A stretch of 64,000 nt of DNA from Sphaerolaimus hirsutus (lineage: Eukaryota > Nematoda > Chromadorea > Monhysterida > Sphaerolaimidae), in the NCBI GenBank assembly GCA_964036195.1, contig OZ038452.1, positions 6,318,704 through 6,382,703 on the forward strand, in the 5' to 3' direction. A model generated the notes under the pieces. The model made no database searches, was not told where the DNA came from, and saw only the letters and a list, made by a program, of their open reading frames with translations. The first letter of the stretch is position 1, and each line of letters begins with the position of its first letter. A program made the translations under genes and the position numbers. Of the stretch, positions 1 to 64,000 are shown in pieces.

Positions 1-149
1 GTCACAAGTATGTCCTGTAAGTGTTTGCATAATAATTTTTCACCTGATATAATTTGATGCATCCTGTTTTTTTTTCATTATCTCATTTCAACTGTTGTGC
101 ACCTCATCTAAAAAGATGATCAACCATGTTTGCGTCCAAATGGAAATAC

Positions 150-345
150 AATATGCCCCGCTGTACTAAAATATCGAAATATCGAAAATATCGAAATATC
201 GATATCGAATATCGAGCATATTTTCATATCTAATATCGATATCGAATATCGAGGGTCGATATCGTATCGATATCGAATATCGAGTTTCAGAAAAACATAT
301 CGAATATCGAATATCGATATCGAAAAGTCATATCGTCCCAACCCT
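150..345. mobile_element. hAT-like remnant filled with ATATCGATAT motifs
   Basis: Dense reiteration of atcgatatcg and atcgaatatcg, ending ATATCGTCCCAACCCTA, the same end as at 23162 and 34072. The left terminus is not recognisable. Confidence 0.55.
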
Positions 346-424
346 ACTTGTCATCATATCAATATTTTTACACACCAATAGAGCCATAGCAAATTTCCTC
401 CAATAGCGATGGAAATAAGTGGAA

Positions 425-680
425 ATTCGGGCTGTTTGGGGGGGGGGGCAATAGTATGGGGCTCAGGGACGTAAAAAAAATATCCAGTATTTTTGAGCGG
501 GGGGGCTGCTTGTTTACGGAGCCCGGCGAAAAGGGGGGGCTCAGCCCCCCCTCCAAAATTTTACCTAGCCCTAGTCATGACCTAGCGGAATGGCGTCATG
601 GCGCCATGGCGCTATTGGCGTTGGTGTTGGTGCCAGAATTCGCTCATATGTATGTAAATATACATATCCAGCCCCCCCCC
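425..680. mobile_element. composite hAT-like fragment, CAGGGACGTA end plus GGCGCC motifs
   Basis: A cagggacgta...tccag...tttttgagcggggg start, a G-run/C-run pair (ggggggctcagcccccc) and a tggcgccatggcgc cluster. The same combination occurs in 37812-38249. Here boundaries and target duplication are not clear. Confidence 0.5.
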
Positions 681-974
681 CCCGAAACCGCAGTTTTTCA
701 TTGCCACATGGTTGCTTCATATTTTGCGTCGCGTCTATATTTATTTCTTTGTGCTTAATATCTACATCTCTGGAAATCAATTGTTTACCTAAAAACACAT
801 TCCATCACGAATATTCTGGGAGAACTCACAACAAATTTCTTCGAATTTCGTTAAACACCTCAACTATTTCGATACTTAAGAATACAAATTGGTAGTTTTT
901 CTTTCGTCAGCTGGTAGCATACAGAAATTGACTTCATGCATGAATTAATTTAGATTAAGTTTCCCAGAATTAGT

Positions 975-1310
975 GCTGGAATGGCGCCACGACGCTGGCG
1001 CCATTTTGGACCTCTCGGTGCCGTTTTTCGCTGCGGCTTTCTGAGTGGCGCTTGGCGCCATTTTATACTGGTGCTTTCAGAAAATGGCGTCGTCAGTTAC
1101 CTATACGTAAGTATTTCAGCCTTTATATTTTTCAGAAGAATTTAGAATGTAGCAGACAGAGTCATTTTTTCGATGGGGAATCTTTTTGTTCGGTTTTTCA
1201 CCAATATTTGAATTTATGGAATAGTGCCGCAATTCTGGCGCAATTCGTGTGCGCCATTGGCATTTAGCACCGTTTCTGCGTGGCGCCATTTTTTTATGGC
1301 GTTCTTCCAT
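975..1310. repeat. GGCGCCA-rich tracts
   Basis: Several tggcgccatttt units in both orientations at 980-1090 and 1240-1300, related to tracts at 8760-8905, 12690-12775, 14410-14475, 38075-38150 and 59430-59515. Confidence 0.55.
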
Positions 1311-1582
1311 CAATACCCATTAATGCAGTGCTCTTAAATCGCCTACAGCTCTGCTCAGTTTGTGTATACAATTCTTTAGATTGCATCTGATTGTACCCGA
1401 AGATAAATATTATTATGATAATCGTGGGCTGTTCTCTGGGAGAACCAGTTGCCGCGGTTAAAATATACTTTTTTCAAACGTGCCCCGGGTTTTTAGAATA
1501 CACTTTGCACCACTAAAAAGGTTTGACGTGATGTAACTACATACAGAGACCAGAATATATTTCTAGGTGTCTAGTGTGTGAA

Positions 1583-1705
1583 AAATTACCGCACCGCATC
1601 GGTAGTTTTACCGGTAAATTATGAGAAATTACCGTACTGTAAATTACCAGTATTATGAAGATTAACCGATTCACTGTTTGCCGCCATTTACCGTTCCGAA
1701 CCTGA
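1583..1705. repeat. TTACCGGTAA-type reiterated motif
   Basis: Repeated ttaccg/cggtaa units including ttttaccggtaaatt. Similar clusters lie at 31570-31750 and 54200-54380. Confidence 0.45.
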
Positions 1706-2463
1706 TAAATGTAAATGTCGTATAAAAGTCGTGATGGTGCATATTTTACCTAAGACGATTTCTTGCTGGAAAATGGAAATCAATTTTAGAGGCGACTTGT
1801 GGAATTTTCTCTTCTTGCAATTAAATGAATACGTATATGAATATTCTCTACTTGAAATTTTCATTTTCACCTGCTGGTGGATTTGGTGCACAATTTGTCA
1901 TGTGACGCTATTCATCAGAATACGGTTGCGTCCACGGTAAGGCATGCGGATGCGGTCAAATCAGTATATACACCTATTCACGAATTTATATTAAAATTTG
2001 CTCATTTTGAAACCGGGATTGGCTGAAAAATTGTGGCAGTACACAGCATGATATCAGTTTTTCCCGAAAAAATTAGTTTGATTGCGCCCCGCTGTGATAA
2101 TTTTTTTAGTTTTCTGATAGAGTTGCGCCCAACAAAACTGAAAATTTTACTTTTTTTGCACTCGTAAAATGCACAAAACGTAATCAGAAAACTAAACAGT
2201 GGGTGAAGCATGTTAAGGTAAGTAAATATACGATGATTTTATTATTTTTACGTCCCATGTGATGCGTGGCGCTGCGGTACATTGAATTGGCTCTATTAGT
2301 CGTTTGATGTACAGAATTTCAAGTGCGCTATTCAGAGATTTTCTCTGCTCTGGGCACTTGAACTGAGCAAGCTTATTGCGATACGATGTCTGGTTTATTT
2401 TTACTTTTAGTTTTGCTCATTTTTATATTTATGCGTGTTTGAATTTTTACATTGGCACCAGAT

Positions 2464-2660
2464 GGCGGTCCCAAGCCCTGTAAAGTGTAAAGTAAAGTGT
2501 CAAATGTGATGTAAAATGTCATGCAAAGTGTCAATTGGCATGACAAATGTGAAGTAATGTATCAATTCAGTAATAACATCTTTTCTTTTTGTTCTGATTG
2601 ACATTTTACATGACATTTGACACTTTACTTTACACTTTTCAGGGCTTAGGACTGCCCCAG
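2464..2660. mobile_element. introner-family foldback, extragenic copy
   Basis: GGTCCCAAGCCCTGTAAAG ... CAGGGCTTAGGACTGCCCCAG with AAAGTGTCAA units inside. Same family as the four DLG5 introns, outside any gene I can see. Confidence 0.75.
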
Positions 2661-2879
2661 GGTGCCATTTTTGGCTTCATGGGCCCATTTTTATGACGAT
2701 TTATCGGATTAGATGTCGTTTATCGAGTGATTTACTATCGAAAATGCAACAGCGGTAGCGAAGATTCAAAAATTTTTGTTGGAAATATAAAAATACATTG
2801 TGCTTTATATCCTCGAAATACCTCCCATAGGGAAATTCACTGTTTTGTAGATTTGGACCCCAGCTGGGGGTTCATGAGG

Positions 2880-3290
2880 TAGTAAAGCGCTCCTTCGAGT
2901 GGTAGTTAGCTGAAAAATTTACCGGGGGGCTTTTCAGTTGTAGAAGGAAAAAAGGAGAAAAAAAAAATACAAAAAAGGTGTAGGTAAACTTGGTGAGAAG
3001 TGGCTAAAAATAGGCATATTTAGTTAAAAATAGCTAAAATAGGCAATAATGAACTAGTGAAGGTGAAAATGGATGAAAAGATATGAAAACTAGCCAATTT
3101 TGGGCGAAAATTGGGACAAATTTTTTTTCAAAAATTGCTCCGGATATCTAAATAAATAGCTTATCGTATTTTTTTTGGGGGGGTGGTCCAGGTGATAGTA
3201 ACCAAAAATAGAACCCGGGAAAGATGAGTAGCTGAGCGGCCTCGATAGCTGGGGAGTTTTAAAGGGGGTAACACCCACCTCAAACCCCCC
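2880..3290. repeat. TAGCTAAAAATAGG-type dispersed repeat
   Basis: Reiterated gctaaaaatagg and gaaaatgga units with gatagctg blocks. Relatives occur at 4800-5110, 47277-47460 and, reversed, near 51840-51905. Function unknown. Confidence 0.4.
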
Positions 3291-4067
3291 TACTAAATTC
3301 GTGGGTTTATTTTTTCGCCAGCAAAATTTTAGTTATGGTATTTTAATAGTAATGGCAATAAATGTAAGCAGTGTAAGATATGTCGCCATTTTATTGAAAT
3401 AGCTTTTCAATATATATGTATCCGCAATACAAATTTACAGCCAGTAATAAATCATGTATTTATTTACATTGCACAAATGTGCATGTAATTGCGCCGATAA
3501 AATGTAAACAGCGTTCGGATCAGGTCCGGCAGTCAGTTTCTGACCTGACTGCTGGCGCTATACCTCCCGTAGTGGGGTGAATTAAGAGATGAAATGTGGG
3601 TGGGTCGTAGCCGACATTCCCCCCCTACTATACTCCAACGCAGGGGCGACGGCGACCCCCCTAACTGTGTGTCGCCGTATTTATACGCGCAAATTTTTTT
3701 ACAGAATTTCGCTGTCCGCGTCAAGTCCGGCACCCGGTGGTTTTTCATCACTTCGGGTGCCATCACTCCAGAAACGCGGACAGGACAAAGCTGAAACTGG
3801 GGGGATATAGCCGACACCCCTCCCCTTACTGCACACTAAATGGTGGGCGCCGGCAACCCACCAAAGGTTTCGCTAGCGGGTATAACGCGTTTTTAATAAA
3901 TGTGCTGTCTGCATCAGGTCCGGCACCCTATAAATTTTTTCAAAAATGCTCAATGCAGTCATGTAATGCAGTTTTACAGTTCTACAGACCCATACGATAC
4001 TGTACAATGCAGTGAAGTTACCTGTGAAGCGATATTTTAGCAATGCCCCTACAGTTGCATCCTAAAA

Positions 4068-4422
4068 ATTCACTTAAAATATATTTTTTTGTTAGACACT
4101 TTAAAAGTTGGTTTAGGATGCCCTCTAAGTAAGGGTTTAAGGTATAAAATTGCGTAAAAAACTTTACCCCAAAAATGCCCCACTAAGGAATTTTAATGGG
4201 GGTGATTGTTCTGACATCACCTATGACATTATCACAGTACAAATTTGTATGGTGATGATGTCATAAGTGACTTCAACACATTCGCCCCCATTAAAACTCC
4301 TTAGTGGGGCATATTCGGGGTAAGGTTTTTTATGCAATTTTATACCTTAAACCCTTCCCTAGAGGGCATCCTAAACCAACTTTTCAAGTGTCTAATAAAA
4401 AATATATTTAAAGTGAATTTGG
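4068..4422. mobile_element. 355-bp palindromic foldback element
   Basis: AATTCACTTAAAATATAT on the left pairs with ATATATTTAAAGTGAATT on the right. Arms remain complementary (gttggtttaggatgccctc, ccccactaaggaattttaat) to a centre near 4240. Confidence 0.75.
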
Positions 4423-4661
4423 CTCGGTGAAAGGCAAGTTGGTCCTGGACCTGATGCGTACACTGTATCTGTAAACAACAGCGCAGTATACGCAGTGAGC
4501 GACACTTTTGGTTAGTCGATGGTGCCACAGGATGTTGACAATAACCCCCCAAAATTTCAGCTATTTCGTGTCCGCGTTTCTGAAAAACCACTGGGTGCCG
4601 GACTTGACGCGGACAGCGAAATTCTGTATACGAAATTCTGAAAAATTTTGCGCGTATACGG

Positions 4662-5163
4662 CAGGGGTCTCCAGGATTTTGGCCCTCGCGGGGGCTAGAT
4701 ATAGCAAATCGCTCCTCCGGAGGGATAGATAGCTGGAAAAATTTTCTGGGGGGGGGCTTGGGGGGGGGCTGGCGGGGGCACAATATATAGGCTTTTTCAA
4801 GGTTAAGAAGGCAGAAAGGGGAAAAATTCGCTAATAATCAGTTAAAAGTAGCCAAAAGTAGGTATAAAATGGCTAAAAATAGGTATATAACCATGTATAT
4901 AGCCGGAAAGCACGATTTTGAAGGTGAAAAACTATAAAGAGGTGCGAACATTAGTGATTTTGAGCGAAAATTGGGGCAAAATTTCTCAAAAACCACTCCA
5001 GATAGATAGATAGCTGAGCGATTTGGGGGGGGTCTTTTGGGGTAGTAGCCAAAAATTTAGCCTCGGGATAGATAGATAGCTGAGCGACCTCCGGGATAGA
5101 TAGATAGCTGGCCGATTTGGGGGGGGGCAGCCCCCCCCCAGCCCCCCCCCTAGGAGACCCCTG
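4662..5163. mobile_element. hAT-like element with exact 8-bp target duplication
   Basis: Ends CAGGGGTCTCCAGG and CCTAGGAGACCCCTG, flanked on both sides by GTATACGG. The interior is the gatagatagctg/C-run repeat type. Non-autonomous. Confidence 0.85.
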
Positions 5164-6243
5164 GTATACGGCGACCCACACTTAGGGGGGTCGCCGTCGC
5201 CCCTGCGTTGGAGTATAGTAGGGGGGGGATGTCGGCTACGTCCCACCCAACTTTCATCTCTTAATTCCCCCCACAGCGGGAGTTATGGCGACAGCAGTCA
5301 GGTCAGAAACTGACTGCCGGACCTGATCCGAACGCTGTTTACATCATTCCTGGGGGGGAATTTCGAGGGGACTTCGTTCTATTTTACAACTTATTCAGGA
5401 TTGCGAGTTTTCAAGTGGGTTTATTCGACGAAATACGGTATTTATTCATATACATCGAGACATTCATCTGCACTTAATGCGCATACCTATATATATTTAT
5501 TTGGCTTCTTCAAGCGCATAATATACGTCACTTTCGCATTTATCCTTCTGAGGCAATGCGTCCAGTTTATTCCGCGGCAAGATCCTGAGGGAAATTAATC
5601 TTGCCCGACACGTTTTTTATCGGGCAACCCGATTCATTGCATCTGAAATTGTCCATTTTTTATTTAAAATTACGTTACGTTGCTTTGGGTCAGTGCCAAC
5701 TTTTAGTTTCGCATTTCAGGGTGGGCGCGCTTTACATTCTTTCATATTTTCAATCCACGCAATTGTAAAATAAAGCAAGCGGTCACTCGATTTTATCGAT
5801 GTCGAAAATCGAGACTCAAATATTGAAAAATGCAACTCAATACCATTCAAATTAAACACAATTGACAATCATGGCAAAAATATCGTTCCATCCCCGGCAT
5901 CTTTGCTTGGCAAAAAAACCCATCTGGCTAATGAAATTGCGCCCCTGACGCTAGGCATTGCTCCGCGGCGCGTGTGGAATTTTATCAACTGCCGCCCGAG
6001 CGACGGGGCGTCGCAAAAAAGTGCCGCGCGGCAAATTTCCCACTTGCCGCGCTGCCGCAGTGCAGTGCATTTCGCATTGTGCACTTTGCGCATTCGCCGT
6101 GGCCGGTTTTATAGTCTTCTTTCTTTGCGTTGGATTGTTTGGACCGATTCGATATATTTAGGGTTGGAAAATATTTTTTTCAATTTTTTGTTCGAAAAAT
6201 GGAATTTGTTACATATTTTCCATGTTTTTCACGAGAGTCACTC

Positions 6244-6357
6244 CTCCCCCAAATCGTGTATTTTCAATGCTAATTCCTATTTTCAAAAATTCTAAAAACG
6301 CTCCCCCAAATCGTGTCTTTTCAATGCTTATTTCTATTTCTAAAAATTCTAAAAACG
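6244..6357. repeat. 57-bp tandem repeat, two copies
   Basis: ctcccccaaatcgtgt and the following 41 bases recur once with a few differences, starting at 6244 and 6301. Confidence 0.85.
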
Positions 6358-7061
6358 CTTTTCAACGCTACCTTTTTCAAATAAATAAGTCCACTGCACT
6401 ACGCTGGGTGGGTAGCATCCTAAATAAAAGAATCAATATCGAATTGCGTTTGTGGGTAGACTTCTCTGAGGTGTTGAAAATGCATTTAACTTAGGCAGTA
6501 GGCTGAAAGTTTGTTCGTGGATAGAAGTTGTTTCTTTGTATCGAGAAAGTGACAAAGTTGTGGCTAAGGCCAATTTTGTTAGTGGGTAAGTTACAAATTG
6601 GCGCTGCGCACACGAGTTTACTGCCGGTCAGCTAAAAAATTTCCTCGAAATATCCCCTGGAGGGTTTGCTATCTCGTCGGCAAATTTTTGGGGAGGGGGG
6701 CTTATTGAAATTTATCGATTTATTTTTTGTCAGAAATTTTCGTGAAGGATCATAGTATTTACATACCGAAATTGGTAATGATTGTGACAAAACAGGATAC
6801 CCATGTTTGGACATATAGGTAGGTATCGATACAAGCTAGTATATGTGTAGCAAACTGGCAGCAATACAAACATCATCGCATACATGGAGCACATCATACA
6901 AGACGGGGGGTACTTCGAGGGGGGTCAATTCGAGGGGGGTTGATTCTAGGAAATACGGTACGTTAATCTACTTGACCTTTCTTGTGCTCAGCTCATCTCA
7001 GCGCGTGACCAGTCCAATTTGGCTGCACTTCATTAGCCCCGCCCACTTTTTAACTTAGCGC

Positions 7062-7135
7062 AGCCGGGAATCGAACCGGCATTGCGTGCATCGCACCGCG
7101 CCAAAGAATCGCACTGATTGAGCGCGGTTATTTTG
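7062..7135 (-). other. tRNA-like sequence (possible SINE head or tRNA pseudogene)
   Basis: On the minus strand an A-box-like gctcaatcagtgcg is followed by a B box GGTTCGATTCCC. The acceptor stem does not close (3' ctgcgct has no 5' partner), so a working tRNA is unlikely. Confidence 0.4.
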
Positions 7136-7580
7136 CCGTGCTTTGCGGCTTGCATGTCAATTATCACCTCATTGTGTTCTATTGTTGAGTGGTGCGAGAC
7201 TTTCCAGCTAAATAACTAGATATTTATCTATTTGCATAGATATTGTGCACATCGCGACAAATAGAATTACAGCTTTAAATCATCCACATACTTACATTTT
7301 ATTTGAGTTCGTAGATAAGCTCGTAGATTTGTCTATGCAAAAGCGACCTGGCAAAACTACAACTGCGCGGAGCTATTTCATTTCAAAATCAAGCGAGCTT
7401 TCAAACGGTACCGTATAAAAAAGTTAAAAGCACCATTGTTCCTGTGTAAACGTTTGTTTACGCAGTTACGCTTTTGCACAGATGCTTCTGCATATTCAAC
7501 TCCGTAATATTTCAAATCCTTCCATCACTTCTATGCAGTCTAAAAATAGTAAAATAAAAAATTTAATTTTTTTTCGCCAG

Positions 7581-7725
7581 CGGCCGTTCGGTGGCTCGTC
7601 GACGCGGTTGTCGATGCGGCCGGAGGCGATTTCGACGCGTCGCTTTGTGCCGTCGATGCCGATGTCGATGTCGATGTTGAAGTCGACGCTGGCGCCGCAC
7701 CCGTTCAAGACGCCCAGTTTGGACA
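7581..7725 (+). CDS. possible upstream exon of the DLG5-like gene
   Basis: A GC-rich island lies between a plausible acceptor (ttttcgccag) and donor (GTATGT). Only one of the three frames joins E2 in phase. It encodes an Asp/Val/Ala-rich stretch, partly from a gatgtc reiteration, with no resemblance to the DLG5 N-terminus that I can recognise. Another frame, Ser/Met/Pro-rich, is also open but out of phase with E2. It could be a real exon of this gene, an exon of something else, or chance. Confidence 0.3.
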
Positions 7726-8399
7726 GTATGTTTTGGTTGTAAATATTTTTGGGCTTGTTTGTGTTTTGTCGACGCTTTTTGGACGACTTATGTATTTATG
7801 TCGATGAAAGATGTGTATTTTTTGTAATTATTTAGAAGACTATAAAAAGTGTTGCGTTTCCGTAAGTAGTTTAAGTCAACCAAGCACCAATCCCTCACGT
7901 GTACAAGTGACAAGAAAAGTGGGATGTGCTAAATCATGTGACACTTTTTTGGGGGATCAAATTTTGTATGCGTGTATGCATCTTCTAGGTAGTCCTAATT
8001 TTGGTTCATCATATAAGCATATTCACATGATTGTCAATTCGTGAGAAGCACATTTTATTAAGCATTGTTTGTCACTAATAAACTTTTCACATGACTGACT
8101 ACCCAAATTTTTCTTGTTACTCACTTGTCCAATTGCTATACGAAGAAACTACCCACGATTTATTTAGCAAGACTTTTGTCCAGCCCCATACTTTGTAAGC
8201 TTATTTTTATTACGCGCTTTTGTATATAGCTCTATTATCCCTCACGCAACAATTTAATGAGGCTATTTCAACTCGTCATATCTAACGAGCCTGATAGAAT
8301 TTTTTGTGCCGCACGCGCGCAAACCGTCAACGATGGAATCTAATTTACTCGACACCCTTTTTATCGGGCAGCCCGATTCATTGTGCGGGAAAGGTACCT

Positions 8400-9020
8400 A
8401 TGTCAACTGAATTCGTGTCAACTAAATTTTAGTGAATTATTTTATTTCAACTTCCCTTTCGGATAGAGCATACCGTATTTCCTCGAATTACCCCCGGGGG
8501 TTTATTTTTTCAGAGTGAAAATTTTGAGAGAAAAACGTGGCAACAATAACCACCATTTATAAGTTTTTACAGCCTTTTATAAGGATTTAGATGGTAAAAA
8601 CGATGTTCTAACGTAACACAGTAAGTGTTTGAACGTCTGTTATGCATTTCCCGGACCACAAATTCATAGTGCCCATTTTGAGGGGGGTATTTCGAGGAAA
8701 TACGGTAGTTAATTTTTTTGAACCATTCATGACTAGTGATGGATTTTTTTACATCATGACAAGTGAGCGCCAAGGCGCTTTTCCGAACCCCAGCGCCAAG
8801 CGCCAATGTCGCCAGAGAAAAATGGCGCCAATCGCCAGAAGAGACATCATGGCGTTTTTTTTTGCTTTGGCGCTAGCGCCATGGCGCTTTTCCTTGACGC
8901 AGAAATTCTTCTTCCTGGCGCAGAAGCATGAGACTTGATTTTCATTGTTTCTGTTAAGTGTGATGCTCTAAATTTTTTTTGACGTTATTTAGTTGACACG
9001 AATTCGCGTTGTCAACTAGC
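8400..9020. mobile_element. GTCAACT-type inverted-repeat element with two nested insertions
   Basis: The left end gtcaactgaattcgtgtcaact and right end agttgacacgaattcgcgttgtcaact are inverted. Between them lie a CCGTATTTCCTCGAA element (8473-8705) and a GGCGCC-rich hAT-like piece starting tagtgatgg (8725-8905). Confidence 0.65.
8473..8705. mobile_element. CCGTATTTCCTCGAA-family MITE (family A), TA target duplication
   Basis: Ends CCGTATTTCCTCGAA and TTCGAGGAAATACGG between TA dinucleotides. The interior (accaccatttataag ... aacacagtaagtg) is shared with copies at 43423 and 52016. Confidence 0.85.
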
Positions 9021-9160
9021 GCGTTTGGCCCAAACTTGAGTTGCGCACGACAACGTTTAAGTTGGGCACCTCACATTTCAATTTCATATCCCACGAATCG
9101 GGCTACCCGACAAAATGCGACATTATCGGGCAAAAAGAACGTCACGCCCGACATTCGCAG

Positions 9161-9287
9161 GTGCCATTCTGTGCCCGCCGCGGCGCCGACCGACTCGGAT
9201 ATGAACTCGGATTTGGACGCGGCGCTGCTGCACGCCGAGTTGGACATGAAGAAGACTCATTTGCACACGGTCACCGACTTTTTGAAG
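9161..9287 (+). CDS. DLG5: DLG5-like exon E2: acidic N-terminal segment
   Basis: The acceptor cattcgcag and donor GTGGGT bound a GC-rich frame reading HSVPAAAPTDSDMNSDLD and then a helical, charged stretch ending DFLK. It resembles the Ser/Asp segment before the first DLG5 coiled coil. It enters in phase 2 and leaves in phase 0. Confidence 0.7.
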
Positions 9288-12200
9288 GTGGGTCGATTTT
9301 GGGGGCGCTTTTTAGGTGGATGGTTACCTATGTGTAAAAGTGTAGTGTGTGTTTAATGTAAGTGTGAATGCAAATTTATAGCGCGTTAATTAGTGCGTTA
9401 AATGTTAGCGCTTTCAATCGTAATTTTTTTAAATGTTATGTATAAGTTTATTTCCTGATCGCCCCTTTCTCCAGTTGAATGCGATAGTTTGCGAATAGAA
9501 AGTGGACAGTAAGTACACTACCGTGCATAATAGTCCGGAATCTGTTATCATATTTTGTTCTGGTGATTTGCCAATGCAGAGAAGCATGGCTGCCAAAAAA
9601 TACGTATCCGTTTGATGCATAGGAGTGTTCATAAGATGCATGCAAAAAATTATTTTTCAATCTTGCTCATTAGCCCTTCTAGAACAAGCGAAATATACAC
9701 ACCCTATTTTGTTCCTGGTGCATAAAAGTCCGGAAAATGTATATAAAGCTGTTCAAATCCCAAGAATACTCACAAAAAGGCGTGCAGTTGGATAGAGGTA
9801 ATGATAAACAATAATTTCAGAGAACATTTTCAAATGTTATGACCCATCTTAAAAGATATAGTGATATGAATGTAACACTGCTCATCTTGTGTTTCCCATG
9901 GTAAGGGTCAGTATTATGCAGCTGAATTACATCTTCAAACTGCACACTGGTATTTTGAATTTTTTATCATTTAGACGACACCTGGGGGTACCTATATACA
10001 GTACCTACAGTGAACCTTGATGCCCAGAAAAAATTTGTTCTTAGGCCAAAAATTTTGACGCGTAGATTCACCAAATTTGTTCCTGAAAATGTAGAATCTT
10101 TGTAAATATTCATTTGGCCTAAGAACATGATTTTACCAGACTCCTCTGTAAATTACGAGTGATATGGTCATGTACCCTCAAGAGTGCTCTAGGTGATACA
10201 CCAGTCTTATCTCAGCTGTGTGTGATTGTACATGATCTGTATGTCAGTTTTCATGTTGTAGTGCCAGTGCCTTGTGCATACAGTCTAATGTGTGTGTTTA
10301 TTTGCTATTTAAATCACTATTTGGCTCTCTTAAATCACTTTTTACAGAAGATCTACATTGTGAACAACATATACTGATGATAGAGCTGCTTGTGGGCTAT
10401 TATAGTGCCCCATTCCGCTTTTTGGTAGCAAAGGCTACCAGGTAATGGTAATCAGTTGTAAACAGTTTTCTTTAAAAAAACATGATGTGAGAGTAAAATA
10501 GGATTATGTTTTGGGGAATTTTGTGTTGTCGATCACAAACTCTATCTAACCAATAGCTTTTTGAGGGATTTCTAAGGCATAGAATCGCTTAAGTTACATT
10601 TTCCGGACTTTTATGCACCGGGAACTAAATGGTGTGTCTACATTTCTTTTGTTCTGGAACGGCTTATGAGCAAGATTGAAAAATAAGTTTTTGCATGAAT
10701 GTTACAAAACACTCCAATGCATCAAACGATCAAGTATTTTTCAGGTAGCCATGCTTCTCTGCATTCGAAAATCATCAGAACAATGCATGATACTACATTC
10801 CGGACTATTATGCACGGTAGTGTATTGGGTTCAATCCCATATTTTGTCAAGTGGCAACTAAATGTCAAAGTCGAGAAAAATTCCACTGCTTGCGTCCCTA
10901 AGTCGGTATTTTTTGTATTTACTTCAGAAGTATTTACAAACTCATCTAAATCAAAGAGTGATATTTATCTTTGAAACCATACGGCTAAGTATCAATAGTG
11001 CAATTGGCTCCAGCTCAAGCATTCGCTGATATATTCATGCATTTTTGTCGTGACCCTTGTTCTTTCTTCGAAAGTAATACGTCAATGTTTGACATCTCTG
11101 CATCTTCAATTGAAACTCAGCTGAGCTACAGTTTTTTTTCAGCTGTGGAAACTTTTTGCACTATGTCTGTACTCTCTGAAAGTATTTTGCACTCTGTACA
11201 ATCGTACTTAGATAAGTGATGGACTACGGAATCAATCAAAATGCAAATATCATTTCTGGCTTGGAGGGATGGGCGGTTTTACATATTCAAAACATGAACA
11301 TGAATACACGCGATCTCAAAAACAACACACACGAGGATTTATCCAGATACAGATTTAAAACAAAATACATTTTCAATAAATACATTTTTATTCGGTATGC
11401 TCGAATTAGATCCCATGAATTACCCCCTCGAAATAACTTCAAGTCCTAGTGAGCTGGGGAAAAATACCCCTGTTTGAAACTTTTGAGCACGTAAATGATG
11501 AAAGTTGCATGTTGTGTAATATATAAAACTGGTATATAAAACAAAACAGACCACAAACGATCAAAACCGTCCCCAAACTTGACCAGCTTTCTCCGCCGCA
11601 CCCTCAACATTAGCACCCCCCCCCCAATTACCCCCCCCATCACCCCCAGTGCGACGACGCGACGACAACTTGCAGCGACGCGTCGCCCACACCAGTGGCC
11701 AGCACGTCCGCGGCGCCGCAGCACGGCCACGGCAACTTCGTGCCGCCGCAGCAGCAGATGGGGCCGCCGCTGCCGCCAAGGTCGTATTGGCAGCAGCCGC
11801 ACGGCGGCACAGTCGCCAGTAAGAGATATTCGTATGCTGGTTTGTGGGGGGAGGGTAAATATGGTTGAGAGTTTTTTTGGGTGTTTGAACACGTTGGATA
11901 TACCGTATGTTCTCGATAAATTCCCCCTCGATCGAAGTCCCCATCTTTGAATAACTCCCTCTTTCTAGCTGACTGTTGAAAGATAAGTCCCCCTCGAAAT
12001 CCCCTCCCCCTCCTTTGACGGGTGGGAACATAGCATGGTCCGTGTATACAGTAGTGGTTTACACATGATTTGTGCAACCACATGGTGAAAAATCATTGCT
12101 GTTATAACGTTTTGGGTTAACGTATTCACAACAACGCATTTTCTATCTTTGTAAGAGATGGCATGCTTAAATTATCATTGGCACGCTTCCAGCGTAGGAA

Positions 12201-15200
12201 ATAAGTAACTGCGCGTGCACTGACATGTCACTGGACTATACTTTTTTAATGTATTTTATACCTAACTGCCTCCACATTCAATATCCTTTCCGGCTGCCGA
12301 CATAAAAGTACTTATAATCAGATCAGACTGTACACAGATACACAGAATGTTACCGTGTTTTTACGAATGAAGTCCTATGAAAACTTTTCGCCTAGTTCAC
12401 ACATGGTGTGGGCTAAAAAGATGTGATGAACGAAAAATGATTGTGGTGAGATATGGTAGATTGCATTGTGAAGTGTGCGGTAAAAAATACAAACTGCAGT
12501 GTGCAGTACTTTTTTGGTGGAAATAATTTGCTGGTAAATTTTACCGGTGGTCTTTCTTATCACTGTCACGCGCCCATTTGAGCTACTAAAAACATATTTG
12601 TCTACACACAGATCTGTTTAAGTTCCTTCGTTATTATACAATTCTCGTTGACATGGTTGCATCGGGCTAGTGATGTATTATATTTACAAAGCGCCAAGAC
12701 TTTGGCGCCAGGCACTTTTGTAGAATGGCATGTGACGCGGAAACAATGCTTGGCGCCAATGGCGCCAAACGGTTTTCATGTATACTCAGCGGACCGCAAA
12801 GTATGCGGCCAACATTACTTATGTCTTAGTCGATAACCCGCTAACAGGATACTTATGTACCGTATTACCTCGAATTACCCCCCCCTTGAATTAACCCCCC
12901 CCCCCCCTCGAATAAACCCCCCCTCAAAATGGGCTGGGGAAATAATAAACCCCCCCCCCTCGAAATACCCCCCTCCGGAATGATGTACATCATGTATGCA
13001 ATGTACATGATGTATTTGATACTACTTATTCGCATCGCAGCTACACTTCAATACTGAGCTACGCTGATTTCTGTACAAATGTACATCGACGGCCCCAATA
13101 TAACCTATTTTCTCACATTTATTACCGTTTTTGTGTAGGAAAAAGCGTGATCTTTAGTACAGAGTTGTTAGAATTACTGAACTTTTTTAAAAGTATATGT
13201 AAACGTAAAGTATTTTTTTTTTACTCACCACAAGGTATAGAAAACGTAAATTACTTTTTTTTTACTCGTACGTACGCGTAAATGTGGGTACTTTTTTGTG
13301 AGTGTTGAAACGACTACTTTTCTTCATAGAATGTGTAAAAGTGGGCACTTTTTCATACGTGTACAGCACAACGTATGTTTTTCTATAAGCAAATGACAGA
13401 TTAGGTATATAGTTTTCAAGGTCTGTTTTTTCTAGGAGATAAAAATCATCGTTCTCCCGACTTGTTTACCACATCCATTGTCTCCACAACCATTTTGATT
13501 TGGTTGCGAATTTTGAAATTTTTAAAGGCACTACCCCCGCATATCTAAAATATTCAATGGAACCCATTAAATATGTCCCACTTGAATTTTCATAAATACA
13601 TTTTCCGTACGCGTACGCTTTGAAAGTGTACGCGTACAAGTGCGTACGGTATTTTTTTGAGAAGTATATGTAAATGTATTTACCGCGTACTCGCGTACGC
13701 GTATTTTTCGAGTAAACGTACGTACCTTTTAACAACTCTGCTTTAGTATGAATTTCACGAAATTTTATGGCGAAATAATAAAACCCCCCCTCGAATAACC
13801 CCCCCCCCCTCGAATTAACCCCCCCTCAAATTTTGCTGGCGAAATAATAAACCCCCATGGGGGTATTTCGAGGTAATACGGTATGCACTTTCACAAGACA
13901 AAAATGTTTAAAAAAGCAACCTGGGGCCTTAATACCAGAACCTTTAAATTCTATAGTGTCCAAATCTTATGTTTTTGTAGCCAATTCTAATGTGAACATA
14001 AAATTTCGAGCATAAGGATACATACCCTATAAGTTTTTTGACACTGTTATTCTGCTCTTTTTATTTGCGGAACTGGCACCAAGAATTATGTTTTTTCAAT
14101 TGGCCCTACACACACTAGTTTTCACCGTGACTTCTGTGAAAACTGAAATGGTGACATGGCGACATTTAGCCTACTGTTGTTGTATGATATATGTGTTTTA
14201 GTTTTTGAATTTTCAAGTTTAAACTTTCATTTTTAAAATTCACATTAAAATAAAATCAAATCATTCAACCGTGTTGATTAATCTGCATTTGTAAAAAAAT
14301 CAGTTTTCCCACGAAGTCACGGTGAAAACTAGTGTGTGTAGGCACATTATGACGTCATACCGGAGTGTTTCCTTCAGAAAACTGCATAGCGTGCGGTCCA
14401 CGGAGTATTCAAATCGCCATTGGATTGGCGCCACGGCACAATGTCACAATGGCGCCTGGCGCCATGACGCTTTTTTCTTTTACTTTTTTACATCGCTAAT
14501 CGGGGACAGTAAAATGTCAAAACTAATTTCTCAGTGCTGGTGCGTTTTTTTCACCGCCCGTCATGCAGCGACACTGAGGTAATTACTGCCGGTCGCATGT
14601 TATTTAGATGTGGCAATTGACTTTGGCGCCTGGTGCCATTTGCAGTTGCGAAAAATTTGCAATTTGGTTGACGGTTTTGCAAAAAAGTAGGCAGTGTTTT
14701 TTCGTGAAAGTTTGCATTGTATGTGAGAAATGCGACGGATTAAGGGAAAGTAAATAAATATTTTTATGTGCCACGACGTTTATCTCAATCTAGGTGCCAA
14801 TTCCATAGCTTGTCAAATGACAAGACTAGTTGTAAATAATAAGTAAACTCGTAAAAGTTAAGTGAAAAGTGAGAATTATTTTACTTAACACCTACTCAGG
14901 GTGCACAATTAGCCCTTAGTCGCATTTCAGCCAAAATATCTCTACACGACAATCTTTTTGGGTGGGGGAACTCCCCCCCCCCCAATTTGTCTGATCGCAG
15001 TGAAGATGGGAACTGGGAAAGGCATCTGGAACTAGATATGGAGCAACATGGCTGACTTGCTTCAACTATCGTATTTACTACCTAATGCGTGCATGTATTT
15101 GTATTGGTACAGGGTGGTTCAGATGATGATGTAAAATTGAGATGCTTTTTTGAGACTTGTCCATTCTTTTTCCATCAAATCTTGTAAGTATGGCTTTAAA

Positions 15201-18200
15201 TAATTATGCAGGTGTCCGCATTATTATGATCGATGTCATTTTCGAAAAGCTTCCCTTGAATAAGTCTCCACCCTTGCATAGTAAATAGTTAAGTGAAAAG
15301 TGTTTGAACTACTTTATTTTACTCTCATTTTCGAAAACTCACATATTCAGATCCTGGATGTAGTTTTTGCAAAAAAATATCCATGGTAAATGGTTTTTTT
15401 AAAGCTTAAAAGCTCTGTCATCATGTCATGTAACCAATTTTAACGTTGACTCACAAATGATTTTGGGAGCAATAATTCTACAAAGAGTTTTTATATACTA
15501 CTTGTGTAGAAAACATATTTTCACCCAAAAAACTTGGGAGAGAGTGTTTGTGTCTAAAGAGTGATTTCCCAAAAAATGTCACCCCGCTACATTTCCACAG
15601 CGGACAGCAGCCCACGAATGTCCAAACCAAACACTCAGCTACCCCCATCAGAAATTTCAAGAAAATCTCATATTAAAAAACAAACAAAAATTAGCAATCC
15701 AAATAAAAACATCCAATTGTCATGAACCACCGTGTATTTCGCGCCCAGAGCAGATGCGCTGGAGCACATGGATACTCTGCTTGGTGGTGCAGCTGCAGCT
15801 GATACCTTATATTGGGCCCCAGGCACCCGCACTTGGGCACCGTGGTGTGGTGGCAATTTTTTTGGGGGAATTTAGATTTTTTTCCGATTTTTTTTTGCCA
15901 AATTTATCCATTCTAACTGGGTTCTAACTTAATTTTCAATATTTTTTGAGTCATTTATGTTAATGTATTGCCCGTTATACCATAGAACCCTACATAATCA
16001 TTTGGATACCTTTTTCAAACCGATTGAAACTATTGCAAACTTCAGAATTGATTTGAAAACCACGGAAATTCGAAGAATATCTTTTAAAAGTAAATAACAA
16101 AAAATCAAATACTGTTTGTGAAATAAAATCAGAAAACTCCAAAACTCATTTCGATAAAAACTTTCTACTCTAAGAAGTTCCCATCGTAATTGCAGATAAC
16201 ATACATAACAAGTTTTGGCGGCAAATTGAATTTGTCAATCCGAGGTTCTATACTCACTTGTGCCAGCGTATTTCGTTAATAGGTTTGCCATGTTTATTTT
16301 CGATGGGATGTTTGTGCAGTAAGGAATGCTGTAAATTTGCTATTTAGGAGGATTTGAAGTTTGGAGAAGTTATTTTTACCTATGCTGAATTTGTGCTTTT
16401 GTGCTTATCATTGGGTTTATAAGGTATTAAATAGTGAATATAGTCTACTCCCTGCGCACCATAGAAAGAAATCTACCATATCCAGTCTGAAAAAAATAAC
16501 AAAATTTTTCTCATCATGTTACATTGCTCGCTCACTATGAGCGAATTTGCTGAATTTCACCTGCCTTTAATCTTTAAAATAACGTCACACTCCTTGTTAT
16601 AGTGACGCCTCACCAGTGTTGTGACAGTTGGTCATGGAATTTCATGACACTGTCAAATCGTGACATGACTCGAAATTTCATGACGATAGCGTAAAATTTC
16701 AATAGCGTTTACCGCATTTCCTAGAAATACCTCCAGGGGGTTTATTTTTTCAGTGTGACAATTTTGAGGAGGGGTGGTATTTCGAGGGGGGTATTTCGAG
16801 GGGGTGGGTGTCATTCGAGGGGGGTTATTATTTCGCCAGAATTATTTTGAACACCCAGTACTAAAAACGTACGCAGACGTAGAAAAACTCAACAAAAACC
16901 ACCATGTATAAGAGTCTATAGCCTTATATAGGTATGTAGATGATATAAACCATGTTCTAACGTAACACAATCATTGTTTTTAACGTGTGAGCTTTTGTCA
17001 TCTACGTTCCCTATACACTGAATTTGGGGGGGTTATTTCAAGGGGGGGATTTATCAATTCATAGTGCCCATTTTGAGGGGGTATTTCGAGGGGGGGTAAT
17101 TCGAGGAAATACGGTAGTCTGACCAGTATACCAATTCCGCAAGTTTTAAGTTTTAAGTTTGAAATTTAGACCTCGAGCGAAGTTTTTTTTTCGAAGTTTT
17201 TGGACAGACCAATTTACAGTAAAACTTTCGGGTTTGACTGTAAATTGAAACTTCTCGTAAATCTAAAGTTTCAAATATCTACCCAGAGATACATGTGTCA
17301 CAAGAAAAATATGTCAAATGTAAGATGTAGCATTGACCGACAGAAGGCATTTGATTAGTCATAATGTTTCTTGAAACATGTCATTTCTGCGTTACATTGT
17401 ATCAGCTTTATAACGCATTCAAGCCAATGTCTGCTATTCTAGTTCAAGCATTTTTGCTCATACTAATGGTATGTAAATCTTACAAGTTTGTAGGATAGGT
17501 ATTTGCGTAGGTTTCTGGTGAGGTTCCTACAATGTATCTTATTTAATATAGCCCATTTTTTTATCGACAATTTTGAAATCATCAAAGGTAAAAAATCGAA
17601 AGCCATTCATTGTGGTCAACCCAACTTTGTTGGAAATAGATTTATCAGTTGACGAAATTTCTACCGGAAACTGGTGTGTGCATGGTCAACGTGTGCATTC
17701 AGCCAATGTCAGGGTAAATTGAAATAATTTCAATTTTCAAGATTGAAGGATGAAGTTAAAAAGTTATTTTAAAATAAAATCGTATTGACCGCTGGATGAA
17801 AAATTTCGTGGACACCAGCCAACAGTCAATTCAAATAAAATTGTTTTCTTCTTAAATATGACTAGTGATGTAAAGGCACCGGAGCACCGGTGCCCCGGTG
17901 CTTGGCACCGAAGGGCACCAGCACCGGTGCTGGTGCGGTGCCATTGCATTCTTCAGGGGTGCCATGCCGGTGCCGGTGCCATTTTTTTTCAGAATAGCAC
18001 CGGTGCCGGTGCGGTGCGGTGCCATTTTCTTGCCGGTGCCAAAGGTGCCAGCACCAGGGCCAAAGTAAAAGGCAACGGGAAACGCACCGGCCAAGGCTTC
18101 ATGTGCTGTGCAATTTTGTCCATAGTATGTGCTTTTTCATATTTCAAAAAACAGCGATATATTTACCCAACCGTTTTTGCCTATTTTGTAAACCTCCCAT

Positions 18201-21200
18201 CAAATAAATATACCTACTGTGAAATCCATTATACCCGATACGTGATCTGATGAGCGAATCTAAAATTTTGTTGAATTTTAAATCATTTTTATATTTTATA
18301 TTTATCTTACTTGTTTGTTCAAAATTTGTTGTCAGTTTATGACAGAGATAGTTCCATTCTCTGTACAGCAACGACTCCGATCAGTAGACAATAGTGGCTA
18401 TGGACATTGCAGTGAATTAAATATTTTATCTTTCATTTGTGATCATTGTAATTGCTTCATAAAAGTGATTGCCACATCATTCTGATCATTTTCAGTGCTC
18501 AACCATCAAAATCGGTTGAAAATTCATTGAAATATGCACTTCCAAACGTGAGACCACTGAGAAACTGCCCGATATTTACTTCAGAAATTCCAGGCCGGTG
18601 CGATGCCTTTCGGTGCTACCACCGGCAACCGGCCGGTGCCCTTCGGTGCCGGTGCCATTTTTTCCAAAAGGCACCGGTGCCGGTGCGGTGCGGTGCCGTT
18701 TTTCCCGGTGACTTCAACATCACTAAATATGACAGCGTGCAGAATTGGGTCTAGTTCCAGTCCAGTCTCAGATATCTCAATCTGTTTTGTGAATGTATCA
18801 AAGTTTTAAAAAAGTTCATTTGGAGCGTGGCATATACCGTACTTCATCGGAATAGTATCCAATGGGTTATTTTTTTGCCGGAAAATTTGAGGGGTATTTT
18901 TCGTGGGGGGGGGGATTTTTCTCTGAGTGCTCTGCATTTGTATCCTTTGGTATCCTATGGATTAGCCCAGTTTGAGTGCATCCATTTTGAAATACATTTA
19001 TCCTGTTACACTTTGCACATGCCACAAATTGTATTTAAGAAGTTTTCATCGTTCACATGTCCATTGCACTGATTCTTGAGGGGGCAGCGCTTGTTTTTAT
19101 GGCTCGCTAAAACTGGGGCTTATTCGAAGAAATACGGCGTGTGGTTTTCGAATGAAAGTGTGATTTGGAGTAGTTGTGAGCAATTTCGTATTGAAAGTGT
19201 TTTGCGTCGCTCTAAAGTCCCATTTCAATGAAAATAAAACACTTTTTATATAACTTTAAAAACATTTTTTTGTACGAATTCAGACTATTTGTCGCCTTTC
19301 CAGACGTGAAAAAATGCCGCCGCGCTGTAAGCACAAAATCTATTGAGCATTGATTGATAAAATGTTTTTCTAGATGTAAAAATCGCTAATTAAATAATTT
19401 GTCACATGGCGATGTATTGGCAAGTGGCACCGAATACGTCGAGAAAAAAATGTCTAGGTAATTACTGCCGCTAAGGTAATCTTATCTACCTATGCTAAGA
19501 TAATCGAATTTAAATTCGCCGGACTTTTTTGGAAATGTTTTTTTTCGCTGTAAATTAACTCCTTTCCGTGAATAGCTCAACAGTAAAAAAAACTGACGGA
19601 AAAATCACTCCGTTCGGGACTTATTCGAGGGTTTACGGTAATTTCCCATATACCACCGTCCAAAAACAACAACACTAATCCACTCTAAAATCTAAATCGA
19701 CATCCAATATTGTCGCAGGTCTGAGCTCGCCGCAGCAACAATCGCTGTGCAGCGCGTCGCCGCACCAACTGCAGCAGCAGCAGCAGCAACAAGTCATGAG
19801 CGGCACGAATGCGGCCGCCGCCGCGGGGCTGTACGCCCGGCTGGACAAACTTCAGAGGGAGTTGGCAACTTGCCATGCGAAAAATGACCAGTTGGCCGCT
19901 TGGTATAGGTGGGTGGTTTTTTTTGTTTGGTTGGTTCGATTTTGGGCTGGTTTTTTTTTTGGGGGGGGGGCTTGCTTGTGTTTTTGCCGAATTATGAGAA
20001 ATGTGAAATCAGTGGGAAACTAAGCAACTAAAGACAGTAATTGCAAGAAATTGCAACAAAAATCACCGTAAATTTGCTAAAACTATTGTAGTGGGAAAAT
20101 ACTTTGATAAAATTGTTCAATCGACCAAAGAGCACAAACGTGATCCTAATCGCGATCCCGATCCCAGCAAACAGCCCAATTCCCCGTCCCCGATCCTTAT
20201 TCCATCCCTACAAACAAAAAATTCCAACAAATCAATTCCTCAAACTACGTCCAATCTCACCCCCACTACCCGATTCCATCAAACCGGGTACCCGAATTCA
20301 AAAGCACCAATCAAATTCGATCACACTAATGTCCAACCGCTGCAGGGCGGCCAGTCGCGAAGTCGGCTCGGCAACGGCCGACCGCCGCCAGTTGCAAAGC
20401 GCCGTGGAAGAATTGCGAGCGGAAAATTATCGACTCAGATCTGAAGTGCAAATGGCCGCGCAGGAGAAACAGATCATGCAGCAGAGGGTCGGTTTTTCGT
20501 TGTTGTTTTAAAAAAAGTTATTTTTTTTTGAAGGGACCTGATTTTTTGCAGGTCGTGCTATTGTTTTCAGTAGGTTTTAGTAGGCGCCAAGTAGGTTTTC
20601 CTCCAATTTTTAAAAAAAGGCTGTCTGAAATGTAGCTTTTTTTGTAAAATTCCATCAGTGTTCAGCGGAAATCAACGTTAGAGTTTTTCGATTTGCATTG
20701 GCAATCTGTTTGTATTTTGCGATTTTTTTTAACGGGCACATACTATGCTTTACTTAACTGCGCTTTCTATGCCTCCAGGCATTTTTCAGCGTTCAATCAA
20801 CTTCTTTTATGCTCCAATTATTAGACACTTATTAGTTTTTGCACCAATGGCTCTGCGCACACTAGTTTTCAACCGAAATTTTGGAAACTCATAAATCAGC
20901 TTTGAATGTATTTTAGTTTTCCAGAATGAGTCATCTTTCATCCCTGTCAACTGTAGTTGACAGTGACCTCATTCTGAAAAACTCAAATGCATTCAAGGTG
21001 GATTTATGAGTTTTCAATATTTCAGTTGAAAACAAATGTGTACAGGCACAATCCATACATTTTACGTCTCCTCCACAGAAGTTGCGTACCCATCATACAT
21101 ATTTTATTGAAAATTGGCGCGAAATTCGCAAATATTAAGCGGCAATCAAACTAAAAGCACGGTGAAAAGTATCGGCGCGTCAGAATAGAGTGTCGCATCG

Positions 21201-24200
21201 GTCCCGTCTCATGTATTCCGCGCTCCGTTCAAACAATTCCCGGTCGCGCGTGTATGGGTACGAGTGTTTGCCCTTCGTGTTTACACAGGTAAGGTATACA
21301 TATACTCGGTGGACGTCACACTTGGTGTGGAAACCTACCATAATCCGTCTGAATGATGAACCAAAGATTATACGGTTCTCATCAAAATATTTATGTCGTT
21401 TTTACTATGGAATAATTAATTTTGAAACATATCAAAGATATTATTCATTAAATTATGGTAGGATTCCGCGAAAAGTATGCGCTCCACTCGGTATACATAC
21501 CTGCGGAGCGGCAGGGGCGCCGGCCACCTGTACCCACACTTTAAATACGGGCGCCATTCAAGCGGCCGCTGCCAAGTGTTCGCGCTGCTGCGCCACTGCG
21601 GCAGTTGTGTACACGTTTGTGTGTGGCGTGTGAAGGTGGCAAAAGTTTTTTCAAATGGTTTTTCAAAAGTTTGTTTGAAAATTGTGCTGGGCACCAGAGA
21701 AAAGGATGCAATGAGGCAATAGAAATGTTGCACCAGTCTTGACCAGTCAGAGCCGTGGCTAGTGATGGGAAGTTACCAGGGGAATGGGCACCAAGGGACA
21801 CCATCTCCAGTGCTGGTGTAGTGCGCTTGCAACTTGTAGGTGTACCCAGTAACCTGGTGCCATTTTTAACATGACATGACATGGTGCTGGTGTGGTGTGG
21901 TGCAATATTATGCTGGTGCTTTAGGTGCTAGTGATAGGGGGGAAACTAATAGTCATCAGAAAGGTACCAGATGTGTTGTCACAGGCTGTTACACTGTCAT
22001 GCTCAGTCATATTTTTGAACAGCACTGCACCCAAATATAATTTTCCATAGTGTATTTTGTTAATTTTCTTTAGAAAAAATAGTTCCTCCTACCATCAAAT
22101 TACCATATTTTTCCGATTATAATTCCCAGGGCAGTAAACAGATTTGAGAGGGCACTATGCATGAAACTTTTTACAATGTATAATGCCCCAGACACTATGA
22201 TTCAGGGGAATTATAATCACATATATATGGTACTTACAAGGGAAACTCCCAGACCCTGTAAAATGCGAAATGATGAAGAGTGTCAAAATGAATGTCATGA
22301 AATGTCAAACAAACAGTAAAAAATATACTGAATTTGAATGTTTCCATGAAAATTGAAACCTTGCATGTCATTTGACCTTTTTAAAGGCATTTTACAGAGT
22401 CTTGGAGTGGCAACTGGGCACAAACTTTTTGTACAGTTGAAGCTTTGAAAATTTTCTTTCTCTTTTCATCTCCACAGCAAGCATTCTTCAAGAAATTGGT
22501 GTTTCTAAAAAGGTACATCATTTGAAAAACTAAATACATTATTTGAAAAACCAAATTCATCATTTTAAAAACTATCCTCTCATTCTTGCCATCACTAGCA
22601 TTATGTGCAGTTTCACATGCCGCCTGCCGCGCTGCACAGTGCCGCTGCAGTTGCTACTCCCGGGTAAACCAATGATTTGTCCATTTATTTGTGTCGCTCT
22701 GTTCTCTGTTTACAGCGTGCCCCCAGCGGGAGTTTGCAAGTTCTGGTCCTGGTGGACATTTTGAATGGCTACTTTTTCTATTTTTGGAAATTTTATAGGA
22801 ATTAATTTGTAGTGCTGCTATATTTCGATACTGGAAAAACGACCTTGTATCTTTTTTATTTTTTATTTTTTGTGCGCTACAAGGGCACGAATCTCGTTGG
22901 ATAATAGGCATGCAAAATTAATTTTTGTAAAGGGTGGGTGCTGCTCGAATGTCCATTTCCGTGACGGCGCTAATGATGCACATGTAGTGTTGGGGTTAGA
23001 ACGATGTTACTTTTCGATATTTTTCTCGATTTTTACGATTTATATTCGGTATTTTGTCAACATTGTCGATCTGTTCGATGTCCGAAATTCTGATGTCGAT
23101 AAAATATTCAGTGTTTCATTTCCGCGTGAAAAATATTCGATATGATATGTCGTTCCAACCCTAGTAGATGGACAAACGGATACCTATATAGCATTTTGCT
23201 CATAAAATCGCTTCCATTACGCCTGGGCACATTGTTGCTTGGGGGTATTTTCTATTTTGCGAGTGTATGGTTTATATTTATTTTATCCCACGCAATTTCA
23301 GCGCGCAGACTCGATTTACGCATGCAAATAGAAATTTGTGGATTTTCGGGAATTTAATTCTGGGGTTCGACTTTGAGCTCCTGTTAGGATTGATGTACTT
23401 ATTTGCCTTTATGTAATTCCTCGAAAAAGTCAGGACATTTTACAAAATTATGGTTTTCATGGTACTTTACATACGCTGGTAGTATATTTACCATACTTGT
23501 TTTTACATTAACTTACTTTTTATAAATATCTTTAATACCTGCTCCTTCATGTTTAAAAATAAAACCTGATCAAAATTCTTTCAACAGTCTATAGCTTACA
23601 AAGTCAACTATCTTTATAATTTAAATATAATTCAAACATTTACACAATTAAAGCCCTCATCAGGAGCATATGTGAAACGAACAAGTGTATGTGTAATGCA
23701 TTCAAGTATATAAATATGTTAAATGCATAGACATGGCGGGCGCCCAGTCACACTGACATGCGTGCCACAAGGAAGTGACAGCTATAAATACAAAGATCGG
23801 ACCCCATTGTTTACCATGGAAGTTACCATAATTTGATGATTAAAGTCACGTGGCAAATTATGCACTGGATATTTTTTCGAATAGTGAAAGCACTTTATGT
23901 GACAAGAATAATAAAATTTGCTGGATCTCTATTCACACGGGTTATGGTAGATTTCATTGTAAAGTGTAGTTCTATACATACACTGGCTGCTGTTCAGGCT
24001 GCAGCGTGCCCGCTCTCACTACCTAGGCAAGACCTTATTGCGCATTGGGTGCACAAAAGAGGTTGTGCAGAATCATAACTACCGAAAAAGGGTTTGTGCC
24101 GCGAAAAAATGTGTTTTTGGCGCTACGCACACTGGATGTCAACTGTTTCGGTGTCAACTCGATTTTGGTTGAATTTAGGTAGCAGGACAATTTTGAAAGA

Positions 24201-27200
24201 CACTTGCGGCATGATGTCAATTGGGCCGACAATTTTTCATAAATTTTTAGTTTATGGGCCGCGAAACCGTGTTCAAATGCACATGGCAATATAAATTCCT
24301 CTTCGACATTGCCGCATGTGCCCTTAAAAACTGTCCTGCAAGCTACAGTGTCATAAAATCGAGTTGACACTAAAACAGTTGACATCCAGTGTGTGTGGCA
24401 CCTTTGTCGCGTTGTGCTTCATGTGCAAGTTGGCAAACATAATCTAGTGGACAGAAGTGCCCCAGCACGCAGTTGTTATTTTGCAAATTCTATTTTACAC
24501 ACGTAAATGCAGCAGCTTTAATGTACACTTAAGTGAGGACGCGATGGTCCCTTCTTTTGTTGCTCATATTGTTTTGAAGGGTGAACTCATTGATGTGGAA
24601 ATATTTATACTGCGCTGCAGGTTTTTTTAGGATGCAGTTGGAACAAATTGAATTTGAAAATTTTAGATTTTGCGATATTTTTGTTTGAATGTGTATCTTT
24701 TCGTTTGGGGATTTTCATCATTTGTTTAAGCCGATTTTTTAGAAGGCAGAGTCAAATATTAGTCATAAGTGAGTCATTTCCTATATTTTTGTTGAAAAAA
24801 GTTTTTACTTTGTGAAATGTGTTTGTCACAGACATATTATTGTAATCATGATTTAATATGATATCCTATAGCAATTCCACCATTTTTTCGATCAGTTTTC
24901 CTTAAATTTTTTATCCTAGACGCCGCCCCCACAGAAATTTTGTCACACTGATAAACGGAGCATAAAAAGCGCGTCCTGTTGTGATAAGAATATACGTTAA
25001 TAGGATACTTTTTTGCATTTATAGGTAAATATTTACATATACATGTTGACATCTGACGTTCCAAAATACACATTTATTTTGGCGCCCCATAACATTTTTT
25101 TTTTGCTGTAAAAATTGAAACATTTAGGACATATTTGGGGCCCTAAAACAGCCAAAAATATCTTTTTCCTCCAAAATGTTTCCATTTTTTGGCAACTGAC
25201 CTTCAAAAATCGAACCAAAGAAAGGATGTCTATCCAATACGCAGGTGCTCGATTTGAACCTCAAGGTGGAATACAAAAACGAGGAATTATTAGAGGTGCG
25301 GCAGCGTTTCCGCGCAATGCAGTCGCCAAATGCGGTGGGTTGTGGTATTTTACCTTTGGTGGGTTCGAAAAGTGCCTGTGCAAATCTATTTACATGTGCA
25401 AATGGGAGATTGGAGAAATGTCTATGTTGCCATTGAAAGGATTATTTCATTTATATAGATGATCTTGTCTTGGACCACAGGAACTTTTCGTGGCTGCCAC
25501 AAAAATACCCATCTAATACACCCTACCTAATGGGAGATCACACGAAAAATCCGCCCGAAAAACACCTTATCAAATCCCACTCAAAATCAACCCCATCAAT
25601 CACAATCGCATTTTTAAAAAAAAATTTTTTTTCAAACTCAAATACCCCCCCCCCCCCCCCCCCAGGAGGACACTTCAAGCAGCCAGGGGGGTGCTGCGTG
25701 GGCCGACGGCATGTTAAAACAATGGCACGACACTCGTTCGGATAATGAGCGATTGCGAAGGGAGAATTTGATTTTGAGCGAACAGTCTGATTTGGTAGAT
25801 AGATTGCAGCGGCAGCTGGATTTGGAGGTGAGGTTATTTGGTGGTTGGCTTTTGGGTGTCAAAAAACAAAAGTGACAATTAAGGTTGAAAGGACAAGTAA
25901 TGTCTAAACTTACAACACGCGTAAAAAAAACAAGAAAATTTTATCACATTTCGGACACACCAATCGAAATATGTATTTACCATCACCCCATCACTTCAAC
26001 TTTTAGTTCAACCTCGATTAAACCCTCCTCTCCAACTTTTCACAACCTCAATTAAACACCCCCCTTTTCCAACTTTTCACAACCTCAATTAAACCCCCTC
26101 TCCAACTTTTCACAACCTCGATTAACCCCCCCTCTCTCCAACTTTCCACAACCTCAATTAACCCCCCCCTCTCCAACTTTTCACAATCTCAATTAACCCT
26201 CCCCCCTCCAACTTTTCACAATCTCAATAAAACCCCCTCTCCAACTTTTCACAACCACAATTAACCTCCCCCCCCCTCCCAGATAACGGGTCGCGCGGAA
26301 GAGCGCGAAAAGCACCGCGCCGAAATAATGCAACTTTACGAGCAGCTGCACCGGCAAGCCCAAGAAAAGGAATCGCTCAGAAATCGCCATGAGGCGGGCA
26401 GGCAGCGCTATGAGGACGCCCGATTGGAACTGGAGCATTTGCGACGCGACTGCAAACTGCTGTCGGAGAATTTGGCTCGCGCCGAGGCGAGATATAAGCA
26501 GGTGGGTGGGTGGAACTATTTGCGTAAACTAGTTGACAATGGTACCGAATGCCAACTGGTTTCGATCCCAATTTGAAGCTTGTCGACGCTTAACACTACG
26601 CATTATTGTATACACATCTACTTCATGTCAGCTTTGTATAAACATTGCACATACCTTCATTTGAAAAATGATTCAAAATTTTTGCATTTGAACGTCAGTC
26701 GTCGGTGAGCTTCGAGTTGGGATCGGAACCAGTTCAAATTCCATCCAAATGCCCACCAAATTTCCAATCACCAAGAATCATCACTATCACAAACAATCAG
26801 ACCCAAAAACATCCTACCCACCAAATCGGGCAACCCGAAAAACCCTGCCCGCAATCGAAACCCCTCCCAGGTTCACGCCGAGTACGCCAACGTGATGTCC
26901 GAACGTGACGTGGTGCTGCGCGAGAACGAGGAGTTGACCAATGCCAAAGATCGGTTGTCGCAGCAGCTCAAAAAGTCCGACGGCCATCGCAAAGACCTTC
27001 AAACCAACGTGGACACGCTGACCAATCAGGTGCCAATCCCAGACCTTGTAAAATGCCCTGTAAAATGTCAAATGTCATGCGAAGTGTCAAAAGTCATGTA
27101 AAATGCCCGGTAAAATGGCAAATGGCATTTTACCGGCATTTTACGTGACTTTTGACACTTTGCATGACAATTGACATTTTACAGGGCATTTTACAGGGTC

Positions 27201-30200
27201 TGGGAGTGCCCGCCCAGCTGCGCGACATTCACATGGAGAAGGAGCGCGCCAACGCCAACGCCAGTGTCAGCGCCAACGCCAACAACACCGCCTTCGTGCA
27301 CGTGGGCGACCGGGCGTCGGTGTCCAGCGACGACGACACGCCGCCGCAGCGGCAGCAGAAGACTGTGGAGCTGCGCGGCATGATCAATGATTTGCAGACG
27401 ACTACTTATAATTTGCGCAATGAATTGGCCGAGGCTAGGTAAGGTGTTCTTTTTGCCCGATTTTTTTTTGTCGGGCAACCCGATTAGTTGTGTGTAATTA
27501 GTTACTAATGCGGAAGGTTTGAGGTAAATATTTGTATGTATGTAAGTGGTAAGTAGCGTATTTCCTCGAAATACCCCCCTCGAAATAGCAATCAAAAGGG
27601 ACACAAAAATGTATAACCCCCCTCGAAATGCCCCCTCCCGAAAAAAAAGTGTATGGAGAACGTAAATGACAAAAGATACGGTTTGTGATCCGGAAAACGC
27701 AGAACAATGACTGTGTTATGTTAGAACTGGCTTTATACCGTCAAGGTACTAGCTTATATAAGTCTATAGAATGTTATACATGGCGGTTTTTGTTGCATTT
27801 TTCGACGTCTGTGTACATGTCGACGTATGTACAAACAACAACTTAGTACTGGGAATTCAAAAAATTTCCGGCGAAATAATAAACCCCCCCACGAAATACC
27901 CCTCTCGTTTAACCCCCCCCCTCAAAATTCTCACTCTAAAAAATAAACCCACTGTGGGGTATTTCGAGGAAATACGGTGGATATATCTATAGACAGTATT
28001 TCCTACTGACAAGTAAATTTTTAAATGAAAGTACTTGTCACTTGTCCAATTGCGGAATTGGACTTTGTACTGTGAAACTGCACATAATGCTAGTGATGGC
28101 AAGGATGAGAAGGTGGTTTTTCAAATGATGATCCTTCAAAAAAAGCAATTTCTGGGAGAATGCTTTTTGTGGGGATGAAAAGGGAGAATGGAAAATGTCA
28201 AATTCTATTTTATTTTTTTACTGTTTGTTTGACATTTTCATGCCATATTGCATGACTTTTGACACTCTCCGTGATATTTTACATGGTCTGGGAGTGGCCC
28301 CTGAAGTTATTTGATGGTAAGAGCAACTACTTATTCCTGAGAATTTTTCTTAAATACACTATAGACTCTCATATTTGGGTGCACTGCTCTTCATAAATAT
28401 GATTTAGTCAGGGACATATCCAGCATTTTTGAGCAGGGTGCTGTTTGTTTATGGAGCCCAGTGAATGGGGGGAGCTCGCCCCCACCATCCCCTAGACAGT
28501 GTAGTGTATACAGAGGATGATGCAGTAACATCACATGAAAACCTATCTGGTAACTTTCTGATAACTTTTCTTTTGCCCCCTAGTGCTAGCACCTAAAGCA
28601 CCAGCATAATATTGCACCACACCACATCAGCACCATGTCATATCATGTTAAAAATGGCACCTGTATTTGCGGTTCAAACAGGATCCCGATCCCGATCCCG
28701 AATCCTGAAAAATTTCGGGATTTAGCGGTCCCGATCCCAGTCACGATCCTGAAGCCTCAATCCCGATCCCAATCCCAAAATTCCAAAAAGCCAATCCCAA
28801 TCCCGATCCTGAAAGTTTTCAAAACCCAATCCTGATCCTGCAAAAAATTATAAAATCCCGATCCCAATCCCGGAAAAAATTGGCAACATGTTTTAGTGCA
28901 GTTTTTGCACTAATAAATGTGAACAGACACATCCAATGTCCACTTTATGCCATGTTTCTGACATCCAGATGTGTTTTAGGCCATTTTTGTGCAACAATCA
29001 GCGAAAAACAAGTATGTTAGGACCTTTTCTAAATTGCCAATCCCGAAAAATGCTAATCCCCGTCGCGATCCCGAAACCCCAATCCCATTTCGATCCTGAG
29101 ACCTCAATCCCGATCCCGATCCCGATCGCGAAAACTCCAAAAGCCAATCCTGATCCCGATCCCGAAAAGTCAATCCCGTTTGAACCCTACCTGTATTGTT
29201 ATGTTACTGGGTACCCCTACAAGTTGCAAGCGCACTACGCCAGCACTGGTGATGGTGTCCCTTGGTGCCCCGGTTCTGTTCCCCTGGTAATCTCCCATTA
29301 CTAGCCAGAGCTCTGTAAAGACTGGTGCAACATTTCTATTGCCTCATGGCATCCTTTTCTCTGGTGCCTAGCGCAATTTTCAAACAAACTTTTTAAAAAC
29401 CATTTGAAAAAACTGTTGCCACCTTCACACGCCACACACAAACGTGTACACAACTGCCGCAGTGGCGCGGCAGCGCGAACACTTGGCAGCGGCCGCTTGA
29501 ATGGCGCCCGTATTTAAAGTGTGGGTACAGGTGGCCGGCGCCCCTGACGCTGCGCAGGTGTACGCTAGCCTGCGAAGGTGACAAAATATTAGATATAAAA
29601 AGGCTCACCATTCTGTTCGGATCGCATGTTTTGCAGAGACAGTCACCATATTTTTTTGTGAAGCAAGTGGTATCACGGTCAACTTTGGCTTTTGATTAAA
29701 AATACCGTATTACCTCGAATTACCCCCTTGAATTAACCCCCCTTGAATTACCCCCCCCCCCTCAAAATGGGCTGGCGGAATGATAAACGCCCCATCGAAA
29801 TACCCCCAAAATAATCCGGAATGATGTACATGTATGCAATGTACGTGATGTGACGCAATGAGTATTACTTCTAATTTGCACCACAGCTACACATAGACTA
29901 GTTTGTGTAGCTATCTACGTTTTTACGTCCAAATATATCCTGCTGGACACATTTATAACCTGTTTTTTTTGGGTATGCAAATGCCCACTATTTACTACGA
30001 TCCTTACGGAAATTCCACCTCCTCTCGAATAAGCCCCCCTCGAATTAACCCCCCCCCCTCAAATTTTGCCGGCGAAATAATACACCCCCATATACCGATC
30101 AACCCTACTGATTAGATAAATCACACATGACAATTTAAATCATCCGAAAACTCCCATTTCCACCCAATTCTAATTTCAGATCGAAACGGGACTGGGCAAT

Positions 30201-33200
30201 GTCCGAACGGGAACGCATCGTAGCCGAACGAGACTCCATAAAAGTCATGTGCGATCAATTGAGACGGGAAAGGGACGACGCTATTACGAGATTGGCCAAT
30301 GCTATAAAGGATTCTGACGATTTGCAAAGGCAAAGGGAAATGGCTCAAAGGCAGTTGGACGAATTTCGGTGGGGTTTTTTAGTTTGTGGATATTGTCATG
30401 ATTAAAAAGTGCAAAAATTGCACTGCTGCGGGTGGGAATCGAACCCGTGTCACGTCTCGCGCGCGGCCCCCTTCAACGCGAGTCCGAGGCCGCACTAGCG
30501 GCTGGGCTAAGTCACTTTTAGAGGTTTACATGTTGCAATCTTCAATCGCATTGCGTAAATTTTTGTGGAAAGTTATATTCTTGGCGAGAATGTATGCAGA
30601 TGTTTCATGGGTAGGGCGTTAGCGGCGCATGTCTTTCGCAGATTGCATTGCAGAACTGATAACAGTAGAGTAATTTTTTTCCAAATAACCTTCAGCTCAG
30701 TATGTATAGACACTCAAAGGTTGTCTAAATTGTGTTTACCTGCGAAAAAATGCAAAAAAATAACATCCTAGTGATAGTAGCGTGGTTTCTATTTGTTCTG
30801 TTTATTTAGTTATTAAGCGGAGTGTTCATCGCGTTCTGCCTAGCATTACGTCAGATGATTCTTCAGATGCTAGTTCCGCAAATTGAGAAGTGAGACGAAA
30901 ATTGGCAATAGTGATATGAAATAGCAAGTAGATTGGCAAAAGCGAAGTAAAAAAGAAAAAGTAATTTCCCTTCGCTTTTGCCAATTTCCTTCTCAATTCA
31001 CTTCTCACTTCTCATTTCAATTCGCATTTGCCATTTTACTTCTCAATTTGTGGAACTATCCCCAGATCATACTCGAAAATAACTGAAATTTTTTCCTCAC
31101 TTGCCCATTGTGCAAAACACATCAGCGTGTGTAACATGCCAAATTTCTCCCCCCAAAAGAGCACCCCCAAACAACCCCCCCCCCCCTCAGCTCGATGTTC
31201 GAAAGTTGCCGCGCCGGCGACGCGTGCAGTTCGTCAACTGCCGCCGTAGCCGCGGGCGGCGGGTCGGCCGCGTCGCACAGCACCGACTCGGCCATCGACT
31301 CTGACATGGCCGAGTGGGAAGTGGAAACGGTGCAGCTGAGCGCGCCCGCCTGCGCCGCCGGCGACGATTTGGGCGTGGAGCTGCGCGGCGGCAGGAACGC
31401 CACCGACCAGATGCAGCCGGGCGGCACGTGCGCCCAGCCCATGCCCGTTTACGTGAAGTCGGTCGCCGCCGGGTCGAGATTCGACGGATTGTTGAGGTGG
31501 GTCTGGTGTTCGGTGTGGTTTCAGATACGGTACGTTACAGTGAATGTGTTTACTCATTGATATATCGGTAAACGATATGGTACCGTAAAATTGTGGTGAT
31601 ATGCAGAAACCAATGATTTCGAGCAAAAATTCAAAAATAGAAAACATTTTTCCCCATTTACCGAAACACCCCTGTACAGTAAGAAAACTTTCTCAATCTA
31701 CCGGAAATTCTCACTACGGTACGGTAAACCCCTCTACCCTTTCTACCCAGACCCTACGATTGCATCGTGCAAGTATCCGGTATCGACGTGCGACACATGG
31801 AGCGCAGATCAGTTATCGACATTCTATGCAATGGACAAAATGTGAAAATGACAGTTAGGCGTCGTCGATTGATCGGCATGAAAGTTGTCAGCGTGCCAGT
31901 TTCTCCGGTCGACCACAATTCCGATCTCGGTTTGCTGTTCGAAAACGGCGTGTATATAAGTCAGATTAGACCCAGTTCGGCCGCGGCGCGGGCAGGGAGT
32001 CTCGCAGTTGGCGATCGCATTGTTTATGTTTGTTGTTTTTTAAAATTGTTTTTTTCCTCCATTTTTTCCTCCATTTAAATATTCAATATTAATCTTTCAA
32101 AAATAAGCTTCGAAAGAGACCCTTCGAAAATAAGCTTCGAATGTGCACACGGTAAATTGATTCGAGTTGCTCACTTAGGTAGGGCCCACACTAGTTGACA
32201 TCACAATTTCGTGTCAACTGTATGTCAACTTAATAACACAAAAATTTGAAACAATGAAAATTAGGTGTCACGATATAAAATTAACTATGCTTTATCACAT
32301 TGGAATGTTGAAATTACACAATTAACCAAAATTTAGTTGACACGAATTTTGATGTCAACCAGTGTATGCGGGCCCTTACAGCTGGTTACTTAAATACAGG
32401 GTAATTCAAAATCACCCAACCCCCACAGGTGAACGACATCCCAACGCAAGGCAAAAGCGCGGGCGAACTGCAAGAACTAGTCCGCTCCCTAGCAAACTCC
32501 GGCCTGGTCCTAGCCGTGAAACGGGCTCCGCCCACTTTGATGTCTCCCGTAACTCCGTTGGCAGCGTGCCAACAACACGGGTGGCACAAAGCCACGGGCG
32601 CGTTGAATTGCCGTCGCCCGCCCGTAGAACGTGCGACGCAGACGAATGGTGATGGGCAGCATGGGGGTGGACATTTGGTGTCGTCCCCTTCTACTACGGC
32701 TATTGGAAGCGCGTCTTCTGATGCTCAATTGTGGTTTGTTGGGCGGGGGGGGGGGGGTTGAAAACAAGTTTTTCACTTTTTTTGAATGAACGATGCAATG
32801 AAGAAGTAGTGAAGAATGCAGGGCGAGAACTCGGTGCGCATGTAAACCCAGGGATCGGAGGAGGCCAGGGACATATCCAGAATTTTTGAGCGGGGGCTGT
32901 TTGTTTACCGATTTACTTTAAAATATCAGTGTGATCAAAAATGCGGGAAATTTGGCTTACATGTGCACCGGGTTTACATGCGCACCGGCACAGACCCGAA
33001 TGAAGTGCTGGACCAAGCCCCGCACCTTGTCAAATTCTATGTGAAAAAATGTAATATGGGATGCGTAAAATGGGAATTAACGGAATGGTGTGGTAAAAGT
33101 TAAAATCTTAGTTACGTATAAAAATATTTTATATTTTTATACTAAAAGTCTCATAATATTAATAAAAGTGTTCTCCCCATAAATCCCACTTTTACACTCA

Positions 33201-36200
33201 CTCAGGCTGTCCAGCGCAGACGCGGCCACGCCCGAGTCCATGCCCACGTCGATGCACAACGCGGCCGCGGCGACGGGCAGCCAGACTTCCGCCGTCGCGT
33301 CGCACCACTCCACCGCCAGTCCGCACAAGGGCTCCAGGTGCCAGTCCCGGACCGTGTAAAGTGCCCTGTAAAATGTCAAATGTCACGCAAAGTGTCAAAA
33401 GTCACGTAAAATGCCCGGTAAAATGGCAAACGTACGTTTGCCATTTTACCGGGCATTTTACGTGACTTTTGACACTTTGCGTGACATTTGACATTTTTAC
33501 AGGGCACTTTACAGGGTCCGGGACTGCTCCCAGGGGCACTGCTGGCGCGGCCAACCTGCTCGACCGGTTTCTCGGCCGCATCAAAACGCCCGCGTCGGGC
33601 AAGTCGGGCAACCCGACGCCGCAACAGCCCGCCGCGTCGGCGGGCCAGCTCAACGGCAGGCAGCAGCCGCAGCTGCACGCGCCCAATGTGCTCGCGACGG
33701 CGACTAGTGGCGGCGCCGATAGTAGGGTCAGGTAGGTTGAGGAGGTTTTTGAGGTTGCTTTTTTGTTTGGATTGTGGAGGTTGCGTGAGGTTTCGTGCCG
33801 GTTTTGAGAATTTTGTATGCGTATGCATATGGCGTCCCACGAGATTCTGTGATGCGTGGGGTTGGGATGATATAAATATTTATGATCATATGGGTTGATA
33901 TCCATCCTTGTCAAAAATTATGATCAACATTCAAAAAAAGTCGATTATTTGCTATTGCGCGACATCTGGCGCCATGTTTTCACCGGAATTTGGAATCAAC
34001 GAACAACATAGCTTATTTTTTGAATCACATTTCGACATTGAAAAGTTACAAATAAATATCATCCCAACCCTAGTGTTGCATGGCCGCAGCGTGACTTGGT
34101 AGTATACACATATTTTTTGATTTTTTTGTGACTGGAACTTGTCAGGGTCTTGCTTTTGGTTTTAGTCGTGTTGCATTATGCGTAATGTTCACCTGTAATC
34201 AGTGGGTGCGCTGCGCGTGCCGTCTGTGTAAACTGATTTGTTTATGGAAATGGGACATCTGCGATATGAGCTTATTCAAGCAGGTGCCACTCCCAGACCC
34301 TGTAAATAACTCTGTAAAGTGTCAGACCCTGTAAAATGTGATGTGTCATGTATAAGACCCTGTAAAGTGTCATGTGTATCCAAATATTATTTTATCGTAT
34401 CCAAATCTTATGTTTTCTATCCAAATCTTATATTTTGACATAAAATACAAAGACATACAAAAACATAAGATTTGGATACGATAAAATAAGATTGGATACA
34501 CATGACACTTTACAGGGCCCTTTACATGACATTCGACACTTTACAGGTTTTTTTACATAACACATGTCATTTTACAGGATCTTTTACATGACACATGACA
34601 TTTTACAGGGTCTTTTACAGAGTCTGGGGGTGCCCAAGTATTCAAATACAACCATTGGTCGCACAATGATTTTGGGCATATGCTGATTCTGATTGGTCAA
34701 TATCTCAGGATGTGTAGTTTAATAAGTTCAATTTTTTTTAATCCAATGCTAATTAAGCCACTTCCCAGTTATCCCATTTGTGCGTGGAAATTGATTTACG
34801 CGGGCAGTGTTTATGTGCACCCACTTGTTCATAAATCGTAGAGTCAATTTCACGCCTTTTCTAGTGACAAGAAAGTAAATACTTATAAAGAAAGTATTTA
34901 GGTAATCGCTTTTCAAAATACCTTACAAGTATATTAGATGTTTTTGCTTGGATACTTAACGCTTGCTTGTCACATGAAAATGCGAAAAATCATATCAATG
35001 GTTCGATAGCACACCCAAAAAATAATCACACTATAATCGTTGCATACAATCGTGTGCATGCGTGCGGAAATCATGCGAAACTTTTTTAATTTTCACCTAT
35101 TTCTTATTTGGTGGCGCTGTTTTCAAATGAGCATCTAAAATTTCCACAATTTTATTTGTCGATTTCACTGTCAACCTGTGGCCATGGTAACTTTATTTAT
35201 CTTCACCAAAATAATATAGCACAGCTTCAAAACGGGTTGATTTCCCCGTATCAGGTCCGTTTCGCCCAACGAGATTTCGTCCGCTGGCGGTTCGGCCCTT
35301 CGCTGGACCGTCGGTCACCAGTGCGAATCGGAACAGGACGAAATGCAACAGCGCCAACGGCAACAGCGAGAACAACAACAAGAACAGGAGGGGGCGGCGG
35401 CGCGCGAGCGCCACAAGCGCCCGGCGACTATCGTTTTGGCCGCCGGCGACGGCCCCCATTATCAACAGCAACATGCGCAGCAGATAACTGGGCAGCAGAT
35501 AACCGGGCAGCAGATAACCGGGCAGCATAGTCAGAGAAAGGCTAGGGAAAGTTTGGAACGTGAAGTTTTGAGGGAATTTGACAAGATTCTCAATGAGGAC
35601 CCAAGCGCGTTAGTCGGGATTTCTTTTTTGAGGCGGTTTGAAATCTGAAAAATAGTTATTTTGTAGTTTTTTAATAATATTTTTCTTTCATTTTTTGTTA
35701 GGCATGTCATTTGTAGATTTTAGTTCTATTAAAATATGTGAAGTTGTTTTTATGTAGAGAAATTGTTTCATTTATTCAGAGAGATTGACATTCTGCATGG
35801 CAGTGATTTAGTTTTTGCTATTCTTACGTTTGTCCTTGTTCCATTTTCAAACTATAACTGAATTTTAAAATATTGTTTTTATTTTGCAAGTGCTGCTGTA
35901 GCGCTCTTGTAAAAAATTGTGCTAGATTAGTTTCAGAAATCCCGCATACGAGCTTCACTTCGCACTTGAAAACAAAACTGTGTTGTTGTTTTTTTGTTTT
36001 AGTTTCTGTTGATATTGAGAACTCATTAATGCGAAATTTTACAGTTAAATATTATTTTCAATTTTGCTGCAAATATAGGTGCGCGCAAACACACAGTAAA
36101 ACACACTATCACCTCGAATAACTCCCATCGGATGAATTTTTTTTCGTCTGACAGTATTGACCTTGGAATTTTTCAAGCGGGTAATTCACTTATCATTCTA

Positions 36201-39200
36201 CTAAATTTTAGATGGCAACACAAAAATCTGAAATGTTATTTTTTTGAAATGAGGAGTTTTTCAACGGGTGGAGTTAATTCGAGCTTATACGATTCACCCT
36301 TGTGCCATTAGATCAATGCACAGTTTCTAAGCGTCAATCAGGGGCACACTAGTTTTCTGGTGAAATTTCGAAGATTTGTAGAAAAATCAGCTTTGAACTC
36401 ATTTGGGTTTACCATAATGACTATTCTATGATTGTCAACTATTTCTTGGAGATCAAAAATAACTCATTGCGGTAAACTCAAATGCGTTCAAAACTTGTTT
36501 ATGAGTTTTCCGAGTTTTTCGAAATTTCGGTTGAAAACTAGTGTGTGTAGGCACATTGCGAATCTTGTCATATGATAGTGATGTTAAAAGTGAAGTTGTG
36601 GGTGAAAACCAAGTGACAATTTAGCTGGTGATAATGACAGTGAAAAACTTTATGTTTCCCCAAATAATAGTCTACTATATAGTCACTTTACATGTTTACT
36701 CATCACTTGACAAGATCCCGAGTTGTCCCCAGGTGCCAATCCCAGACCCTGTAAAGTGTAAAGTAAAGTGTAAAATGTCATGGAAAGTATAAATTTTCAT
36801 GACAAATGTAAAGCAATGTGTCAATTGTCATGCAAAGTGAAGTAATTTAAGTTTCTGGTCTGGACATTTTATATTACTTTTGACACTAAAAATACTTTAC
36901 ACTATACAGGGTATACGACTGCCTGGTCACATTCCACCCGCACCGCAGTTCCATTTACATACACAACACTCACACATACAGAACACACACACACAAAAAA
37001 AAATAAAAAAAAATAAAAACACCTTTAGATTCGACTGCGCGCCCGGGGCCACGTGGCCCAAGTACGGCGCGCCGACGAGCGACGAGTTCGAGTCGCTGCG
37101 GCAGGCGACGCTGGCGGCGGCCGTGCAGCGCTGCGGCGCCAAGCAGCGCAAGTCGCTCTTCCCCGTGTTCGACCAGTGCAACCTGCAACAGTGCGTCCTA
37201 GATTGTCCCGTGTGCCGCGGCTGCCTGGGGCCCGATCCAATTGGAATGAAAGGCGGTCGAATTGGGTAGCCTGTGTGCAGTATTTGATGGGCTTGCTACC
37301 GTGCCGGGTGCCTTACGCGCGCCTTGCGTTCTAATTGGATTTGGGACCAGGTATAGATCAATTCCGCCAGTGGACAGGTGACAAGAGAAGCTGTAGTAAT
37401 AAGTAGGTAAAAAGTGGTGAAGTCAGTAAATTGATAAGTGACAACAAATTTTTTTACTGAAAATACTTGTCACTTTTAGTTTTACTTGTCTATTATTTAG
37501 GTACCCATTTGCTTTTGCCAGTTATACCTAGTTACGACTTTGTCACTGACCGTGTTCCTTGTCGCTTGTCTACTCGCGCAATTGCAACATTGGCTGATTT
37601 TAATCAGCCCGGCGTGCTTTTTGTCGGGCTGCCCGATAAGTTGGGCATGAAGTTGGGCACTGGCCGACTCCTTGTCGGGCAGATTAAATTGCATCTGCGG
37701 AAAACTTTGTGGCATCTGTGGCAAGGCACTTGTCATTGGCTGAATGACCGATTAGCGTAACTGGTACCGTACATGCTGCATTTACGGTGACTCTGTGACA
37801 TCACTTTATTTCAGGGCCGTATCCAGGGGGGGGGGGCGGGGGGGGGCTGCAGCCCGGTATGAGACTAAAAAATTGTGGGAAATGCAACTTTTTCTATACA
37901 TTTTTCATCGCATGTGCCAAAATTTTGCGCGCCAGCGCGCATTCACCTACTCAACCATATAGTTATCAGTGCATGGGTCCCCATAGGCACAAATCCTTTA
38001 AATTCAACACAAAAGTGTGCTTGCCTGCCGCTCAATATGTACGTGTATTTACATACATATACAGTGGTTTCTGGCACTGGCGCCAGCGCCAATGACGCCA
38101 TGGCGTTGCGCCTACGAATGGCGCCAGCGCCATGGCGCCATTCCGTTACTGTGTGGGCAAAATTTTAGGGGGGGGCTGAGCCCCCCCCCCCTCGCCGGCC
38201 TCCGTAAACAAGCAGCCCCCCCCGCTCAAAAATCCTGGATACGTCCCTGCTTTATTAAGCATACTCGTCTTTGAAGAATTTTTTTAAACTTGCCCTAAAC
38301 ATTAAGTGCCAATTTTGTACATCAGCCTTCGCGGTACCAGTTTCTGCATTCGGTCTGCAGCAAATTGAGTCTTCGTTCTTTCGTTTGTGTGCGTTGCCGC
38401 CACTGGTAACTTTTTGTCATGCCTCTCCACCCACGTGCTTTTTTGTGAATGTCTTCTTTTTTGAAAAAGTCTGTCGCTTTATAAATAGGGTTCGGATGAT
38501 GTGTATGACTCTCTGATGTGATTAAAAAATATTTTTTTGGTGTTGACATTCAAATGGTAAATGTGAAAAAGTGCCTCGATATCAGCTCCACACATTAACA
38601 TCAACTTGATGTTGATATCTAAAATTTTTGTGAGTGTCGATTTGAAAAAGTGTCTCACACTCGACCTTTAAACATTTCTCACACTGAACAAACAAATACA
38701 TACCATCCAAACTCTACCATTATCCCCAAAATCTCTTCCAAAACCCCAAAAACTCCACACAAAAAACACATTCCCCCAACCCCCCTCAGACTGCCAGTGC
38801 CGCCAACCCGAGGCGAAAGCGGGAACCCACCGGCCGCCCGGCCCGTGTCCTACCACCCGGGCACCAGCGACCAGCACTACTACGCCCAGCAGCAACAGTA
38901 CCTGGACCAGGCGCAGCGACTGCAGCAGCCGCCGCGGCAGCAGGGCGACGCGACGCAGCCGGGCGACAAGATGCACATCTACGACGACGTGCACAGCCCG
39001 TCGGCGTTGAGCGAGTCGGGCATGCACGCCAGGCTGGTGACGGAGAAAATGCAGGTTGGTTTTTGGGTTGGGGGGGGGGTAATTACCACCCCCATCGTAT
39101 CCAATCCACACCCAACACCCCCAACAATCCCCCCACAGACATACTACGCATCGCCCCTGCCAATGCCCTCCGGGGGCGGGGGTGCCTCGGGTGAGAAGTT

Positions 39201-42200
39201 CCCCTCCCCTCCCCCCTACCCCGGACCCCCCAGCCACCAGACTACAGCGGGGGGTGTTACACAGCAGGGGGGTGCCGGCAGCGCATCTAGTGTATCTACT
39301 TATGCGACTCCTGGTGCAGCTAGGAGATATGGTTTGTGGTTTTGGATTGACCTTTTTTTTTGGGGGGGGGGTATTTGGGAGATTTTGATGTTGAGGTGGT
39401 ATGCATGAGAGTATCAGTGGGTGAATAATTATAAAACCTGTATAAATGCATATCCATATCCAATGGTAACAAAGTTGACATGAAAAGTTTTAAGTGCTGA
39501 GTAACGTCACTTTTTTACAACAACACGTATCACTCAGTGCAACGCACGTCGCCCATGGGTCCCACTAGCGAGCGCGACCTGGCGCTGCAACTGCACGGCA
39601 GACACGCCGCCCAGCTGCAACAACAACAACAACAACAGCAACAACAACAACAACAGTCGGGCACGTTGGTGCGGCCGGGCGAACTGCGCCACGTCAACAT
39701 CGACAAGGGACACACCAGGTGCCAATCCCAGACTCTGTAAAATGCCCTGTAAAAGGTCAAATGTCATGCAAAGTGTCTAAAGTCATGTAAAATGCCCTGC
39801 AAAATGGCTAACGTACGATTGTCATTTTCCAGGGTATTTTACATGACTTTTGACTCTTTGCATGACATTTAACATATTAAAGGGCATTTTACAGGGTCTG
39901 GGATTGCCCCCAGCCGAGAGCACCTGGGAATTTCTGTCGATTCCAGGGGCCACGGAGTTTTTATCACTCGAGTTTCGGAAAATAGTTTGGCCGCCAGACA
40001 CGGAGTGCTGGTGGGAGATCAGTTGATCGACGTTTACGGGATTAGTATGGCTACAGCCGATTTGGAGTATGTCAAGAAGGTGCGTTTTTTGGGGGGTAGG
40101 GGGGTTTACGTGCCTCGCGGGCGCACTGCTCTGTAACTGCGGCAAAGGATACACACCAGCAGCTGTTGGCGCCGGGTTTGGCGCGTGCCGTGTAAATTCA
40201 ACGCATGTTCAGCGGTGTTATATGCCAACTGCGCGCACGCAGCAAATGTCCACGGGTGCTTAATGTCCAGGGGTGTTTAACGTGCGTGGATCGCCCTTTA
40301 ATCCTTCAATCACACACAAATCCAAACACTTCCCACGCAAAACCAGGTACTTTGCAACCTGTCCGGGCAGCAGTCGATCTCGATGACCCTGCAATACAAC
40401 CCGACCCGTTACCAAGCGGAACTGGGCTCTACCCGACAGTCGGGCAACGTGTCGGGCAGCCCGGCCAGGTCGCACTACGGGCCCGCGTCGGGCGTGGGGC
40501 AATCGGCCCTGTACGCCGGCCGCGCCAGGCATTTCAGCCGCGACAGTTCGGTGCATTCTACTGGTGCTCACAGGTGTGTTGAGTGGGGGAGTTAATTGGT
40601 TGTTTTTGGGTGATGTTTTGGGGTTGGAACACACTTTTGGATGGAACCTATTGTGCCTATACACGCTGGGCAATTGACGCGACATCGATCGATGTCAGTT
40701 GCCAATAGAATTTTTTTGAAAGTGTAGCTTTAGAATGTTAGTGATTCATAATAATGAATCCAATAACAATTCACATTTTGGCACACTTTCAATTAAAAGT
40801 CCATTTGGCAACTGAAATCAGTTGACGCGGCGTCAACTACTGTGTATAAGGTCGTCGTTCCAACCCTAAACTGCCGTTGTGTCAATTTTTACTTTGCACT
40901 TATCGCCTCCGTAGTTGTGTCGTCATTTTCCGACAAACTTTTGCTAATATTTATCTTCCTTACTAATCGTTCATTCGTTATTAGCGAGTACGGCGCCCTG
41001 TCGGTGAGAAAAAATTGCTGTTTTTTATTTCTAAATTTGGATTTGGTGTGAGCGTTTCGTTTTTGATTTTGTCGTTTTTTAGTCGAAATTTGCCGCCGCT
41101 GTACAAAATGAAGCATGTGAAAAAAAAATTTCTCGCTACATCGTCAACGAAAATAAAATACAAGTAGCGTTTTCGGACATTAAATAACCACTTTTTACAT
41201 GCTTTGCCTTTGTAATTCCGTTGTATTTACACACTCCAGGGGCTTATCCCGCACGTTGTAAAAAGAAGTAACCGATTTCACATATTATGATGACATTTCC
41301 ATCAATTTACATGCAAAGTTTCACATTTCGGTAACATGGGAGCAGGGCTCTTTCGCCATTTTACTTGATAATCGAGAGTTTGGCGTTATCAATTGACAAA
41401 TTCACTTGAAGTTGCTGGATTGGTGCCTGGGGACTGGCTTTGACTTAATTTCTATTTTAGTGACGTTGGTATGTACATGCACATTATATTTACATACATT
41501 TATACACAAAACGCTATTGTAGTGCACATAGAGGAAATTGTTGTCTTTTGGATGAAAACACATTTGATATTCCACATTTTTAGTTTTACTGGCCAGTTGA
41601 GTGGCAGGGAAATTTTTGATCAAGTTAAAACTTAATCTTCCAAATTCTGTCAAGTTATTTAGTGACGAAATTCTGGAGAAATTTGGAAGTTAATGTTCAC
41701 TGTCATGAAATACGGTTTCAGATCTCTTGTCAAGGATGGACGAAGTTTCTGCTTAAATGGTACCGTTTTTCGATGAATTACAAAATTTTTCAAAATTTGC
41801 CACTTGACAATGTGCGACACTCACAATAGACCCCCTGCCCTCACCTGGAACAGTGCCAACAACACCCCCAAGTAAGTACAATCCTACCAAAACGCATTCA
41901 CCGTTCACAGCCGCGAAGTGCTCGGCATCATTAACGAGCACGAGGCGCTCGCCGCCGCTGCAACAGCCGTCGGCGCGGCGGGCGGCAGCTACCGCAACAG
42001 CGGCAGTTCGTCCATCTACTACGGCGGGGCGCACCAGCAAAACTACAATCACAATCATAACCACATTCAGAACCAGGGGCAGCAGGTGCCAGTCCCGGAC
42101 ACTGTGAAATGCCATGTAAAATTTGAAGTGTCATGTAAAATGTCAAAAGAAATGTGAAATGCCCTGCGAAATGGCGACCAATGCCCTGGGAAATAGCGAA

Positions 42201-45200
42201 TGTCACGCAAAGTGTCAAAAGTCATGTAAAATGCCCTGCAAAATGACAACCGAGTTGCCATTTTGCAGGGCATTTTCCACGACTTTTGACACTTTGCATG
42301 ACATTTGCCATTTCGCAGGACATTTTCCACAACTCTTGACACTTTGCTTGACACTTGACATTTTACAGGGCATTTTACAGGGTCCGGGACTGCCCCCAGG
42401 GCGGCTACGGCGCGGTAGCGGGGTCGGCCAGCGCTGGCTATGGTATCACGGGCAGCAAGTGCGGCAGTTTGGGCAGGCACTCGCAGGCGGCGGCGGCCAG
42501 GGCCCGGCCGCACTCGTCGCACTTGGCTGGCGCTTACGCCGCCGCGCCCGCGTACACGCAGTCGCTGCCCAGACAGGCGAATAGTCAGAGGTTGGTGCTT
42601 GGTGTTGTGTTACAAGTCTCGGCTGATAATGCTGCTGTGCTGTGGAGGGTGCAAATTGTCGATATTTTCCAGTATCGGTGTCGATATCGTAAAATTGAAA
42701 CGTTTGCATGCTTAATAGGATAGCTGCGATACTGGTATCGGAAAAATTCCACGGGAGTCTCGAATTTTCTTTCTAAGAATACTGATGTCACTTAAAAACC
42801 ACCAAATTTTTTGGCAATTTTCAGTTTTTTTGGCGAAACGCCTTGGAAAAAATTATATTCTAGGTTTGACAACCCAGATCCCGACTCAATTCGCAACCTA
42901 ATTTACACATATCTCGATCCCTAAAACCCAGTCGCATTTAAACCCACACCAACCCACATCACCCCAACCCTTTCCCAGCACGTGCGTGAGCAGCGAGGAG
43001 CCCAACGGCAACATGGACTTATCCCTGCACCAGTCCGGCGCCCCCGACCTCAACCCCATCGGGCAGCCGCGCGCAGTTTTTCTGCGCCGCCTCACTCAGC
43101 GCGGCACGGCCGAAACTGCGAAATTGGACTTTGGATGGGGATTTACCGTGGCCGGTGGAAATGCAGTTGGCATTTTCGTTCATCAGTTAACTGTTAACCC
43201 GGTCGAGTTTTACGGCGTTCAGGAGGAGTTTCCCAATTCGGGCGATCAGATTTTGGAGGTGATTTTTGTGGGGGGGGGGGTGTTTTGGTCAACTGTTTGA
43301 GGGTTTACATTGGGCACCAAGTGTGGTAAAATTGGCTTGCTTTTTGGGTGCAGGTCAAATCCGCAAAGATCAAAATTCACTACTCATCCCGCGATTGTTT
43401 TTCTCATTTCAATAATAAAATACCGTATTTCCTCGAAATACCCCCAGGGGGTTTATTTTTTCAGAGTGGAAATTTTGAGAAAGAAACGTGAAAAATGCAA
43501 CAATAACCACCATTTATAAGTTTTTACAGCTTTATATAAGGATGTAGATGGTATAAACGATGTTCTAACGTAACACAGTAAGTGTTTTGAACGTCTGTTA
43601 TGCATTTCCCGGACCACAAATACATAGTGCCCATTTCGAGGGGGGTATTTCGAGGGGGGGGGGGGGGGGTATTTAGAGGAAATACGGTAAGTAAGTATAT
43701 AAGATATTTATGAATAAAATTTAAAAATAGAAATTTAAAAAGCTTCGTTTTTTCTTCAGTGGAATGGGGTCGACCTTCGGAATGCGACATTGGAACAAGC
43801 GGTATCTGAATTGCAGCGGAAAACTGAACCCAGTGTGCGCGCCGTTTTACAGTACAATAAAATCCGTACGTTTAGTTTTTGTATTTGTTATATTTGTATT
43901 TTTTATGCCTGTTTGCAAGGCATTTTTTTGGTAGGAATGAGGTTATAAAGTTTCTGCATTTAGTCCTCGCAATATTGAGTTATTTTTTCGATACATTTTT
44001 TTTTATCCAAGTCATGTATACCGTATTTCCTCGAAATACCCCCCCCCCCCCTCGAAATACCCCCCCCCCCCTCGAAATACCCCCCCTCAAAATGGACACT
44101 ATGAACTTATAAACCCCCCCCTCGAAATACCCCCCCCCCAAATTTAGTGTATAGAGAACGTAAACGACAAAGGCTGCGGTTTGTCATCCCGACAATGCAG
44201 AACACACGTTAAAAACGATGACTCTGTTATGTGAGAACAGTGTTTGTACGTCTACACACTTATAAATGTCTTTAGAGTCTTATAAATGGCGATTTTTGTT
44301 GCATTTTTCGACGTCTGCGTACGTTTCAGACGACATTTTAGTACTGGGATTTCAACAAATTTCTGGCGAAATAATAACCCCCCCCCTCGAAATACCCCCC
44401 CCCTCGTTTAACCCCCCCTCAAAATTCTCACTCTGAAACAATAAACCCCCCGGGGGTATTTCGAGGAAATACGGTATTTTTATGCATAGTCCGAGACAAG
44501 TAAACTTTATTTGATTCGATTTGATCCAACCCTACAAAACAAGCTTCACAACAAAACCCCAATAAACCCCGCCCCCCCCCCCCAGAATTCGACCGGTGCA
44601 CTGGGGCGAACGCTAGCGCGGGCGACGCGTTCTACGTGCGCGCGCTGATCGACCGGCCGGCGGCGAACTGCGACGAGCTGTCGCTCAAGGCGGGCGACAT
44701 CGTGCTCGTGGACAACACCGTGTTCATGGGCAAGCCGGGCAGGTGGCGGGCATGGATGCTCGATTTGGAGGGGAGGTTGGATTTGAAGGGGGTAGTTTTT
44801 GGTGACTCGTTTGGGGGGGTCTCGTGGTGACATAAGTCTTTGGTTTTGTTAAATTGTGATGTAAAAGCGCCATGGCGAAAAGCCCGATTGCCATGGTTGT
44901 ATTTGACGCTGTTTCTTTGTTCGATCTTATACTTTTGTCCACCCGTACCTATGGTATTTACTATTCGTGTCACTTACCCCTCATATTTACGACGGTGTAA
45001 TTCGGGTGTGGGGGGCTTATTCAAGTGCTCCCTATAATTCAAAATTCATGAAAAATTGACAGGCAACGATCGTGCGGCGTGGTGCCCAGCCGCGCCAAAT
45101 TAGAAGAGGAGTTTATGCTAAGAAGATCTGGCGATCAATTGGCACAGCCCACGGCCAACTCGAGTGCCACTGATTTTGCACAACAGGTAATTTCGGCTTT

Positions 45201-47663
45201 TTTAGAACTTTTTTAAGCGTGAAACGGACTTTCGAGGACTATTGAAGAAAGGATTAAGGAGAATCCTCCAGTCGACATACTGTTTATAATTTATTTTTAA
45301 ATAATTTTTATTTTTAATTTAACGAATTTAATTTATTTTTATTTCACCCGAAAAACTTTCCCGAAAAAGTTTCACTGATTGTCAGCAATCAGCAATCAGT
45401 CAGCATTGTCAGCAATATCCCCATTGCAAATCTCCGGCCAAGAAATTTATCTTCCAACTAAAAACCCCAGTGTCACCCCAATTTAACCCCCACCAACAAC
45501 CCCCTCCCCCTGAAACACCCCCCCCCCACCCCTTCAGTCCGACGGCAGCGGGTCCCGCCGCGGCACGCTCCGCCGCTCGTTCAAGTTCATGCGTCGCTCG
45601 TCGCGCTCATCGCAATGCAGCAGCGCCGCGTCGGCGGCCGGCGGCCAATTGCCGCCGCAGCAGCAAAGCGGCCCGCCGCCGCACGGCCGCACCTCCAGCA
45701 AGGACAGCCAGGGGAATAATGCGAATGGGGATGATTATGCCTACTGTGATATGGTTTATCAGAGGGTGGAGAGATTCGATTGTGAGCGGGGGGGGGGGGG
45801 TTCGGGGGGTATTGTGGTCGGAATGCGCGCTGTATTTAAAGGCTTACCGTATTTTGATGAATAAAGTCACGAATTGAGGACGAAGTTCATCCATAGTGAG
45901 AGCAATCAAATGTGATGACGAATGTAAAATTTTTTTATTCAAATGGGTGTCTCAAAATTCGATAGAAAGGTGTGCGGTCAGTGACTTCTATCCAAGCTGT
46001 GCGCCAAGCCAATATGCATGGCCAAATTAAAGTTGCTCATCAAACAATATGTACAGATCCACATCCACATTGGGTATACTCCGCGGACGGCATGCTATGC
46101 ATTTTTCTGAACCACTCCATCATGGCATCATCATTAATAATCAAATAATTTTAAAGAAAAATGATTTCGACTCCTCCCTTTTCTTTTTTCCATGTTTCTG
46201 TCTTGTGAAAGTGCGTACATAAGTATCCTGTTCGCATGTTATCGACTGAGACATAAGTAATTTTGGGTGCATACTTTTCGGTTCGCCAAGTATACCATCA
46301 AACGTCAACTCGCCCAACCAATCACGACTCAGACAAGCGCAAACGTCCGGTCCTATTGGTGGGCGCCGTGGTGCAACCCTTCATCGACCGCCTGGCCGAC
46401 TCGTTTAGCACCAAGTTCGTCCACTGCGTGCCCGAATGCGTCCAGACCGACCAGGCGGCCCTAGAACAGGGGGTTGTCAATGGACTTTATCTGGACTTTA
46501 GAAAGAGACAACAGCTGTTTGAGGTCACCAGTGTGGCCGCTGTGGAGGATATTATACAGAAGGTTGGGGGCGGAGTTTGGGTATTGTTTTTTGGCACGGT
46601 TTTGACTTTTGGGCAATGCGATTTTCCAAGGGGGGTGTCCGTCACATTTTCACGGATATTTGTTGCAAAAATGTTATTTTCTTATTTGATAAATTACTAT
46701 TTATAGTGCATTCATAATTCATCGTTATTGCTCACTAGGGTAAAAAAAAATTTCCTTTACATTGACTATGTATTCATGGTGAATTTGTACAACAGTTTGT
46801 TTATTTCTTGAACAAATTTTGCGTTTGATCACAGCATTTGTACAAAACATCTCAGCCCCTAAGTAGGCTCTGTTCAAACTGGGGACGGGGGGTTCTATTC
46901 AAACACACCTTCAATCCCCCTCAGGGCTACCACTGCATCCTGGACGTTTCCCCGGCGGCTCTAGAACGCCTCAACAACCTTCAACTATTTCCAATCGTGA
47001 TCATAATCAAGTTCAAAAACGTAAAACAAGTGAAAGAAATCAGCGAATGCTGCGGCGGCGGCGCGGCCGCGGCTGCAAATGCCGCCGCGGCGGCACAAAA
47101 TAGCGGCGCGGCAGGTCGACGTTTGAGCGCGCGGCAAGCGAAGGATAGGTTGGAAAAGGCACACTCTTTGGAGACCCATTTGCAGGAGACTTTCGCTAGG
47201 AAGTGTATTGTTGGTGAGTGGGGAGGTTTGTGTTTTGGGACGTTTTTTGGGGGGGTTTGAGACATTTTGTGGTATTGGCTAGTAGCTAAAAATATAGGAA
47301 AGATAGCTGAAAATAGGTATATATTTAAGCACATAAATATTTAGCCCAAAATAACTGTAAATAGGCAATAAGTCACGTGACAGTGATTTTGAGGGTGAAA
47401 ATGGACGGTGGGATGACAAATAGCGATTTTTAGTGACACTTGAAGCAAAATTTCTCAAAAATTCAATGATTGTCACAATTCATCACCGTGCAAATATATT
47501 TCAACAAATCACAATCACACCACCCCAAAATAAATTCGCAGTCCAAGCGACGGTGCAGCCGAACCCCGAACACACTGTAAAATTGGTTTGTCAGCAAATT
47601 GTCAGCGCCGTGGAGGCGGAGCAAAAGAAAACCGTTTGGATCGTGTCGCAGGACCAGTTCTAG
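9161..47663 (+). CDS. DLG5: DLG5-like MAGUK scaffold gene, 32 chained exons (5' end unresolved)
   Basis: This is a membrane-associated guanylate kinase scaffold. In the DLG5 family such proteins organise junctions, polarity and signalling complexes at the cell cortex and have no kinase activity. The exons listed separately below join in one frame, every junction phase matches, and together they encode about 2136 residues (human DLG5 is about 1.9 kb of codons). Order by approximate residue: low-complexity and Q-rich 1-130, coiled coil 130-560, PDZ1 about 615-700, PDZ2 about 708-790, disordered linker 790-1340, PDZ3 about 1345-1435, PDZ4 about 1640-1735, SH3 about 1750-1815, hook-like basic linker to 1915, GuK-like 1925-2136. 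Diagnostic stretches include HSTDSAIDSD before PDZ1, IVAERDSI in the coiled coil and MVYQRVERFD before GuK. The start codon is not located. The E17/E18 and E18/E19 junctions are the least certain. Four introns are complete copies of one transposon family (see findings). Confidence 0.93.
9516..10822. mobile_element. Tc1/mariner-like element with IR/DR ends, decayed
   Basis: Outer ends CACTACCGTGCATAATAGTC and its complement, flanked by TA. A second inward repeat GTGCATAAAAGTCCGGAAA (9719) and its complement (about 10598) give the inverted-repeat/direct-repeat layout known from Tc1-like elements. No transposase frame in the 0.9-kb interior. Lies in the E2/E3 intron. Confidence 0.82.
11650..11818 (+). 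CDS. DLG5: DLG5-like exon E3: Thr/Ser then Pro/Gln-rich linker
   Basis: The acceptor follows a C-rich tract and the donor is GTAAGA. The frame continues E2 in phase 0 and leaves in phase 1. The product is disordered, with Thr/Ser early and QQQ and PP clusters late. Identity rests on phase continuity, GC content and position rather than on homology. Confidence 0.65.
12860..13881. mobile_element. family A element (long subtype) split by a hAT-like insertion
   Basis: CCGTATTACCTCGAATTACC at the left and GGTATTTCGAGGTAATACGG at the right, flanked by TA. A 581-bp element sits inside at 13160-13740. A related, truncated copy is at 29705-30097. Confidence 0.8.
13160..13740. mobile_element. hAT-like element filled with GTACGCGTAC motifs
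   Basis: Ends CAGAGTTGTTA and TTAACAACTCTG with an exact 8-bp duplication CTTTAGTA on both sides. The interior carries repeated cgtacgcgtac palindromes, mostly near the ends. Confidence 0.88.
14102..14344. mobile_element. CACACTAGTTTTCACC-type foldback MITE (family C)
   Basis: GGCCCTACACACACTAGTTT and its near complement AACTAGTGTGTGTAGG bound a 243-bp element. It contains the uninterrupted version of the site that is split by an introner-family insertion in the copy at 59517. Confidence 0.8.
16712..17114. mobile_element. family A MITE
   Basis: CCGCATTTCCTAGAAATACC ... TAATTCGAGGAAATACGG between TA dinucleotides, with multiple ttcgaggggg modules at both ends. Confidence 0.82.
17863..18725. 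mobile_element. hAT-like element with GGCACCGGTGCC motif clusters
   Basis: Ends TAGTGATGT and ACATCACTA, flanked by the exact 8-bp duplication AATATGAC. Both end regions (17875-18060, 18595-18710) are saturated with ggcaccggtgcc; the 530-bp centre is unrelated AT-rich DNA. Confidence 0.88.
18837..19137. mobile_element. family A-like element, diverged
   Basis: ACCGTACTTCATCGGAATAG ... TTATTCGAAGAAATACGG. Diverged copy in the E3/E4 intron. Confidence 0.6.
19719..19908 (+). CDS. DLG5: DLG5-like exon E4: polyQ then start of coiled coil
   Basis: The exon joins E3 across a 7.9-kb intron with a split Ser codon. It encodes a run of seven Gln and then a heptad-like helix (GLYARLDKLQRELATCHAKN) that corresponds to the first DLG5 coiled coil. 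The donor is GTGGGT and the exit phase is 2. The intron begins with T- and G-runs. Confidence 0.8.
20346..20487 (+). CDS. DLG5: DLG5-like exon E5: coiled coil
   Basis: The acceptor is ccgctgcag. The 47 codons read as an amphipathic helix (QLQSAVEELRAENYRLRSEV) aligned with the Leu/Glu-rich coiled coil of DLG5. Entry phase is 2 and exit phase 0, with donor GTCGGT. Confidence 0.85.
20848..21049. mobile_element. family C foldback MITE
   Basis: cacactagttttcaacc ... ttcagttgaaaacaaatgtg with a perfect central palindrome ctgtcaactgtagttgacag. Lies in the E5/E6 intron. Confidence 0.7.
21303..21494. mobile_element. TATACTCGGCGGAC-type MITE (family F)
   Basis: Left tatactcggtggacgtcacac and right ccactcggtata are inverted; inside, accataatccgtctgaatgatgaacc. 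Relatives at 56868-57059 and 58034-58231. Confidence 0.7.
22103..22230. mobile_element. 128-bp TA-flanked MITE
   Basis: CCATATTTTTCCGATTATAA ... ATTATAATCACATATATATGG. The other duplication arm has the uninterrupted site atcaaataacttc, supporting insertion after duplication with a TA target. Confidence 0.8.
22241..22412. mobile_element. introner-family copy, diverged
   Basis: aactcccagaccctgtaaaatg ... cattttacagagtcttggagtgg. The orthologous position in the other arm (28190-28305) carries the same element, so it predates the duplication. Confidence 0.65.
22988..23162. mobile_element. hAT-like element with CGATATTTTT/ATATCGAT motifs
   Basis: TGGGGTTAGAACGAT at the left and TCGTTCCAACCCTA at the right; interior with repeated tcgatatt. 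The target duplication is imperfect. Confidence 0.6.
24119..24402. mobile_element. CACTGGATGTCAACTG foldback MITE (family D)
   Basis: ggcgctacgcacactggatg and ccagtgtgtgtggcacc are inverted, followed inwards by gtgtcaactcgatttt and its complement. A close relative is at 55392-55768. Confidence 0.78.
25245..25334 (+). CDS. DLG5: DLG5-like exon E6: coiled coil
   Basis: A 30-codon phase 0/0 exon with acceptor aatacgcag and donor GTGGGT. The product is a charged helix (DLNLKVEYKNEELLEVRQRF) continuing the coiled coil. E6-E10 lie between the arms of a large inverted duplication. Confidence 0.82.
25666..25827 (+). CDS. DLG5: DLG5-like exon E7: coiled coil
   Basis: A 54-codon phase 0/0 exon. The acceptor AG directly follows a run of about 20 C. 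The product begins with a short Ser/Gly segment and then a helix (RSDNERLRRENLILSEQSDL) typical of the DLG5 coiled coil. The donor is GTGAGG. Confidence 0.85.
25998..26280 (+). repeat. C-rich minisatellite (about 8 x 34-36 bp) abutting an acceptor
   Basis: Units of caacctcaattaaacccc + ctctccaacttttca fill the end of the E7/E8 intron; the last unit ends in the pyrimidine tract of the E8 acceptor. Confidence 0.88.
26283..26501 (+). CDS. DLG5: DLG5-like exon E8: coiled coil
   Basis: A 73-codon phase 0/0 exon encoding a long Glu/Arg/Leu helix with the MQLYEQL ... RNRHEAGRQRYEDARLELE pattern, which aligns with the human LYDTAMDKLE...LRKRYSE region. The acceptor is fed by a C-rich 34-36 bp minisatellite. 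Confidence 0.9.
26871..27029 (+). CDS. DLG5: DLG5-like exon E9: coiled coil with MSERD motif
   Basis: A 53-codon phase 0/0 exon. AEYANVMSERDVVLRENEEL aligns with the conserved SEYKLIMSERD stretch of DLG5. The exon ends ACCAATCAG directly against a foldback transposon that forms the whole next intron. Confidence 0.93.
27030..27217 (+). mobile_element. introner-like foldback element forming a complete intron
   Basis: A 188-bp near-perfect palindrome starting GTGCCAATCCC and ending GGGAGTGCCCGCCCAG. The first two bases are the splice donor and the last two the acceptor. E9 and E10 are in frame only if the element is removed. Interior arms repeat the motifs AAATGTCA, AAGTGTC and AAATGCCC. Confidence 0.88.
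27218..27438 (+). CDS. DLG5: DLG5-like exon E10: Ala/Asn linker and coiled coil
   Basis: Starts CTG CGC GAC directly after the introner-like element and ends at donor GTAAGG (phase 2). It encodes an Asn/Ala-rich insertion, an SSDDDTPPQ stretch, then a helix (VELRGMINDLQTTTYNLRNE) that leads into the conserved E11 segment. Confidence 0.9.
27556..27977. mobile_element. family A MITE, reverse orientation
   Basis: GCGTATTTCCTCGAAATACC ... GGTATTTCGAGGAAATACGG in the E10/E11 intron, with the long-type interior (gacaaaagatacggtttgtg). Confidence 0.8.
28071..29566 (-). repeat. right arm of large inverted duplication
   Basis: Reverse-complement counterpart of 21496-22618, longer because of private insertions at 28411-28495 (cagggacatatccag type) and 28668-29189 (hAT-like). 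Confidence 0.85.
28668..29189. mobile_element. hAT-like element filled with GATCCCGATCCC
   Basis: Ends TGCGGTTCAAACAGG and CGTTTGAACCCTA with exact 8-bp duplication CCTGTATT. The interior reiterates atcccgatcccgatcc near both ends. Absent from the other duplication arm. Confidence 0.88.
29705..30097. mobile_element. family A element (long subtype), right end truncated
   Basis: CCGTATTACCTCGAATTACC at the left; similarity to 12860-13881 continues to cgaaataatacaccccca, then stops. Confidence 0.65.
30180..30368 (+). CDS. DLG5: DLG5-like exon E11: conserved coiled-coil end
   Basis: RDWAMSERERIVAERDSIKV and the following DQLRRERDDAITRLANA are among the clearest DLG5 matches in the window. Acceptor taatttcag, donor GTGGGG, phases 2/2. 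Ends the predicted coiled coil. Confidence 0.97.
30424..30517 (-). other. tRNA-like sequence (possible SINE head)
   Basis: On the minus strand, agcccagccgctagtgcgg (A-box/D-arm-like) and GGGTTCGATTCCC (B box), with a spacing that suggests a long variable arm. Acceptor stem not closed. Located in the E11/E12 intron. Confidence 0.4.
31191..31496 (+). CDS. DLG5: DLG5-like exon E12: SAIDSD motif and first half of PDZ1
   Basis: Encodes a Ser/Ala/Gly segment, HSTDSAIDSDMAEWEVE (conserved just before PDZ1 in DLG5), and the start of PDZ1 with a DLGVELRGG carboxylate-loop-like stretch and VYVKSVAAGS. Acceptor after a 14-C run, donor GTGGGT, phases 2/2. Confidence 0.96.
31751..32027 (+). CDS. DLG5: DLG5-like exon E13: end of PDZ1 and start of PDZ2
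   Basis: PDZ1 ends ...NVKMTVRRRR. PDZ2 follows with GLLFENGVYISQI and AGSLAVGDRIVY, where human DLG5 reads GISLENGVYAAAV...GDRIVAING. The donor is GTTTGT in phase 0, so PDZ2 is split at GDRIVY|VND. Confidence 0.96.
32181..32376. mobile_element. GTTGACA-type foldback MITE (family D relative)
   Basis: AGGGCCCACACTAGTTGACA ... TGTCAACCAGTGTATGCGGG in the E13/E14 intron, inside PDZ2. The ends share CACACTAGTT with family C. Confidence 0.7.
32429..32733 (+). CDS. DLG5: DLG5-like exon E14: end of PDZ2 and start of linker
   Basis: VNDIPTQGKSAGELQELVRS completes PDZ2. Then comes a Pro/Ser/Gly-rich linker containing ATQTNGDG (human TQTD region). Acceptor acccccacag; donor GTTTGT followed by a G-run of about 13; exit phase 2. 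Confidence 0.93.
33206..33337 (+). CDS. DLG5: DLG5-like exon E15: disordered linker
   Basis: Ser/Ala/Thr-rich linker (SSADAATPESMPTSMHNAAA). Phase 2/2. Ends GGCTCCAG directly against an introner-like element. Supported by phase and GC content; disordered sequence gives little homology. Confidence 0.8.
33338..33533 (+). mobile_element. introner-like foldback element forming a complete intron
   Basis: A 196-bp palindrome, GTGCCAGTCCCGGACC ... GGTCCGGGACTGCTCCCAG, with arms meeting at AACGTACGTT. Exact donor-to-acceptor span of the E15/E16 intron, phase 2. Nearly the same terminal and internal motifs as 27030-27217. Confidence 0.9.
33534..33731 (+). CDS. DLG5: DLG5-like exon E16: disordered linker
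   Basis: Reads GTAGAANLLDRFLGRIKTPA and then a Gly/Gln/Pro linker. The LLDRFLGRIKTP segment looks like a short conserved linear motif. Donor GTAGGT, phases 2/2. Confidence 0.85.
33857..34072. mobile_element. hAT-like element, GGGGTTGGGATGATAT ends
   Basis: TGGGGTTGGGATGATAT and ATATCATCCCAACCCTA with an imperfect 8-bp duplication (GTGATGCG/GTGTTGCA). Confidence 0.72.
34284..34638. mobile_element. introner-family copy within the E16/E17 intron
   Basis: CAG|GTGCCACTCCCAGACCC ... GTCTGGGGGTGCCCAAG. Long form with tccaaatctta units. Preceded by CAG like the exonic copies, but E16 and E17 already join in phase, so no exon is needed here. Confidence 0.75.
35255..35635 (+). CDS. DLG5: DLG5-like exon E17: Gln/Glu-rich linker with QQITG repeats
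   Basis: Acceptor gtatcag. Encodes a Gln/Arg/Glu stretch, three tandem QQITG units (about 35476-35525), then a helix SLEREVLREFDKILNEDPSA. The 3' end is uncertain: donor GTTTGA at 35636 keeps phase 2 with E18, while a nearer GTCGGG at 35614 would need an extra exon. Confidence 0.72.
36344..36553. mobile_element. family C foldback MITE
   Basis: gcacactagttttctgg ... gttgaaaactagtgtgtgtag in the E17/E18 intron; interior similar to 20848-21049. Confidence 0.72.
36733..36927. mobile_element. introner-family copy within the E17/E18 intron
   Basis: CCCCAG|GTGCCAATCCCAGACCC ... CAGGGTATACGACTGCCTGG. Complete left end, diverged right end. Confidence 0.75.
37029..37190 (+). CDS. DLG5: DLG5-like exon E18: linker with KQRKSLFPVFD motif
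   Basis: ATWPKYGAP ... GAKQRKSLFPVFDQ aligns with the conserved GTWPK...KPKQRKSIFDP part of the DLG5 linker. Acceptor acctttag. The donor is ambiguous: CA|GTGCGT (used here) or GG|GTAGCC at 37266; both leave phase 2, and the longer form would add a Cys/Gly-rich tail. Confidence 0.78.
37812..38249. mobile_element. hAT-like element carrying GGCGCC motifs
   Basis: CAGGGCCGTATCCAGG ... CCTGGATACGTCCCTG with 8-bp duplication CTTTATTT/CTTTATTA. Contains G-run/C-run blocks and a tggcgccagcgccatggcgc cluster. Confidence 0.83.
38790..39054 (+). CDS. DLG5: DLG5-like exon E19: Tyr/Gln-rich linker
   Basis: Encodes VPPTRGESGNPPAARPVSYH, a YYAQQQQYLDQAQRLQQ stretch and DKMHIYDDVHSPSA. Acceptor after a C-rich tract; donor GTTGGT followed by a G-run. 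Phases 2/0. The following intron is only 84 bp, G-rich at its start and C-rich at its end. Confidence 0.85.
39139..39331 (+). CDS. DLG5: DLG5-like exon E20: Pro/Gly/Ser linker
   Basis: TYYASPLPMPSGGGG, PSPPPYPGPPSHQ (possible SH3/WW-type proline motif) and SSVSTYATPGAARRY. Phase 0/1. Donor GTTTGT followed by a T-run and a G-run. Confidence 0.85.
39538..39718 (+). CDS. DLG5: DLG5-like exon E21: polyQ and start of PDZ3
   Basis: Joins E20 with a split Val codon. Encodes a run of 13 Gln (almost all CAA, so likely length-variable) and then GELRHVNIDKGHT, matching human RHVKVQKGSEP at the start of PDZ3. Ends CACACCAG against an introner-like element, phase 2. Confidence 0.92.
39719..39913 (+). mobile_element. 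introner-like foldback element forming a complete intron, inside PDZ3
   Basis: A 195-bp palindrome, GTGCCAATCCCAGACTC ... GGGTCTGGGATTGCCCCCAG, filling the E21/E22 intron exactly. The split Ser codon (AG|C) restores HTSREHLGISV, a canonical PDZ3 start, only when the element is spliced out. Confidence 0.92.
39914..40079 (+). CDS. DLG5: DLG5-like exon E22: core of PDZ3
   Basis: REHLGISVDSRGHGVFITRV carries the LGIS carboxylate-binding loop. NSLAARHGVLVGDQLIDVYG gives the GDQL strand motif. Phase 2/0, donor GTGCGT. Confidence 0.97.
40347..40573 (+). CDS. DLG5: DLG5-like exon E23: end of PDZ3 and linker
   Basis: VLCNLSGQQSISMTLQYNPT completes PDZ3 (human GQQCDTITILAQYNPH). A Ser/Gly/Arg linker follows, with HFSRDSSVHSTGAH. 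Donor GTGTGT, phases 0/2. Confidence 0.95.
40654..40852. mobile_element. CAATTGACGCGACATCG-type inverted-repeat element
   Basis: cctatacacgctgggcaattgacgcg and gttgacgcggcgtcaactactgtgtataagg form imperfect ends, in the E23/E24 intron. Confidence 0.5.
41911..42085 (+). CDS. DLG5: DLG5-like exon E24: Ala/Ser/His-rich linker
   Basis: SREVLGIINEHEALAAAATA followed by a Tyr/Asn/His/Gln-rich stretch. Acceptor ccgttcacag, phases 2/0. Ends GGGCAGCAG against an introner-like element. Confidence 0.85.
42086..42399 (+). mobile_element. introner-like foldback element forming a complete intron (long form)
   Basis: A 314-bp inverted-repeat element, GTGCCAGTCCCGGACAC ... GGGTCCGGGACTGCCCCCAG, with additional internal motif units compared with the roughly 190-bp copies. 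Exact donor-to-acceptor span, phase 0. Confidence 0.9.
42400..42590 (+). CDS. DLG5: DLG5-like exon E25: Gly/Ser/Ala linker
   Basis: GGYGAVAGSASAGYGITGSK and an Ala/His/Arg-rich tail ending NSQR. Phases 0/2, donor GTTGGT. Disordered linker between PDZ3 and PDZ4. Confidence 0.82.
42979..43258 (+). CDS. DLG5: DLG5-like exon E26: first half of PDZ4
   Basis: After a linker, RAVFLRRL begins PDZ4. The ligand loop reads WGFTVAGGN, then GIFVHQLTVNP and SGDQILE; human reads ELGVHLCGGNLHGVFVAEV...PGDLILE. Acceptor ctttcccag; donor GTGATT then a G10 run; phases 2/0. Confidence 0.96.
43423..43687. mobile_element. family A MITE
   Basis: CCGTATTTCCTCGAAATACC ... TAGAGGAAATACGG between TA, in the E26/E27 intron of PDZ4. 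Closely resembles 8473-8705. Confidence 0.85.
43760..43865 (+). CDS. DLG5: DLG5-like exon E27: end of PDZ4
   Basis: WNGVDLRNATLEQAVSELQR and VRAVLQYNK complete PDZ4 (human YGSLDVRNKTVEEVYVEML...LKVQYRP). Acceptor tttcttcag, donor GTACGT, phases 0/1. Confidence 0.96.
44021..44474. mobile_element. family A MITE, long type, reverse orientation
   Basis: CCGTATTTCCTCGAAATACC ... GGTATTTCGAGGAAATACGG between TA, in the E27/E28 intron. Three to four ctcgaaatacccccc modules at the left. Confidence 0.85.
44586..44775 (+). CDS. DLG5: DLG5-like exon E28: SH3 domain
   Basis: DAFYVRALIDR, ELSLKAGDIVLVDNT and WRAWMLDLEGR follow the SH3 pattern of DLG5 (FYIRALYDR...LSFKKDDILYVDDT...WMAWQLDE). Acceptor after a C-run; donor AG|GTTGGA; phases 1/2. 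Confidence 0.97.
45063..45186 (+). CDS. DLG5: DLG5-like exon E29: end of SH3
   Basis: QRSCGVVPSRAKLEEEFMLR matches the human RGQIPSKYVMDQEFSRRL end of SH3. A short Ser/Thr linker follows. Donor GTAATT, phases 2/0. Confidence 0.94.
45538..45781 (+). CDS. DLG5: DLG5-like exon E30: basic hook region up to GuK
   Basis: RRGTLRRSFKFMRRSSRSS parallels the basic AAARRSFFRRKHKHKRS hook. A low-complexity Ala/Gly/Pro/Gln stretch and YAYCDMVYQRVERFD (human SLAYQRVQKVD) follow. Donor GTGAGC then a G13 run; exit phase 1. Confidence 0.95.
46333..46562 (+). CDS. DLG5: DLG5-like exon E31: first part of GuK-like domain
   Basis: KRKRPVLLVGAVVQPFIDRL replaces the active P-loop; no GxxGxGK[ST] is present, as in other MAGUKs, so ATP binding is not expected. 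GVVNGLYLDFRKRQQLFEVT matches GVKDCLFVDYKRRSGHFDVT. Phases 1/0. Confidence 0.97.
46925..47213 (+). CDS. DLG5: DLG5-like exon E32: GuK-like domain with Gly/Ala insert
   Basis: GYHCILDVSPAALERLNNLQ and LFPIVIIIKFKN match human NRHCLLDIAPHAIERLHHMH and YPIVIFIHYKS. Where human has the lid-side RDPIYLRDKV stretch, this protein has CCGGGAAAAANAAAAAQNSG, then a helix. Donor GTGAGT, phases 0/1. Confidence 0.95.
47542..47663 (+). CDS. DLG5: DLG5-like exon E33: C-terminus and stop
   Basis: Joins E32 with a split Val. NPEHTVKLVCQQIVSAVEAE and QKKTVWIVSQDQF then TAG; human ends QILAMVNQEQNKVLWIPACPL. No canonical AATAAA is seen within about 200 bp downstream. Confidence 0.95.
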
Positions 47664-47915
47664 CCAATCAATTCTTGGAACACTGCCAATTTTGACATTT
47701 GACAAGTGACAAATCTTCCATGGTCATACAATGATTACTGGTATTTGCAGGCCGTTTTTTTGCTGGTGCCCTCAAGTTTTTGGAATGCAGCCAATCAAAA
47801 AGTTGTTGTTTATTTTTATATGGCTGTCTTATAAATGCCGTCTGTTGCTGGGTGCGTGCTAAATTTTATCATAGATACAATAATTGTGTATACCTACCTA
47901 TTTACGTTGTATGTA

Positions 47916-48369
47916 CCGTATTTCCTCGAAATACCCCCGGGGGGTTTATTGTTTCAGAGTGAGAATTTTGAGGGGGGGTTAAACGAGGGGGGGGGGTATT
48001 TCGAGGGGGGGGGTTATTATTTCGCCAGAAATTTTTTGAAATCCCAGTACTAAAATGTCGTCTGAAACGTACGCAGACGTCGAAAAATGCAACAAAAATA
48101 GCCATTTATAAGACTCTAAAGACATTTATAAGTGTGTAGACGTACAAACACTGTTCTCACATAACAGAGTCATCGTTTTTAACGAGTGTTCTGCATTGCC
48201 CGGATGACAAACCGCAGCCTTTGTCATTTACGTTCTCTATACACTAAATTTGGGGGGGGGGGTATTTCGAGGGGGGGGGGGGTTTATAAGTTCATAGTGT
48301 CCATTTTGAGGGGGGGGTATTTCGAGGGGGGGGGTATTTCGAGGGGGGGGGTATTTCGAGGAAATACGG
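47916..48369. mobile_element. family A MITE, long type
   Basis: CCGTATTTCCTCGAAATACC ... GGTATTTCGAGGAAATACGG between TA. Reverse-oriented close relative of 44021-44474. Confidence 0.85.
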
Positions 48370-51300
48370 TAGATACAATCTACTGACTGCACACTCTGCA
48401 CTCAAATCTACCGTATAACATCTGATTATTGAACAGAAATTAAATACACCTGGCACAAAATTTATCACGTAACTTAATCAAATTTTCTAAATTTTCTGTG
48501 CAAAGCATGCAGTCCGCTCAGTACATAAGATATTGCATTCATATTTGTTGTTTTTCCTATTTTTGCGCACGAAGCAAGTGCGGAGATCATTGCAATTTTT
48601 CAACTTGTGTGTTGCCAACACAAAGTGCATTGTATTAATCGATTTGCAAAGGCAAATAATTTTTTTGAAATTGTCATCATCCTTCAATGGATTTTTTTGG
48701 AAATTTTTTAAGGTTGTTCAACTTAATAACACTTTAATGTCTATACATGCAAATCAATTTGCACTGGCACTTATTCCACGAAAATTCACTTTCCTACTAA
48801 TTGACTTTCAACATTCGCAATTTTATGTTTTACGGTGACCGGGAACTGCTTTTTTTCCTTTTTAGAGCAGATCCTATTTTCACTATCACTGTGATATCAC
48901 TTTTATATGTTTTGGCTGCATTTTCTTGTTGATTACCAATGATAATATTTGCGTGTTTTAAGTTTTTGCTAGTGTTTTTATGTTCGGCGTGTATAGTTTA
49001 TGGGCCGCGCACATTTCAGTGAAATCTACCGTATCCATCTGAAAAAGAACCATTTAAAAAAAGTTAATATCGTATTTTTATCAAATGTCAACTGGTGCCG
49101 ATCCCGATACAAAGCTTGCCGAAGAAGGACGTTCAAACACAAGCTTTGAATTGGGAACGGAACCAGTTGACCTTTGGTGTCGATGTTAACTAGCATGTGT
49201 GGTACGTTTATCGCAGTATTTTGTGTCATTTTCTTGAACATTGGCGCTACGCCTACCAGTTGACCGCCGGTCAACTAAGATAGAGTTTTTTCAAATTTTT
49301 CAGTAAGACGTTTTCCTTCAGTTGAGCGGTGGTCAATTATTAGGTGCGGCTACATTATGTTGGCTTTACGGTAGTTGTGTTTACGACTACAGTTTTATAT
49401 TTACCATATGCGTTTTGTTGTTAATATCAGGCATTATCAAAATGTTTTGACGTTTCGCAATAATTTCGTGGCATTTTCGTAGAATTTTACGATAAAATTC
49501 CAGTGATTGTCAAAAATTAATGGAGTAGATTCGTTCAGTTTTTCCCGGCATATGTTGCATTGTCATTGTGATATCAATGCGGTTGCATCGTGAAAAAATA
49601 TACATGCTGCAATAAAAAAATCCGTGCCGATTACTTGATTTTGTATTAATGTGAGTTTCTGAGTTCTCGGATTTAAGAAATTTTAAGAACTGATCCCTTT
49701 AAAGTACCGAATAATATCCCCGGGGAATTATTTTTTCGTCAGACATTTTTGAGGATGAACTATTCAAGTGGGGGAATTATTATTTCCTCAGAATTTTCAA
49801 GTATGTTTCCGTCACACAACATACACATGTAAAGTCGGCAGACGTATCGCCCTACAAACATTTGCGTCAATCTCTCCAGTGGAGAGTGCATGACGGCATT
49901 AGGTATTGTGACGCAATATTTTAACGATTGGTATAGATCGGGTCGCGTATGAAAACTTGGCCCTTATGCCAGTTTCCAGTTGCGTATTATACAAATGAGA
50001 GTGAAAACTGAAAGTTAGCTAAAAATCGTTAAAATTTGCTTCGCTTTGCCAATTTCCACCTTCATAATCGCTATTTTTGTTTATATACATGGTTATATAG
50101 CTATTGTGAGCCTATTTTATTCATATGAATAGCGGATTTCGAAATTTTGGCCGGCTGCCAAGTTCTCTTCTGTTGAAACTGAGCCAACAAATGAAAAATA
50201 AAAAAAAATAAAAAACGGTAGTTTAAACGGTAAAACGGTAGCTTGAACGGTCAAATTCTTTGTTACGAGCAACGTTGAAAATGTAGATAACTAGGGCGTG
50301 GCACGCACGGACGCAGCGAAACGTCCATTTTTCTTTTAATATAATTTTCTTTTTCAATTTCTAGCGTCCGCGTGGGACACAAGTTTCGTTGTTCGCTCTA
50401 TTCACGAGCGAATTCTAACTCTCCGATTTTGTAGGGTGAAATGTCCGCCGACTTTACGTCCAATTTCCAGTCGTAGTGCACATTCCTTTGCATCCTTTTT
50501 CCTTACACACGAATGTGCTGCATTTGTATTCGATGAATCAAACGAGGCACTGCTATTTTGCTTGCTTTGATTTCATCGATTGTCTTTTTAATAAATGTGC
50601 ATTATTTGATCCCAATTTTTCAAGTGGGGGAATTATTTTTTCCTCACTCGTCTAGCAGGGGGGAATTTTTCATGTGGGGGGAATTATTCGAGTAAATACG
50701 GTATGTACCGCTTTATTTGTTTATTCACCGTAGCTCAAATTAGAACACCACTCCTCTAGAACGGCATCCTCCAAAAGAACGGCAGGTAAAACATTTTGAC
50801 GAAAAAAATAGAACGGCGCTTTTCTATTACCTAGACAAAATACGACGTCCAGTGAAAATACCGTATTTCCTCGAAAACCCCCCCAGAGGGTTAATATTTA
50901 AGCCAAATCAACGTCCCACAGTTCTTAAAATCGTGATATTCGGGAACACAAAAATTCGCTATTACACTAGATGTGGCAAATGCTCAAAGTACTCTCCGAG
51001 TTACACTCCGAAAGCTGGATCCGCACGCACCATTTCAAGTGCCCTGTAAAGTGACAAATTTCGAATGAATATGCAACTTAACAGCCAGTGTCTGGTGAAT
51101 AGTTTCGAATGCCTTTTCAAGTGAAAAGCACTTTAAAATCAGGTGACATGTACACATTCTGCTGTCTCACTTCACAGAGCATTTTACAGTGTGCGGGACT
51201 GGCCCCTGGTCGAGCGGAATTTCTCGGTAAATTACATTTACAAACGCATTTGGTTTTGTGTGGTGTCGCTGGTTATCGTTGAATGTTCAGGGCATTTTTA

Positions 51301-52015
51301 GCCTTAGGGGTGCGGTCCCGCACTCTGTAAAGTGGGGAAGTGTAAATGTCAATTATGAAATTTTTTATAAATTGACTTTGACAATTTTCAGTATTATAAG
51401 TACTTTTTCTCGAGTATTCTTTTGTTTTTTTTGTATACTCGCTAACAATTAGTTATGTTTTAAAAATATGAACGGTATGTTTCACCACACTTTTGTTGAG
51501 GAATACTTACGTCCAGGTCCAGGGTTGGCAAAATCTCAGGAAAAAAAATTAAATGGAAAATTAAAGAATAAAAAAATTAAATGGAAAATTTATAAAATAA
51601 AAATACAATTTTACAAAAATTCGAATTTTTGTACAATTATAGTAAAATTTTACAAAAACTCAAGTGTCTGTATATTCTATAAAAAGTTTTCTATCCTGTT
51701 GCTTAAGATTCTAGCTGCCATTTTCCAGAACTGGTGCCTTGTTGTTGCTTTTTTTGTTGTCATTGCAACATCTTTTTGCTCAAAATTGCACATTTTCACA
51801 TCTTTTAATATATTTTCACATCTTTTAATATATTTTCACCTAAAAATCACTAATTTAGATATGTGATTTTTCCCTCATTTTCTTCGTTCCATACCTTGAA
51901 AAAGCCTATGTATTTTTTTACGTAAAAGCGAGTACACTTACTTTTTCGGAGGCAACGTAAACGTATTTATTCGGTACTCCAGTATACATAAGTATTTTTT
52001 AAGCAAAAGTACATA

Positions 52016-52277
52016 CCGTATTTCCTCGAAATACCCCCCCCCTCAAAATACCCCCCTCAAAATGGGCACTATGAATTTGTGGTCCGGGAAATGCATAAAA
52101 GACGTTCAAAACACTTACTGTGTTACGTTAGAACATCGTTTATACCATCTATTTACATCCTTATATAAGGCTGTAAAAACTTATTTATGGTGGTTATTGC
52201 TGTATTTTTCACGTTTTTCTCTCAAAATTTTCACTCTGAAAAAATAAACCCCCGGGGGGTAATTCGAGGAAATACGG
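52016..52277. mobile_element. family A MITE, reverse orientation
   Basis: CCGTATTTCCTCGAAATACC ... TAATTCGAGGAAATACGG between TA, just upstream of the MPV17L2-like gene; short type. Confidence 0.83.
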
Positions 52278-52488
52278 TAGGTACTTACCTAGTATGGAAA
52301 CCTACCGTAACCCATCTGAATAATGAACCAAAATTATATATACAAATTATAAATTATACAGAAATAATTTCGTTTTTACTATGGAATAAAAAATTACGAA
52401 ATTTATCACTTTCAAGTTTTTATTCATTTTATTATGGTACTTTGCGGTCCGCCCGAATTCTGTACTACCCCCCCCCCCAACCTAGCAT

Positions 52489-52657
52489 ATGGTTTTTCCC
52501 TGGCTGCGGCGGTTGTGGTCGCGACACCTGCTGCTGGCCAACACGCTCAGCTGCAGCGTGCTGCTCGCCGCCGGCGACGCCACCCAGCAGCTCATCGAGT
52601 TCAACACCGCCGCCAAAGAGAGAAGGAAGGGGTTTAGGTATGATTGGAGTAGGACTG
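52489..52657 (+). CDS. MPV17L2: MPV17L2-like exon 1
   Basis: MVFPWLRRLWSRHLLLANTL and the first membrane helix. Donor ACT G|GTGGGT is chosen over the earlier AG|GTATGA because it rebuilds RTGRM. The intron opens with G-runs and closes with C-runs. Confidence 0.9.
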
Positions 52658-54503
52658 GTGGGTTGGGGGGTGGAGGGGAGGGGTTGATTTTTGGAAGAAA
52701 AACGATTTTTATTGGAAATTCAGTTTTTCATGTACTATTTATCTTTGGTTCTTTCACTATAACCTTTTTCAGCAATTATCTAAACCTATGCGAATGTCAA
52801 AATTCTAGTCGTCGAAAAAGAATATGGCTCCAAATAACGCATGTGTATTCTGGTGCCAGTCCCAAACATTGTAAAGTGCGAAGTCCAGTGTCAAATGTCA
52901 TGACAAATCTCATACAAATTTGTCAATTGTCATGCAAAGTGTCGTAGTTTCAGTAATACAATCTTTTTTTGTTTCAATTGACATTTTACGTGACACTTGA
53001 CCTTACACTTCACCGGGCTTGAGACTGGCGCCAATTCTAACCCCCCATCCCCCCACCCAGGTCGCATGTTCGCAATCGGCCTGGCGCTGGGTCCAATGAC
53101 ACACATTTGGTACGCTTTTCTGGACAGAATTTACCCTAGAAATAGCACTGGTCACGTGCTGAGGAAAATACTGATGGATCAATTTTTTGGCGCGCCCGCG
53201 TTTTCATTCACTTTTATCGTTGGTTAGTGGAATGCGGGTGGGTTTTTGGGATTCATTTTTTTTGGAAGTTTTCCTCTAAATATTGGCTTATTCGGCTGGG
53301 GTGAAATGTCTGATAAAGTTTTCAGATGAGTTTTGTCACATAAACTTCTGAGAAAGTTTGACATTTCCTCTCGCATGTATAAACAATCGTAGTTTACGTT
53401 AACAGCGTGCCAATAATAACTTTCGCATGTGAATACCAGAAAAAATGAGAAAAATTGTTGTATTTAAAATGTTCCGAACTTTACGCTTACACAATAATAG
53501 ATGCACACAACAGTTATTGTTGGCATATAGCCAATGTGATGCCAACTCATTATGCAGTATAAGTAAAATCTTCGTTGCAGGAATGGCCTCAATGGAGGGT
53601 TCGACTACCCGAGACGCTTTAACAGAATTCAGGAAAAAGTTTCCCACTATTTATTTGGTATGTTTTTAACTGGAAAAACTGTTACTGGTTCCCATTTTCT
53701 TCATTATTATTCACTATTCACGACGATTTTATCACGCCCTATAATTTGGAATTATTTATTCAGGTCGATTGGTTCGTGTGGCCGCCTGCACAGTTAATAA
53801 ACTTTTATTTCCTTCCCAGTCATTTCCGAGCGATCTATGTCTATTTCATTGATTACTGCTGGTATACGTTCAATTCATATATGAAGCATACCGTTGGTTT
53901 TTCAGAAGATTTATTTTTATCGTGCATTTTTTGGCTTCAACTATATTTAGTTAACACCTAGTGACGTTTTGTCTGTAATTTGATCAGATTTTTTCATCAG
54001 TTGCGTCCATTTTGAAAACAAAGTTACCTTTTTATAGTGTTAGTTAGATATGAATTGAATTTGCCGGAACTCCTTATGCAGTCTAAGTGCTAATGGTGAA
54101 CATCCAGGGACCAGTCCCGCACCCTGTAAAATGACAGATGAAATTTGGCAAATGTTGTCTCAAAGTTTTGCAAAATGCAAAATTTAGTTTTGCACGGTAA
54201 CGTACTCTTTCAAGGATTTTTTACCGTTTACACTCTACGTTTTAATTCTTCAAAATTTACCCTACTGTGGCGTTTACCGCAATCTTCAAAATCTATCGTG
54301 CCATACTGTACCACACGTACCTTACCCGTACCGTAAACTGTACCGTTTTCCACCCTACCCCATCCGTTGTTCGGTTGCAGTCGCACGTGAAGCTGGACGA
54401 CATGATGGGCGACAGCGTGGTGGGCCACGACATCGCCGACATCATGCACACCTACGAGCACGTGTCTCCCAGACTCGAGTGCGACCACGACTTGTTTGAA
54501 TAG
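52489..54503 (+). CDS. MPV17L2: MPV17L2-like mitochondrial membrane protein, 5 exons
   Basis: An MPV17/PMP22-family protein. MPV17L2 is an inner mitochondrial membrane protein linked to mitoribosome assembly; the function here is inferred from family. Exons: 52489-52657, 53061-53222, 53581-53657, 53764-53892, 54381-54503, phases 1,1,0,0, giving 219 residues. Family marks: HLLLANTLSCSVLLAAGDAT near the N-terminus, DWSRTGRMFAIGLALGPMTH (the D-x-x-R-T-G-R-M motif reconstituted across intron 1), DQFFGAPAFSFTFI, then VDWFVWPPAQLINFYFLPSH and FRAIYVYFIDYCWYTFNSY, the signature C-terminal block. The ATG at 52489 is the first in frame after a C-run; an upstream exon cannot be excluded. The last exon adds an acidic, His-rich tail of about 40 residues (SHVKLDDMMGDSVVGHDIAD ...). 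Confidence 0.93.
52853..53032. mobile_element. introner-family copy inside intron 1 of the MPV17L2-like gene
   Basis: GTGCCAGTCCCAAACATTG ... CGGGCTTGAGACTGGCGCC. It does not reach either splice site, so this is an insertion into an existing intron, unlike the DLG5 copies. Confidence 0.7.
53061..53222 (+). CDS. MPV17L2: MPV17L2-like exon 2
   Basis: GRMFAIGLALGPMTHIWYAF and LDRIYPRNST, then VLRKILMDQFFGAPAFSF. Acceptor ccccacccag, donor GTTAGT, phases 1/1. Confidence 0.95.
53581..53657 (+). CDS. MPV17L2: MPV17L2-like exon 3
   Basis: GMASMEGSTTRDALTEFRKK FPTIYL, matching the human GCLEGQTVGESCQELREKF segment. Acceptor cgttgcag, donor GTATGT, phases 1/0. Confidence 0.93.
53764..53892 (+). CDS. 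MPV17L2: MPV17L2-like exon 4
   Basis: VDWFVWPPAQLINFYFLPSH then FRAIYVYFIDYCWYTFNSYM; the DW.VWP..Q..NF..P..FR block is the family signature. Donor GTTGGT, phase 0. Reading on without splicing would give an alternative short hydrophobic tail. Confidence 0.96.
54381..54503 (+). CDS. MPV17L2: MPV17L2-like exon 5 (acidic C-terminal tail)
   Basis: Acceptor ttcggttgcag; 40 codons of GC-rich coding-like sequence then TAG, in phase with exon 4. Asp/His-rich and not part of the core MPV17 domain. Confidence 0.75.
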   Translation, partial: SHVKLDDMMGDSVVGHDIADIMHTYEHVSPRLECDHDLFE

Positions 54504-55391
54504 TGATTACGGTGCTTGTGTGCAGGTGTTGTAGATATTCTTACTGATGATATGGATTTGATACATGTGGGGGCTATTCTACGGGTTGACAAGTGACAAG
54601 ACGAGTTGAAAGTGATAAGTGGTGAGTCAAGTGACGCCTGGACTTAAACTGACATGTAAATTTGTAAATAACAATAGCTGTTACTTTTAAGTCTACTTGT
54701 GACTTGGCTCACTACTTATAACATTATTTGTGTCTTGGCTTAGCACTACAATATTGGTTCCATTCACCACATTTTTGTCACTTGCTAACATGTGGGATTA
54801 TCCCCAGTTGGCAATTCCGCAAGTGGAAAATGAGAATGTAGGGTTCTGTGTTATTGTATTTAATATATGTTTACACTTAAGTATGTGTTTACTTACCATT
54901 TGACTAAAACTTTAAAATAACTTTATTATCACTTCGCACTTTTTGTCACATCTCCACTTGCGAAATAGGCCTTCCCTGCGATGATTAACTTTTCAAGTAC
55001 AAACTTTTTAGATCACAATCTATGAAAGTTTCAAATGCCAGGTTAAGTGACAGTAAATGCCTTTTATCCCCTCTGAATAGTTTACTTGAAATTGAGACTT
55101 TGATGGATCTTGACGGGGTGTTGAGTCTTGTCTTCTTTGAGATACCTATATTTTGTAGACGGTATTGGTTATAACAACGTCTAGTCTCGATCTACAAAAC
55201 TTTTGCTCAAAACTTTTCCCTGTCACCTGAGTATTTATGTATCACATGATACGACAGGGGGCGCACACATTTCTATGCGCAGTGGCATCGACGCGTGTGC
55301 CACACGTGACTCCGCCCACTCGCGCCTGCCTAAACAGTTACAGTTTCTAAACCGCACGCGAAAACGCCCGCCCGCGCGTGTGTCTCAAAAT

Positions 55392-55768
55392 GGTGCCACA
55401 CACACTGGATGTCAACTGTTTTGGTGTCAACTCGATTTTAGTTCAATTTAGGTAGCAGGGCAATTTTCAATGCACGTGCGGCAAAGTCGAAGAGGAATTT
55501 ATATTGCCATGTGCATTTAAACATGGTTTCGCAGCCCATAAAACCAAAATATTTATGGAAAACCATCAGCCCAGTTGACATCCGGATGTCAACTGGTTCG
55601 ACAGTTTTTCACAACTTTTTGATTTATGGGCAGCGGAACCATGTTCAAATCCACATATAAATTTCTCTTCGTCTTTGCCGCACATGCACTTGAAATTTGT
55701 CCTGCTACGAAAATTGAACTAAAATCGAGTTGACACCAAAACAGTTGACATCCAGTGTGTGTGGCGCC
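55392..55768. mobile_element. family D foldback MITE with central secondary inverted repeat
   Basis: ggtgccacacacactggatg ... catccagtgtgtgtggcgcc. Long arms (ggtagcagggcaatttt) and a second gttgacatccggatgtcaac palindrome at the centre. Confidence 0.82.
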
Positions 55769-56128
55769 AATCTCACTTTTCTCATACTCATTTGTGATTT
55801 TCGTAAACAAAATTACGTGCGAGTGCGAACCTGACCGAAAAAGCGTTTTCTGGGCACGTCGCTAGTGTGCTAATAAAAATTGTGCGCGCGTCGATAGCGG
55901 AGCTGACTGATGCACATCAAAATATGTGCGTTCCCTGTATACCATGCTTTGCATTGCACATTTTTTTACATCAATTTTATGAAGAAGTCCAGTAAATTTC
56001 TGTGTAAAATTGTCCCATATAGTGAGTGAAACTTATCTACCTAGGTATTATGTTTAATACACGATATGTAAAAAAATATACTTATTTATTATTTATTCAG
56101 CGGTGTACGATAGACGGTGTATCGTCGG

Positions 56129-56366
56129 TAGTGATGGTAAGGGCACCGGGAAATATGGCACCGCACCGGCACTTCTGCCAGTCCTCAGAAAAGGCACCTG
56201 GCACTTTGGGTACCGGCCAAAAAACTGCACCGCACCGCACCGGCACCGGTGCTATTCTAAAAAATGGTACCGGTAGGGCACCATCGAAAAAGGGCACCGC
56301 ACCGGTGCTGGTGCCCTACGGTGCCCAGCACCGGGGAACCGGTACCCCGGTGCCTTTCCATCACTA
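56129..56366. mobile_element. hAT-like element filled with GGCACCGGTGCC
   Basis: TAGTGATGG ... CCATCACTA with imperfect 8-bp duplication (ATCGTCGG/GCCGTCGG). Almost the whole interior is cacc/ggtgc palindromic motif. Confidence 0.82.
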
Positions 56367-56867
56367 GCCGTCGGTAGTCTATAACCGATTTTCACTGTTA
56401 GTGTAAAATTTGTTTAGTGAACTGCACTGCCACTCCCGCACTGGGGGGTAGCAGTTCGAGAGGAGCAGTTAATTGAGGTATTACGGTAGTCAAAAAGCAC
56501 TCTTCACACTTTAATTTTCTAAAAGATTTCGCGAGGGAAGATTTCGTAACATTTGCATAGCAATAAATAATTTATGCTATTTTCAATCATGCTATGACGC
56601 AAATTTTATGACGCACATTTAATGAATTATTGAAATCCCGCCTTGAAATCTATTTACCTAATCTGCCTCACGGGTATACACAGACCGGAGCGTCGCATGC
56701 TTGGCACAAAGTGGTACCGTATTTTATTGAATAAAATTGTGATAAATATTTCAGGAAATCGTCAAAAAGTGAGAGCAGTTGTATTGTGTTGTGAAGGGGA
56801 GAAAAAAACATACCCATACGTGAAGTAGATGCCCTGCATTGCATTATTCATTATTGTATTCATTTGT

Positions 56868-57059
56868 ATACGCGGCGGACATCACACTTAGTATGAGAAC
56901 CTACCATAACCCATCTGAATAATGAACAAAAATTGTACAATTTTTCCATCATAATATTTAGTTTTTACTATGGAATAATTAAGAACGAAATTTATCACAA
57001 GATTTTATTCATTTACTTATGGTAGGTTTTCATACTACGTGTGCTGTCCCCTGAATATA
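56868..57059. mobile_element. family F MITE
   Basis: cggcggacatcacacttag ... cgtgtgctgtcccctgaata with cctaccataacccatctgaa inside. The next element starts at its right edge. Confidence 0.72.
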
Positions 57060-57942
57060 CCGTAAATCCTCGACTAAACCCCATCGAATAACTCCCCCCT
57101 TGAATAACTCCCCCTGTAAACTGACTGAGGAAAGATAACTCCCCCCTTCGAATAACTCCCCCCTCTTTTAAGCCGGAATTAGAGCTCAGCGTCGATTCGA
57201 CGTGAAATGACGACGTAAAATGACGTCGTAAAATTAATTACACGAGTGTGGATCATGCTACGGGTTTACAATTTTCTAAGGATAATATATGAATCAATAC
57301 CTTCATCGTGTCCAATACTGAGTGTTATCAGCCACAACTAGAGCGAATTGAAGAATTCAATTTTTATCATTTCACGTCATCATTTTACGTCAGGGAACTA
57401 ACTTTACATTTCACGTCAACGGTTGCTTGCAATCGTTGACATGAAATGTCAAATTTGTTCCCTGACGTAAAATGATGACGTGAAATGATAAAAATTGAAT
57501 TTTTCAATTCGCTCTAGTTGTAGCTGATAACACTCAGTATTGGACACGATTAAGGTATTGATTCATATATTATCCTTAGAAAATTGTAGACCCGTAGCAT
57601 GATCCACACTCGTGTGATTAATTTTACGACGTCATTTTACGTCGTCATTTCACGTCAAATCGACGCTGAGCTCTAATTCCGGCTTTATGGGTGGGAACGA
57701 AGTTCACGTATAAAAAACGTATGTATGTATATGTTCATTAAAAGCATTCATTATTTCATAGTTTATGCACACTAGCATTGATTTTATTGCATGATTTACG
57801 GGATTTCTATTCTGGCACACACGTTTATGCAGCCTGCTTAACCCCATTCAGATGATATACTGATCAAGTATTTTACTCAACTCCCCCCTCAAAAAATTCA
57901 GAGGAAAAAACTCCCCCGGGGACTTATTCGATGATTTACGGT
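57060..57942. mobile_element. ACCGTAAATCCTCGA-type element split by a palindrome
   Basis: accgtaaatcctcgactaaa at the left and tcgatgatttacggt at the right, with cgaataactcccccc modules. A 514-bp palindromic element is inserted at 57171. Confidence 0.75.
57171..57684. mobile_element. 514-bp near-perfect palindromic element, TTA target duplication
   Basis: AGCCGGAATTAGAGCTCAGC pairs with GCTGAGCTCTAATTCCGGCT; arms of about 250 bp remain nearly identical to a centre near 57428 (caacggttgcttgcaatcgttg). Flanked by TTA on both sides, as in PIF/Harbinger-type insertions. Contains reiterated gacgtaaaatgacgtc. Confidence 0.88.
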
Positions 57943-58033
57943 ATTTGTTTTCGAATCGAAAATTTCGATGAATCAGCCCCAGAGCGGATGCATCATATAT
58001 TGAGCTTCGCTCATATTTCACGTTTGAACTTTG

Positions 58034-58231
58034 TTATACTCGGCGGATATCACATTTAGTATGAAAACGTACCATAACCCATCTGAATAATGGACCAAAA
58101 ATTATGCAGCTTTTCATCATAATATTGCATTTTTACTATGAAATAGTTAAATTCGAAATTTATCACAAGATTTCATTCATTAAATTATTATGGTAGGTTT
58201 CCATACAAGGTGTGCTGTCCGCCGAGTATAC
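58034..58231. mobile_element. family F MITE, best-preserved copy
   Basis: tatactcggcggatatcaca ... tgtgctgtccgccgagtata with long inverted arms. Confidence 0.8.
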
Positions 58232-59516
58232 ATTTGTATTTGCATGCCACAATTTTCATAATTCATAAATATTTTCATTTAACTTATTAGGTTGAAATCG
58301 AGGGTAGGTTTACACTTTCGAGAGACTTGCTCACTTGACGTGGGATTATTTGATGAAATATGGGTTCCAATTTTTAGTTCATCATTCAGGTGGGATATGG
58401 TATATTACAATGCGTGCACTCGGTGAACCAAATATTAGCTTATATTGGCTTTAATTTGCATATTTCCCTCGTGATTAGTATAAATAAATCTAAAAATGGG
58501 CACAAATGTCCCCTGATTATAGTTCTTGAACATAAATTCGTATTGGCGCCATTGCGTTTCTTTTAATTCGTTGAGATTTTGTTCACGATTTCTGTCCATT
58601 CTTATTCTGACCTCACAGAAAATTTATTGCTCAGTTTTCGTTTGCACAATGCAAAATGGGTTATGCAATCAATGCTGTAACAGTGGAGTTTTTCCAAACC
58701 AAAATTTGTTGCTTTAGGTAATTATATTGTGGCAAAACGGGAAAAATAACTTTTTGGAATAAACTGGCAGTTTACAGAATTTGTTATTTTGTAATTTCAT
58801 GTTCATTATCATTTCTTGTTCAAACCGCGAATACTGATGACCATTATAAACATTTATGTAAATGTACAAAACGTTTAAGCGGACTTTTTAAATCGCTGTA
58901 GTCTGATTGAGTCAATTTTTCTTAAAAATCACCTCTGAGGGGATATAAATAAATGAAACTAAAAGCTATATAAACTGATAGCCAGTGTACCGTTATGCTT
59001 TCTGTAGTGATATAGGTAATTACTGTAGCGTTTCGGAAAAGCATGAAAGATTTTCATGGAATTCCATTATTTTCACTTTTAATACTAATTGAATTGTTTT
59101 TATTTGCTAGTGAATCACATTTCATCAACCATTTGTGATTTTCTTGGCAGAAAATGCATGTTTTTATGCTGAGAACAGTGAAGTGACTATCTGAATGATT
59201 TTGGAGGTGAATGTAAATGCATTTGCATCAATGTTTGATATAAAAACTTATAAGCTCATAACTTATAAGCTGTCTTATAAGCTACCTTCGAATAATCCCC
59301 ATCAATATTTTTGACAAAAACCTCACAGTAAATTTATTTTCCCATTGTTTTAATAACGAGATGAACACCGGGGTTGTATTCCGAGAAGCTATGGTAGATA
59401 TTACCATGTGTACACTAATGATGGAAAAGCGCCAGACAAAAATGGCGCCAGGCGCCAACGAGTCGCCAAGTTCCAATTTGGCGCTCTCAAATGGCGCCGT
59501 CGCTGTGGCGCCATTG

Positions 59517-59980
59517 TGCCTACACACACTAGTTTTCACCGTGACTTCGTGTGAAAACTAAAAAAATTTCAAATGCAAATTAATGAACACGGTTGAATGA
59601 TTTTATTTAAGTTAAATTTGAATTTAAATCCATGAAAGCTTAAAATTGAAAATTTGAAAACTAAAACAGCATACAATAAGAGTAGGCTGGATGTGGCCAT
59701 GGGGCAATCCCAAGCCCTGTAAAGTGTAAAGTAAAGTGTCAAATGTAAAGTCAAATGCAAAGTAAAGTGTCAATCAAAACAAAAAAGAAAAGATTTTATT
59801 ACTTAATTTTGCAGGACAATTCACACTTTACTTTGCATTTGACTTTACATTTGACACTTTACTTTGCATTTGACATTACATTTGACACTTTACTTTACAC
59901 TTTACAGGGCTTGGGATTGCCACCATGTCGCCATTTCAGTTTTCACATCAGTCACGCTGAAAACTAGTGTGTGTAGGGCC
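59517..59980. mobile_element. family C foldback MITE, interrupted
   Basis: gtgcctacacacactagttt ... aaaactagtgtgtgtagggc. Matches 14102-14344 in reverse orientation except for the insertion at 59702-59922. A GGCGCC-rich tract lies directly to its left (59408-59516). Confidence 0.82.
59702..59922. mobile_element. introner-family copy with CCATG target duplication
   Basis: GGGCAATCCCAAGCCCTG ... CAGGGCTTGGGATTGCCA, flanked by CCATG (59697-59701 and 59923-59927). The family C copy at 14102 shows the unoccupied site cgccatgtcacc, so this is a clean insertion. The interior has aaagtgtcaaatgtaaag units. Confidence 0.85.
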
Positions 59981-61091
59981 ATTCCATCCCTACTGTACAC
60001 TGACATACAAATGCACTTTGTACTTTACGTAAATATATTGTGCTATTTCAGCCAAGCATCTAAGTGTTTATTTCTACCGCCAATTTGGATACTTTGCCAT
60101 GGTGCAAAAAAGTGCAAAAGACTGCATGCTTTGTTGGCTGACAAAAGAATTAGTAAGCTATTTGTCAAGCGCACATTTCTTGTTCCATTTCTGCTTCCCA
60201 CTTTATTTATGGTTGCACAATTTATGGCTATTTTATGAGATTATATTCTAAGTCCCCGTGTACGACTGGCTCACTCTGTAAACTGGTTCTTTCTGAAAAC
60301 TGAAAATTGAACTTGAAAAACATTGTATTTTTTACATTCTGTTTTCCTGATTTGTCCAGTGTATGCAAAAAGTAATTCCGAGAATGTTATCAAATGACAC
60401 CATTCAATTGAAAAATCATTTTTCTAAATTTTCAGTTTCCTGAAAAAATCAGTTCACAGAATGATTTTACCTTACGCTGGCAGTAAAGCATCCGCAGTTG
60501 CGAATACACTATTTGATATCGCGCTTTCATTTGTTACTTTCCTAAATATGTTGACTAGACCTTTCACAGTAGAAAACTTCATGTTCACTCAGGAAACGTT
60601 TGAACTGTTTTTAACATTCTGTTAAGTGGCAATTTTCAGACAAATGTTAAAATTCTCCAAGTAGCGAAGTTATCTAAATTACCGGAAGTTTGAACATTAC
60701 TTTTCATGCGAACGGGCAACGGGTGTGGATAATTGAGCATAATTGATAGTGAAATACCAATATCGTATTTACTCTAATAACAACCCTGGGGAATTTTTTT
60801 CTTCAAACTTTTGAACCTAGGACTTGTGTAACATTATCGTAAAATGTAAAAATCTTTAATATTTAAGTTGACGTTCTTAAGTTCGCTTTTATATTTAATT
60901 AATTCAATTTATTACGATTCCATTTTTATTCACATTCCTTTTCTTAACATCTTCACATTCGCCATTTAATATCTCAAGCGATGTTGTTTACAACGTGCGC
61001 TTCACATCGCTCACATATTTAGATCTTAGTCATTGCTCACATTCCGCCACATTTCCTTGACAAGCAGCACGCATATACGCTGTCATGTTTA

Positions 61092-61924
61092 TGTTAAGCG
61101 GCGGGCCCGCCCCGAGTAGGGGGCCGGGCCCGCGCGCCATTTCAAATGCTGTCTGGCTTGGCTCACATTTTCACTATCTTGTCAGTTTAGCTCGCTTTTC
61201 ATCGGAGAAGCGAGCGGGCAAGGATTGAACTTTCACAATTGGAAATGTTGGGTAAAAATCGGAGATTAGAGCCGACCGATTGGTGCCAAACCAATCGCCA
61301 TCGGTCTGGCCCTTAAAAGCCGATTTCACAGCTAGAATCGGCAGTGTTTGCAACCTCGTCAACTTCACACGAATCTCTTCCTAGGATCTAAATAAGCGCC
61401 GTAGTCACTTTATTAAGTCGCTTGTTTTTGGTGCTAAGTTTAACGCTTGGTGCTTTAAGTCACCTCAGTGCTTTATTTCACACCTGCGCTGTTTGAGGTG
61501 CTTTATTCACAACCGCGCCACTTAATTGTCGCCTTTTGTCGTAATTAAGTGCCTTCTTTAAATTGCCTTATTTCTCCGGTAATTAGAGCTTCTTTTACGT
61601 TTTATTTAAGTAATTAATTTAGTTGTAAATTAATTCCTTTGTTTACGTATAATTTTTATATATATTTTATTTACATTTATTTCTTTGTATTTAATTGTCT
61701 AAATAAAAACGTTCGTCAAAACCTTTGGTAAACAATCTAAATTTGCTTCACACTAACTCACGTCAATTCACTTCAACTCAACTAATCACATTTGATAAAA
61801 TAACGGAACGTCAACTAGAGACGACGCTTCACGTCAACTTACATTTGTTCACATTTGTCCTCTTCCTCGGTTAGGAATAGGAGCTGGTTCACAAGTCACT
61901 TCACAAGTTCCGTATTATTTTACA
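61092..61924 (+). mobile_element. 5' LTR of BEL/Pao-like retrotransposon (left edge uncertain)
   Basis: The right edge is firm: ...ATTTTACA directly precedes a primer-binding-site-like TGGCGCAGCGAGCAGGGT, so the LTR ends in CA at 61924. A left edge TGTTAAGCGGC at 61092 would give 833 bp. TGTGTAAC near 60825 is an alternative giving about 1.1 kb and fits the start of the TCACA-rich composition better. An AATAAA at 61702 and GC-rich palindromic ggcgggcccgcc near 61100 lie inside. The 3' LTR is outside the window, so neither edge can be confirmed by repeat comparison. Confidence 0.7.
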
Positions 61925-61942
61925 TGGCGCAGCGAGCAGGGT
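61925..61942 (+). other. primer-binding site of the retrotransposon
   Basis: TGGCGCAGCGAGCAGGGT starts immediately after the LTR end with the TGG expected to pair with a tRNA 3' CCA end. An ATG spans the LTR/PBS junction (61924) and opens a 6-codon reading frame ending TGA. The next ATG is that of gag. Confidence 0.72.
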
Positions 61943-62202
61943 GACTAATTAAACTAATTGGTCACTCTAATTAAGTCGTATCGCGCGAAATTTCATTGGA
62001 AATTGTTTTTCACAGCCTGAGTCACAAGCACGAGGTTACGGTAATACGGTTTTGGACGCAAAATCGTTAGTAGCGCGTGCATATTTACTTACGATTTTAC
62101 AAGTACAAGTCACAATAAACGAAATATTTATTTTTATTATTTTATTTCGTTCACAGCTAGCTACCACTTTGCTAATAAGCAATAAATTGATCGAACTTTG
62201 CT

Positions 62203-64000
62203 ATGGCCGACGAACGCCTACGCGCTTTGCGAGGTGCAACCGCAGCCTCAGCTATGCCTCCGAGCAACGTAGATGAGTCCGACACAACTCATCCGTTGAC
62301 TCAGCATAGCCGGGCGTTGACTGGAGTACGCACCGGCGTGTTACGATTCACAACTAAACCGATTCCTAAAATCGTCAAAGACGAGTCACAACCTGCCGCT
62401 GTAAACTTGCAAGCGGCGGAGGAAGTGTTAGAATCACTTCAGGCATACGTCTACCAAGCCGAGCTGAAACGCTCGGACCTGTCCACAGCTATGGACAAAT
62501 TCACATCTATTGTCCAAGATTACATCACAAGCTTGGACAGAGACCACGACGGTGCAGCCGAAGAAGCGAAGAGCGCCAACGCAAAATTGGAGCGCGCGCT
62601 CTATTCGGGCTCGAACAACGCGACGATGCTCATGGATGAGCTGGAATCAAAAATGGCGTCCGCCCAAGCGCACATCAAATCCGCGGAAAGGTTGATACTT
62701 TCCCTGAAAGGTCAGTCCACTGTTGATTTAACTACTCAACCCCCTTCACAACCCCCTTACAACAATGTCAATATGGGAAGTAGTTCTCAACCCTCACAAC
62801 CGGAAACTTTATTAAAGTTACCTAAAATCGAGCTTGCTAAATATAACGGTGATCCGTTAGAATGGGCAGCTTGGTGGGAGATTTTTCGAGCTCAAATTCA
62901 CGACCGAGCTAATTTGTCAACTGGTATGAAATATACATACCTTAAGCTCAGCCTTACCGGTCCAGCAGCAGAACTGCTGGCCGGATTAAAAGGTGATGGT
63001 CGAGATTACATCACAGCGGTCACCATGTTACAATCAAACTTTGGTGAAACGCATCGGGTACAAGCAGCTCTTTGGGATAAATTGTATTCACTCGAAAAGC
63101 CTTCGTCAAGAGGAGACTCTCTCACAAATTTCACACGAACCCTTTTGTCAACTCTCAATCAACTTAAAGAAAGGGGTGAAAGTGTCGATTCTGGTGCAGT
63201 GTTAAGAATAATTCGTGGTTATCTTCCCGATAATATTGTTCTTGCCGTCACAGAAGAACACCGGAATTCGATGCGCACCGCTGTAACCGGCGACACCGAA
63301 CTCACAGTCGTCAGGTTTGTTGATGCATTAACTACCATCGCTCGTGCTCGGTTAGATGCGATGAAAACTGAACAACAGAGTTCACAATCCTCAACTGTTG
63401 TTCAGAAATCACAAAATTCATCATTTAAAAAGCCACAAAATGGAGGAGGTTGGCAACAGCAAAAGAAAAAAGGAAATAAATCACAAAATACCTTTTCAAA
63501 ACAAAAACCTATTCACAATACGGTTGCTTTTGCTGGTACCAACGCTAACGTTGGTAAATCACAAGGAAAAAATAAAAATTCCACTCAACCTCCCAGAACT
63601 CCGGCGATCGGAGCGATTAGTCAAAAGCAGTCCTCACAACCTGCTGCTGACTATCGCAAACCGAAATTCGAATGCTTGTTCTGCGGCATCAAAGAGCACT
63701 ACACAACCGACTGCCCTCAATACGTCACACCGAGAGAGCGCACTGAACGGTTGCAAGCTTTGGGCGATGTGTGCACGCGCTGCACGCGCAGAGGCCATCA
63801 AGCGGCACAGTGCACTCAACAACTGAGTTGCTACTATTGTCGCCAGATTGGTCAGCATCACGGGGCGTTCTGTCCTACCAGACAGGCACCCGCCAGGCGT
63901 CAGGTAAACAATTCACAAAATAAAGCCTTTGTCAAAGCAACGAGCGCTAATTTTGTCAACGCTCAGGTAATCACAACGGGCGCGGCGTCGTCACATGCAC
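62203..64000 (+). CDS. BEL/Pao-like gag polyprotein, open at window edge
   Basis: An uninterrupted frame of 599 codons from ATG 62203 runs off the window. Gag forms the retrotransposon particle and packages its RNA. Visible order: basic/polar start, helical heptad-like part (about 70-180), Gln/Ser/Pro spacer, then the DUF1759-type capsid region starting LLKLPKIELAKYNGDPLEWA (about residue 203) with WWEIFRAQIHD, LKLSLTGPAAELL and VLRIIRGYLPDNI, a Lys/Gln/Asn spacer, and three Cys/His knuckles. Knuckles 1 and 2 are CX2CX4HX4C (491-504, 524-537); knuckle 3 is variant (C543, C546, H552/H553, C557). This arrangement is typical of metazoan BEL/Pao gag. It is the first ATG beyond the tiny leader frame. 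No frameshift or stop is present, so the copy may be young. pol, if present, lies outside the window. Confidence 0.92.
   Translation, partial: MADERLRALRGATAASAMPPSNVDESDTTHPLTQHSRALTGVRTGVLRFTTKPIPKIVKDESQPAAVNLQAAEEVLESLQAYVYQAELKRSDLSTAMDKFTSIVQDYITSLDRDHDGAAEEAKSANAKLERALYSGSNNATMLMDELESKMASAQAHIKSAERLILSLKGQSTVDLTTQPPSQPPYNNVNMGSSSQPSQPETLLKLPKIELAKYNGDPLEWAAWWEIFRAQIHDRANLSTGMKYTYLKLSLTGPAAELLAGLKGDGRDYITAVTMLQSNFGETHRVQAALWDKLYSLEKPSSRGDSLTNFTRTLLSTLNQLKERGESVDSGAVLRIIRGYLPDNIVLAVTEEHRNSMRTAVTGDTELTVVRFVDALTTIARARLDAMKTEQQSSQSSTVVQKSQNSSFKKPQNGGGWQQQKKKGNKSQNTFSKQKPIHNTVAFAGTNANVGKSQGKNKNSTQPPRTPAIGAISQKQSSQPAADYRKPKFECLFCGIKEHYTTDCPQYVTPRERTERLQALGDVCTRCTRRGHQAAQCTQQLSCYYCRQIGQHHGAFCPTRQAPARRQVNNSQNKAFVKATSANFVNAQVITTGAASSHA

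Follow-up and report, generated by a model that had tools for sequence, protein, structure and literature searches.

Four introns that coincide with complete elements

The origin of introns is an old question, and transposon-made introns in animals are few. A DLG5 gene of the nematode Sphaerolaimus hirsutus, lying in the 64-kb stretch of DNA analysed here (the window), raises that question anew: is each of four of its introns a single complete transposon, as a first-pass annotation proposed, and how could an insertion have become an intron? The reading favoured here, and held to be very probably correct, is an introner family formed by DNA transposition, in which a palindromic, non-autonomous MITE with a CWG target would make an intron in one step.

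The exons of the host gene span approximately 19679-47213 on the forward strand, as judged from Pfam matches (PDZ, Guanylate_kin), from PDZ domains whose best PDB match is human DLG5, and from reading frames; we infer that the outermost exons in this span belong to the same gene. It encodes a coiled coil, PDZ domains and a guanylate kinase-like domain. Element-intron 1 (27030-27217, phase 0) lies in the coiled-coil region, element-intron 2 (33338-33533, phase 2) outside any recognised domain, element-intron 3 (39719-39913, phase 2) close to the beginning of PDZ3, within the domain, and element-intron 4 (42086-42399, phase 0), a longer copy of 314 nt, in a low-complexity region; all are on the forward strand. 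Each is a full-length, palindromic element of the general form CAG/GTGCCARTCCC.../CAG (slashes mark junctions), with the duplicated CAG at 27215-27217, 33531-33533, 39911-39913 and 42397-42399, respectively. The left end, GTGCCARTCCCRGAC, directly follows an exonic CAG in all four, and the right end is CCCAG. Element-intron 1 carries two additional bases close to the right end (...GTGCCCGCCCAG), and the right terminus of element-intron 2 is GGGACTGCTCCCAG; GTGCCARTCCCRGACCCTGTAAA is one end of the family and has a partner end. Pairwise identity among the four is 83.3-91.9%.

All eight ends of these elements fall on the eight inferred exon borders with an offset of zero, and no non-element sequence is left over in the four introns. 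Removing the element restores the frame in every case, with exons open on both sides, and an in-frame stop is met in every case if it is retained. Around element-intron 1, the inferred coding exon 26871-27029 (forward strand) has an open frame after an acceptor-like CTCCCAG and ends in the target CAG at 27027-27029, and the following inferred coding exon, 27218-27438 (forward strand), leads to an ordinary donor, TAG/GTAAGG. By our own reading of the peptide, a heptad-like spacing (L-V-L-L-I, 4-3-4-3) runs unbroken over this join. Another ordinary donor, CAG/GTAGGT, stands at 33732. The PDZ3 exon after element-intron 3 (39914-40079, forward strand) is followed by the ordinary donor AAG/GTGCGT. 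The PDZ3 peptide joined across this intron has human DLG5 as its best PDB match (1uit, E 1.8e-8), in an alignment that starts before the join and runs well past it. In pairwise blastn comparisons of the sequence around the four sites (E up to 1e-3, 150 nt per side, all six pairs), no two flanks were similar, so duplication within the gene is not the source of these introns.

The first-pass annotation is thus borne out on the location of the four elements at exon borders, the exonic CAG before each, GT and AG as outermost bases, the phases 0, 2, 2, 0 with restoration of the frame, and the insertion inside the PDZ3 fold. Exact borders, continuous peptides after removal and unrelated flanks likewise support its view of these transposons as introners.

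Inverted repeats, unequal ends and predicted hairpins

The annotation had also described the elements as inverted repeats from first to last base. Long arms are indeed present (in order, 81 nt at 90%; 64 nt at 100% plus 46 nt at 85%; 97 nt at 86%; 91 nt at 81%), and as RNA the complete elements are predicted to fold into long hairpins of -118 to -180 kcal/mol, with z of -17 to -36 against 30 simple shuffles per element. The outermost few bases of the folded elements are partly unpaired. The reported asymmetry of the ends, GTGCC against a reversed GGGGC, is real, and opposite the GTG end the family has mostly GGG when reversed. Among the four introns GGGGC itself is read in introns 3 and 4; the reversed right end is GGAGC in intron 2 and CGGGC in intron 1. 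Reversing any of the four elements would make it start with GG instead of GT, which agrees with the claim that only one orientation gives GT...AG.

Selection on the hairpin at the RNA level is not claimed. Among the 88 pairs predicted for introns 1-3, five have both partners changed and 14 are disrupted or gapped in one of the sequences, and the covariation term (+1.34; three sequences, intron 4 left out) is unfavourable. No Rfam family matched the window at its gathering score; the 11 matches at E up to 0.01, all to microRNA-precursor families below their gathering scores, are what hairpins would be expected to give and were rejected.

Other copies and a probable CWG target

All four intronic copies in the window lie within one gene. 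The five extra copies listed by the annotation (2464, 34284, 36733, 52853, 59702) all exist, and the list can be extended with copies or fragments near 22240, 28300, 41240, 51205, 51309 and 54108. Two of the copies away from recognised exon borders have one trinucleotide on both sides: 2462-2657, with CAG (the right one lies one base off the position set by the counting rule), and 59701-59923 on the reverse strand, with CAT. Between DLG5 exons are a decayed copy at 22240-22413 (reverse strand; CTG at the right end, CAA at the left) and two forward copies with CAG/GTGCC at the left, 34284-34636, without a matching duplication on the right, and 36733-36925, with a non-CWG right flank. The forward copy at 52853-53031, in what is inferred to be an intron of an Mpv17-like gene, has CTG/GTGCC at the left and again a non-CWG right flank. 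Right-end fragments at 28227-28300 and 51168-51205 are each followed by CTG; left-end fragments at 41240-41265 (degenerate) and 54108-54133 are preceded by CAG, and that at 51309-51334 by AGG, which is non-CWG. By simple shuffles, chance alone would give about 0.5 hits per strand for the 19-nt inner motif when three or fewer mismatches are allowed.

CWG adjoins seven of the eight element-intron ends and nine of the 17 outer ends of the other copies, against a background of 0.0257 (binomial P about 1e-10), so that CAG or CTG stands at 16 of all 25 ends in the count. These flanks at copies off recognised exon borders had escaped the earlier annotation. Because CWG also lies beside copies away from such borders, the CAG has the look of a 3-bp target duplication made by the transposon, and not of a trace of selection for splicing. 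GTGCC stands at the left end of the copies at 34284, 36733 and 52853, none of them at an exon border, which argues that the GT was already in the family and was not selected after insertion. Matching CWG on both sides is confined to the four introns and 2462-2657. Several observations count against the favoured reading: a clean 3-bp duplication is absent at 34284, 36733, 52853 and 22240, the 3-bp duplication at 59701 is CAT, not CWG, and the reversed right ends of introns 1 and 2 depart from GGGGC.

Alternative explanations and the choice of donor

It is most improbable that the elements landed in pre-existing introns and only resemble whole introns. Family copies at 34284, 36733 and 52853 do sit between exons inside larger introns, but the exact coincidence of all eight ends with exon borders and the lack of any leftover sequence speak against it for the four introns. 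Equally remote is spread through RNA, the reverse-splicing route suggested for fungal introner-like elements, by which an intron copies itself to new sites. Such spread would likewise yield introns that are almost identical and fit the space between exons exactly; the terminal inverted repeats and 3-bp CWG flanks, however, point to cut-and-paste transposition, as do the off-border copies with their duplications at 2462-2657 and 59701-59923, and the ascomycete families are described as lacking such repeats or duplications (PMC9860276).

A somewhat less improbable, though still unlikely, alternative keeps the introners and places the donor 18 nt into the element from its left end; each insertion would then add six amino acids. 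A GTRAAR donor at +18 is in frame in all four introns and its added codons are free of stops, and an Aureococcus family with a 12-bp addition offers a parallel (PMC9860276, Fig. 2F legend). The element end nevertheless outscores the +18 site in all four introns by a donor matrix, though the margin is narrow for introns 1 and 2 (-0.6 against -1.4). The residues gained at intron 1 (VPIPDL) would also bring two prolines into a coiled coil whose heptad-like spacing spans the exact join.

The element ends are themselves not strong donors. GTGCCA lacks the G at +5 found in 10 of the 12 ordinary donors read by frame from the DLG5 gene, which counts against it, and by the same matrix its score of -0.6 is lower than 11 of those 12. 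A donor at +30 in intron 4 scores 0.6 by that matrix, above the element end there, and this too counts against the favoured reading. Use of an acceptor-like TTTTACAG in the right arm would throw introns 2, 3 and 4 out of frame (19 nt) but leave intron 1 in frame (21 nt). Exon borders were placed by frame and homology, and we infer that the spliceosome uses the sites at the element ends.

A proposed path from transposition to intron

Element anatomy, restoration of the frame, off-border CWG flanks and the GT end of some off-border copies can be read directly from the DNA. In the introner reading by DNA transposition, a transposase would put the element into a CWG trinucleotide and duplicate it. 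The productive case would be a CAG on the coding strand with the GTGCC end facing upstream, giving the RNA exon-CAG/GTGCC...CAG/exon: the left CAG would form the exon side of the donor, the GT would come from the element, and the duplicated CAG would be the acceptor. Splicing would then take out the element with one CAG and bring back the original codons. With the element reversed the donor would be GG, and at a site reading CTG there would be no AG. As the CAG landing site and the one altered end resemble a ready-made splice pair, a jump into an exon could make an intron at once.

The mechanism predicts which exon insertions turn into introns, namely those at a coding-strand CAG with the GT end upstream. 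Much of the intron-making path is legible here, from a target preference that includes CAG, the classic exon border, to an end that gives GT. There is about an even chance that a CWG-targeting transposon group is pre-adapted for intron making: its target duplication would provide the CAG on the exon side as well as the one at the acceptor, and a single G-to-T change in the middle of a terminal GGG (to GTG) would suffice to make an ordinary transposon family a source of complete GT-AG introns in animals; if so, active CWG-targeting elements would produce new introns at CAG sites, in one orientation.

Comparison with known systems

The flanks do not fit PIF/Harbinger in the strict sense: CAG or CTG adjoins 16 of 25 ends, and the TWA duplication of that group was found at none of the 25. 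A closer likeness is to NuwaI, a group of the PHIS superfamily (PIF/Harbinger relatives) described from 16 animal genomes only, with a 5'-CWG-3' target duplication and terminal repeats of 12-61 bp that usually start GGG (PMC4482050). The DLG5 elements share the CWG duplication. Against the GGG start stand reversed right ends of GGGGC in introns 3 and 4, GGAGC in intron 2 and CGGGC in intron 1, and left ends of GTGCC. The elements differ in that one end is GTG and that arms of 64-97 nt form a palindrome filling the element, although the 12-61 bp range is given without separate treatment of miniature copies (PMC4482050). Membership in NuwaI is plausible, and a NuwaI-type transposase among the PIF/Harbinger relatives is the inferred agent; the main text on NuwaI does not mention intron formation or splicing (PMC4482050). 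No transposase or Myb/SANT domain was found in the 27 sequences scanned with Pfam (10 ORFs, seven typed peptides and 10 ORFs), from a window with 71 ORFs of 110 aa or more. The 23-nt terminal motif had no exact match in viral_contigs or genome_contigs, and element 3 had no match in phages; these collections are not animal, so the zeros are uninformative on the element's relatives.

Another animal with new introns is Eurytemora affinis, in which a burst of newly gained introns has GA or GG donors, nearly all with A at position 3, and an obligate AG before the noncanonical donors (PMC5714493). The DLG5 donors are GT, and the text on the Eurytemora introns names no transposon or repeat (PMC5714493).

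Introner families by DNA transposition are an already known kind of system. They consist of similar introns whose similarity reaches near both splice borders, and many fit non-autonomous DNA transposons that bear inverted repeats and leave short target duplications (PMC9860276). A survey found them in only two animal groups, with 5 to over 2,000 copies per family (PMC9860276, Gozashti et al. 2022); its main text mentions neither Harbinger nor CAG. The four DLG5 introns resemble introners in similarity up to both splice borders, unrelated sites and a restored frame in all four cases. The nearest parallel is a Chrysochromulina family that carries its donor and borrows its acceptor from the duplication (PMC9860276, Fig. 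2C legend), as the DLG5 elements appear to do; there the duplication is 4 bp and terminal inverted repeats are absent, whereas here the duplication is 3 bp (CAG) and an inverted repeat fills the element (PMC9860276).

Predicted Introns of DLG5 Filled by Single Elements

The gene content of the window is animal-type. Its DLG5 gene extends from about 19.7 to 47.2 kb on the forward strand and encodes PDZ and guanylate-kinase-like domains (Pfam); for the third PDZ, human DLG5 (1uit) is the top match among solved structures (E 1.8e-8). As the first-pass annotation had proposed, four introns of this gene (introns 1-4, at 27030-27217, 33338-33533, 39719-39913 and 42086-42399, all on the forward strand) are one element each, a small palindromic transposon filling the intron from first through last base. 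The accompanying claim that removal restores the frame (phases 0, 2, 2 and 0) also holds, the joined exons giving continuous peptides, and retention of any of the four introduces an in-frame stop. In the third PDZ, the joined peptide aligns with human DLG5 from ELRHVNIDKGHT before the join to REHLGISV beyond it; at the join itself, the human side carries a 3-residue gap. By reading frame and peptide continuity, the four elements look, on paper, like introns. Their flanks (150 nt each side) share no similarity in any of the six pairs (blastn, E cutoff 1e-3), and the four are therefore not copies of one exon-intron unit. A different hairpin-forming repeat, with ends like CACACTAGTTTTCAACCGAAAT, is found between DLG5 exons at 20853-21045 and 36480-36551.

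The elements had been described as inverted repeats, and each is indeed a near-complete palindrome. As RNA, each is predicted to form one long hairpin, with folding energies of -118 to -180 kcal/mol and z-scores of -17 to -36 relative to 30 simple shuffles per element; speculatively, a hairpin bringing the intron borders together could aid splicing. The four form one subfamily that is not brand new, since they share 83.3-91.9% pairwise identity versus 57-69% with the five other copies aligned (2462, 59701, 36733, 52853 and, in reverse, 22240, with 34284 and the fragments left out).

Predicted Splice Sites and Probable Target Duplication

The left end is GTGCC in all four introns and in copies 34284, 36733 and 52853, none of which lies at an exon border. 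Reversed, the right end reads GGGGC (introns 3 and 4), GGAGC (intron 2) or CGGGC (intron 1). The asymmetry upholds the earlier view that one orientation alone gives GT...AG, as a flipped insertion would present GG. A coding-strand CAG receiving an element with its GTGCC end upstream would yield CAG/GT...CAG/, which, if orientation and strand were both random, would be one of four combinations.

The window was searched with a 19-nt inner motif, excluding the outer 7 nt and the flank, and the next three bases were read at each match; the flanks of several copies were known by eye before the count, and the 3-mismatch cut was picked with the list in view. With no more than 3 mismatches allowed, the motif matches 32 times. 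Eight are ends of the four introns, and seven of these carry CWG (CAG or CTG); the exception, the right end of intron 1, is displaced by two extra bases. With seven internal repeat units removed (27087, 39776, 42215, 34320, 34351, 34524 and 34617), CWG stands at 9 of the 17 remaining matches (background 0.0257, binomial P about 1e-10), at 9/21 when the four removed units of copy 34284 are put back (P about 1e-9), and at 9/19 when copies 34284 and 36733 each contribute their right end as well (4 mismatches, no CWG; P about 4e-10). The counted ends are partly non-independent. The 17 probably include chance matches or decayed ends, and the match at 28696 is likely chance. Once a one-base shift is allowed, copy 2462-2657 is flanked by CAG at either end, and both flanks of copy 59701-59923 (reverse strand) are CAT. 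In 34284, 36733, 52853 and 22240 (reverse strand), which also have both ends present, CWG stands at a single end only. The best reading of these flanks is that the element makes a 3-bp duplication with a strong preference for CWG, which would account for the CAG at exon borders. A weak right-end-like sequence (36704-36732, 6 mismatches) abuts copy 36733, as if two elements shared one CAG.

The element-end donor has no +5 G; ordinary donors read by frame have it in 10 of 12 cases. Under a donor matrix, it scores -0.6, below 11 of the 12 ordinary donors (0.1 to 6.2, the twelfth scoring -3.9). By the same matrix, an internal GTRAAR at +18, in frame in all four introns, scores below the element-end donor in each, and a +30 site in intron 4 outscores it.

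Other Features of the Window

The Mpv17/PMP22-family gene (52490-53961, forward strand; Pfam E 1.6e-11 on ORF 53623-53961, with exons at 52490 and 53060 attributed by eye) holds an element copy within the interior of one inferred intron. An ORF at 62191-63999 (forward strand), continuing past the window edge, contains DUF1759 (Pfam, E 3.5e-19), a domain known from the gag proteins of BEL/Pao retrotransposons. Long inverted repeats occur at 57170-57685 (257-nt arms, 96%), 4085-4402 (159-nt, 88%) and 55391-55769 (80-nt, 94%), and repeats with ends like TACCGTATTTCCTCGAAATACCCCC lie in both orientations at 43618-44108, 47907-48378, near 50858 and near 27957.

Relation to Known Systems

Among the open-literature titles and abstracts listed as matches, none describes a CWG-target introner (transposon-derived intron family); this element family could already be present in non-open papers or in supplementary tables to a 2022 introner survey. 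That survey describes introners in 175 of 3,325 genomes, reports them from only two animal groups, and includes one family that brings its own donor and takes its acceptor from the duplication (PMC9860276). NuwaI, a group of the PHIS superfamily related to PIF/Harbinger, is characterized by CWG duplications and repeats mostly starting GGG, from 16 animal genomes (PMC4482050).
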